From Phycisphaerales bacterium (lineage in GTDB: Bacteria; Planctomycetota; Phycisphaerae; Phycisphaerales; UBA1924): a DNA stretch of 40,658 nt. The stretch spans positions 1-40,658 of the forward strand of contig RECZ01000088.1 of NCBI GenBank assembly GCA_007693765.1. The letters run 5' to 3'. This document shows, in pieces, positions 1 through 40,658 of the stretch; the stretch's first letter is position 1, and each line of letters begins with the position of its first letter. The notes beneath the pieces are model-generated. The model did no database searches. It worked only from the letters and a program-made list of their open reading frames with translations, and was not told where the DNA came from. The position numbers and the translations under genes were made by a program.

Positions 1-2556
<2,556 letters not shown>

Positions 2557-2605
2557 CTACCTATCGAACCGAGCGCCGGACGGGTGCGAAGAGTCAGCCG
2601 ACACC

Positions 2606-3571
2606 ATGACCGAATCGATCACACGGCTCCGTGACAACATCCAGAGTGTGTTCTACGGCAACAACGCGGCCGTCGATCAGGTGATCTGCTGCCTGCTCGC
2701 CCGGGGGCATGTGCTGATCGAGGACGTGCCCGGCGTGGGCAAGACGGTGCTCGCGACGGCTCTGGCCCGCTCGCTGGACTGCTCGTTCAGCCGCATCCAG
2801 CTCACCCCGGACATGCTGCCCGGCGACGTGCTGGGGGTGACCGTCTTCGACCGCGACACCGCGCGGTTCGAGCTCAAGCGGGGCCCGATCTTCGCCAACA
2901 TCGTGCTGGCCGACGAGGTGAACCGCACCACGCCGCGCACGCAGTCGGCGATGCTCGAGGCGATGAACGAGAACAGCGTGTCGATCGAGGGGCGGACGAT
3001 CGATCTCGAGCAACCGTTCATGGTGGTGGCGACGCAGAACCCGTACGAGTTCGAGGGCACGTACCCGCTGCCCGAGAGCCAGCTCGACCGCTTCCTGATG
3101 CGCATCCACGTGGGCTACCCCAGCCCCGAGGACGAGGCCCGCGTGCTGGAGCGTCGGCCCGGGGCGCAGGGCCGGCACGCGGCGGGCGAGGACGAGGCGA
3201 TCGGCGCCCTGCGCCGCCTCAAGCCGGTGATGAGCCGCGAGGAAGTGTTGGGGCTGCAGGAGCGCGTCGACGGGGTGCGTATGGAGCGTTCGCTCATCGA
3301 CTACATCATCGCCCTCGGAGCCGCGACGCGGTCGCACGAGGAACTGGAAGTCGGCGTCTCGCCCCGGGGCACGCTCGCCCTCGCCCAGGCGGCGCGAGCC
3401 ACGGCGGTGCTGCGCGAGCGCGACCACTGCGTGCCGGAAGATGTTTCCGACAACGTGGTGAGCGTCTTCACGCACCGCGTCGTGTGCCGCGCGTACAGCG
3501 ACAACGGGCACGTGGACACCGGGCGTCGGATCGTCGAGAGCGTGCTCGAATCGGTCGACAGCCCGGCGTGA
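2606..3571 (+). CDS. MoxR-family AAA+ ATPase
   Basis: A 321-residue cytosolic AAA+ ATPase of the MoxR group, a chaperone-like family that assists maturation of protein complexes. Walker A is GVGKT at residues 43-47, Walker B is IVLADEVNR around 99-107, and sensor 1 is VATQNP around 141-146. The segment PLPESQLDRFLM is the MoxR hallmark with the arginine finger. The C-terminal lid domain (~230-315) includes the SPRGTLAL motif. The open frame extends further upstream, but the ATG at 2606 begins the conserved helix and sits 62 bp from the divergent gene. MoxR genes usually lie next to DUF58 and VWA-domain genes; neither is adjacent here, so the client is unknown. Confidence 0.93.
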   Translation: MTESITRLRDNIQSVFYGNNAAVDQVICCLLARGHVLIEDVPGVGKTVLATALARSLDCSFSRIQLTPDMLPGDVLGVTVFDRDTARFELKRGPIFANIVLADEVNRTTPRTQSAMLEAMNENSVSIEGRTIDLEQPFMVVATQNPYEFEGTYPLPESQLDRFLMRIHVGYPSPEDEARVLERRPGAQGRHAAGEDEAIGALRRLKPVMSREEVLGLQERVDGVRMERSLIDYIIALGAATRSHEELEVGVSPRGTLALAQAARATAVLRERDHCVPEDVSDNVVSVFTHRVVCRAYSDNGHVDTGRRIVESVLESVDSPA

Positions 3572-3629
3572 ACACCCCCGCCGCGCCACCCCCCCCACCA
3601 CCACCACACGCATACGCGGGAGACGACCC

Positions 3630-3833
3630 ATGGCCAGACTCGTCCGACACGAACGCACCGGCCCCATCAAGATCGAGCCGCAGGAGAAGCCCGTCTTCGT
3701 GTGCGGCTGCGGGCTGAGCGCGAACTTCCCCTTCTGCGACGGCTCGCACAAGGCGTGCGCACAGGAGCAGACGGGGAAGGTGTACGTCTACGACGGCGAC
3801 AAAAAGATCGTGGAGGAGCGGGACGAGGCGTAG
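3630..3833 (+). CDS. CDGSH iron-sulfur domain protein (mitoNEET-like)
   Basis: A 67-residue protein with the complete CDGSH [2Fe-2S] motif: Cys25, Cys27, Cys36 and His40 in the arrangement C-x-C-x2-S-x3-P-x-C-D-G-S-H. In this family three cysteines and one histidine bind a redox-active, acid-labile cluster. No membrane anchor is visible, unlike eukaryotic mitoNEET, so it is probably a soluble electron-transfer or cluster-transfer protein. It starts 58 bp after the moxR stop in the same direction. A purine-rich GGGAGA precedes the ATG. The family is clear; the partner and process are not. Confidence 0.92.
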   Translation: MARLVRHERTGPIKIEPQEKPVFVCGCGLSANFPFCDGSHKACAQEQTGKVYVYDGDKKIVEERDEA

Positions 3834-3850
3834 GCCCCGACCCGCTCGCC

Positions 3851-3895
3851 CCACGCCCCCCGGAACCCCCGGGAGGCCCGCCACGCCCCCCGGAA
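3851..3895. repeat. 15-bp direct repeat in convergent gap
   Basis: CCACGCCCCCCGGAA occurs at 3851-3865 and again at 3881-3895, in the 80-bp gap between the convergent CDGSH and beta-helix genes. The intervening CCCCCGGGAGG is partly self-complementary. It may contribute to transcription termination, but no T-tract is present. Confidence 0.6.
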
Positions 3896-3914
3896 GGGAT
3901 GTCTCGACCGGCGC

Positions 3915-5057
3915 TCAGAACGAGCGGTTGGCGTCCGGGTTGCAATTGGTGGCGATGTCGCTGTGCCCGATGATCGGGCCGATGGTCCCGAACGCCTGGC
4001 CGTAGTTGTCGGTGTTGCTGTTGGCGACGTTGCCCAGCAGGACGTTGCCACTCTGGTCGGTCTTGAAGCCGACGCCGTTGAAGGTCACCATGTTGGCGCG
4101 GACGAGGTTCCGCACCCCGACAAGATGGATGCCGATCCCGCCCCCGCTGCGGTCGTTGTTGGTGGAGGCGTTGTCCTCGATAAGGCAGTCTGTCACGGCC
4201 GAGATGCCGAACTCGCCGTTGTTGAAGGCGGTGCAATTGCGCACGATCGATCCACCAACCACGCGGATCCCGCCCTGAGCGTTGTTGGTGGCGCTGCACC
4301 CAAGAACGGTCGATCCCGTACCGAGGCTGATGCCCACGCCGCCATTGCCCTTGGCGACGACGTTGTTCGCGGTGGCCGGACCAAAGGACTCCACGCCGAT
4401 GCCGCCGTTGTCGATCGCGACGCTGTTCTCGATCACGGAGCCGGCGCCGATGCCGATGCCCGTGCTGTTGTTGTTGCGTGACACGCTGTCGCGCACGAGG
4501 CCTGATTCGCTCACGACGAGGCCGACGCCCCCGCAGTCGGAGGCGTGGCAATCGACGATGCGTGAGCCCTTGCCGTAGAGGAACAATCCGGCCCCGCCCA
4601 TGTTGTGCAAACGCAGCCCGTGCGCGTAGACATCGCCGGCGTTGAAGGCCCACACGCCGGAGCCGAATCCACGAATGCTGCCGTTTCGGATCGTGATGTT
4701 GCGCCTGTCGTTGATGACCCGAACGCCGTCGGTAAAGCCGCCCTGCCCGACGAGCGTGAAGCCGTTGAGGTCGATCGTGACGTCGTCGGCGTCGACGACG
4801 ATGCCGCTGATGGGGAGCGTGACGACGATGTCGCCCGTGAGGTAGTACGAGCCGGGCTCGGTGATGAGGTGCTCGAACGTCGCGCCGCCGGGGACGTCGG
4901 ACATCGGCGTGCGGGCCTCGACTTCGTCCAGCGTCTTCATCGTCGGCGCGACGGGGCCGGCGGGCGGGTCGAGGTCGCCGGCCCGCGCATCGGCGGCGAG
5001 CAGCGAGAACAGCAGGCCGCTCAGGGCCAGCGACGGGAGGATCCGGATCGGCTTCAT
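3915..5057 (-). CDS. Secreted right-handed parallel beta-helix protein
   Basis: 380 residues. An N-terminal signal peptide of about 26 residues ends in an ADARA-like cleavage site, so the protein should be exported. From about residue 90 on, successive coils carry the pattern I..NG.I.G.G.GV, I.DC.A, V.NN, I.NS.A, V..C.A.NN. This is typical of parallel beta-helix repeats (PbH1, pectate-lyase-like superfamily). Asn and Gly ladders are prominent. No polysaccharide-lyase active site can be assigned, so a function beyond a secreted beta-helix fold would be a guess. The ATG is preceded by AAGGAG seven bases upstream. The gene is divergent from the peptide transporter and convergent with the CDGSH gene. 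Confidence 0.85.
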   Translation of the reverse strand: MKPIRILPSLALSGLLFSLLAADARAGDLDPPAGPVAPTMKTLDEVEARTPMSDVPGGATFEHLITEPGSYYLTGDIVVTLPISGIVVDADDVTIDLNGFTLVGQGGFTDGVRVINDRRNITIRNGSIRGFGSGVWAFNAGDVYAHGLRLHNMGGAGLFLYGKGSRIVDCHASDCGGVGLVVSESGLVRDSVSRNNNSTGIGIGAGSVIENSVAIDNGGIGVESFGPATANNVVAKGNGGVGISLGTGSTVLGCSATNNAQGGIRVVGGSIVRNCTAFNNGEFGISAVTDCLIEDNASTNNDRSGGGIGIHLVGVRNLVRANMVTFNGVGFKTDQSGNVLLGNVANSNTDNYGQAFGTIGPIIGHSDIATNCNPDANRSF

Positions 5058-5306
5058 GGGGCGCTCCTTGCGTTGTGTGCGCCACGTCGCGAGGACGCGC
5101 TGGACGCGGCGTCCCCCACGTGAAAACGGGCGGCGCGGTGATATTTCCCCATGGTGCGGCGCCCCCTGCCCCGGTGCAAGGATTTTCTCCCCGAATCCCG
5201 ACCCCACACAACAAAATTCCCGCCCCGAACCCCGGGAAGCGACCGCCGCTATCCTCCGCAGCCTGACGCGGCGCCTCACCCCGCCGCGCGAGGAAACCGA
5301 CCCCAC
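5058..5306. other. Divergent intergenic region
   Basis: About 250 bp between the beta-helix gene (minus) and the POT transporter (plus). It must contain promoters for both. I see AT-richer patches near 5140 and 5205, but no clear -35/-10 pair or operator. Confidence 0.4.
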
Positions 5307-6965
5307 ATGACCCACCAAGGCGACCACCTCGAGCAACAGGCCAAGAACCCCGGCGCGGCTCGCGACGCCGACCTTCTCCAGAAGGCGCAGCAGGGGATCT
5401 TCTCCGGCGAAGCGATGTCCTTCTTCGGCCACCCGCGCGGCTTGTTCCTCCTCTTCATCGTGGAGATGTGGGAGCGCTTCTCGTACTACGGCATGCGGGC
5501 GCTGCTGGTGCTCTACCTCATCTCCGAGATGAGCCCCGACGCCGCCAACCCCGGGCGCGGCTGGAGCGAGGGCAACGCGTACAAGCTCTACGGCCTCTAC
5601 ACCGGCCTCGCGTACCTGCTGCCGGTGGTCGGCGGGTTCATCGCGGACCGCCTGCTGGGCACGCACCGGTCGATGCTGCTGGGCGGGACGATCATCGCGC
5701 TGGGGCACATCGTGCTGGCGGTCTCCGGGCTGGGGGCGCTGGCGCAGAACGACATGGGCATGAGCCTGTTCATCGTCGGGCTCGCGCTCATCATCTTGGG
5801 CACGGGCTATTTCAAGCCGACGGTCTCGGTCATGGTCGGGCAGTTGTACCCGCCCGGCGATGCGCGTCGAGACGGCGGGTTCTCGATCTTCTACATGGGC
5901 ATCAACGTCGGCGCGTTCCTCAGCGCGCTCGGGTGCGGCTTGCTCGGCGAGAAGGTGGGCTGGCACTACGGCTTCGGCGCCGCGGCGGTAGGCATGGTCG
6001 CGGGCATGGCGGTGTACATCTGGGGCAAGCCCCGGGTGATGCCGACCGTCGGGGCCGCCCCGGAGAACAAGCCGAACCTCGTGGCGCCGCTGTTCGTCGG
6101 GACGCTGATCGTCTCGGCATTGGTCGGCGCGTTCTTCCACTGGGGCGGCTTCGGCGCGCTGGACCGGGCCTCGGTGGCCCTGATGGGCGTGCCCTTCGCC
6201 AACTGGTTCGTGCCGCTGACGGTCATCGCGCTGGTGCTGGGTGGTTCGTACTGGTTCGTGATGAAGCAGTTGGCGGACGACCGCGGCCCGGTGACGTGCA
6301 TCCTGATCTTCGTGCTCTTCAACGCGTTCTTCTGGATCGCCTTCGAGCAGGCGGGCTCGACGCTCAACGTCTTCGCGCTCAACGACACGAACCGCACGTT
6401 CTTCGGCTGGGAGATGCCCGCGTCGTGGTTCCAGTCGCTCAACCCGTTCTTCATCATCGTCTTCGCGCCCGTCTTCGCGTGGCTGTGGGCGTGGCTGGGT
6501 GAGCGCGGCAAGAACCCGAGCCAGCCGGTGAAGATCGGGCTGGGGCTGATCCTGCTCGGTCTGGGCTACGTCTTCATGGTGTTCGGAGCCATGGGCGTGG
6601 CCACGGGGCAGCGCGTCAGCCCGATGTGGCTCTTCATGGCGTACTTCTTCCACACCATGGGCGAACTGTGCCTCTCCCCCACCGGCCTGTCGTTCGTGAC
6701 CAAGGCGGCGCCGGCGCGGTTCGTCTCGTTCCTGATGGGGATCTGGTTCCTGTCGTCCTTCGTCGCCAACTACGGCGGCGGGCTCGTCGCGGCCACCGTC
6801 GAAGGCATCGAGGCGGGCGAGACGACGCTGCCGTGGTCCGGCTGGTTCGAGGAGGGCACGCGGGCGCCGTTCTTCATGCTGTTCGTCGTGTCGTCGATCG
6901 GCGCCGGCGTCGTGATCCTGCTCTTCACGCCGATGCTCAAGAAAGCGCTGCGCGGGCGGGGGTAG
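5307..6965 (+). CDS. POT/PTR2-family proton-dependent oligopeptide transporter
   Basis: A 552-residue inner-membrane transporter of the major facilitator superfamily. It should import di- and tripeptides with protons. The family-defining ExxERFxYYG motif is at residues 53-62 in the first helix (EMWERFSYYG). The second signature appears as GTGYFKPTVSVMVGQLY followed by FYMGINVGA, and the later WIAFEQAGSTLN is also typical of bacterial POT proteins. About a dozen or more hydrophobic segments are visible, including TGLSFVTKAAPARF near the end. The start was chosen at the ATG after an AGGA purine run; it leaves a 40-residue hydrophilic N-terminus. A more upstream start is unlikely because that extension is proline/arginine-rich low-complexity sequence. 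Confidence 0.93.
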   Translation: MTHQGDHLEQQAKNPGAARDADLLQKAQQGIFSGEAMSFFGHPRGLFLLFIVEMWERFSYYGMRALLVLYLISEMSPDAANPGRGWSEGNAYKLYGLYTGLAYLLPVVGGFIADRLLGTHRSMLLGGTIIALGHIVLAVSGLGALAQNDMGMSLFIVGLALIILGTGYFKPTVSVMVGQLYPPGDARRDGGFSIFYMGINVGAFLSALGCGLLGEKVGWHYGFGAAAVGMVAGMAVYIWGKPRVMPTVGAAPENKPNLVAPLFVGTLIVSALVGAFFHWGGFGALDRASVALMGVPFANWFVPLTVIALVLGGSYWFVMKQLADDRGPVTCILIFVLFNAFFWIAFEQAGSTLNVFALNDTNRTFFGWEMPASWFQSLNPFFIIVFAPVFAWLWAWLGERGKNPSQPVKIGLGLILLGLGYVFMVFGAMGVATGQRVSPMWLFMAYFFHTMGELCLSPTGLSFVTKAAPARFVSFLMGIWFLSSFVANYGGGLVAATVEGIEAGETTLPWSGWFEEGTRAPFFMLFVVSSIGAGVVILLFTPMLKKALRGRG

Positions 6966-7007
6966 TCTGGCTGCGTCGCGCACCGATCGTCCGAAAGGGG
7001 CTCGCCC

Positions 7008-7526
7008 ATGAACACCGGCGCACAGGACATCCCGCCCCGGGCGATCGACAGCAGACGTGTGAAGGACCGTCGCGCGCTCCGCTTCGAGACCTTCGACGAC
7101 GCCATCGCCGACGCCCGCCGCTGCGCCGAGGCCGATCGTGCAGGGACGCTCCGGCGCACGGGCAACTGGACCACGGGGCAGATACTCGGGCACCTCGCGT
7201 GGTGGATCGACGGCGGGTTCGACGGGTACGACTTCAAGACGCCGTGGATCGTGCGCGTGCTCACCCGCGCGTTCAAGGGCGTGCTGCTCCGTCGCCCCAT
7301 CGGACCCGGGATGCGGATGCCGGGCGCGCCCGAGGGGACGTACGGCGTCGAGAAGATGTCCACCGAGGACGGGCTGGCGAGGTTCGTCGCCGCGGCGCAG
7401 CGTCTCGACCGCGAATGCCCGGATCGCCCCAACCCGGCGCTGGGCCCGCTCACGCACGCACAGTGGAAGCACTTGCACCTGCGTCACGCGGAGCTGCACC
7501 TGTCGTTCCTGCACCCGGAGGGGTGA
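7008..7526 (+). CDS. DUF1569 family protein (DinB-like fold)
   Basis: 172 residues, cytosolic. The segment GQILGHLAWWID with His62 and the C-terminal PLTHAQWKHLHLRHAELHL match the DUF1569/DinB-like four-helix family. In that superfamily histidines from these helices bind a metal ion; here His62 and His157/160/164 are candidates. The biochemical role of DUF1569 is not known. DinB-like relatives include thiol transferases, so a detoxification role is possible but unproven. It starts 42 bp after the transporter, with AAAGGGG before the ATG, and could be co-transcribed with it. Confidence 0.8.
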   Translation: MNTGAQDIPPRAIDSRRVKDRRALRFETFDDAIADARRCAEADRAGTLRRTGNWTTGQILGHLAWWIDGGFDGYDFKTPWIVRVLTRAFKGVLLRRPIGPGMRMPGAPEGTYGVEKMSTEDGLARFVAAAQRLDRECPDRPNPALGPLTHAQWKHLHLRHAELHLSFLHPEG

Positions 7527-7613
7527 GCGGCGTTGCAATCGCATTGGTTGTGGTGTGGATTCCGGCGCACGGCGTGGCGCCCGGGGCGGCATGGAATCGG
7601 AGAGGGGGTAGGA

Positions 7614-7632
7614 CACGGGCGGGACGCCCGTG
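7614..7632. repeat. GC-rich hairpin (8-bp arms)
   Basis: CACGGGCG, a three-base loop, then CGCCCGTG form a perfect 8-bp stem in the 187-bp convergent gap between the DUF1569 and psuG genes. No T-tract follows on either strand. A second inverted repeat, CATGGCG...CGCCATG, lies at 7658-7682. The pair could together act as a factor-dependent terminator or be a dispersed repeat. Confidence 0.55.
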
Positions 7633-7713
7633 CCACTAGGTGGGGTAGAAGGGAGAGCATGGCGACGCTGCGCGACGCCATGGCACACGAAGAGAACTGT
7701 CGAACGCGCAGAC

Positions 7714-8604
7714 TTAAGACCCACGAATTTCCATCATCGCTGCGCAGAGCCGGGCCGCGACGCGGGCGTTGTCCTTCACCAGCGCGATGTTCGCGCGCAG
7801 GGTGGCGCCGCCGGATATCTCGTGCAGGGCCGCGAGGATGCTCGGTGTGGCGTCGCGTCCCCCCGCCCCGCCTTCCGTTTCGACGCGCGATTCGGCCTCG
7901 CGCAGCCAGCGCCGCCAATCGTCGGGGGCGATCTCGTCGGCTTCGGGGATGGGGTTGCACACCAGCACGCCGCGCCCGGTGCGCCGGAGTTCGTCGCGCA
8001 CGAAGCGCGCCATCTCGGGCATGTCGTCGAAGCGGGCGTCCACACGCGCACCGCCGTCGCGCAGGTAGAACGCGGGGAAGGCGTTCGTGCGCCACCCGAT
8101 CACTGGCGCGCCGATCGTCTCGAACGCCTCGCGCGTGGACGCGACGTCCAGGATCGCCTTCACCCCACTCGACACCACCGCCACCGGGAACCGCGTGAAG
8201 GCGAGGATGTCGGCGCTGACGTCCAGCGGCCCGCCCCGCATCTTGTGCACACCCCCCACCCCGCCCGTCGCGAAGACGCGCACGCCCGCCGCCGCGGCGA
8301 GCTCCATCGTCGCGCTGACCGTCGTCGCGCACGTGCCGCCGGCGCTGAGGAACACCCCGAGGTTGGATGAGTTCCCCTTCGCCACGCGCTCCATCGCCAG
8401 CATCGCGCCGAGTTCCTCGTCGTTCATCCCCACGACCGCCCCGCCCCGCAGCACGCCGACCGTGGCCGGGCGGGCGCCGGCGTCGCGGACGATCGCTTCG
8501 AGGTCGCGCGCCAGCGCCGGCGCGGCCTCGCGGGGCACGCCGTGGGCGAGGAGGGTGGTCTCCAGCGCGACGCAGTCTGGTCCGGCGCGGTTGGTGAGAT
8601 GCAC
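7714..8604 (-). CDS. psuG: Pseudouridine-5'-phosphate glycosidase
   Basis: A 296-residue enzyme that splits pseudouridine 5'-phosphate into uracil and ribose 5-phosphate, part of pseudouridine catabolism. The PsuG/IndA family signature is clear: VALETTLLAHG near the N-terminus (Glu15, matching the catalytic glutamate), TTVSATM, VFATGGVGGVH, then SADILAFT and SSGVKAILD with the Schiff-base lysine at 149. The start is taken as GTG at 8604, because GGAGA lies eight bases upstream and the conserved domain begins at residue 11. A longer frame would run into the divergent peptidase gene. No psuK-type kinase is adjacent, so the pseudouridine kinase must be elsewhere or the substrate imported as phosphate. 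Confidence 0.9.
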   Translation of the reverse strand: MHLTNRAGPDCVALETTLLAHGVPREAAPALARDLEAIVRDAGARPATVGVLRGGAVVGMNDEELGAMLAMERVAKGNSSNLGVFLSAGGTCATTVSATMELAAAAGVRVFATGGVGGVHKMRGGPLDVSADILAFTRFPVAVVSSGVKAILDVASTREAFETIGAPVIGWRTNAFPAFYLRDGGARVDARFDDMPEMARFVRDELRRTGRGVLVCNPIPEADEIAPDDWRRWLREAESRVETEGGAGGRDATPSILAALHEISGGATLRANIALVKDNARVAARLCAAMMEIRGS

Positions 8605-8734
8605 TCTGAACGTCTCCGTCAGTTCGGGGGGGTGCGGCCCGGCATGGTACCCCCGCCTCCTTGCCGCGCGGTTCGCGATGGGTGAGACTGCCCGCCCCTC
8701 CCACACGCGCCTCTCCCGCAGGAGCACGACCCGT
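8605..8734. other. Divergent promoter region psuG / M14 peptidase
   Basis: 130 bp separate the divergent starts. Apart from the two ribosome-binding sites (GGAGA for psuG, AGGAG for the peptidase), I see no distinct promoter boxes. Confidence 0.35.
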
Positions 8735-11701
8735 ATGAAACTGCGCCGCCTTCGTTCCCTCGTGTGCGCCGCCGCGCTCGGGGCGTCGCCCTTCGTGGCC
8801 CACGCCCAGCCCTTCGGCGCCCCGCCCCCGACGCCCATCGAGGGCATGGCGTACGACGCGCCCTTCTTCCCCGGCGCGAACTACGACGCGCGCATCCCCA
8901 CGCCGGACGCGTTGCTCGGCTGGCCCCTCGGCTCGAAGGCCGCGACGCACGCCGAGATCGAGCGCTGCGTGCAGGCGTGGGCGGAGGCGAGCGACCGCGC
9001 GACGCTGGTCGAGTACGCACGCTCGTACGAGGGCCGCGCCCTGTACTACATGGTCATCACCTCGCCCGCGAACCATGCGCGGCTGGACGCGATCAAGGCG
9101 GACACCGCCCGCCTCGCCGACCCGCGCCAGGTTTCCGTCGCCGAGGCCGACCGTTTGGTCGATTCACTTCCCGCGGTCGCGTGGATGGCGTACTCCATCC
9201 ACGGCGACGAGATGTCCGGGGCGGACGCGGCCCTCGGCGTCGCCTACCACCTCGTCGCCTCGACGGACGACGACGTGCGGGCCATGCTCGACGAAACCGT
9301 CGTCATCATCGATCCGCTCATGAACCCCGATGGGCGTGACCGCTTTATTCAGCAGGTCGTCGAGCACCGGGGCGCCATGCCCACGGTGGACGACCAGTCT
9401 GTCACGCACACGGGCTACTGGCCGCGCGGGCGTACGAACCACTACATGTTCGACCTCAACCGCGACTGGATCCTGGGGGTGCATCCCGAGACGCGCGGGC
9501 GCATCCGCGCCGTGGACGAGTGGAATCCCCTGCTCTTCGTCGATGCGCACGAGATGGGCGCGCAGGACACGTACCTCTTCTCGCCCTCGCGCGAGCCGGT
9601 GAACATCCACCTGCCCGAGTCGCGCAAGCGCTGGTGGGGCGTCTTCGCGAAGGATCAGGCGGGCGCCTTCGACCGCTTCGGCTGGCTCTACTACACCGGC
9701 GAGTGGAACGAGGAGTGGTACCCCGGCTATTCGAGTTCGTGGGCGGGGTTCCGCGGGGCGCTGGGCATCCTGTACGAGCAGGCGCGCGTCGCGGACTGGG
9801 GCGTGGCGCGACCGGAAGGCACGATCCTCACCTACCGCGAGACGGTCCACCACCAGATCGTGAGCTCGATGGTGAACCTCGAATCGCTGCGCGCCAACCG
9901 CACGGAGATGCTCCGCGACTACGCCGCGGAACGACGGCGCGCCGTGAGCGCCGACGGGCCGTACGGATCGAAGGTGTTCGCGGTCGTGCCCGGCGCCAAC
10001 GCGGCGCGGGCCGCGGCGTTCGTGGACCTGATGCTGCTGCAGGGGTTCGAGGTCTACACGTCGGACGAGGCCTTCACGGCGCCCACCGCCCGCGACCGGC
10101 TGGGGCGCACGCACGAGTCGCGCGAGTTGCCCGCTGGGACGATCCTCATCCCCAACCGCCAGCCCGAGGCGCACCTCATCGCGGCGATGCTGGACTTCGA
10201 CCCGCGCTTCCGCGACGAGTTCCTCGAGAGCGAGCGTCGCGAGCTGCTGCGCTTCAACCAGTCGCGCCTCTACGACACCACGTCGTGGAACATCACGATG
10301 TACCACGACCTCGAGGCATACGTGTTCGAGGGGGCGACGCCGCGCATGAGCCGGCGCACGGAGGCGGTCATGTCCGGAGACGGGGCAGCGGCCCGGAGTG
10401 ATTCCGGGGGCGGGGGCGCCGTGGCGTGGGTGATCGACGGCGCGGACGACCGCTCCGTCGCGATCGCAGGGCGGTTGATGGAGCGCGGCGTGCGGGTGCG
10501 CGTCGGGAACAAACCCATCATGTTCGACGGGCGCGAGTTCGCGCGCGGGTCGCTGGTCGTCGCGGCGATCGACAACGGGCGCGCGCCGGAGTGGCGCGCC
10601 ATCCTCCGGGAAGTCTGCGCCGAGCGCGGCGTGGCGCCCACGCCCGTCGGCAGCGGGCTGGGCAAGGGCGAGGACTTCCCCGACATGGGCGGGGAGCACT
10701 TCCCGCTGTTGACGAGGCCGCGCATTGCCGTGCTGACGCGCGGCCGGTTCAGCCCGAACAACGTCGGCGAGATCTGGCACGCGATCGACCAACGGCTGGG
10801 CGTGCGCGCCACGCTGCTCAGCAGCGACTTCGGCCTCGCGGACCTGCGCCGCTACAACGTGCTTGTCGTGCCCGAGTCGTGGCGGGGCGACGCGCTGGGC
10901 GAGCAGCGCAGCGCCATCCGCGACTGGGTGCGGCAGGGCGGCACGCTCATCGCCTTCGGGCGCAGCGCCGCGGCCCTGACGCGCGGCGGCGACGATGCGC
11001 TCGTGCGCACACGCACGCTCGAGGACGTGCTCGACGACCTCGGGCCGCACCAGTTGCAGGTCATGCGCGAGTGGGCCGGGCGAACCGCGTCGATCGACGC
11101 CGACAGCGTGTGGTCGCACCTCGCGCCGGGGGCGCTGGAGTTCCCGTGGGAGCGCGTCGCCCCGTTGCCCGACAAGGACGAACGCAAACGCCGCGACGAG
11201 TGGCAGCGCGTGTTCATGCCCCAGGGCGCCTTCCTCGCGGCCCGCACCGACGACCGGCACTGGCTCACCTTCGGCTGCGCCGACGCCCTGCCCGTGATGT
11301 ACGCCGACGACACGATCCTGATGACCGACGGAGCCGCCGAGGCGCCGATCCGCTTCGGGGTGTGGGAGCCGATCGAGCCGAACGAGAACGACGCCGACAC
11401 GGACGAGCACAACAAGGACACGAACGTCGAGAAGCCCGCCCGCCCCCTCCTCGGCTGGGCCCCCGCGCCGGAGGGCCACACCCTGCGCCTGCGGATGAGC
11501 GGCCTCCTCTGGCCCGAGGCGGCGCACCGCATCGCCAACAGCGCCTACGTGACGCGCGAACGCGTCGGCGCCGGGCAGGTAATCCTGTTCGCGTCGAACC
11601 CCGTCTTCCGCGGCGCCGCGCTGGGCACGGAACGCGTGTTCACCAACGCCCTGATCTACGGCCCCGGCATGGGGACAAGGCAGCCGCTGACGCTGCCGTG
11701 A
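8735..11701 (+). CDS. Secreted M14-family zinc carboxypeptidase
   Basis: 988 residues. A signal peptide (residues 1-24, ending AHA) targets it to the periplasm or outside. The M14 catalytic domain covers about residues 60-400. The zinc ligands are His156 and Glu159 in IHGDE, with His272 in DAHEMG as the third. MNPDGR (196-201) and FDLNRDW (239-245) are also typical of M14 enzymes. The remaining ~550 residues include a region resembling a class I glutamine-amidotransferase-like fold (around residues 650-760: IAVLTRGRFSPNN...VLVVPESW...WVRQGGTLIAFG). Such two-part ~850-1000-residue M14 proteins occur in several phyla and probably degrade peptides, but their substrate is not established. AGGAG lies ten bases before the ATG. 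The C-terminus abuts the RAYT element. Confidence 0.88.
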   Translation: MKLRRLRSLVCAAALGASPFVAHAQPFGAPPPTPIEGMAYDAPFFPGANYDARIPTPDALLGWPLGSKAATHAEIERCVQAWAEASDRATLVEYARSYEGRALYYMVITSPANHARLDAIKADTARLADPRQVSVAEADRLVDSLPAVAWMAYSIHGDEMSGADAALGVAYHLVASTDDDVRAMLDETVVIIDPLMNPDGRDRFIQQVVEHRGAMPTVDDQSVTHTGYWPRGRTNHYMFDLNRDWILGVHPETRGRIRAVDEWNPLLFVDAHEMGAQDTYLFSPSREPVNIHLPESRKRWWGVFAKDQAGAFDRFGWLYYTGEWNEEWYPGYSSSWAGFRGALGILYEQARVADWGVARPEGTILTYRETVHHQIVSSMVNLESLRANRTEMLRDYAAERRRAVSADGPYGSKVFAVVPGANAARAAAFVDLMLLQGFEVYTSDEAFTAPTARDRLGRTHESRELPAGTILIPNRQPEAHLIAAMLDFDPRFRDEFLESERRELLRFNQSRLYDTTSWNITMYHDLEAYVFEGATPRMSRRTEAVMSGDGAAARSDSGGGGAVAWVIDGADDRSVAIAGRLMERGVRVRVGNKPIMFDGREFARGSLVVAAIDNGRAPEWRAILREVCAERGVAPTPVGSGLGKGEDFPDMGGEHFPLLTRPRIAVLTRGRFSPNNVGEIWHAIDQRLGVRATLLSSDFGLADLRRYNVLVVPESWRGDALGEQRSAIRDWVRQGGTLIAFGRSAAALTRGGDDALVRTRTLEDVLDDLGPHQLQVMREWAGRTASIDADSVWSHLAPGALEFPWERVAPLPDKDERKRRDEWQRVFMPQGAFLAARTDDRHWLTFGCADALPVMYADDTILMTDGAAEAPIRFGVWEPIEPNENDADTDEHNKDTNVEKPARPLLGWAPAPEGHTLRLRMSGLLWPEAAHRIANSAYVTRERVGAGQVILFASNPVFRGAALGTERVFTNALIYGPGMGTRQPLTLP

Positions 11702-11728
11702 ACATATTTGGGTTCGCGCACGTCACCC

Positions 11729-11765
11729 CGTGCCACCGACTTCGCTCGCGAAGTCGGTGTCTTCC
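11729..11765. repeat. REP-like palindrome, upstream copy
   Basis: A 26-bp palindrome at 11734-11759 has 12-bp arms (CACCGACTTCGC / GCGAAGTCGGTG) and a two-base centre. It is flanked by GTGC on the left and TCTTCC on the right, so it has an orientation. Two further copies lie beyond the RAYT gene in the opposite orientation. Confidence 0.9.
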
Positions 11766-11795
11766 TAAACCTCCAAATACACACACACCGCCAGC

Positions 11796-12380
11796 ATGAC
11801 CGGGGACCGTCCATACCGAAAGCATCTCAAGCGTTGGGAATCGCCGCGCAGCGTTCGGTTCATCACGTTCTCGTGCGAAAAGCGGCTCCCGCTGTTCCGC
11901 AACCCGGCGGTATGCAAGGTCTTCATCGACGCTCTTGTCCGGGTCAGGCAGTCACGTGGCATCGAACTCTACGCATGGGCTGTCATGCCCGAGCACGTCC
12001 ACCTGTTGCTCCGATCCGGCCCCTCCGAACCGCTCGAACGCACGCTGCGCTCACTCAAAGTCGCCGTCTCCAAGCGCGTGATCGAGCGATGGCGCAGCCT
12101 CGATGCGCCGATCCTCGCGCGCCTCTCGCGCCCGGACGGCGGCCACCGCTTCTGGCTCAAGGGCGGTGGGTTTGACCGGACCGTGCGAGACAGCGCCGAG
12201 TTCTCGCGGACGGTCCGTTACATCCACCGCAACCCCGTCGAACGGGGGTTGGTCGAGCACGCGGAGGACTGGCAGTGGTCGAGCGTGCGCTGGTGGATGG
12301 GCCGGCGCGAAGGTGAAATCGCGTGTGACCCGCCGCCGGTGGACGATGCGTCCATCGCACGCTGGAGGGGGTACGTCTGA
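11796..12380 (+). CDS. REP-associated tyrosine transposase (RAYT, Y1 family)
   Basis: A 194-residue single-strand DNA transposase of the IS200-like Y1 superfamily. FITFSCEKRLPLF near the N-terminus and the HUH motif PEHVHLLL (around residues 65-72) bind the metal ion. The helix with the TVRYIHRNPVERGLV segment holds the candidate catalytic tyrosine, and EDWQWSS is typical of RAYTs. RAYTs are domesticated transposases thought to mobilise REP palindromes. Here the gene is directly flanked by one palindrome upstream and two inverted copies downstream, forming a compact REPtron-like unit. The reading frame is intact. It lies between the peptidase and the LpoB-like gene. Confidence 0.93.
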   Translation: MTGDRPYRKHLKRWESPRSVRFITFSCEKRLPLFRNPAVCKVFIDALVRVRQSRGIELYAWAVMPEHVHLLLRSGPSEPLERTLRSLKVAVSKRVIERWRSLDAPILARLSRPDGGHRFWLKGGGFDRTVRDSAEFSRTVRYIHRNPVERGLVEHAEDWQWSSVRWWMGRREGEIACDPPPVDDASIARWRGYV

Positions 12381-12396
12381 CGAGGATCGGAGGCTT

Positions 12397-12434
12397 GGAA
12401 GACACCGACTTCGCATGCGAAGTCGGTGGCACGG
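12397..12434. repeat. REP-like palindrome, first downstream copy
   Basis: A palindrome at 12403-12428 has the same 12-bp arms as the copy at 11734 but centre AT. The flanks GGAAGA and GCACGG are those of the upstream copy in reverse complement, so it is inverted relative to it. It begins 16 bp after the RAYT stop codon. Confidence 0.9.
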
Positions 12435-12459
12435 TGTGCTCATGCACGAGGCGGGGCAT

Positions 12460-12497
12460 CGAAGACACCGACTTCGCTCGCGAAGTCGGTGGCACGG
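12460..12497. repeat. REP-like palindrome, second downstream copy
   Basis: A palindrome at 12466-12491 has arms identical to the other copies and centre TC. It is in direct orientation to the copy 63 bp to its left. It also lies 29 bp past the 3' end of the minus-strand lpoB-like gene and may help end transcription from both sides. Confidence 0.9.
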
Positions 12498-12520
12498 TGC
12501 AGTCGTCGCCGTGCCGGCGC

Positions 12521-13147
12521 TCAACCCCGGTCGCGGACGCGCTTCTCGATCTGCTTCTCGCCGATCCAGAGTTTCTCGTTGCTCTCGAGGTCGATGAGTT
12601 CGAGGTTCACCTGGTAATACTGCACGCGGCGGTTGCGGTCGCGGGAGACCTGCACGTTCTCGCCCACGCGCCCGATCATCATGATGTCGGCGCCCAGCTC
12701 CCACGCGGCCCGCTTCACCGTCTCCGGGCGGCTCCAGTCCTGCATGGCGAGCCGCTCGTCGCGTAGCTCGCCGCGCTCGTCGCGGGCCGCCACCAGGCGG
12801 ATGCGCTGCGAGTTCACGAACTCGCGTTCGATCTGCTTGGTGAAAAGCTTTGTGTCGATGTAGTCGCGGGTGTCATTGCGGACGGTGCCGATGATCACGA
12901 TGGGCCGACCGCCGTTGGCCTCACGCCAGTTCTCCAACCACGGGCGCGAGAGGGCGTCGGCGATCATCGTTTCGGCCGTCATGCGGGCATCGTCATCGCT
13001 GAAGCGATAGTCGAGGTCGAGGATGTCCGTTGGGTCCACGCGCGTGACCGTGCGGGACTTGCACCCCGAGAGCGCGGGCAGGACGCCGAGTGTGAAGACG
13101 GTCGCGAGGATCGTGGCGGCTCTGGCGAATCGGGGGAGGCGGGTCAT
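12521..13147 (-). CDS. LpoB-like lipoprotein (penicillin-binding-protein activator family)
   Basis: 208 residues. A lipoprotein signal peptide ends in the lipobox LSGC with Cys29 as lipidation site. The mature part matches the LpoB family (PF13036): a variable linker, then WLENWREANGGRPIVIIGTVRNDTRDYIDTKLFTKQIEREFVNS. It continues with WELGADIMMIGRV and a C-terminal strand pair YYQVNLELIDLESNEKLW. In E. coli, LpoB is an outer-membrane lipoprotein that activates PBP1b. In other phyla the domain is frequent, but its partner is unproven. AGGAG is seven bases before the ATG. It follows the COG3014 lipoprotein gene by 121 bp on the same strand. Confidence 0.85.
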   Translation of the reverse strand: MTRLPRFARAATILATVFTLGVLPALSGCKSRTVTRVDPTDILDLDYRFSDDDARMTAETMIADALSRPWLENWREANGGRPIVIIGTVRNDTRDYIDTKLFTKQIEREFVNSQRIRLVAARDERGELRDERLAMQDWSRPETVKRAAWELGADIMMIGRVGENVQVSRDRNRRVQYYQVNLELIDLESNEKLWIGEKQIEKRVRDRG

Positions 13148-13268
13148 CGGTGGGCTCCTGCGGGTTTAGGGCCATGGTAGCCGCGGCGGGCTGTCGGTTT
13201 GGACGCGGGTAGGGGTGGGTGGTTCTTGGGAAACGGTACGAGCGGGCAACGGGGCGTGCCGCGTGTGT

Positions 13269-14618
13269 TCAACGGGGCCAGTGGCCCGAGATGGTTGCGA
13301 GGCCATCGGGGGGGACATCGACGACGCGGGGGGCGGATCGCTCCAGCACGCGGCCGTCGGCGCTCGCCCATTCGATGGTGAACACGCGCTCGCCGGGTTC
13401 GAGGTCGAGCAGCAAGGCGAAGGCGCGCCCGGGCAGCGTCTCCCACGCCCTCAGGTCGGCGCGCTCGGTGGTGACCACGAAAAGAAGTCCCCCGAGCAGG
13501 GCGCCGAGACGGGCGAACTCGTTGTCGGTGCTGCGCTCGACCGCCCGGTACCCTTCGCGCACCCCGAACGACTTGGCCGCGGCCCGCAGCAGCGTCCGCA
13601 CGTAGATCAACGGCAACTGGCGCCGGTGGTTCTCCTCGGCGACGCGGGCCATATCCTCGATGAGGGGCGCCTCGGCGACGAACTTGCCGTCGACGAGGAT
13701 GCGCACCCGCGACGCGGCGGAGGGCGTCACGCGGAGCACGGGTAACTCAAAGTAGATGGAGGCGCCGTCGATGATCAGCGGTCCGACGGGGAACCGCCGC
13801 TTGGTCGGCCCCTGCCCGGAGAAGACCACGACGAGGGCGTTCACGTCCCCCGGTTCGATGTCCTCCAGCCCGGCGAAGGGCGCGCTGTCGACCTGCCCGA
13901 CGAGGCCGCGCTGCACGCGGATCGCCTCGAGCAGCCGGCGCGCCGCGACACGCTGGTTCTCGCGTTCGTCGGCGTGCATGAAAGTCACCGCGGTGAGGAA
14001 CAGCCCGAGGGGCGACTCGATGAACTCCCCCGCCTCGTTCACCGCGACCACGCCCCCCAGCGACTCGGGGCGGACGCGCCCCGCGAGGGTGGATGTCTCG
14101 CGCGTCTCCGCGACGTACTGCAGGTAGCGATCGCGCAGGATGTTCGCCTTCACCGCCATGCGCCGGGCCTCGACGGTGGCGCCGCCGACGATGTTCCCCT
14201 CCAGCAGGTGCGCTAGCATCTTGAGGACGTTGAGGTACATCTCCTCGTAGGGCTCGCCGAGGTAGGGGCGTTGGCTGTCGTTGATGAGCAGCACGCCCAG
14301 CGATTCGGCGAGCGTCTCGCTGCGCCGTTGATCCATGATCGCCTCGGCGTTGTTCAGCGCCTGGATCGCGCGCTGGGTGTCGCCCATGGCGAGGGAGAGG
14401 CTGCCGATGTCCATCCACCACAGGGCGACGTTTTTGTCGTCGTAGCGGCGGCGTATTTCGGGCTGCTCCATCGCGTCGCGGGCGGCCGCGAAGCCGCCGG
14501 CGGCGTAGAGGGCACGCACCTCGGCGCGGTGCGTATCGAATCGCGTGGCGCAGCCCGTCACCATGGCGCAGGCGAGCGCGCACGCGCCGACCACCGCCGC
14601 CCGGCGCCTAGACGACAT
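13269..14618 (-). CDS. COG3014-type lipoprotein with helical repeats
   Basis: 449 residues. The signal peptide ends in the lipobox VTGC (Cys23). Residues ~30-250 are helical and TPR-like, with FDTHRAEVRALYAAGGFAAARDAME and LALWW-type helices. The segment LLINDSQRPYLGEPYEEMYLNVLKMLAHL is characteristic of COG3014. The C-terminal part is beta-rich (VVVFSGQGPTKRRFPVG, VTPSAASRVRILVDG). COG3014 genes are often found beside LpoB-family genes, which is the case here. The function is unknown; a periplasmic scaffold role is possible. Its start overlaps the end of the ABC exporter gene by 11 bp, so translation is likely coupled. Confidence 0.8.
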   Translation of the reverse strand: MSSRRRAAVVGACALACAMVTGCATRFDTHRAEVRALYAAGGFAAARDAMEQPEIRRRYDDKNVALWWMDIGSLSLAMGDTQRAIQALNNAEAIMDQRRSETLAESLGVLLINDSQRPYLGEPYEEMYLNVLKMLAHLLEGNIVGGATVEARRMAVKANILRDRYLQYVAETRETSTLAGRVRPESLGGVVAVNEAGEFIESPLGLFLTAVTFMHADERENQRVAARRLLEAIRVQRGLVGQVDSAPFAGLEDIEPGDVNALVVVFSGQGPTKRRFPVGPLIIDGASIYFELPVLRVTPSAASRVRILVDGKFVAEAPLIEDMARVAEENHRRQLPLIYVRTLLRAAAKSFGVREGYRAVERSTDNEFARLGALLGGLLFVVTTERADLRAWETLPGRAFALLLDLEPGERVFTIEWASADGRVLERSAPRVVDVPPDGLATISGHWPR

Positions 14619-16548
14619 CGGCCGCCCCCGGCGTCGGCTCGTCCTGCTCGATCTGGGTGCGGAGGAGGCTCGCGTAACGGCCGTCGCGGGCCATCAGATC
14701 CGCGTGGGCGCCCTCCTCCACGATGCGACCGTCTTCGAGGACGATGATGCGGTCGGCGTGGCGGATGGTGCTGAGACGGTGCGCGATCACGAAACTGGTG
14801 CGCCCGCGCATGAGCATGGCGAGGCTGTCGCGGATCAGGGCCTCGCTCTCGGCGTCGAGGCTGCTCGTCGCTTCGTCGAGGATGAGGATGCGCGGGTCGG
14901 CCAGCACGGCGCGGGCGATGGCGATGCGTTGCTTCTGCCCGCCGCTGAGGCGCACGCCGCGTTCGCCGATGATCGTCTGGTAGCCGTGATCCATCTGCTC
15001 GATGAAGGCGTGGGCGTTGGCGACGGCCGCGGCGCGTTCGATGTCCGCGTGCGGGGCGTGGGGGCGGGCGTAGCCGATGTTCTGGGCCACGGTTCCGTCG
15101 AAGAGGAAGACGTCCTGCTCGACGACGCCCAGCAGGCTGCGGTAGGACTCGACGTCGATCTCACGCAGGTCGACGCCGTCGAGGAGGATGCTCCCCTCGT
15201 CGACGTCGTAGAACCGGGCCACGAGGTTGCACAGCGTCGTCTTGCCGGCGCCGCTGGGCCCGACGAGGGCGATGACCTCGCCGGGGCGCACCTCCAGCGA
15301 GACGTCGCGCAGGGCGGGCGTCTCGGACCCCGGGTAGGTGAACGTGACGCCCTCGAGGGCGATGCGCCCCCGCACCTTCGCCGGGTCGAGCGTGACCCCG
15401 CCGCGGGACTGCTCGAATTCTCGCTCCTCCTCGAAGAGGTCGAGCAGGCGGTCGAAGCCGGCGAGGTTGTTCTGCACGTTGGTGGCGGTGGAGGCGAGGG
15501 TCTCGAGCGGGGCCAGGAGCATGAGCAGGTACGCGGTGAACATCACCACGTCGCCGATCGTGAGCGTGCCGTCGAGCACGCGCAGGCCGCCGTAGACGAG
15601 CACGCCGACGCTGGCGAAGGGGATGAGCAGCGACCACGCGATGTCCACCGCGCGCGACCACCACCACGCGAGGATCTCCTTGCGCGCCAGCAGATGGTTG
15701 CGGAGCACGTACCGCGCGGACTCGCCCTTCTCGCGGTGGAAGGCCCGCACGATGCGCATGCCGCCGAACGTCTCGGCGGCGCGGCCGTCGACGCCCTGAC
15801 GGGTGGCGCGGATGTCGCGGTAGACGGGGCGGATGCGCCCGATCCACGTGCGGTGCGTCGCCCAGATCGCGGGCAGGAGCACGAGCGAGCCCAGCAGCAG
15901 GCGCCAATCCACCCACGCGAGGATCATCAGCGTGCCCGCGAGCTGGATCACCGCCCGCCACGGGTTGTAGAGCAGGCTGAACACCAGCTCCGCGGCGCCG
16001 CCGGCGTCCTCGCGGAGCATGCTCGTGGCTCCGCCGCTCTTCATGTTCTGGACGCGGTGCAGGGGCAGGCGCACGGCGTGCTCGAAGGCCTTGCGGCGCA
16101 GGCTCACCTGCATGCGCTTCGTGAGCCGCGTGGCGTGCCACCGCCCCCACATCCCGAACGCGACCCCCAGCACCGCCGCGACGGACATGACGACCGCCAC
16201 GGTCCATAGCAGGGCGACGCGCCCCATCTCGTTGAGGCCGAAGACGCTCGGGAGCCCGGCCGGGCCGGGGGTGTCGCTGAGGATGTAGTCGATGACGATC
16301 TTGGTGGTGGCGGGTTGGATCAGCCCCAGACCGGTGGCGATGGTGAGCGTTCCGAGGGCGGCGATCAGCGCCCGCCGGTGGCCGGCGAGCAGCCCCCAAA
16401 ATGATCGGAGCAGGGTGAAAAAGGAGCGCGAGCGCCGTCGCGCGGGTTGGTGCGCACCCTCCTCCACGCTCCGACCGGCCCGCAGCCGACGCCGCTTGGC
16501 CAGGTAGGCGCGGTACAGTTGTCGGCTGCTTTCAGAGCGGGTTCCCAT
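14608..16548 (-). CDS. ABC exporter, fused transmembrane and ATPase domains
   Basis: A 646-residue half-transporter of the MsbA/LmrA type. A basic N-terminus of ~45 residues is followed by six transmembrane helices (about residues 55-360). The nucleotide-binding domain has Walker A GPSGAGKTT at 430-438, Q-loop Gln478, signature LSGGQ at 534-538, Walker B ILILDEA at 554-560 and switch His590. It should work as a homodimer in the inner membrane, exporting a lipid, peptide or drug; the substrate cannot be read from sequence. The ATG at 16548 was chosen because a longer form would overlap the divergent phosphatase gene. It is the first gene of an operon with the two lipoprotein genes. Confidence 0.92.
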   Translation of the reverse strand: MGTRSESSRQLYRAYLAKRRRLRAGRSVEEGAHQPARRRSRSFFTLLRSFWGLLAGHRRALIAALGTLTIATGLGLIQPATTKIVIDYILSDTPGPAGLPSVFGLNEMGRVALLWTVAVVMSVAAVLGVAFGMWGRWHATRLTKRMQVSLRRKAFEHAVRLPLHRVQNMKSGGATSMLREDAGGAAELVFSLLYNPWRAVIQLAGTLMILAWVDWRLLLGSLVLLPAIWATHRTWIGRIRPVYRDIRATRQGVDGRAAETFGGMRIVRAFHREKGESARYVLRNHLLARKEILAWWWSRAVDIAWSLLIPFASVGVLVYGGLRVLDGTLTIGDVVMFTAYLLMLLAPLETLASTATNVQNNLAGFDRLLDLFEEEREFEQSRGGVTLDPAKVRGRIALEGVTFTYPGSETPALRDVSLEVRPGEVIALVGPSGAGKTTLCNLVARFYDVDEGSILLDGVDLREIDVESYRSLLGVVEQDVFLFDGTVAQNIGYARPHAPHADIERAAAVANAHAFIEQMDHGYQTIIGERGVRLSGGQKQRIAIARAVLADPRILILDEATSSLDAESEALIRDSLAMLMRGRTSFVIAHRLSTIRHADRIIVLEDGRIVEEGAHADLMARDGRYASLLRTQIEQDEPTPGAADVV

Positions 16549-16600
16549 GCTCGGCGGATGGTAGGCGTTCCGCCGCTCCGCGCCCCGGTGCTCCACCCTC

Positions 16601-18244
16601 ATGCCCTCGCAGATCAACCCCACCAGCGAGATCCGGCTCGTGCCGCTGAGCGGCCCGGGGATCGCCACGATCGACGTCAGCCCCGACGCCCGCACGGTGA
16701 TGGGCCGGTCGTCAACGTGCACCACCGTCCTGCCCGACGAGACGATGTCCGTCTCGCGTGAGCACGCGGCGGTGTTCTGGAAAGCGGGCGAGTGGTACAT
16801 CACCGACGAGAACAGCCGGCACGGCACCTTTCTCAACGACGTCCGCCTCGACCCGCAAGCACCGGCGCCGCTGCGCGAGGAGGACCGCGTCCGCATCGGG
16901 CCGTGGGTCTTCGCGGTGCGCGGCGTGGGCCAGGCGCGGAGATCGCACCACACAACGCTCCTCGCCGACGCCAACTCCACCCGCATCGAGCGGATCCAGG
17001 CGACCAACGTCGCCGCGCTCGCGCAGCACCGGTTCGACCTGCTGATGGAGCTCGCGGCGGGCATCGCCTCGGCGGACTCGATGGAGCGGATGGCGAGCGC
17101 GGCCCTCGATGCGCTGGTGGAGGGCGCGGGCTTCCCGCGGGCCTCGATCCTCGTCGACGCCGGCAAGTCCGACACCGTGGGCGTGATCGCCTCGCGCAGC
17201 CGCGGCGACGGCGGGCTGCGCGACGGGGAGTTCAGTAGTTCGCTCATCCGCGAGGCGCGCCGGGGCGACCCCGTGCTGCTGCGCGGGAACGCGCCGATGG
17301 CCCAGGCGATGAGCGTCCTCGACCTGGGCATCGACGAAGCAATTTGCGCGCCCATCAGCGTGGGCTCCAACGTGGCGGCGTACCTCTACGTCGACACACG
17401 CGGGCGCGGCGAGCGGCTGCCACAGGACGCCCAGACGTTCGCGCAGGCCGTGGCGCGGATGTGCGGGTTGGCGATGGCGAACATCCAGCGCATCGAACTG
17501 CAGCGGCGCACCGAGCAGATGGTGAAGGACCTGGACGCCGCGCGCGAGGCGCAGCGGCTGCTCATCCCGCCCGAGTTCGGCGCCCACGGGGCGTTGCGCT
17601 ACGCGATGCGGATGCGCTCCGGCCGTTTCGTCGCCGGCGACCTCTTCGACCTCGTGCCCTTCGCCGACGGCCCGCTCGGGGTGATCCTCGGCGACGTCTC
17701 GGGCAAGGGCATCGGCGCCGCGATCCTGATGGCCGCGGCTCAGTCGCGCCTGCACGCCGCGATGCAGCGCGAGCGCGACCCCGCCCGCGCCGTGCAGGAG
17801 GTCAACACGCACGTGCTCTCGCGCTCGGCGGACAACTCGTTCATCACCCTCTGGGCGGGCGTGATCGACCCCGTCGCCCGCACCATCGCCTTCGTCGACG
17901 CCGGGCACGGCTGCTGCCTCTACAAGCCGCCGGGGGCCCCGCCGCAGCGCGTGCGCTGCGAGGGCAACCTCGTGCTGGGTGTGCGCGCCGACGAGGCGTA
18001 CAAGACCGAATCGATCGCCGTCGAGCCCGGCGGGCGGCTGATCCTCTTCAGCGACGGCTTCGTGGAGCAGCGCGGCGCCGGCGGCGGCGACTTCGGCTTC
18101 GAGGGCGTCATCGCGGCGCTGACCGAGAGCCAATCGCCCGGCGACGACATCGAGGCCGCGTTCGAGGCCATCATCGCGTTCGCGGGGACGGACTCGCTCT
18201 CCGACGACGCCACTATCGCCTCCATCGAGATCGGCGCGGCCTGA
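16601..18244 (+). CDS. FHA-GAF-SpoIIE (PP2C-type) serine phosphatase
   Basis: A 547-residue soluble signalling protein with three domains in order. The FHA domain (about 10-110) has Gly35-Arg-Ser, SREHA (52-56) and NSRHGTFLND, and binds phosphothreonine. A GAF domain follows (about 140-300). The SpoIIE/RsbU PP2C domain (about 325-545) has the metal-binding AGDLFD (345-350), GDVSGKGIGAA (364-374), DAGHG (433-437), FSDGFVEQR (483-491) and DD at 535-536. RsbU-like phosphatases dephosphorylate anti-anti-sigma factors, while the FHA domain implies input from a Ser/Thr kinase. No anti-sigma or STAS gene is adjacent. The start lies 52 bp from the divergent ABC exporter start; no strong ribosome-binding site precedes it. 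Confidence 0.92.
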   Translation: MPSQINPTSEIRLVPLSGPGIATIDVSPDARTVMGRSSTCTTVLPDETMSVSREHAAVFWKAGEWYITDENSRHGTFLNDVRLDPQAPAPLREEDRVRIGPWVFAVRGVGQARRSHHTTLLADANSTRIERIQATNVAALAQHRFDLLMELAAGIASADSMERMASAALDALVEGAGFPRASILVDAGKSDTVGVIASRSRGDGGLRDGEFSSSLIREARRGDPVLLRGNAPMAQAMSVLDLGIDEAICAPISVGSNVAAYLYVDTRGRGERLPQDAQTFAQAVARMCGLAMANIQRIELQRRTEQMVKDLDAAREAQRLLIPPEFGAHGALRYAMRMRSGRFVAGDLFDLVPFADGPLGVILGDVSGKGIGAAILMAAAQSRLHAAMQRERDPARAVQEVNTHVLSRSADNSFITLWAGVIDPVARTIAFVDAGHGCCLYKPPGAPPQRVRCEGNLVLGVRADEAYKTESIAVEPGGRLILFSDGFVEQRGAGGGDFGFEGVIAALTESQSPGDDIEAAFEAIIAFAGTDSLSDDATIASIEIGAA

Positions 18245-18251
18245 TCGACGC

Positions 18252-18283
18252 CGCCGCCCGTGCGCCCCGCGCTGCGGGCGGCG
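18252..18283. terminator. Candidate bidirectional terminator hairpin
   Basis: Perfect 9-bp arms CGCCGCCCG / CGGGCGGCG with a 14-base loop sit in the 68-bp gap between the convergent phosphatase and glycosyltransferase genes. There is no T-tract, so intrinsic termination is doubtful. Confidence 0.35.
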
Positions 18284-18312
18284 CCGTCTTCCGGGCGCGT
18301 GCGCACTGGTCG

Positions 18313-20094
18313 TCAGCGCAGGATCTCCCGCAACGCCGGTAGGAACATCTCCTCGCACACGCGGTCCCACCCCATGCGGGCGGCCAGCGCGCCGCCCTGC
18401 TCACGCAGCGCCGCGCGCTCCTTCGCCGAACGGGGCAGGCGCTGGAGCAGGCTCGTCGCGATGTCCCTGGAGACCTCGAGCTCGTGGGCGTCGCGTTCGG
18501 CCTGCGACATCGTCTCGTGGGATGCGTGGTCAAGGGTGGTGTAGTCGCCGACGAGCATCGGGGCGTAGGCGCTCTGCTCGATCCCCATCTCGGCGAGCCC
18601 GCGCAACGCGAAGCCAGTGCAGCCGCAAACCGATGAGGGCACGCAGATGGCGCCCGCGTGCAGCGGCTCGAGTTGAGCGATGCCGAAGGGCTCGTAGACG
18701 GACATGCCGAACTCCACATCCGCTGCGCGGCGAAGATCGGTGGTGGAGAGCCCCTCGGGCGCATCGTCGCCGAGCGTCTCGGGAGAGAATCCGAACTGGT
18801 TGACCAGCACGGCGTGCACCGCGCCCGATCCGATCCGCCCCGGGTTGTTGTAGACCTGGATCATGCGCCACGGCTCGGTCTCCGGGCCGGTGACGTCGGG
18901 ATAGCCCTCGTGGTGATCGTCGGGCCAGCCATACCGCTCGCGCATCGAGCGTACGTCTTCGAGAGATCGCGGCCTGGCGCCGCAGGTGAGCAGCAGGTAC
19001 AGCGCCCGCTTGCCCTCGTCGCGGAGGGCACGCTCCATGTTGGCGCAGACGGCGAGGTCGCGCCACAGGCCTTTGCTGATGACGGGGCGCGTGACGTGGG
19101 TGAGGAGGTAGTCGGGGCGGAAGCCCAGCGCCCGTTCCGCCCACTCGTCGACACGCCGGCGCGAATCGCGCTGGGCCGCGTCGTCGATCGGCGCGCTGGG
19201 CACGCCGTTGTAGCACACGCGCACGTTGGCGCGTTGCATCTCGGGCGAGAGGAACCGCATCTCGTTGGCCGTCTCATCGCCCACGGCGAGCGTCGCGTCC
19301 AGCCGGTGAGCGCGGCTGATGAGCGCGTGGCGTGGGTTGTTGGATTGATCGCCGAACACGCCCTGCACGTGGAGGCCGCGTTTCATCGCCCGGCGCATCG
19401 CGGGGTAGAACGCCGTGTCGTGCCCGGGGTGCGACTCGACGATCGCCCGCGCCGTGGAGCACTCGTGCGCGTGGAACACGGTGCGCAGCCTGCGGTGCGG
19501 GTCGGCCGCGGCGTGCAGGGCCGTGCACATGCCCATGAACTCGTGGCTGATGAGCACCGCGGGGAAGCGGTTCGGTGGTATCAGCGCCATGAGCGCGTGC
19601 CACGCCGGCAGGGCCAAGCGGCAGTATTCCTCGAAGCCCCAGTCGTTCTCGTAGCGGTGGCACTCCAGGCCGAACCGCGTGAAGAGCAGGTGCTTGAACT
19701 CCTGCAGACGACGCTTGTCCGTGGCCGTGATGTCGATCAGCAGCACCTCGGCCTCGCCGCGCGTGCCGCCCTGCAGATGGTTCACGTACTCGCGCACGCC
19801 GAGCACCATGGGCGTGTTGAAGGCGAGCTCGATCGGACGCAGCACGGCGCCGAGGCCCTCGGGGTCGAGCCCGTCCGGGCCGGAGTACCGCACCCGTGTC
19901 CCGTGCGGGCCCAGCCGGGCCAGCGCATCCCCCGACGGCGACCAGTCGTGGAGAGGGCCGATGAGGATCGAGCGATCCACCGCGCGCTGGTACACGGGGC
20001 TGGTGATGAGCCCCTCGAGCACCGTGCCGATGCCCCCGAGCTGATCGATCGCCTCGTGCGTGACGTGCGCCACCGTGATCGGACGGTCCTGCAT
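18313..20094 (-). CDS. Glycogen-synthase-like glycosyltransferase (GT5/GT4, GT-B fold)
   Basis: 593 residues, cytosolic. The N-terminus HVTHEAIDQLGGIGTVLEGL resembles the start of starch/glycogen synthases, where a KxGGLG-type loop binds the sugar nucleotide. VFHAHE (around residues 208-213) and VCYNGVP are typical of the inter-domain region. The C-terminal domain has YEPFGIAQLEPLHAGA, an EPFG motif with glutamates eight apart, as in GT-B retaining transferases. It is longer than bacterial GlgA (~480), with extra sequence in both halves. The product could be glycogen, another alpha-glucan or a glycoconjugate; no other glycogen gene is nearby. It is the last gene of the minus-strand run beginning at rpoZ. 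Confidence 0.8.
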   Translation of the reverse strand: MQDRPITVAHVTHEAIDQLGGIGTVLEGLITSPVYQRAVDRSILIGPLHDWSPSGDALARLGPHGTRVRYSGPDGLDPEGLGAVLRPIELAFNTPMVLGVREYVNHLQGGTRGEAEVLLIDITATDKRRLQEFKHLLFTRFGLECHRYENDWGFEEYCRLALPAWHALMALIPPNRFPAVLISHEFMGMCTALHAAADPHRRLRTVFHAHECSTARAIVESHPGHDTAFYPAMRRAMKRGLHVQGVFGDQSNNPRHALISRAHRLDATLAVGDETANEMRFLSPEMQRANVRVCYNGVPSAPIDDAAQRDSRRRVDEWAERALGFRPDYLLTHVTRPVISKGLWRDLAVCANMERALRDEGKRALYLLLTCGARPRSLEDVRSMRERYGWPDDHHEGYPDVTGPETEPWRMIQVYNNPGRIGSGAVHAVLVNQFGFSPETLGDDAPEGLSTTDLRRAADVEFGMSVYEPFGIAQLEPLHAGAICVPSSVCGCTGFALRGLAEMGIEQSAYAPMLVGDYTTLDHASHETMSQAERDAHELEVSRDIATSLLQRLPRSAKERAALREQGGALAARMGWDRVCEEMFLPALREILR

Positions 20095-20149
20095 CCTTGC
20101 CTGATCCCTTCGCGCATCATGCGCTGTGTCGTGTGCCGCGGCCTCGTGG

Positions 20150-20479
20150 TCAGCGGTTCTCTTCGTCCATCGCCGCGGCCGGGTCGAGCGCGGCCAGCCG
20201 CGCCGCGGCGTCCTGATCGTCAGAAACCCAGTCGAAACGCTCCTGATGCAGCCCGATACGGAGCGGCCTGTCGAGGGCCAGCAGGTCCGCGCCGCCGCGC
20301 TCCACGGCCTCGATAATCAGGCCGGGCAGGTCCGTCTCGCGCGCCTGAAACTCGATCCAGCCATCGTCGTCGACGATCGCCACCGTGGCGACGGCGCACT
20401 CCGCGAGCACGCCCGCGAGCAACACCGCCCGCGTGCCGATGTCGGGGTGCGTGATCGCTCCGGCGCCGGCCGCGCTCAC
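20150..20479 (-). CDS. Small hypothetical protein coupled to the membrane protein
   Basis: 109 residues. The GTG start overlaps the stop codon of the upstream membrane-protein gene in a GTGA tetranucleotide, a hallmark of translational coupling. The sequence is mostly soluble. A hydrophobic segment VLLAGVLAECAVATVAIVDDDGWIEF is followed by a stretch ending in a strongly acidic tail (DPAAAMDEENR). I do not recognise a domain. Given the coupling it probably works with the membrane protein, but no function can be assigned. Confidence 0.65.
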   Translation of the reverse strand: MSAAGAGAITHPDIGTRAVLLAGVLAECAVATVAIVDDDGWIEFQARETDLPGLIIEAVERGGADLLALDRPLRIGLHQERFDWVSDDQDAAARLAALDPAAAMDEENR

Positions 20480-21642
20480 GACGCGGCCCCGGTTGTGGGG
20501 GCGGGTGTCCAGATCTCTTCGACGTCCTGCTCGTCGTTGACCCGGCGCATCAGCAGGTAGAGCGTCGTCGAGCCCGTGAAGTAGAAACTCAGCACGAACG
20601 CCGCCAGCACCGCCACCAGCGCCCGCTCCCACATGCCGATGAGCCCGGCCGCGAGCGAGGCGGTCCCGGCGACTTCCGGGCGCTCGCCGAAGACCCCGAA
20701 GAGCGGGCTGACCGCGTACGTGAGCGGCGGGTCGCGCAGGGCCGCGCCCGTCCACACCGCGGTGATGTTGATCGCGAGCCCCACGCCGTAGGCCAGGGCC
20801 GCGTAGGCGAGCGCGCCCGAGACGATCAGCACCAGCGCGTACGCCGCGAAACGGCCCGGGCGGCCCAGCGCGTACGCCGCGGCCCGTTGGCAGGCGTCGA
20901 TCGCGTCGGCGCCGTCCGCCGCCACCGCGGGCATGAGGAGCGCCTGCGCAAAGACGAACACGACGCCCACCAGCGCCGCGATCAGCCCCAGCAGCAACAG
21001 CAGGCCGTAGATCGCGCCGCCGACGACGTCGAGCACCGGCAGGCGCAGCAGCAGGAGGCCCAACACCCACATCACCGCCGCGAGCGTGGCGAGCAGGACC
21101 ACCGGCGCGACCAGGGCCCACAGGAAGTGCCGCCAGCGCGCCGCGCCGAAGCGCAGCGCATCGCGCATCGAGACGTGCACGCCCATCGCGGTGTCGCACG
21201 CCGCCATGCGGCACACAGCGCCGCCGATCAGCGCCCACAGCGGCAGCGTCAGCGCGGCCAGCGTGACCGCGAAGAGCCAGTGCTCGCCGAGCAGCCACGC
21301 GGGCGCCGCCCGCAGGCCGGCGTCGAGCGCCCCCCAGCACCGCGACATGTCGAGCGTCAGCAGTCCCACGACGAAGCCGTTGAACGCGAGCGCCCACTCC
21401 TGTGTGAGCGTCGCGAAGACCGGCGCGGTCGCCTCGCCCTCGCCCGAGCCGAAGAGCCGCACGCCCAGCGCGCGGACCCAATCGAGCAGCGTGCCCACGA
21501 GCATCAGCAGCGCGAAGAGCAGGAAGCACAGGGCCAGTCGCGCCGGCTGCAGGCTGTGCGCGAAGCACCGCAGCAGACGCGGCCAGATGAGCCCGGCGCA
21601 GAGTTCGTTCAACGTCACGGGTGTTCGTGTCGGCTCTCGCAT
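20476..21642 (-). CDS. Polytopic membrane protein of unknown function
   Basis: 388 residues with about seven or eight hydrophobic segments, including LALCFLLFALLMLVGTLL, FAVTLAALTLPLWALIGGAV and LLLLLGLIAALVGVVFVFAQALLMPAVA. Conserved-looking loops carry DACQRAAAYALGRPGRF and VSMRDALRFGAARW. The arrangement recalls membrane-bound DUF-type proteins in which amphipathic helices precede membrane helices, but I cannot name a family. The N-terminus MREPTRTPVTLNELCAGLIWPRLL suggests an amphipathic start before the first helix. The gene lies 99 bp after coaC on the same strand and overlaps the next gene by four bases. Confidence 0.75.
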   Translation of the reverse strand: MREPTRTPVTLNELCAGLIWPRLLRCFAHSLQPARLALCFLLFALLMLVGTLLDWVRALGVRLFGSGEGEATAPVFATLTQEWALAFNGFVVGLLTLDMSRCWGALDAGLRAAPAWLLGEHWLFAVTLAALTLPLWALIGGAVCRMAACDTAMGVHVSMRDALRFGAARWRHFLWALVAPVVLLATLAAVMWVLGLLLLRLPVLDVVGGAIYGLLLLLGLIAALVGVVFVFAQALLMPAVAADGADAIDACQRAAAYALGRPGRFAAYALVLIVSGALAYAALAYGVGLAINITAVWTGAALRDPPLTYAVSPLFGVFGERPEVAGTASLAAGLIGMWERALVAVLAAFVLSFYFTGSTTLYLLMRRVNDEQDVEEIWTPAPTTGAAS

Positions 21643-21741
21643 GCGCTCGCGGTCCCTTCCGAAGGCGGGCGCCCCGGAGCGTGTCGATGGGGCATCCGGG
21701 GGCTGGGATGCTACCAGCCCGACGCGGGGACGCGACGCGGG

Positions 21742-22332
21742 CTACCCGCGGGCCCGGCCCGACACCGCGCGTTCGACCGCGGCCAGCAGCGCCTCGGGCT
21801 CGCTCATGCGACCGGCGCCGACCGTGCGGCACGCCTGCCAGCCCTCATCGGGGCCGATGAACTCGAAGCCGTCGCCGCGCAGGGTGGCGACGTTGCGCTG
21901 CGTCGAGGCCTGCCCCCACATCGACTCGTTCATGGAGGGCGCGAGCAGCACCGGCGTGCGTGCGCGGTCGACGGCGCTGAGGATCACCGTCACCACGTCG
22001 TCCGCGAGGCCCGTGGCGAGCTTCGCGAGACAGTGCATCGTGCAGGGGGCGATGACGGCGCAATCCGCAGCGCGGGCGAGCGCGACGTGCTGGGGGTCGT
22101 GGTCCTCCACGTGCTCCCATTGGCTGGTGTAGACGGGGCGCCCCGAGAGCGCCTGAAAGGTGAGCGGCCCGACGAAGCGCGTGGCGCCCTCCGTCATGCA
22201 CACCGTCACCTCGGCGCCGCGCTGGGCCAACCGGCTGACGAGCGTCGCCGTTTTGTACGCGGCGATGCCGCCCGTCACGCCGACAACCACGCGTGCGCCG
22301 CGCAGTGGGTCGTGATCGCGCTCTTGTGCCAT
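21742..22332 (-). CDS. coaC: Phosphopantothenoylcysteine decarboxylase (stand-alone CoaC flavoprotein)
   Basis: 196 residues. The FMN-binding decarboxylase makes 4'-phosphopantetheine in coenzyme A synthesis. The N-terminus VVVGVTGGIAAYKTATLVSRL is the flavoprotein Rossmann-like start. VIAPCTMHCLAKLATGLADDVVT matches the PA(T)xNxxxKxxxGxADxLLT signature. APSMNESMW is the substrate-clamp PxMNxxMW motif, and ACRTVGAGRM ends the domain. Most bacteria have a bifunctional CoaBC of about 400 residues. Here the C-terminal CoaB synthetase domain is missing: the frame stops after the decarboxylase, and the next gene is unrelated. It starts 23 bp after rpoZ, a common bacterial neighbour of coaBC. Other HFCD flavoproteins (UbiX, LanD) are less likely given the context and the PxMN motif. 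Confidence 0.88.
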   Translation of the reverse strand: MAQERDHDPLRGARVVVGVTGGIAAYKTATLVSRLAQRGAEVTVCMTEGATRFVGPLTFQALSGRPVYTSQWEHVEDHDPQHVALARAADCAVIAPCTMHCLAKLATGLADDVVTVILSAVDRARTPVLLAPSMNESMWGQASTQRNVATLRGDGFEFIGPDEGWQACRTVGAGRMSEPEALLAAVERAVSGRARG

Positions 22333-22355
22333 GCGGGTCGACCCCCGGGATGGGC

Positions 22356-22601
22356 TCAGGCGTCGGCGGGATCGAGACGCCGCTGGTGCGTGTCGCTGTA
22401 CGCCTCGGCGGCGTAGTCGAGCGTGATCTTCTCTTCGAGGATCTCGGCGATCGCCAGTTCGAGGTCCGAACGACCGTCGCGCTCGAGCAACGGGCGGGCG
22501 CCCTCCATCAACTCGACCACGCGGCGCTGGATCAGCACGCACAGGCGGAAACGCCCGCCGACCATGTTCACAATTTTGTCGCTCTTGAGAGCCTCGATCA
22601 T
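22356..22601 (-). CDS. rpoZ: RNA polymerase omega subunit
   Basis: 81 residues. MIEALKSDKIVNMVGGRFRLCVLIQRRVVELMEGARPL matches the omega/RPB6 fold, in which a short helix is followed by the R(F/Y)xL...(R)(R)...EL helix that clamps the beta-prime C-terminus. The segment LAIAEILEEKITLD corresponds to the usual A..EI.EGKI ending. Omega aids assembly and stability of RNA polymerase. GGGAGG lies ten bases before the ATG. Its downstream neighbour coaC supports the call, since rpoZ-coaBC adjacency is widespread. Confidence 0.85.
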   Translation of the reverse strand: MIEALKSDKIVNMVGGRFRLCVLIQRRVVELMEGARPLLERDGRSDLELAIAEILEEKITLDYAAEAYSDTHQRRLDPADA

Positions 22602-22673
22602 CGCGGCTGCGCCTCCCGTGCGTTGGAAAAAGGGGCCTCGGCACGCTGCGGCGCCGAGACAATCGAACCAAGG

Positions 22674-22702
22674 AGTGTATCATCGCGTCTGAACGTGGGC
22701 AA
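22674..22702 (-). promoter_or_regulatory. Putative sigma70 promoter for rpoZ operon
   Basis: On the minus strand TTGCCC (22702-22697) and TACACT (22679-22674) are separated by 17 bases, each matching the consensus at four of six positions. Transcription would start about 65 bp before the rpoZ ATG. A small hairpin with CTCGGC/GCCGAG arms lies in the leader. No experiment supports it. Confidence 0.35.
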
Positions 22703-22821
22703 CAACTGTCCGCAGCGATCCGGTCCGCACCCGCCCCCGGGGGGCTCAGCAGGGCCGGCCAAGGTCGCCGCAGCCTAGAAAGGACGCCCGCACCGCCAGC
22801 CCGGAGTCACCGGTCTTTTTT

Positions 22822-23442
22822 ATGAGCACGCACGAATTCAGCTTCGGCGATCGCGTTGTCCACCCTTCCATGCCCGAATGGGGCTCGGGCGTCATCACGT
22901 CCGTGCAGCCAGCGACGCAGGACGGGAAGCCCTGTCAGCGGGTCTCCGTCCGTTTCGAGCGCGCCGGCCTGAAAACCCTCTCGACCGCCTTCGCCCCGCT
23001 CCGGCCCGCCGATGAGGCCGGGCCTGAGATCGATCAGGCCCTGGCGCAGGCCGGCGATGACTGGCTCGGCGGCGTAGGCCAGAAGCGCGTCACCGAGATC
23101 ATGACCGCCCTGCCCGAAAACGCGACCGACCCCTTCGCCTCCTTCGCCGCCCGCATCAAGGCCACGCTGCACCTCTACAAGTACGGCCCCTCGGGCGCCC
23201 CGCTGATCGATTGGGCGGTGGTGCAGAGCGGCCTCAAGGACCCCTTGTCGCGTTTCTCGCGCCACGACCTCGAAGAGTTTTATCGGCGCTTCCAGGTCAA
23301 CCGCGATCAGCACCTCAAGCGGATCGTCTTCGAGTCGCGACGCGCCGAGCCCGGCGCCCTCGACGCCGTCAGGCGTGAGATCGGAACCGCGCTCACCCCC
23401 GCCGCCAAAGACGCGCTGCGACGCCTCGACGGGCGAGGTTGA
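22822..23442 (+). CDS. DUF3553 domain protein
   Basis: 206 residues, soluble. The N-terminal FSFGDRVVHPSMPEWGSGVITSVQPA is the DUF3553 signature, a small SH3-like beta-barrel that also resembles the CarD/UvrD-tail Tudor-like folds. The barrel continues with RVSVRFERAGLKTLSTAFAPLRP. The remaining ~130 residues are helical and charged (WLGGVGQKRVTEIMTALPENATDPFASF). The role is unknown; similar barrels bind nucleic acid or RNA polymerase, so a DNA-related role is a guess. No Shine-Dalgarno is evident immediately before the ATG. The gene is divergent from rpoZ, with 220 bp between the starts. Confidence 0.8.
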   Translation: MSTHEFSFGDRVVHPSMPEWGSGVITSVQPATQDGKPCQRVSVRFERAGLKTLSTAFAPLRPADEAGPEIDQALAQAGDDWLGGVGQKRVTEIMTALPENATDPFASFAARIKATLHLYKYGPSGAPLIDWAVVQSGLKDPLSRFSRHDLEEFYRRFQVNRDQHLKRIVFESRRAEPGALDAVRREIGTALTPAAKDALRRLDGRG

Positions 23443-23686
23443 CCCCACGCAACATCCCGCGCATCCCCCGCCCCTCGAGGCGCCCCGTGGCCCGCCAACG
23501 CCGGAGGCCCTGCGCGCCCGCCACCGCGGCGCCCCCCCGCTCCGCCACGCCGATCGCACGTTTTCCCGGACGTGTCGACGCGGCTCGGCCGCCTATGCCC
23601 CGTGTCGGCTCGCCCTTTGTTGCTCTCTTCATCCCCGCCGCGCCCACCCGCGGCATGGACACAATCCCAGACGCGAGGAGAGCACG

Positions 23687-23971
23687 ATGACCGACCGAGA
23701 ATTCCAGGACAAACTGACCCAACTCATGGACCAGATCGAGCAAGCCCCAGAGTCCGAGCGGGCCCGCCTGCGCGACCTCGCCGCGGAGACGCGCGACCGT
23801 CACACCCGCATGCGCCGCATCATCGGCGAGTTGCAGGAATCGCTCGATTACCTCCGCCTGAGCGTGAAGTACCTGGTGTTCGACCTCGAGGCAACCCGGC
23901 GCGAGAACCAGTACCTGCGCCGCATGCTCGACACGCAGAACAACCGCGGCGCCGACGACCGCTCGGAATAA
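23687..23971 (+). CDS. Small coiled-coil protein of unknown function
   Basis: 94 residues, highly charged, with no membrane segment or signal peptide. Long heptad-like stretches (QDKLTQLMDQIEQAPESERARL, then RMRRIIGELQESLDYLRLSVKYLVFDLEATRRENQYLRRML) predict two helices that would pair as a coiled coil. A strong GAGGAG precedes the ATG by seven bases, which argues that it is a real gene. No known domain is recognised. The 244-bp gap before it holds nothing I can identify. Confidence 0.75.
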   Translation: MTDREFQDKLTQLMDQIEQAPESERARLRDLAAETRDRHTRMRRIIGELQESLDYLRLSVKYLVFDLEATRRENQYLRRMLDTQNNRGADDRSE

Positions 23972-24167
23972 CCCCCGCCCCCATCCCCTCCACGGTCGCG
24001 CGCGGCCGAAACACACGAAATCTATGCGTGCATGCGCTCGCGCCACGAACGCGCGATGCGCTTCTCAGTCGCCGCGGAGTGCGCCCTGTGTGCGCTCCGC
24101 GGCGGCGCGCGCAGCGGCCGCCGCTGCGGGAGGCGCCGCCGACTCGGTGTGGGTATACGTGCGGGCC

Positions 24168-24728
24168 GTGGCACGCCCCTCCGCCAATCTGCGTCTCTTT
24201 GTCGCGGTCTATCCCCCCGCCGATCTGGCCCGTGAAATGCTGGCTCGTATGCGTGCGTTCGATCTCGACGCCCACCGCGCCACGCCGCCCGAGCAAGCGC
24301 ACCTGACGCTGCATTTCATCGGCGACACGCCCGTGCGGGAGATGGAACGCACGGAAGAATCGGTGCTGCGCGCGTGCGCCGGGCTGCGTGCATTCGAGCT
24401 CACGCCAGAGGCGTTCATCGCCCTGCCGGACGCGTCAAACCCCCGGCTCGTTGCGCTCCGCACCGATGCGCCGCCGACGCTGCTGGAGATCAAGCGACGC
24501 CTGGCGCTGCGCTTTGCGAAGCGTTCACGGCGCAACGCCGCGGACCGCTTCGTCCCGCACGTCACCCTGTGCCGGTTCCCCACGCACGCCAGCGTCGCCC
24601 CCTTCGAGGACCGGCCGGCGACGGGCCTGCGCCCGTTCACCGTCGGCCGGGTGCTGCTGATGCGGTCGACGATCGCCGCGGGCGGGGCCACGCACCACCT
24701 CGTGGCCGCGGCGGGCCTGGCTCCCTGA
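24168..24728 (+). CDS. thpR: RNA 2',3'-cyclic phosphodiesterase, ThpR/LigT family
   Basis: About 186 residues, a two-histidine phosphoesterase. LRLFVAVYPPADL is the typical N-terminus of this family. The two catalytic HxTx motifs are HLTL (residues 45-48) and HVTL (131-134). Family members open 2',3'-cyclic phosphates and can join tRNA half-molecules in vitro; the physiological role is uncertain. The start is a choice: GTG at 24168 gives the usual family length, whereas the frame is open to 24024 with an alanine- and arginine-rich extension that looks non-coding. No clear ribosome-binding site helps. It lies 75 bp before tRNA-Ser. Confidence 0.85.
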   Translation: MARPSANLRLFVAVYPPADLAREMLARMRAFDLDAHRATPPEQAHLTLHFIGDTPVREMERTEESVLRACAGLRAFELTPEAFIALPDASNPRLVALRTDAPPTLLEIKRRLALRFAKRSRRNAADRFVPHVTLCRFPTHASVAPFEDRPATGLRPFTVGRVLLMRSTIAAGGATHHLVAAAGLAP

Positions 24729-24803
24729 GGCGGGGCAGAGATCGCGCGCCCGATCCGGTTGACACGTCCGCCCGATCTGGCGACGATCCTCCGCCCGCGA
24801 GCC

Positions 24804-24895
<92 letters not shown>

Positions 24896-25104
24896 TTTCA
24901 TTGCTCAACCGCTCTGCGCACTCTGGGTATACCCTCAAACGCGGGCCCCGAAGGCGTCACTACGACCGCACTGCTGGCCGCAATTCCTAACAAATACCTT
25001 CCCAAACGGCCGGCGATGGCTACGCACCCTATCGGGGCATAGCCCGCACGGTCGCTTCGTCGACAGGCCGATACGGTGGAGAACGGGAATTTCTACAAAA
25101 AAAA

Positions 25105-25164
25105 TGCGGCGGCATGGGGAAGCGAGCAATTTGCCCGCGTGTGGTAATTTTGGTGACCGCCGCA
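25105..25164. repeat. Long-range inverted repeat with A-tract
   Basis: TGCGGCGG (25105-25112) and CCGCCGCA (25157-25164) are perfect complements around a 44-base AT-richer loop. An eight-base A run precedes the left arm at 25097-25104. On the minus strand this would read as a long-loop stem followed by a T-tract. It could be a terminator for minus-strand transcription, a regulatory site or part of a small RNA. Confidence 0.4.
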
Positions 25165-25245
25165 CACCTTTGGGGGTTTTATTTGGACCCTGTGAGGATG
25201 ACGAAAATATTCGTGTTCGGCGTACAGAACCCGGATGTCGAAGGG

Positions 25246-25284
25246 CTGATCACCTCTTGACAGGGGGGTGATCAGTGCTATGTT
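25246..25284 (+). promoter_or_regulatory. Promoter and operator of the flp/tad locus
   Basis: A consensus -35 TTGACA (25257-25262) is followed after 16 bases by TATGTT (25279-25284), a four-of-six match to the -10 box. The -35 lies in the 12-base centre of a perfect 9-bp inverted repeat, CTGATCACC (25246-25254) and GGTGATCAG (25267-25275). A dimeric regulator bound there would cover the -35 box and control the pilus genes. The transcript leader would be roughly 120 bases. Confidence 0.65.
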
Positions 25285-25412
25285 CGCAGGGTAATACCCT
25301 AGAGGCGGGGTGGTGTAAGAAGCCCTGCTTCAGCAAAGAATTTGAAGGTTCTGGCCAACTCAGGTACGTCGGCCATCGTCCGTTCGGTTCCCCTAAATGT
25401 GGAGGCATTCAC

Positions 25413-25763
25413 ATGCTGCAGCGTCTTCTTCGTAATCGCAAGGGCCAAGGCTTCGTCGAGTACGCCCTGCTCGTGGCCGGCGTCGCCCTCGTTGGCGCGA
25501 TCGGCGTCACCATCCTCGGCGACAAGACCAACGAGATGATCTCGTCCGTCGCCACCGTGCTCCCCGGCGCCAACCCGATCGTGAACAGCCCGATCTCCGC
25601 CGGCGCCATGATCGAGTTCGACGTCAACGCCGACGGCTCGCTGATCATCGATCTCGCGGCCATCACCGCCAACTCGGACGGCAACCAGCCCCGCCTGTCC
25701 GACAACCTCGGCATCGACACCGCCGACTTCACGGATCTCGTCATCACCGTCCACCCCTTCTGA
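25413..25763 (+). CDS. flp: Flp-type major pilin with extended C-terminus
   Basis: A 116-residue prepilin of the type IVc (Tad) pilus. After a short basic leader (MLQRLLRNRKG) the processing site G|QGFVEYALLVAGVALVGAIG has Glu at +5 and Tyr at +6, the Flp signature, followed by a hydrophobic helix. Flp pilins are usually 50-70 residues; here about 65 extra residues follow, with IEFDVNADGSLIIDLAAIT and FTDLVITV segments that recur in the next gene. A strong GGAGG is seven bases before the ATG. It is the first gene after the tad promoter and is followed by a hairpin, as expected for a highly expressed major subunit. Confidence 0.93.
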   Translation: MLQRLLRNRKGQGFVEYALLVAGVALVGAIGVTILGDKTNEMISSVATVLPGANPIVNSPISAGAMIEFDVNADGSLIIDLAAITANSDGNQPRLSDNLGIDTADFTDLVITVHPF

Positions 25764-25832
25764 TCGCCTTGGCGACAGAACGCAGCGGGCCTGATCGGAC
25801 GAACGACCGGGGCCGCAACCGACGAATTGCTC

Positions 25833-25870
25833 ACCCGGCGCGGGAACGCGCCGGGTGGGCATTTCCTGTT
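25833..25870 (+). terminator. Hairpin between the two pilin genes (partial terminator)
   Basis: ACCCGGCGC and GCGCCGGGT form a perfect 9-bp stem with a six-base loop at 25833-25856. It is followed by GGGCATTTCCTGTTT, a modest T-rich tail. It lies 70 bp after the first pilin stop. It probably stops or protects most transcripts, giving much more major pilin than assembly proteins. Confidence 0.65.
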
Positions 25871-25970
25871 TGACACGGCGCCGCGCCTCGTCGGCGCGAC
25901 GTATGCCGCAACGCGGCGTGCGGGCCGTGTCGGATCGCCGCAAGACCGGTGACGAGAGGACCTTTACGCG

Positions 25971-26297
25971 ATGCGTCGAATCCTCCGCGACCGCTCCGGC
26001 CAGAGCACCCTCGAGTACGCCATGGGCATCGTGGCATTGGCGCTCGTCGGCATGGCCGCGGCCTCGCTGCTGAGTCAGCGCAGCGCGAACGTGATCTCGA
26101 TCACCAGCAGCGTGCAGCCCGGCGCCCACCCCACCGACTATTCAACGCTCGTGCCCGCGCCGTTGGTGGAGATCACCGACGTCAGCGGACAGGTCGTCAT
26201 CGATCTCGAGCAGATCACGAACCGCACCGGCACCTCCCGACTCGGCACGAACTTCGGCGTGGACGACGATTTCACCTCACTCGTCATCATCCCGTAA
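25971..26297 (+). CDS. Second Flp-type pilin
   Basis: 108 residues. The basic leader MRRILRDRSG precedes the cleavage site G|QSTLEYAMGIVALALVGMAAA, again with Glu+5 and Tyr+6. The C-terminal part mirrors that of the first pilin: VQPGAHP, then an acidic beta-like stretch VVIDLEQIT and FTSLVIIP at the end. Leader and helix differ enough that this is an old duplication. It may be a minor or tip pilin, or an alternative major subunit. The long 5' gap contains a TTGACA at 25870-25875 without a good -10 partner. It is clearly part of the tad gene series. Confidence 0.9.
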   Translation: MRRILRDRSGQSTLEYAMGIVALALVGMAAASLLSQRSANVISITSSVQPGAHPTDYSTLVPAPLVEITDVSGQVVIDLEQITNRTGTSRLGTNFGVDDDFTSLVIIP

Positions 26298-26349
26298 GCA
26301 CCGACCCCGGCTGCGCCGCCGGCGCGCAGCCCTTCAGCACGGCGTCACC

Positions 26350-26793
26350 ATGAGTCCGCACGCACTCGCAACGCACGCCGCACCCTGGGTACCGCCCGTC
26401 TTCGCGGCGGTGGCGAGCGTCTACGACCTGCGCACCCGGGAAATCCCCGACTGGATCCCCATCGCCCTGCTCGTCTGGGCGGCCGTCGCGCTGCTCGTTG
26501 GCGTGCACCACGCGGACTGGCTCTCGGCGCTGGGCGGCTTGGCCCTAGCGTTCGGCATCGGCGCGCTGCTCTTCTACATCGCCGACTTCGGCGGCGGCGA
26601 CGCCAAGCTGCTCGGCGCCGTCGGCGCGTGCTACGGGCTCGGTTCCACGTTGCCAATTTTGTTCTGGATCGCCATAATGGGGGGTGTTCTGGCGGTTGTT
26701 GCGCTTGCGCGCGGGAAGCGATCATTGGCGTACGCGCCGGCCATCGCGATGGGCACGCTGATCTGGGTCGTACTTCAGGAGATACAGGGCTAG
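26350..26793 (+). CDS. cpaA: Prepilin peptidase, A24 family (TadV/CpaA)
   Basis: A 147-residue inner-membrane aspartyl protease that removes the leader from Flp prepilins. It has four to six hydrophobic helices. The catalytic aspartates are Asp26 in YDLRTREIPDW and Asp84 in GGGDAKLLGA, the GxGD motif. It lacks the N-terminal methyltransferase domain of PilD, as is normal for TadV/CpaA. The gene lies 52 bp after the second pilin and two bases before tadE. Confidence 0.93.
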   Translation: MSPHALATHAAPWVPPVFAAVASVYDLRTREIPDWIPIALLVWAAVALLVGVHHADWLSALGGLALAFGIGALLFYIADFGGGDAKLLGAVGACYGLGSTLPILFWIAIMGGVLAVVALARGKRSLAYAPAIAMGTLIWVVLQEIQG

Positions 26794-26795
26794 CA

Positions 26796-27695
26796 ATGCG
26801 ATTGCACCGCTGTCACCACCGCGCCCGATCCGAGCGCCCGGCCGACCGCCGCGGCGGCGTGCTCATCGAGTTTGCGCTCATCACGCTCATCGGCTACATC
26901 TTCATCGCCGCGCTGCTCACGTTCGGCCAGTACTTCTACTCGGCGCAGGTCGTGCAGCAGGCGGCGGACATCGCGGCCCGCGAGCTCTCGCGCACCCCGC
27001 TCCCGGCAAACATCACGTTCGACGACCTCCTCGCCGACCCGACGAACGAGTTCAGCCAGCGCATCTACTCAGAAGACTTCCTCGCGATCGACGTCACCAC
27101 CTGGGCCAACAACCCCGGCGGCGTCACCCTGCTCGAGCACCTCGACACGCTGGGCATCCCCATCGTCAACAAGGCGCTCGTGCCCGTCATGTTCATCGAG
27201 AACGTCGGCGGCACAACCCTGCTCCGCTATCCGGGAGCGCTGATCGATCGCGGCGGAACGTTCAGCGTGGCCGTTCCGCAGGTCCTGAGCATCAACGGCG
27301 CCGAGACGATCCGCTGGACGCGCGTCCTCGAAGAGATCCGCGCCCCCGGCGAGCCCAGCGCCTTCCCGCTCACCTCGCCGCAGGGCGGGCTCGTCGCGCT
27401 CCGCGTGAATTACCCCTTCCAAGCCGGCGCCATGAGCGCACACAGACCCAACCCCGGCGGCCCCTTCGAGCCCACCATCGGATCGCCCATCGAGGCGGAC
27501 GACGCCAACGTCTCCGTCGTCGGCGGCGGGATCCCCGGCGGCGGCACGCCCGTCGACCCGACCGGCGGCGCCCCCGCGGGCACGTTCGCCGGCATCTTCG
27601 GCCTCGGCAAGCAGCAGGCCCGCGGCCTCGAACTCCGGCCGTACCGGCGCGTCGTCACCGCGCAGTCAATTTTCCGACGCGAAGTCTTCGAATAA
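26796..27695 (+). CDS. tadE: TadE-like pseudopilin
   Basis: 299 residues. The N-terminal RRGGVLIEFALITLIGYIFIAALLTFGQYFYSAQVVQQAADIAARE is the TadE-like domain: a processing-like Gly, Glu+5 (GVLIEF), a single membrane helix, and a Q/A-rich amphipathic helix. The remaining ~230 residues form an exported domain with a Gly/Pro-rich loop (GGGIPGGGTP) near the end. TadE proteins are minor pseudopilins needed for Tad pilus assembly. Usual TadE proteins are 130-200 residues, so this one is long. It follows cpaA with a two-base gap. Confidence 0.85.
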   Translation: MRLHRCHHRARSERPADRRGGVLIEFALITLIGYIFIAALLTFGQYFYSAQVVQQAADIAARELSRTPLPANITFDDLLADPTNEFSQRIYSEDFLAIDVTTWANNPGGVTLLEHLDTLGIPIVNKALVPVMFIENVGGTTLLRYPGALIDRGGTFSVAVPQVLSINGAETIRWTRVLEEIRAPGEPSAFPLTSPQGGLVALRVNYPFQAGAMSAHRPNPGGPFEPTIGSPIEADDANVSVVGGGIPGGGTPVDPTGGAPAGTFAGIFGLGKQQARGLELRPYRRVVTAQSIFRREVFE

Positions 27696-27797
27696 CCCTC
27701 GACCCCGACGCGGGGCATCGGCTGGCGGGAACGCCGGCGACCAGCGACAGCAGCACCACACGAACACCATCGCACCACACGATCAAGGCGAGCATCC

Positions 27798-28787
27798 ATG
27801 CGAAACAATCGAACGTACCAGCGCTCCAGCGCACGCCCCGGGCGCACCGCCCTCACGGTGATCCTCATCATCCTCATCGTGATCCTCGGCGCCTTTGTGA
27901 CGCTCGTCGCCGTCGGCGAGGTCGCCGTCAACTGGGACGGCCTCCGCAACCGTCTCGGCCTCAATTCGAGTGAGACCAGGGCCGAGCCCGCCCGGGTCGA
28001 ACTGCGCGAGGGCCAGGCCTACGCCATCGTCACCCGCCGCCCCATTCAGGCGTACGAGGCGCTCACGATCGAGCACTTCCACGACCGCGAGGGGCGCCTC
28101 TTCCGCGTGGCCGTCACCCCCGACTCGTTCCCCTCGCCGCCCTTCAACGATGTGGTGTCCATGATCGGGCGCGTCTCCGCGACCGACATCCCCGCCGGGC
28201 GCGCCATCCACGACGGCCTGCTGATGCCCGCCGGCACCCGCCCCGGCGTCGTGGCCGCGGTGCCCCCCGGCAAGCGGGCCATGGTGCTCGACGCGTCGCT
28301 CATCCGCGGCGTGCACGGGCTCAACCGCGGCGACCGTGTGGACATCATCGCCACGATGTCGATCGATCTCGCCCGTCAATTCCGAGCCGCCACCGCCGGC
28401 GCACACGTCGCCAACCTCGGCGGCGACAGCGAGGTCAGCTCCTTCGACCGACAGGTCGTGATGCGCGTGCTTGTCGAGAACGGCCAGATCGTTCAGCCCG
28501 CCCGCCAGCGCGCAACGCAAGGCGCCCCCACCTCCAGCCGTCGCGGCCCCGAGGAGATCATCATCGCCGTCGATCCCAACGAGGTCACGCTGCTTAACGA
28601 GGCCATCGCGCTCGGCGCCGACATCATGTGCGTCGCCCGCTCAGGCCGCCCCGACGACATCGACACCACAGTGCCCACCACGTCGAGACTCGGCGGCGAG
28701 CACACCACCCTCAACGCCGTCGAGACCATCGTCGGCAACGACCGCCGCGTGATCGTCTTCCCCGGTTCCAACACCAACAACCGCTGA
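27798..28787 (+). CDS. cpaB: Flp pilus assembly protein CpaB/RcpC
   Basis: 329 residues. One membrane helix (about 18-42, TALTVILIILIVILGAFVTLVAVG) anchors the protein, with the rest periplasmic. An SAF domain covers about residues 70-150 (VTRRPIQAYEALTIEHF...IGRVSATDIPAGRAIHDGLL). The RcpC domain (about 155-290) includes GKRAMVLDASLIRGVHGLNRGD and EIIIAVDPNEVTLLNEAIALGADI. RcpC/CpaB gates or stabilises the secretin. It lies between tadE and the tadG-like gene. The ~100-bp gap before it shows no promoter, and AAGGCGAG precedes the start. Confidence 0.92.
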   Translation: MRNNRTYQRSSARPGRTALTVILIILIVILGAFVTLVAVGEVAVNWDGLRNRLGLNSSETRAEPARVELREGQAYAIVTRRPIQAYEALTIEHFHDREGRLFRVAVTPDSFPSPPFNDVVSMIGRVSATDIPAGRAIHDGLLMPAGTRPGVVAAVPPGKRAMVLDASLIRGVHGLNRGDRVDIIATMSIDLARQFRAATAGAHVANLGGDSEVSSFDRQVVMRVLVENGQIVQPARQRATQGAPTSSRRGPEEIIIAVDPNEVTLLNEAIALGADIMCVARSGRPDDIDTTVPTTSRLGGEHTTLNAVETIVGNDRRVIVFPGSNTNNR

Positions 28788-28849
28788 CCGCCGGCCGGCC
28801 TCGCCCCATCCCGCAGGTACCCGCCGACACTCGCACCAATCGCCCACGC

Positions 28850-30514
28850 ATGGCCACGAGACCCGACATCACTGCCTCGCGTCGCGGCGTCGAACGGCGC
28901 GGGTGGCGGCGTGGATCGACGTTCGTGCCTCTGGCGCTGATCGTCGTCACGTTCATGGCCATCGCCGCGGTGGCCATCGATCTCGGCATGTCGTCGCTCA
29001 CGCGCAACCTCCTGCAGACCGCCGTCGAGCACAGCGCGCTCGAGGGCGCACGATGGAAGGATGCGCTGCCCGATCAGGAACGACGCATCCTCGCCAGCCA
29101 AGCCGTCGCGCTCGTCTTCGACGACGATCTCAACATCGATGACCTCGACGAGCCCCACGCCCTCGGCGCGGGGCCGCTCTTCCGTGTCACCGGGGGGACC
29201 GGGGACCTCGACGCCCTCGGCCTGATCGAGCTCGGCGACCCCAGTCTTCCACGCGGCGGCAACGTCTACCGCGAGCGCGAAGCCTTCGCCCCCGGCGTCA
29301 ACATCTGGCTGGCGCTGAACGAGGCGAACCTGCCGCACGGCGACATGCTCTCGGGCGTGTACGACCCCGCCGCGAGCAACCTCGACGGCCGTTTCATGGG
29401 CGGCGCGTGGTTGCCCTACGACAGAGAAGACCTCACGCCCGACGCCGACGGCTCGGCCTTCCTCGTCCGGATGCGCCGCACCAACAACTTCCAGAACCTC
29501 GACCGCCTCCCCGACATCAGCACGTCCGGCCCAGCCATCCCTTACCTCTTCGGGCGCGGCTCGATGCTGCCCGGCGCCGACCCCGGCGCCACCTACTCCC
29601 CCCGCCACCACGGCATGACGGTGCGCGCCACGGCCATCGCGGACGCCCGGCCCGCCAAGACAATCGGCGCTCCCGGATACACCGACCCGCTGCTCGCCGG
29701 CGCTCTCATCCCCGGCGCGGCCCCGTTCGCGCTAGCGCTCGATTACTGGAACACGCTCGTCGTGCACATTCCCCCGGCGTTCCCGCCCGTGCTCACGGTC
29801 GATCTGGCGACGGGCGAGGTCGAAGACCTCACCGGCCCGGTGGGCGTGCTGACACGCGTAGCCACCCTCAACGCCGCCATCGACAACAGCCAGACCTCCA
29901 TCACCGTCTCCACCAACGCCGGCTTCCCCACCGACGCGACCCCCTTCCGGGTGCGGGTCGAGGGTGAGATCCTCACGGTTACCGCCGTCGCCGGCACAAC
30001 GTGGACGGTCGTTCGCGGCGCCGAGGACACACCCGCCGCGCCCCATGCCCAGGACACCGCCGTGGCGCTGCTGGCGTCGATGACGATCGGCCGACCGCTG
30101 AGCGTGGTGCGGAGCGCCCCCGTGGGCCTGTCGCCCGTGCAGGGCGCAACACGCAACGTGCTCGTCCCGCTCTACGCCACCGTGAACGTGGGCGGCTCGG
30201 ACATCGACCTCATCGTCGGGTTCGGCCTCGCCGAGATCCAGCCCGGCGTGCCGAACCCCGACCCGCTGGACCCGGCGCTCGCGTTCGAGCTGCGCAAGGC
30301 CGCGGCGACGGTGCTGCCCCGCAACACGGGGGCGACGCTCGCCGGGGCGTGGTTTTCCGAGGTTGAAGATGTCCTGGGGCCGCTCGATCCGGCCGATATT
30401 GAAGAACTCCTCAACGGCGACGGAACGCCGTTGAATCCTGGTCTGCTGGGCTGGCACGCGCAGGTCGATCAGTCGGCGCTGGCGCCGGCGCTGGTCCGCG
30501 CGTACGGCCCCTGA
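28850..30514 (+). CDS. tadG: TadG-like pseudopilin with large exported domain
   Basis: 554 residues. RRGSTFVPLALIVVTFMAIAAVAIDLGMSSLTRNLLQTAVEHSALEGA is the TadG/TadE-like N-terminus: one membrane helix followed by an amphipathic helix. The exported part lacks the usual von Willebrand A domain with a MIDAS motif. Residues ~345-407 (ITVSTNAGFP...VRVEGEILTVTAV...WTVVRGAEDT..AAPH) resemble a short beta-structured module known from phage and virion proteins and from large surface proteins. TadG is needed for pilus assembly and anchoring. The ATG at 28850 is weakly preceded by a purine run. It is co-directional with cpaB and tadZ. Confidence 0.8.
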   Translation: MATRPDITASRRGVERRGWRRGSTFVPLALIVVTFMAIAAVAIDLGMSSLTRNLLQTAVEHSALEGARWKDALPDQERRILASQAVALVFDDDLNIDDLDEPHALGAGPLFRVTGGTGDLDALGLIELGDPSLPRGGNVYREREAFAPGVNIWLALNEANLPHGDMLSGVYDPAASNLDGRFMGGAWLPYDREDLTPDADGSAFLVRMRRTNNFQNLDRLPDISTSGPAIPYLFGRGSMLPGADPGATYSPRHHGMTVRATAIADARPAKTIGAPGYTDPLLAGALIPGAAPFALALDYWNTLVVHIPPAFPPVLTVDLATGEVEDLTGPVGVLTRVATLNAAIDNSQTSITVSTNAGFPTDATPFRVRVEGEILTVTAVAGTTWTVVRGAEDTPAAPHAQDTAVALLASMTIGRPLSVVRSAPVGLSPVQGATRNVLVPLYATVNVGGSDIDLIVGFGLAEIQPGVPNPDPLDPALAFELRKAAATVLPRNTGATLAGAWFSEVEDVLGPLDPADIEELLNGDGTPLNPGLLGWHAQVDQSALAPALVRAYGP

Positions 30515-30557
30515 GACCCCCGTCCCACGCAACGCCCGACGAGGAATACAACGCTCC

Positions 30558-31793
30558 GTGTCGAAAACAACCTCCATACTCGTCGTCGGCCCCGATCGAA
30601 CCCTCCCCCGCGAGATCGACTCCGCGCTCTCCTCGCTTGAGAGCGTGCGGATGGTCACGCACTACACGCCCGACTACCGGCAGGGCATCGAGAGCGCGCG
30701 GAGCCGTCGCCCCGACATCGCCATCGTCGAGATGGGCACGGACCACCGCTCTCTGAAGATGTTCGTCGAGGAAGTGCGTGTCGGCTCTCCCGAGACGTCG
30801 ATCATCGCGGCGTACCACGCCCAGTCGCTCACCGGCGGCTCCGGCGAGAGCGACACCATCATCAAGGCGATCCGGATGGGCGTGCAGGACTTCCTACGCC
30901 GGCCCGTCTCCAGCTCCGAGCTCGAGCAGTTCCTCGAGCGGCAGCTCCATCGCCCGCAGTCCGGCGCGCAGCTCGGGCGCATCTGCACGTTCTTCGCCAA
31001 CAAGGGCGGCGTGGGCAAGTCCACCCTGTCGGTCAACGTCGCGACCCTTCTGGCCACACGCCGGCCAGGGCGCGTGCTTCTGGTGGACGCCTCGATCCAG
31101 ATGGGCGTGTGCAACACCATGCTCAACGCCCTGCACCCCAAGACGTCGCTCATCGACGCCGTGCGCGAGCGGGCCCGTCTCGACGAGACGCTCATCCGCG
31201 AGCTGGCCTACGAGCACGACAGCGGGCTGCACCTGCTCGCCGCGCCCAACAGCGCGGTCGAAGCGACAGAGATCGACGACGAGGTCATCGCCCGCATCCT
31301 CACGCTGGCGCGGCGCACGTACGACTACGTGATCGTCGACACCTTCCCCATGCTCGACAGCGTGATGATGGCCATCCTCGACCTCACCGACCGGGCCTAT
31401 CTCGTCACCGAGAGCGTGGTGCCCACGCTCCGCGGCGCCGCCAGCCTGCTCGAGACGCTCGATGAGATCGGCCTGCCCGAAGACCGCCGGCGCATCATCC
31501 TCAACCGCTACTCAAAGTTCGCGGGCAACCTGCCGGTGCGCGACGTCGCCGAGAAGCTCGGGCAGGAGATCGCCCACGTCGTGCCCTACCAGAAGAAGCT
31601 GCTCATCGCCGCCAATCAGGGCGTGCCCTTCGTCATCGGCGCCGGGCGCTCGGGCGACTTCACCCGCGCCGTGGCCAAGATCGTCGACGAGATCGACTCC
31701 GACTGGTCGCCCCGCTTTGCGCAGAGCAGCGTGCTCAACCGCTCCGAATCGTCTGAGAACACGCCCGAGCGCGGCAACGAGGTGCGTGCGTGA
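30558..31793 (+). CDS. tadZ: Pilus localisation ATPase TadZ/CpaE
   Basis: 411 residues with a GTG start. The N-terminal ~130 residues are an atypical receiver domain; the usual phospho-acceptor aspartate is replaced at IVEMG (Glu58). The ParA/MinD-like ATPase has the deviant Walker A FANKGGVGKST (residues 146-156), followed by VLLVDASIQMG. YDYVIVDTFPMLDSV corresponds to the Walker B region. TadZ/CpaE localises the Tad machinery at a pole or site on the membrane. It overlaps tadA by the four bases GTGA, so translation is coupled. Confidence 0.93.
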   Translation: MSKTTSILVVGPDRTLPREIDSALSSLESVRMVTHYTPDYRQGIESARSRRPDIAIVEMGTDHRSLKMFVEEVRVGSPETSIIAAYHAQSLTGGSGESDTIIKAIRMGVQDFLRRPVSSSELEQFLERQLHRPQSGAQLGRICTFFANKGGVGKSTLSVNVATLLATRRPGRVLLVDASIQMGVCNTMLNALHPKTSLIDAVRERARLDETLIRELAYEHDSGLHLLAAPNSAVEATEIDDEVIARILTLARRTYDYVIVDTFPMLDSVMMAILDLTDRAYLVTESVVPTLRGAASLLETLDEIGLPEDRRRIILNRYSKFAGNLPVRDVAEKLGQEIAHVVPYQKKLLIAANQGVPFVIGAGRSGDFTRAVAKIVDEIDSDWSPRFAQSSVLNRSESSENTPERGNEVRA

Positions 31794-33232
31794 CGGACAA
31801 CAACGCGCCCAACCAGGAAGGTGTTTCGCGCGACGCCCTCTCGCGGACGCACATGTCCGTGCCCGCGGCTCGCACCAAGCTCCGCGTGCGCCCCAGCGCC
31901 AACGCCTTCGAACGCGTGCGCGGCGAATCGCCCACCCCGCGAACGGGAACCGCCGGCTACATGACGGTCAAGAGCGACCTGCACGAGCGCCTCCTCAACG
32001 ACGTCGAGGCCAACAATCTGCTCGACGCCAGCGAAGAGGTGCTCACAGACTTCGTCAAGAGCTTCGTCCAGCGCATCCTGGAAAACGAGGACCTCCCGCT
32101 CAACAGCGTGGAGCGTAAACGGCTCGCCGACGACCTGATGCAAGAGACGCTCGGCGTCGGCCCGCTCGCCGCCTTGATGGCCGACCCCGCCGTGACGGAC
32201 ATCCTTGTCAACGGCCCCAGCGAGGTCTACGTCGAGCGGTACGGCCGGCTCGAGCCCACCGAGGTCCGCTTCCGCGACAACGACCACCTCGTGCGCATCA
32301 TCCAGCGCATCGCGGCCAGCGTGGGCCGACGGATCGACGAATCCTCCCCCATGGTCGACGCCCGACTCGTTGACGGCAGCCGCGTGAACGCCACGCTGCC
32401 GCCCGTCTCCATCGACGGCCCCACGCTCTCGATCCGGCGCTTCGGGCATCACCGGCTGCGCCGCGACGACCTGCTGCGGCTGAACATGTACTCCCCGTCG
32501 ATGGTGACGTTCCTCGAGAGCGCTGTGCGGGCGCGGTGCAACATCGTGATCTCCGGCGGCACGGGCGCGGGCAAGTCAACGCTGCTCGGCGCCATCGCCG
32601 AGTCGATCCCCGGGTCGGACCGCGTCATCACGATCGAAGACGCCGCCGAGCTCGTGCTCACGCAGGAGCACGTCGTCCGCCTCGAGACCCGCCCCACGAA
32701 CATCGAGGGCGTCGGGCGCATCAGCGTGCGCGACCTGCTGGTCAACGCGCTGCACATGCGGCCCGATCGCATCATCGTCGGCGAGGTGCGCGGCCCCGAG
32801 GCGCTCGATATGCTCCAGGCCATGAACACCGGCCACGACGGCAGCCTGACCACCATCCACGCCAACAGCCCGCGCGACGCCATATCGCGCCTCGAGACCA
32901 TGGTCCTCACCGCCGGCACCGAACTGCCCTCCCGCGCCGTGCGCGAGCAGATCGTCTCCGCGGTCGACCTCGTGGTGAACGTTCGCCGGTACGAAGACGG
33001 CGTCCGACGCGTCGAGAGCATCACCGAGATCACGGGCATCGAGGGCCTCACGCCGCAGACGCAGGAGATCTTCCGCTTCCAGCGTCGCGGCCGGCACGGC
33101 CGGATGATCGTGGGCGACTTCATCCCGACCGGCATCGTGCCGCGTGTCATCGAAGAGATGCAGGACAGAGACGTCTACGTTCCCCTCAGTCTGTTCCAGC
33201 ACACCGGCGCCGGCGCCAACGAGGAGGAATAA
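31790..33232 (+). CDS. tadA: Secretion ATPase TadA/CpaF
   Basis: A 480-residue hexameric ATPase of the type II/IV secretion superfamily, which drives polymerisation of Flp. The N-terminal domain (~60-200) includes PLAALMADPAVTDILVNGPSEVYVER, a CpaF hallmark. Walker A is GGTGAGKST at residues 256-264. The Asp-box region is VITIEDAAEL, Walker B is RPDRIIVGEVRG and the His-box is GHDGSLTTIHAN. A GTG start overlaps the tadZ stop by four bases, and tadB follows with no gap. An N-terminal stretch of about 55 residues is low-complexity and probably disordered. Confidence 0.95.
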   Translation: MTDNNAPNQEGVSRDALSRTHMSVPAARTKLRVRPSANAFERVRGESPTPRTGTAGYMTVKSDLHERLLNDVEANNLLDASEEVLTDFVKSFVQRILENEDLPLNSVERKRLADDLMQETLGVGPLAALMADPAVTDILVNGPSEVYVERYGRLEPTEVRFRDNDHLVRIIQRIAASVGRRIDESSPMVDARLVDGSRVNATLPPVSIDGPTLSIRRFGHHRLRRDDLLRLNMYSPSMVTFLESAVRARCNIVISGGTGAGKSTLLGAIAESIPGSDRVITIEDAAELVLTQEHVVRLETRPTNIEGVGRISVRDLLVNALHMRPDRIIVGEVRGPEALDMLQAMNTGHDGSLTTIHANSPRDAISRLETMVLTAGTELPSRAVREQIVSAVDLVVNVRRYEDGVRRVESITEITGIEGLTPQTQEIFRFQRRGRHGRMIVGDFIPTGIVPRVIEEMQDRDVYVPLSLFQHTGAGANEEE

Positions 33233-34105
33233 GTGCAGATCGGCATCATCACACTCGTCATCGTCGTCGCGCTGCTGGCGCCGGCGTTGTACTTCTTCCG
33301 CTCGGCGCAGGTGCAGCGACGCTCGCGCGAGCGCCTGGAGGAAGCGCTGCAGTCGCCACCACGCGAGGGCGAGCCCGCGCCGCCCGCGGCGTCGCGCATC
33401 CCCCCCGTGCTGCCGCGCTACCGGGCCGTCCCGTGGCTGATCGCGGCGTTCGTCTTCCTGTTCTGCCTCATCGGCTTCGGCCTGAACCTGCTCTTCTCGG
33501 TGGTCTTCGCGGCCATCGCGTTGCTGCTCACCTCTCAGCTCGAACACATCTATCACGAGCGTCGCATCCTGCGGTTCGAGATGCAGCTCGCCGACGCGAT
33601 CGACCTGCTCGTCTCCTCGCTGAACGCCGGCGCCGGCGTCACCCGGGCGCTCGAGTTCGCCGCGGAGGAATCGGGCAGCCCGCTCAAGCAGCAACTCGAG
33701 CACATCACCGCACGAATCCGCTACGGCGACGATCCGCAGTCGGTCTTCCGCGCGTTCATGCGTCGTGTGCCGCTCGAGAACGTGCGCCTCTTCTCCACGG
33801 CGCTCTCGGTGCACTGGGAGGTCGGCGGCAGCCTCGGGCCAACGCTGGCGATGATCGGGCGCTCCGTGCGCGACCGCATCGAGATCACTCGTCGCATCCG
33901 CACGATGACGGCGCAGACGCGCATCTCGACGATCGCCGTCATCATCGCCACCTATTTCATCGCGCTGATCATGTGGCGCAACGCCCCGGACCGCTTCGAG
34001 GCGTTCCTCTCGACCCCCGTCGGGCAGGCGCTCGTCGCCGGCGCCATCTTCCTCCAGGCCGTCGGCATCGCCTGGTCCGCCGCACTCAGCAGGCCGAGGT
34101 ACTAA
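33233..34105 (+). CDS. tadB: Tad platform protein TadB
   Basis: 290 residues with a GTG start immediately after the tadA stop; GAGGAGG in the tadA tail serves as ribosome-binding site. A helix at the N-terminus and a pair around residues 65-100 precede the type II secretion F domain (FEMQLADAIDLLVSSLNAGAGVTRALEFAAEE), which is followed by two C-terminal helices. TadB and TadC form the inner-membrane platform that couples TadA to pilin. Confidence 0.93.
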   Translation: MQIGIITLVIVVALLAPALYFFRSAQVQRRSRERLEEALQSPPREGEPAPPAASRIPPVLPRYRAVPWLIAAFVFLFCLIGFGLNLLFSVVFAAIALLLTSQLEHIYHERRILRFEMQLADAIDLLVSSLNAGAGVTRALEFAAEESGSPLKQQLEHITARIRYGDDPQSVFRAFMRRVPLENVRLFSTALSVHWEVGGSLGPTLAMIGRSVRDRIEITRRIRTMTAQTRISTIAVIIATYFIALIMWRNAPDRFEAFLSTPVGQALVAGAIFLQAVGIAWSAALSRPRY

Positions 34106-34108
34106 GCC

Positions 34109-35044
34109 ATGTCCATGACCGCGATCATCGTGCTGCTGGTGTGGGTCGCCATCGCCGTGGCGCTCTTCTTCGTCTTCCGCCGCCTTGCCTCGGGCCAGCA
34201 CGCCCGGCAGCGCCTCTTCGCGTCCCAGAGCGCCCCCGTCTCCGACCCGCCCAAGGCCCGCCAGCCCGGCTCGACCGGCGGCTCGCTCACCCGCTGGCTC
34301 TACCTCGCGGGGTACCGCGATCCAACGGCGCCGCTGGCGTTCATTCTCATCACGATCCTGCTCGCGGCCCTCGGGCTCGGACTGGCTTTCGTGCTCGTGC
34401 AGTCGGGTCTGATCGAGCGCGGCTCGTACGCGCTGGGCGCTTTCCCCGGCGGCGTTCTCGAGATCTTCATCCCGGTGCTCATCATCGCGCCGTATCTGGT
34501 GCTGCTGCTCGTGGCGCTGCTGCCCACGGTGGTCGTCCGTGCCCGTCGGCGCAAGCGCGTCACCAAGATCGAGCAGGACCTGCCCATCACCCTCGAACTG
34601 CTCGCCACGCTCACCGAGGCCGGCCTCGGCTTCGACGCCGCGCTCGATCGGCTCATCCGCTCGCAACCCGCCGACCGCCCGCTCACCAGCGAGTTCCGCA
34701 CCTTCCAGGCCGAGACACTCTCCGGGCGCACCCGAGTAGTCTGCTTCCGGCGCATGGCGCGGCGGATCGACATCCCCTCGTTCAACGTCTTCGTCTCGGC
34801 GATCGTACAGGCCGAGCAGTCCGGCGCCGGCATCGCCAACACACTGCGCCATCAGGCCGACGACCTCCGCAACATCCGGCGCGAGCGGGCCCTCGAGTTC
34901 TCGATGTCCCTGCCCGTCAAGCGGCTGGTGCCGATGGTCATCTGCTTCCTGCCCGGCATCTTCGTCGCGGCCCTCGGCCCCCCCTTCGCCGAGCTCATCC
35001 GACAGGTCAACACCCAAGTTATCGGAGGCGCCGGTACGCCATGA
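34109..35044 (+). CDS. tadC: Tad platform protein TadC
   Basis: 311 residues. N-terminal helix (1-25), helices near 75-95 and 105-135, then a type II secretion F domain (KIEQDLPITLELLATLTEAGLGFDAALDRLI) and a C-terminal helix (VPMVICFLPGIFVAALGPPFAEL). It starts three bases after tadB, and its TGA stop overlaps the next gene's ATG by four bases. It works with TadB as the membrane platform. Confidence 0.92.
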   Translation: MSMTAIIVLLVWVAIAVALFFVFRRLASGQHARQRLFASQSAPVSDPPKARQPGSTGGSLTRWLYLAGYRDPTAPLAFILITILLAALGLGLAFVLVQSGLIERGSYALGAFPGGVLEIFIPVLIIAPYLVLLLVALLPTVVVRARRRKRVTKIEQDLPITLELLATLTEAGLGFDAALDRLIRSQPADRPLTSEFRTFQAETLSGRTRVVCFRRMARRIDIPSFNVFVSAIVQAEQSGAGIANTLRHQADDLRNIRRERALEFSMSLPVKRLVPMVICFLPGIFVAALGPPFAELIRQVNTQVIGGAGTP

Positions 35045-35472
35045 GCCGCCCGATCTGGAGCCTCCGGATCCTGGGAACCGGCGACACCGTCGCGAGCCGC
35101 GTGACGATCGCCGACGGCTTCCTTTCTCGCTTGCGCGGCCTGCAGTTCCGCCGCCCCCTCGGGCCCGGTGAGGGCCTCCTCCTAGTCCCCTGCTCCTCGA
35201 TTCACACCATGTTCGTCCGCGGGCCGATCGACGCGGTGTTCCTCGACCGTTCCGGAGCCGTGCTCGGCGTCGAGCACCACATCTCACCTTGGCGTCCGCT
35301 CGTGAAGGCGCCGCGCAAAACTTACGCGACACTCGAACTGCCCGCCGGCGGCGGGCGTGTCCACAAGGGCGACAGACTGCAACTCGACGGGAGGCCCCCG
35401 AATGGCGTTTCTCCCCCAAAATCAGTACGATTCATCACCGGACGCTCACTCGCCGCCGTCCCGACCATTTGA
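35041..35472 (+). CDS. DUF192 family protein inside the tad operon
   Basis: 143 residues. The segment GFLSRLRGLQFRRPLGPGEGLLLVPCSSIHTMFVRGPIDAVFLDRSGAVL is the DUF192 signature, in particular SxHTxFMxxPIDxxFLD. No clear signal peptide is visible, whereas many DUF192 proteins are exported. The start ATG overlaps the tadC stop (ATGA), and the secretin gene begins seven bases after its stop. It is therefore locked into the tad operon. The function of DUF192 is not established; a role in pilus assembly or substrate handling is an inference from position. Confidence 0.88.
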   Translation: MSRPIWSLRILGTGDTVASRVTIADGFLSRLRGLQFRRPLGPGEGLLLVPCSSIHTMFVRGPIDAVFLDRSGAVLGVEHHISPWRPLVKAPRKTYATLELPAGGGRVHKGDRLQLDGRPPNGVSPPKSVRFITGRSLAAVPTI

Positions 35473-35479
35473 GGGTGAT

Positions 35480-37408
35480 ATGCACGCAAATCTCCTGACA
35501 CGCATCCGTACATCGCTCCGCGCACGCGCAGCGCGCACGCCGGGCGCATCCTCGTTCACCGCCCGCCGCTTGTGGCTGATGGCGCCGACGGGGCTGTTCC
35601 TCCTGCTGCTGCCGATCATGCCGCTGCAGGGGCAGGACCGCACCGCTACGACGCAACCCGGGCACAACGCGGCGGCGCAACGCGCTGCCCCGACGAACGC
35701 CAACGGCGACCCGTTCCGACTGCAGGGCACGCGCCTCGGGATGCTCGACAGCCCCGACGGCACGCTCGGCGCCACGCCGCGGCCGACGGACGAGACCGCG
35801 CGCCGCTTCGGGCGTTTCGTCGATCGCTTCGTCGACGCGGACAACACGCTCGATGTCGTGACCGGGCGCCCGCGCATCCTGGTGTTCAAGCGTCCGCCGC
35901 TGCGCATTCAGATCCCCGATGAGAACGTCGCTCGGTACGACATCCTCACCGACCGCGAACTCTCCATCACCGGCCTGAACGTCGGGCAGACGCTCCTCAA
36001 CATCTGGTTCGCCGACCCCGACCACCCCAGCGGGCAGGAGATCCTCAGCTACCTCGTCCGCGTGGTGCCCGACCCCGAAGCACGCGAGCGCCTCGAGCGC
36101 GTGTACTCAGCGCTCGAAGATGAGATCAACAACGCCTTCCCCACCAGTCTCGTCAACCTCTCGCTCGTGGGCGACACGCTGATGGTCGAGGGTCAGGCCC
36201 GCGACATCGCCGAGGCCGACCGCATCATGCGCGTCATCGAGGCCAACGCCCCGCGCATCGAGGCGCGCATCCCCGTCGACGCGTGGGACGACTCGCCCGA
36301 CTTCGGCGCCATGACCACCGACGCCGGCCTCTCCTCGACCTCCGGCATGCTCACCCCCGGCCTCAGCCGCTTCTCCAGCACGCCGCTCGAGTCCGACGGC
36401 TACCGCGCCGCCATGGGCCGCAGCGACGCCCGCATGGGCGCCCGCGGCCGCACCGCCGCCCGCGCGAGTTCGCTCAACATCGTCAACCTCCTGAAGATCC
36501 CCGGCGAGCCCCAGGTCTCGCTCAAGGTCACCGTCGCCGAGGTCAACCGCGCCGGCGCCCGCTCCATCGGACTCAACTTCTCCTACACCAACAACTCCGG
36601 CATCACGGTCATCGAAAGCCTCACCGGCGGCATCGCGACCGGCGGCCTGGCCAACCTTCCCGCCTTGCTCGACGGCGGCCAGCTCTCGCTCGCCATCAAC
36701 GCCCTCCGCGGCATGAGCCTCGCCAAGTCGCTCGCCGAGCCCAACCTCGTCGCCCTCAACGGCCACACCGCCTCCTTCCTCGCCGGCGGCCAGTTCCCCG
36801 TGCCCGTCGTCACCGGCGCCACCGCGACCGGCCTGCAGGGCGTCGAGTACGTCCCCTTCGGCGTCGAGCTGCGTTTCACCCCTTACATCCTCGATCGCGA
36901 CCGCATCCGCCTCGTGGTCACCGCCGAGGTCAGCACCCGCTCGGTGCCCAACTCGACCATCATCAACGGGCAATCCGTCCCCGGTCGCGACACCCGCACC
37001 TTCCACACCGTGGTCGAGCTGCGCTCGGGCCAGACGCTGGCCGTCGCCGGCCTGATCCAGTCCAGCATGGGTTCGGACGCCGACCGCATCCCCGGCGCGG
37101 GCGATCTGCCGCTCATCGGCTGGCTCTTCGGCTTCAACCGCACCACCGCCAGTGAGCAGGAGCTCGTCGTGCTCATCACGCCCGAGCTCGTCCACCCGCT
37201 CGATAAGAACGAGGTGCCCCACTTCCTCCCCGGCGACGACATCTTCGAGCCCGACGACCTCGAGTTCTACCTGCTCGGCCGCCTCGAGAGCCGCCACAGC
37301 GAAGATTCCCGCAACGTCGTCCTCACCGACTACGAGCGCCAGGGCCGCGCCCGCGCCTTCGAGCGGAAGTTCATCCTCGGCCCCTCCGGCCACTCCGACC
37401 AGCGCTGA
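35480..37408 (+). CDS. cpaC: Tad secretin RcpA/CpaC
   Basis: 642 residues from the ATG at 35480, which has GAGGG six bases upstream; an alternative ATG at 35402, also with GGGAGG, would give 668 residues and overlap the DUF192 gene. A basic leader and a hydrophobic segment (LWLMAPTGLFLLLLPIMPLQGQ) target the protein for export. The N-terminal pilus secretin domain (ILVFKRPPLRIQIPDE...LNVGQTLLNIWFAD) is followed by a BON-like strand-helix (VNLSLVGDTLMVEGQARDI...). The secretin domain runs from about residue 335 to 570, with PNLVALNGHTASFLAGGQFP, VPFGVELRFTPYIL, LRSGQTLAVAGLI and ELVVLITPELVHPL. It forms the outer-membrane pore for Flp export. Confidence 0.93.
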   Translation: MHANLLTRIRTSLRARAARTPGASSFTARRLWLMAPTGLFLLLLPIMPLQGQDRTATTQPGHNAAAQRAAPTNANGDPFRLQGTRLGMLDSPDGTLGATPRPTDETARRFGRFVDRFVDADNTLDVVTGRPRILVFKRPPLRIQIPDENVARYDILTDRELSITGLNVGQTLLNIWFADPDHPSGQEILSYLVRVVPDPEARERLERVYSALEDEINNAFPTSLVNLSLVGDTLMVEGQARDIAEADRIMRVIEANAPRIEARIPVDAWDDSPDFGAMTTDAGLSSTSGMLTPGLSRFSSTPLESDGYRAAMGRSDARMGARGRTAARASSLNIVNLLKIPGEPQVSLKVTVAEVNRAGARSIGLNFSYTNNSGITVIESLTGGIATGGLANLPALLDGGQLSLAINALRGMSLAKSLAEPNLVALNGHTASFLAGGQFPVPVVTGATATGLQGVEYVPFGVELRFTPYILDRDRIRLVVTAEVSTRSVPNSTIINGQSVPGRDTRTFHTVVELRSGQTLAVAGLIQSSMGSDADRIPGAGDLPLIGWLFGFNRTTASEQELVVLITPELVHPLDKNEVPHFLPGDDIFEPDDLEFYLLGRLESRHSEDSRNVVLTDYERQGRARAFERKFILGPSGHSDQR

Positions 37409-37466
37409 CCCGTCCGATTCACGCGAACCTCACTCGCCACCACACTCTGTGCGAGCCAGCATCACC

Positions 37467-37991
37467 ATGAACACCACGAACAACGCACGACGTCTCTGCC
37501 GCCTCGCCGCCGTCGGTGGCCTCGCCGCCTTCCTCGCGATCAGCGTCGGCTGCCACGACAGCAAGCGAGAGGACATCCCCGCCGGGGCCCAGCCCCTGCC
37601 GCTCGGGTCCTCCGTGCGCGAGTTCAACCACCGTCAGGCGCAGAAAGCACGGGCGGACGCCTTCGTCTTCTACCGCTACGAGTGGGACCGCGAGACGGCG
37701 GAACTCACCGAGTGGGGCGCCCGCCACCTCAACCGCGTCCTCTCGGCCATGCACCGCGAGCATCACCCGATCGTGATCGAGCCCGCGCCCGACGCCAGCC
37801 TCAACGAGGCCCGCCGGCGGACCATCATCGCCGCGCTCGCCCGCCACGACGTTGACTACCCCGAGCGCCGCGTGGTCATCGCCTACCCAGGCGCACTCGA
37901 CATGACCGGCGACGACGCCATCCTGCAGTTCGACAAGTACATCCAGGACTCCGCCGGGCGCGGCGCCGGAACCGGTGGCGGCATACGCTGA
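37467..37991 (+). CDS. Tad-associated lipoprotein of unknown family
   Basis: 174 residues. The signal peptide ends in the lipobox SVGC (Cys29), so it is probably membrane-anchored. The mature part is soluble and mixed helix/strand (ADAFVFYRYEWDRETAELTEWGARHLNRVLSAMH, then PIVIEPAPDASLNEARRRTIIAALARHDVD). The region ...IVIEPAPD.SLNEARRR...L has the look of an OmpA- or CpaD-like fold, but the match is weak. It lies where other loci have cpaD/rcpB or an OmpA-like protein, so an equivalent job at the secretin is plausible. Confidence 0.72.
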   Translation: MNTTNNARRLCRLAAVGGLAAFLAISVGCHDSKREDIPAGAQPLPLGSSVREFNHRQAQKARADAFVFYRYEWDRETAELTEWGARHLNRVLSAMHREHHPIVIEPAPDASLNEARRRTIIAALARHDVDYPERRVVIAYPGALDMTGDDAILQFDKYIQDSAGRGAGTGGGIR

Positions 37992-38086
37992 TCAACCGCG
38001 TCGCCGACTCGGACCGCGGCCGAACGTTCCCGATGCCCGCCCCGCGTCACACTCGCCCGCTTCCCGCCCTAAGGTGGGAGAGAGCC

Positions 38087-38791
38087 ATGTCCATCACCCG
38101 CAACTCCGCCATCTGTGCACTCGCCGCAAGCCTCGCGCTCATCGCGGGCTGCGCGGGCGGTCAGGGCTCGCAGCGCTCTGGCGTTCAGCCCCCCCCGGGA
38201 TCGCAGGACCTGCCGCCAAACCAAGCCGCGGAAGTGTGCTTCGCCACCGCGCGTGAGCTCGAAGAAAACGGCTTCGACGCCCAGGCCATCGTCCAGTACG
38301 AGCGAGCCCGCCAATTCAACCCCCGCATCGCGGGCGTCTCGCGTCGTTTGGCCGTGCTCTACGACCGCACGGGCGACACCGCCCGCGCCAACGCTGAGTA
38401 CCAGAAGGCGCTCAACAACACCCCCAACGACCCCGCGTTGCTCAACGACTACGGCTACTTCCACTACGTCCGAGGCAACTGGAAAGAAGCCGAGGTGCAG
38501 TTCCGCCGCGCGCTGGCAATCGACAACTCCAACGCCCGCGCCTGGAACAACCTTGGGCTTACCCTCGCGCAGTTGGGCAACTACGACGCCGCCTACGAAG
38601 CCTCCGCGAAGGCCGTCGGCCCGGCGGAGGCCCGGGCCAACGTGGCGATGATCATGGTCAGCCACGGCCGATTCGACGAAGCGACACGATCGCTCCAGCA
38701 GGCGCTGGCGATCAACCCCGATCTGCCCCGCGCCAGGACTGTGCTCGAGTGGCTCCGCGACCAGCCGCGCGACGGTCAGCTTCCCCCCTGA
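38087..38791 (+). CDS. tadD: TadD-like TPR lipoprotein
   Basis: 234 residues. The lipobox IAGC places the lipidated cysteine at residue 22. The mature part is a series of tetratricopeptide repeats: IVQYERARQFNPRIAGVSRRLAVLYDRTGDTARANAEYQKALNNTPNDPALLNDYGYFHYVRGNWKEAE..., ending with LQQALAINPDLPRA. TadD/TadD-like pilotins support secretin assembly. GGTGGGAG lies just before the ATG. It is the last gene of the tad run and converges on the secreted dockerin-like protein gene. Confidence 0.88.
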   Translation: MSITRNSAICALAASLALIAGCAGGQGSQRSGVQPPPGSQDLPPNQAAEVCFATARELEENGFDAQAIVQYERARQFNPRIAGVSRRLAVLYDRTGDTARANAEYQKALNNTPNDPALLNDYGYFHYVRGNWKEAEVQFRRALAIDNSNARAWNNLGLTLAQLGNYDAAYEASAKAVGPAEARANVAMIMVSHGRFDEATRSLQQALAINPDLPRARTVLEWLRDQPRDGQLPP

Positions 38792-38840
38792 CGCCACGCT
38801 CCTTCGCTGCTCGTTTCACCCTTGTGTATGCATGCGCATG

Positions 38841-38866
38841 AAAAACGCCGGCACAGAGTGCCGGCG
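38841..38866 (-). terminator. Intrinsic terminator of the dockerin-like gene
   Basis: On the minus strand a perfect 9-bp stem, CGCCGGCAC / GTGCCGGCG, with a three-base loop (38866-38846) is followed by TTTTT (38845-38841). It lies 54 bp past the stop codon of the minus-strand gene at 38920. It may also roadblock transcription coming from tadD, which has no T-tract of its own. Confidence 0.9.
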
Positions 38867-38919
38867 CTGTGGGGGCTGTCGCGAGGGTTGCCTGCGCTCT
38901 TTGGAGCGGGGCTTGTCGC

Positions 38920-40428
38920 TTACTCCGCCGTGGACCCGAAGTTCGAGAGCACGACGCTCAAGTCGGCGAAGTCAACCACGCCGTCGAGGTTGAGGTCGCC
39001 CTCGGGGCCGGCGGTCCCGAACTGACCGAGGATGACGCTCAGGTCGGCGAAGCCGACCGAGCCGTCCTTGGTGACGTCGCCACGCAGGCCGACCGTGACG
39101 TAGACGTCGTACACGGTGGACGACGCGAACGTCGGCGGCTCGCCGGCGGGGTACGCGGCGCTGATGCCGCCGAACACCCGGCCCAGCAGCACCTCGTTGT
39201 GCGGCATGTCGTCGAGCAGCACCTGCCCGTTCACGTTGGTGGGGATGTTCGGACGCATCACGAAGTGGCCGTTGGACGTCGGCAGCGGCATGGCGCCGAC
39301 GATCTTCTCGCTCCCGTCGACGTACTGGCCATCGGCGATGGTGATCTCGGTGATCTCGCTGACCCACGGGATCAGGAAGTCGTAGAAAAAGTCCTGGTCG
39401 AACTCGTCCCAGATCTGGAACGAGATGCCCGACATGAGCACGACGCGGTTCACGTCGGTCGACGCCGAACGGAAGCTCGCGTGCGGGCCCTCGTACTGGT
39501 TCATCTTCTGGATGAAGAATTCGTCGGTGTACACCGATGCGTCGCCGTCGGCGTAGATCAGCGGGTTTTCCCACGGGAACGGGCCGTTGAAGACGCCGCC
39601 GGGCACGGTGAAGCCGAATCGCTCGTTCTCGCCGAGGCCGACGGTCACGGGCAACGCCTGCATGTCGCGCCGGTGCAGCCAAAAGGAGTCATGGAACGTC
39701 TCGACGGGCGACGTCATGCTCACGTTGCGGTCGAAGATGAACACACGATCGGTGTAGATGTTCGTGAAGGGCTGCGCGCCGGGCTGGTTGCCGAGGCCGT
39801 AATCGCCGGAGAAGTTCGAGCCCCCGATGAGTGCGAACTTGTCGCCCATCTTCACCATCGCCGAGCCCGCCGACTGCGCCTCGGGGACAGAATGGATCGT
39901 GAACGCGGCCTCGGGCACGGGCACGCCGTCGCGCAGGGCCTGGCGCACCATCGGAAGGTCGACCTCGGTCATGCTGGGCTTGCTCGTCCACTCGACGCCC
40001 GAGTTCAGCGGCCCGTACCCGCCGTAGATGTAGAGCGTCTCGCCGTACTGCACGTACCCGGGGGTCGTGAACCGCAACGCGTCACGGAGTTCCGGGGAGA
40101 GATGCCCCACGCCGCCGGTGAACATCTGCGAGGTCGCCTGATCCACGAGGATGATCTGGTCGTTGAAGACCGGGAGCGAGTACGCCACCACGCCGGCGCC
40201 CTCGCCGATGTGGTGCATCCCCTGCCCGGAGACGCCCCCGAAGAACAGCACCTCTTCACCCAACTCGCCGTGGACGTAGGACTGCAGCGGCACGAAGGGC
40301 AGGGCCGAGGCCTCCACGCGGAAGCTCATGATCTGCCCGGCGGCGGGCGTCCACGCCCCCAGCATCGGGGCCGCTGCGAACGCGGCGAGGATGAAGGTTC
40401 CGGGACGAACAAATCCGGCGTGTTTCAT
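38920..40428 (-). CDS. Secreted protein with C-terminal dockerin/EF-hand-like repeats
   Basis: 502 residues from the ATG at 40428; upstream frame extension is unlikely to be translated. A signal peptide (MKHAGFVRPGTFILAAFAAAPMLGAWTPAAGQ) targets it for export. The central ~400 residues contain repeated motifs such as LFFGGVSGQGMHHIG, LYIYGGYGPLNSG and FALIGGSNFSGDYG. These are consistent with a Kelch/beta-propeller-like fold, but I cannot assign an enzyme. The C-terminus has two repeats: GDVTKDGSVGFADLSVILGQF and GDLNLDGVVDFADLSVVLSNF. Each has the calcium-loop pattern D-x-x-x-D-G-x-V-x-x-x-D, as in dockerin type I domains. Such ends are very common in secreted proteins of Phycisphaerae and may anchor or stabilise them. 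Confidence 0.82.
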   Translation of the reverse strand: MKHAGFVRPGTFILAAFAAAPMLGAWTPAAGQIMSFRVEASALPFVPLQSYVHGELGEEVLFFGGVSGQGMHHIGEGAGVVAYSLPVFNDQIILVDQATSQMFTGGVGHLSPELRDALRFTTPGYVQYGETLYIYGGYGPLNSGVEWTSKPSMTEVDLPMVRQALRDGVPVPEAAFTIHSVPEAQSAGSAMVKMGDKFALIGGSNFSGDYGLGNQPGAQPFTNIYTDRVFIFDRNVSMTSPVETFHDSFWLHRRDMQALPVTVGLGENERFGFTVPGGVFNGPFPWENPLIYADGDASVYTDEFFIQKMNQYEGPHASFRSASTDVNRVVLMSGISFQIWDEFDQDFFYDFLIPWVSEITEITIADGQYVDGSEKIVGAMPLPTSNGHFVMRPNIPTNVNGQVLLDDMPHNEVLLGRVFGGISAAYPAGEPPTFASSTVYDVYVTVGLRGDVTKDGSVGFADLSVILGQFGTAGPEGDLNLDGVVDFADLSVVLSNFGSTAE

Positions 40429-40658
40429 GGGGGCGCTCTCGCTCTGGTGGTGTGCGGCGGCTCTGATGCTGGGGCCACACACGGAGGTGGAATTGATCTG
40501 GGATCGTCGATTCGGATCGGACACCTGAGTCTATCACGCCTTCGACACCGAACAACGGCCAGTTTCCTCTTTACCACGGGAAAAACGGCGAATCACACGC
40601 CCCGCGACGGCCCCGAGGCCCGCGCGGCCTTCCTCCGCCCCCCGCGGGCGGGCCTCCG
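40429..40658. other. Right-edge intergenic sequence
   Basis: 230 bp upstream of the secreted protein gene. AT-richer sequence around 40550-40590 (TTTACCACGGGAAAAACGG) may hold its promoter, but no clear -35/-10 pair stands out. No gene is recognised up to the window end. Confidence 0.4.

Follow-up and report, generated by a model that had tools for sequence, protein, structure and literature searches.

Does the inverted repeat that encloses the -35 box in front of the first pilin gene of a planctomycete tad (Flp pilus) operon serve as an operator, or has a palindrome fallen by chance on a working promoter? The repeat was studied in a stretch of 40.7 kb (40,658 nt; the window), which is the whole of contig C167 of a 2.9-Mb genome in 176 contigs, the only one of its genus among the genomes compared.

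The tad/Flp locus

Judged by its sequence, the gene set from position 25413 onward is a tad/Flp locus, encoded on the plus strand. The operon starts with the first pilin gene, flp1 (25413-25763, 116 aa), which showed a match to a class III signal peptide below the Pfam cut-off, followed by the second pilin-like gene, flp2 (25971-26297), which is 39% identical to flp1 and matched DUF4244, again below the cut-off. The assembly genes assigned with Pfam occupy 26350-35044 and encode an A24 prepilin peptidase, TadE, RcpC/CpaB, a TadG-like and a CpaE/TadZ-like protein, CpaF/TadA, TadB and TadC; an AAA/ParA-type protein, a T2SSE ATPase and two T2SSF proteins were recognised among them, while the RcpC and Tad family matches remained below the cut-off. 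They are followed by a secretin (35357-37408, Pfam), an unassigned ORF (37152-37991) and a TPR protein (38033-38791, Pfam), which may be TadD-like. The arrangement is that of Tad/Flp pilus operons, i.e. pilins first and then prepilin peptidase, TadE, RcpC, Tad, CpaE-like protein, T2SSE ATPase, two T2SSF proteins and secretin. The pilins differ in length, however, with 108-116 aa compared with about 60 aa for the Flp pilins of other family members. Upstream neighbours are a tRNA-Ser (24804-24895) and a LigT-like gene (24024-24728, Pfam scan). No match to a DNA-binding regulator family was obtained among the 29 window ORFs scanned with Pfam, and a literature search on tad pili with the stem Phycisphaer- found nothing.

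Pilins of this type were very rare. A search of 150 family genomes yielded, besides the own genome, only Phycisphaeraceae bacterium CoA8_V101 (G049) and, weakly, G012, and profile searches found just the own genome and G049, both in 163 family genomes (2/163) and in 400 order genomes. At class level, 6 of 397 genomes gave matches at E<=1e-6, the own genome and G049 included, the more distant ones matching in the N-terminal part only.

The predicted promoter of the tad operon

A preliminary description of this DNA had proposed a promoter of the tad operon directly upstream of flp1, with a consensus TTGACA and a plausible -10 box, TATGTT, 16 bp downstream. Both boxes were confirmed on the plus strand, TTGACA at 25257-25262 and TATGTT at 25279-25284, the latter preceded by TGC, which provides an extended -10 TG. 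The hexamers are near TTGACA/TATAAT, and their distance of 16 bp is within the 16-18 bp of sigma-70-type promoters. With its extended -10 the site scored 10/12 and was the single promoter-like site between 24500 and 26500 (0.3 expected), and the pattern TTGAC-N17-19-TANNNT was matched once in the entire window (0.16 expected). The position of the -10 box predicts a transcription start at about 25288-25291 and, with the pilin ATG at 25413, a leader of about 120 nt. A small dyad, AGGGTAATACCCT, over the predicted start (25288-25300) is of a frequency expected by chance. The 517 bp upstream of flp1 contain no recognised gene, and the GC content over 24900-25450 is 52-61%, compared with 69% in the window; regulated promoters are often AT-richer.

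The tad locus of G049 (L031, taken as the same contig as G049:C67) resembles that of the window in having a homologous pilin pair, a promoter with a 16-bp spacer and TG, and a strong hairpin between flp1 and flp2, but it lacks the palindrome, and its upstream neighbour is an NtrC-type regulator instead of the tRNA-Ser and the LigT-like gene. Its promoter, TTGACT-N16-TACATT with TG (2876-2903), shows the same spacing as that of the window, lies 100 bp before the pilin ATG, scores 9/12 and is the sole site in 1.4 kb (0.1 expected). The upstream DNA of the two loci does not align beyond chance. A common block, ATGGGG...GTGTGG (window 25114, L031 2808), was discarded as a conserved footprint, being reached in 44 of 500 shuffles, and the best match close to the promoter, reached in 21 of 500 shuffles, leaves the promoters unaligned. 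Since neither upstream match aligns the promoters beyond chance, conservation of the promoter rests on layout and not on alignment; the surrounding DNA is unaligned, and the common layout is therefore unlikely to stem from mere sequence similarity. When the regions upstream of eight pilin genes in seven genomes (own genome included) were compared, only the window and G049 showed the layout. Being the sole promoter-like site in 2 kb, with the same layout at the sole homologous locus found, the site is well supported as the predicted main sigma-70-type promoter of the tad operon.

The terminator-like hairpin between flp1 and flp2 was very stable in both genera, with -37.4 kcal/mol in the window (25828-25861, plus strand) and -29.2 kcal/mol in L031 (3480-3510), although a mechanical terminator scan listed only that of the window. 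This suggests that most transcripts would stop after flp1, yielding more of the major pilin than of the assembly proteins. The more solid result of this analysis is that two genera whose upstream intergenic DNA otherwise hardly aligns have kept both the promoter layout and a strong hairpin downstream of flp1.

Genes for an NtrC-type regulator and a sensor-kinase-like protein adjoin tad in one genus (L031, 33-2659). The NtrC-type regulator was rejected as a linked regulator of the present operon: the window's genome encodes a relative with 65% identity, but on another contig (C67; L100, 3765-5258), where its neighbours are presumably FtsI-like and M48-like genes. In three related family genomes (L074, L075 and L076), the sequences CTTGCA... 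and TTTGCAC are shared about 100 bp before the start of a small Flp pilin. The pilin upstream regions of these three showed no good sigma-70-like promoter, and the common stretch is perhaps another promoter type for tad.

The inverted repeat and its expected frequency

The perfect 9-bp inverted repeat around TTGACA, as first described, is exact. It reads CTGATCACC-N12-GGTGATCAG and spans 25246-25275, with the left arm CTGATCACC at 25246-25254, the right arm GGTGATCAG at 25267-25275 and a 12-bp loop, TCTTGACAGGGG, that contains the -35 box. The arms carry TGATCA cores, 21 bp apart from centre to centre, and may also be read as a direct repeat, i.e. GGG[C/G]TGATCA twice, 22 bp from start to start. 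The left arm also lies within a separate imperfect palindrome of 18 bp, and the right arm has no wider palindrome. The two-arm sequence was unique in the window (0.01 expected at up to 3 mismatches).

The palindrome is notable for its position, not for its existence. When the 517-bp upstream region was shuffled 3000 times, 3.4% of the shuffles held a perfect inverted repeat (arms of at least 9 bp, loop of at most 20 bp) at any position, and 0.3% held one that overlapped the -35/-10 core. Across the 40.7-kb window, 28 entries of similar size were counted (nested repeats counted apart), compared with 9-29 in eight Markov shuffles. It is quite possible, if the less favoured reading, that a chance palindrome lies on a functional -35/-10 pair, that the repeat is not under selection and that regulation resides elsewhere in the 517-bp upstream region; both the chance frequency of such repeats in the window and the 3.4% of shuffled upstream regions that contain one agree with this. 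The overlap of the dyad with the promoter elements, at the 0.3% level, is beyond chance and argues against it, but the figure is suggestive at most, because a reader of many promoters occasionally meets such a case.

Searches in the own and in related genomes

Further copies, which could have pointed to a regulon, were not found. The own genome (2.9 Mb) contained no other CTGATCACC-N12-GGTGATCAG site at up to 3 mismatches, no TGATCAC...GTGATCA pair at spacings of 2-32 besides this one, and no second stretch resembling the 517-bp upstream region. The genome search suggested in the preliminary description thus ended with a single site, which fits a chance origin of the repeat; single-site operators do exist.

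The same description had named conservation in relatives as a test of its claim, and here the result was negative. CpaF was matched at E<=1e-40 in 14 other family genomes. Six of these were fetched for upstream comparison, and the palindrome was absent upstream of all seven tad pilin genes compared in them; only one of the six (L031/G049, of another genus) has a homologous pilin. Its absence from that orthologous promoter, where the promoter layout is kept, is what a chance palindrome would lead one to expect. Operators often turn over between genera, however, and this sole homologous locus (57% identity in the pilin, 72% in CpaF) is too distant for the absence to weigh much. The absence is hence weak evidence against an operator, yet it leaves the claim without positive support.

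Elsewhere, near matches to the repeat lay mostly inside genes. At up to 2 mismatches it was matched in 36 of 150 family genomes, own genome included, and 23 of the 29 loci examined from these matches (L002-L030) lay in coding-like ORFs, again as expected of chance. Near matches were present in 7 of the 14 CpaF-bearing genomes, none of them on the contig with the CpaF match. At up to 1 mismatch, the repeat was found in 5 of 400 order genomes, own genome included, the other four matches lying in open frames of at least 218 codons; the exact repeat was not found in any other of the 400. Three exact matches in IMG/VR, with the same surroundings in related contigs, were dismissed as a phage link, since the match in L099 lies inside a 375-aa frame and is taken as coincidence. 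No operator of this sequence was found in the literature, and papers on the two half-sites were unrelated, judging by their titles.

Folding of the plus strand

On the plus strand the repeat can form a hairpin of 14 pairs with a GACA loop, in which G-U pairs extend the stem. Over 40 nt the folding energy is -25.7 kcal/mol (z -6.5), compared with -14.5 kcal/mol for the minus strand. An equally stable fold was reached by only 0.3% of the window's plus-strand 40-mers, and a 40-mer at -25 kcal/mol or lower occurred in 4 of 300 shuffles of the upstream region. These values would agree with an RNA element for pausing, processing or factor-dependent termination, carried by a longer transcript that starts at a promoter farther upstream or reads through from the tRNA-Ser gene. 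We regard such a role as improbable. Transcription from the promoter in the loop would begin only downstream of the hairpin, a search upstream gave no other good promoter match, and no T run follows the hairpin, so that an RNA role needs a longer transcript. The G-U extension is a run of six Gs facing C/T, which is easily obtained by chance, and no matching hairpin was found at that place in L031. Rfam gave no family match at 25246-25412 with E up to 1. An intrinsic terminator was likewise rejected, as the hairpin is followed by TGCTATGTT instead of a T run and was not listed by the terminator scan.

Possible regulation of the promoter

The repeat had originally been described as the operator of a dimeric regulator. 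The position of the repeat fits this claim, whereas its conservation does not, and overall the claim is plausible. The favoured reading, at about even odds, is that the repeat is a lineage-specific putative operator, at which a dimeric regulator would block the -35 box. For an operator speak the enclosed -35 box, the rarity of such an overlap among shuffles, the AT-richer upstream gap and the phase of the arms; against it speak the lack of conservation, the single genomic site, the lack of a recognised regulator gene in the window and a repeat size at chance frequency. A helix-turn-helix regulator might occupy the site as a single dimer that contacts both 9-bp arms, or as two dimers, one at each TGATCA core. 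As the distance of 21 bp corresponds to two helical turns, both arms would be on the same face of the DNA. Bound over the -35 box and the spacer, the regulator could repress by occlusion, shutting out RNA polymerase until it is released by a signal, and the centre of the whole site, at about -30 from the predicted start, suits such an occlusion.

Overlap with the -35 box of a sigma-70 promoter is typical of a general class of repressor operators, and a palindrome over a promoter is an ordinary kind of element and not surprising. The present site shares with this class a perfect dyad around a consensus -35 box near the predicted start, but differs in the 21 bp between the half-site centres, which exceeds the single helical turn that separates half-sites in most single-dimer sites. 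A MerR-type operator, in which the repeat is centred between the -35 and -10 boxes across a long spacer of 19-20 bp, was rejected: here the spacer measures 16 bp and the centre of the repeat falls on the -35 box.

The two arms could also be separate palindromic TGATCA-core sites for an activator and no repressor operator at all, which we consider very unlikely. If transcription starts at 25291, the centres of the cores would fall at about -41.5 and -20.5, the upstream one at the position of a class II activator site, and the direct-repeat reading of the arms and the wider palindrome around the left arm are in line with this. The start site is itself a prediction, however, and the -35 box is a perfect consensus combined with an extended -10, a promoter type that as a rule works without a class II activator. 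Moreover, the right arm has no comparable extension, and the TGATCA pair is not conserved in the tad pilin upstream regions compared.

To return to the putative operator, a further and rather doubtful step would be a new planctomycete tad regulator, dedicated to this promoter and binding two TGATCA half-sites astride the -35 box, at a site that arose in this lineage alone on a shared promoter. If the repeat is an operator, a 60-bp bait would offer a way into the control of adhesive pilus formation in a planctomycete.

Other palindromes in the window

Perfect palindromes were also observed far from the tad locus. An IS200-like Y1 transposase gene (11796-12380) is flanked by three copies of CACCGACTTCGCNNGCGAAGTCGGTG, which form perfect palindromes of 12-13 bp (11734-12491) and were present in none of the other loci fetched. 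This arrangement looks like a REP-associated tyrosine transposase with REP-like hairpins.

Follow-up and report, generated by a model that had tools for sequence, protein, structure and literature searches.

Among type IV pili, those of the Tad type are described as having subunits without the outer beta domain, which elsewhere serves in contacts for assembly, in adhesion and in the binding of phages (PMC11067988). The mature PilA of Caulobacter crescentus is a 45-residue helix with its N-terminus facing inwards and its C-terminus facing outwards, without a beta domain (PMC11067988), and known Flps are fully helical proteins of 50-80 aa (PMC12075869). A lengthened member has been described in the Tad-like Kil system of Myxococcus xanthus, i.e. 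the Flp-type major pilin KilP of 97 aa, whose charged C-terminal region is surface-exposed in the authors' model, its alpha-2 region being modelled as unfolded in the polymer with the charged residues exposed (PMC12075869). In the same system, KilK and KilO are Flp adapter pilins transcribed at a low level (PMC12075869). The usual tip components of Tad pili are TadE and TadG (PMC12075869).

The window analysed here, i.e. a stretch of 40,658 nucleotides from a Phycisphaerales bacterium (contig RECZ01000088.1, assembly GCA_007693765.1), carries two extended Flp-type prepilin genes in tandem on the + strand, as are the promoter, the hairpin and the Tad genes given below. Pilin 1 (25413..25763, 116 aa) and pilin 2 (25971..26297, 108 aa) both have a basic leader, the cleavage motif G|xxxxEY and then a hydrophobic helix (RNRKG|QGFVEY and DRSG|QSTLEY, respectively). 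Cleavage is predicted at G11|Q12 in pilin 1 and at G10|Q11 in pilin 2, leaving mature proteins of 105 and 98 residues; the helix of pilin 1 spans residues ~7-47, and the extensions span residues ~50-116 and ~49-108. RBS-like sequences precede both genes, with GGAGG upstream of the pilin 1 ATG. The first-pass annotation, which had described two ORFs with this start and a C-terminal extra part of about 60 residues, is thereby confirmed.

With Flp/Fap pilins (PF04964; C. crescentus PilA, PDB 8U2B/8U1K) the two proteins share the cleavage motif, the hydrophobic helix and a tad operon with its own A24 prepilin peptidase. In contrast, at 116 and 108 aa they lie outside the 50-80 aa precursor range, the mature proteins have ~100 residues, and for the last ~60 of these no match was found among solved structures or family models. 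Both also remained below the PF04964 (Flp_Fap) cut-off, with 19.1 bits for pilin 1 against a gathering score of 32.2 and no match for pilin 2. Judged from their sequences, they are therefore Tad pilins by motif and operon, yet not canonical Flps by length and Pfam cut-off.

Over the full length, pilin 1 and pilin 2 are 38 % identical (BLASTP, E = 1e-21). The extensions were also compared separately from the helix, in order to exclude a similarity due to the helix alone. From the PGAxP turn onwards they scored 85 against each other, compared to a shuffle mean of 24.6 and a maximum of 59, so that none of 20,000 shuffles reached the observed value (Gumbel P ~4e-8); without the PGAxP turn the score was still 66 against a shuffle maximum of 58 (P ~7e-6). 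These scores rule out an absence of similarity between the extensions, and the resemblance that had been proposed for them is borne out. A turn resembling a DxNxDG calcium loop in pilin 1 (FDVNADGS) has other residues in relatives, and no claim is made for it.

The pilin pair opens a complete Tad operon and is followed by a TadV-type A24 prepilin peptidase (26350..26793; PF01478, E = 2e-16), a TadE-like minor pilin (ORF bounds 26628..27695, with the true start inside the ORF; PF07811, E = 1e-5), CpaB/RcpC (27798..28787; PF16976, E = 2e-6) and a TadG-like protein (ORF bounds 28628..30514, with the likely start near 28850; PF13400, E = 3e-4). Further downstream are TadZ/CpaE with a receiver-like N-terminus and in conserved position (30558..31793; AAA_31, E = 2e-19), the TadA/CpaF motor ATPase, a call to which the trees also contribute (31790..33232; PF00437, E = 6e-61), TadB (33233..34105; PF00482), TadC (34109..35044; PF00482), the RcpA/CpaC secretin (35357..37408; PF00263, E = 3e-38) and a TadD-like TPR protein, likewise in conserved position (38033..38791). 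CpaB and TadG fell just under the curated Pfam cut-offs; both are supported by a gene order conserved across loci. One locus thus holds TadA, TadB, TadC, TadZ, RcpA, RcpC/CpaB, TadE/G and the peptidase.

Upstream of the pilins, the window carries a tRNA-Ser (24804-24895) and an RNA ligase/phosphoesterase-like gene, and farther from the Tad operon an FHA domain fused to a SpoIIE-type phosphatase (16601-18244; PF00498 and PF07228) and a large ORF encoding a zinc carboxypeptidase domain (M14; 8087-11701). Bin contamination was considered and rejected: a neighbouring upstream DUF3553 gene is conserved across the window's family (24 of 25 sampled same-family genomes, including the window's own), and the contig is therefore not a binning error.

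A second carrier was found within the same family, i.e. genome G073 (locus L019; record JAJTHN010000039.1, 'Phycisphaeraceae bacterium isolate CoA8_V101'), whose family label Phycisphaeraceae lies within Planctomycetota. It harbours both extended pilins, again as a tandem pair and with the same peptidase, TadE, CpaB and TadG behind them. Unlike in the window, the stretch directly upstream of this pair (L019:2934-5659) contains a histidine kinase-like ORF together with a sigma-54-type response regulator, which may both regulate the Tad operon. Extended pilins were absent from the other 398 genomes of the order that were sampled, and the other 246 genomes sampled from the class gave at most a short match to the N-terminal part, i.e. 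two of 248 sampled class genomes carry the extended pilin, both as a tandem pair. Among Tad loci of order-mates with a recognisable pilin, the mature pilin has ~40-62 residues, mostly 40-55. A single-protein search of 61 relatives returned the window's own pair only, apart from a spurious match to a frame of 664 aa, and the weak family and order matches (L006-L014, L025-L033) proved on reading not to be extended pilins. In one order-mate Tad locus (L085:3901-4331, genome G376), two short Flp pilins that are almost the same stand side by side in tandem, apparently an independent recent duplication.

A profile built from the four extended pilins of the window and G073 was then searched against the sampled Planctomycetota genomes. 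At E <= 1e-12 it matched in 29 of 372 genomes of the phylum, most matches reaching well into or across the extension; beyond the window and G073, these comprise 27 further genomes (E <= 3e-13), which belong to 13 families that lie outside the class of the window. The extension had been proposed as a domain peculiar to this lineage, which is not borne out by these 27 genomes, and we dropped the idea of a lineage-only domain: the extension is a trait of one Tad subtype across many planctomycete families. The suggested profile search thus recovered the same extended pilin phylum-wide, almost always beside Tad genes, and true homologues retain the extension rather than lacking it. Plasmids gave no match to the extended pilins, and when the whole collection was scanned early on with a pattern of the window pair, the only matches elsewhere were ordinary short Flps.

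Alignment of 26 extracted family members gave the shared consensus GAALVEYxLLxAGVALV...FGHKTNDLI..VAAxLPGAHxDDNGPIVSGKLIET..D..GxIxLD..........N-x-G.....LVVE, with P51, G52, N98, G100 and L109 conserved within the extension. Both window pilins match the extension part of it (PGAHxDDNGPIxSGKLIETxxDxxGxIxLD..N-x-G..LVVE) in an extension-only profile. When this profile was built from distant homologues only, pilin 1 reached 44.8 bits and pilin 2 32.2 bits, compared to maxima of 12.9 and 11.4 in 5,000 shuffles each. Of the G073 pair, the pilin 2 extension is a clear match (22.3 bits), while that of pilin 1, which has an insertion, is marginal (11.7 bits, with 1 of 5,000 shuffles as high). The extension is acidic in all members (net charge -3 to -12) and varies in length from 50 to 79 residues, the C-terminal third being variable; a few members have degenerate ends, such as L132, which lacks most of this third. 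It is mostly under purifying selection, with an omega of 0.03-0.48 in most close pairs, comparable to the helix. PF04964 was matched by 19 and the archaeal Class_IIIsignal model by eight of the 26 members (E <= 0.01 each), and the extension itself lies outside any Pfam or NCBIfam model. Given that no earlier description of such pilins in planctomycetes was found in the open-access literature, the extension apparently belongs to a protein family not previously described.

In almost all loci examined, the order A24-CpaB-TadG-TadZ-TadA-TadB-TadC is found beside the pilin, with two arrangements of the secretin, i.e. either downstream of TadC (the window, L120, L122, L134 and L135) or as secretin-like matches upstream of the pilin (L124, L126, L127, L129, L131 and L137). 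Three genomes of family f32 also have two extended pilins each (L121:10253-10591, L123:8150-8482 and L134:5286-5645), one paralogue with a linker cysteine in LPCAHDDD (in one of them also CNDLCATV) and the other with LPGAH, which suggests that the cysteine paralogue may be a disulphide-linked or specialised pilin.

Phylogenetic analysis of TadA placed 18 extended-pilin loci in one clade (support 100/100), outside of which lie the order-mates and the short-pilin loci of other planctomycete families. The window TadA is 72 % identical to that of G073 and 57-69 % to those of extended-pilin loci from other families, compared to at most ~52 % for short-pilin loci. Families f32 and f73 fall together with the window and G073, albeit not strongly (93/71); both families share with the window a secretin downstream of TadC, many other extended-pilin loci have the upstream matches, and secretin placement roughly tracks the TadA tree. 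Since only two of 248 class genomes carry the system and are nested among other families, our data suggest a lateral acquisition in the common ancestor of the window and G073, although differential loss may account for the same distribution. In the pilin tree, the two pilin 1 proteins (97/93), the two pilin 2 proteins (93/91) and all four together (84/90) form groups, pilin 2 being on longer branches than pilin 1 and thus faster-evolving. By this tree the pilin duplication predates the split of the window and G073 genera, and the two genes are paralogues, as had been supposed.

Regarding the structure of the extension, AlphaFold2 was run with four sequences only and gave a pLDDT of 57.3 and 58.8 and a pTM of 0.30 for the two pilin models. 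A helix was modelled at 7-47 in pilin 1 and at 13-45 in pilin 2, followed by short strands and two short helices, and a Foldseek search with these models found no fold match. No fold is claimed for the extension, since this confidence is too weak. As to the globular or beta domain that had been suggested, the models place strands in the extension, but at a pLDDT of 57-59; a folded beta domain would be plausible. The alternating hydrophobic pattern and the D/N-xx-G turn conserved in the alignment read as a probable beta-hairpin (KLIET..D/N-xx-G-x-I-x-LD) with LVVE as third strand, which together may form a mini beta sheet.

Alternatively, the extension may be a flexible acidic tail which does not fold and coats the pilus with charge, like the alpha-2 region of KilP; the C-terminal third varies in length, and L132 lacks most of it. 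The low pLDDT, the acidity of every member, the length range and the unfolded state of the KilP region (PMC12075869) all point in this direction. However, conserved alternating hydrophobic segments (KLIET, IxLD and LVVE) and the conserved N98, G100 and L109 are unusual for a disordered tail. Moreover, while the likeness to KilP lies in a lengthened Flp with a charged C-terminal region, the planctomycete extension, compared by description, exceeds that of KilP in length, follows a consensus of its own and reads as beta, whereas the tail of KilP is predicted to be helical. We consider a flexible tail rather unlikely, yet the best of the rival explanations.

Whether folded or not, the extension would probably be displayed. 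Following predicted cleavage after G11/G10 by the A24 peptidase at 26350, the pilin helix would pack into the shaft of the Tad pilus like that of Caulobacter PilA, and the extension would coat the filament surface, by analogy with the beta domain of other type IV pilins. An outside position is suggested because the C-terminus of the Caulobacter pilin points outwards and the family profile matches that structure over the helix only; among solved structures generally it matches the helix only, with positions 15-51 aligned to 8U2B. As all members are acidic, the pilus would thereby acquire a coat of negative charge. Type IVa/b and archaeal type IV pilins likewise have a helix in the shaft and a C-terminal domain outside; in contrast to these, the machinery here is Tad (TadA, the TadB/TadC split, TadZ and RcpA) and the head of a type IVa pilin is much larger than the extension, and no similarity to such a head and no match to a type IVa pilin model was found in the libraries searched.

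A candidate sigma-70-type promoter with an extended -10 (TTGACA-16-TATGTT; 25257..25284, 10 of 12 matches, a consensus match only) is located 129 nt 5' of pilin 1, where the region shows two such sites versus 0.4 expected, and a comparable promoter-like site is present 5' of pilin 1 in L019. After pilin 1 there is a strong intrinsic-terminator-like hairpin (25828..25861) with a 15 bp stem and a T-rich TTTCCTGTTT tail, which none of 100 dinucleotide shuffles matched in strength, and the same holds for G073 pilin 1. No such hairpin follows pilin 2 in the window or in G073 (67 and 53 of 100 shuffles as strong, respectively). Strong hairpins, without a shuffle control, also occur behind many single pilin genes elsewhere in the phylum, and no riboswitch was found in the pilin leader with Rfam. 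The terminator-like hairpin is no proof of differential expression; given its position between the genes, the likelier assignment is that pilin 1 is probably the major subunit and pilin 2 probably a minor pilin or an adapter. Having a promoter of its own and a terminator behind it, pilin 1 would be the abundant shaft subunit, while pilin 2 would be made by read-through along with the machinery genes as a low-copy pilin, most likely, by analogy, an adapter between the shaft and a TadE/TadG tip. KilK and KilO, as a second low-expressed Flp beside the major pilin, are the closest functional analogy for pilin 2; nevertheless, KilO has 59 aa and both are all-helical, and the likeness considered here is one of function and of the general Flp pattern.

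It is unlikely, by comparison, that the two pilins contribute in similar amounts to a single mixed shaft with neither as adapter: the same domain plan of G|xxxxEY and extension, the 38 % identity and the retention of both pilins in two genera would fit such a filament, but the strong terminator between the genes in both genera and the longer branches of pilin 2 argue against it. Even less probable is a literal division into tip and shaft as proposed in the first-pass annotation, with pilin 2 itself as tip adhesin. Low expected expression would suit a tip protein, but TadE- and TadG-like proteins are already encoded in the operon, which as usual tip components (PMC12075869) are better candidates for the actual tip, and the head of pilin 2 is no larger than that of pilin 1. 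Finally, that these are ordinary Tad pilins with a neutral, functionless C-terminal run-on is very improbable: most Tad pilins do work without an extension (PMC12075869, PMC11067988), but this one is conserved across 13+ families and under purifying selection comparable to the helix.

The reading we favour, and regard as reasonably probable, is therefore that the pair are Flp-type prepilins of a Tad subtype in which the helix forms the shaft and the acidic tail is displayed, with pilin 1 abundant and pilin 2 low-copy. The hallmark of this subtype would be a conserved PGAxP(D)DN turn that leads from the pilin helix into an acidic module of ~55-60 residues. It is tempting to speculate further, though we hold this only tentatively, that a small folded beta domain sheathes distinct planctomycete Tad pili, each subunit being a 'lollipop' pilin, and that the operon spread sporadically between classes.

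While the Tad pilin motif, the helix and the operon are known, the ~60-residue conserved tail on Tad pilins appears to be new. Conserved and selected across a phylum, such an extension would represent a new surface module in this class of pili, or else another way of coating them and, if true, a folded beta domain on the shaft subunit would break the rule of Tad pilins as bare helices. The extended pilins constitute a defined family of proteins that has both a consensus and an operon type, and they bear on surface attachment in planctomycetes.
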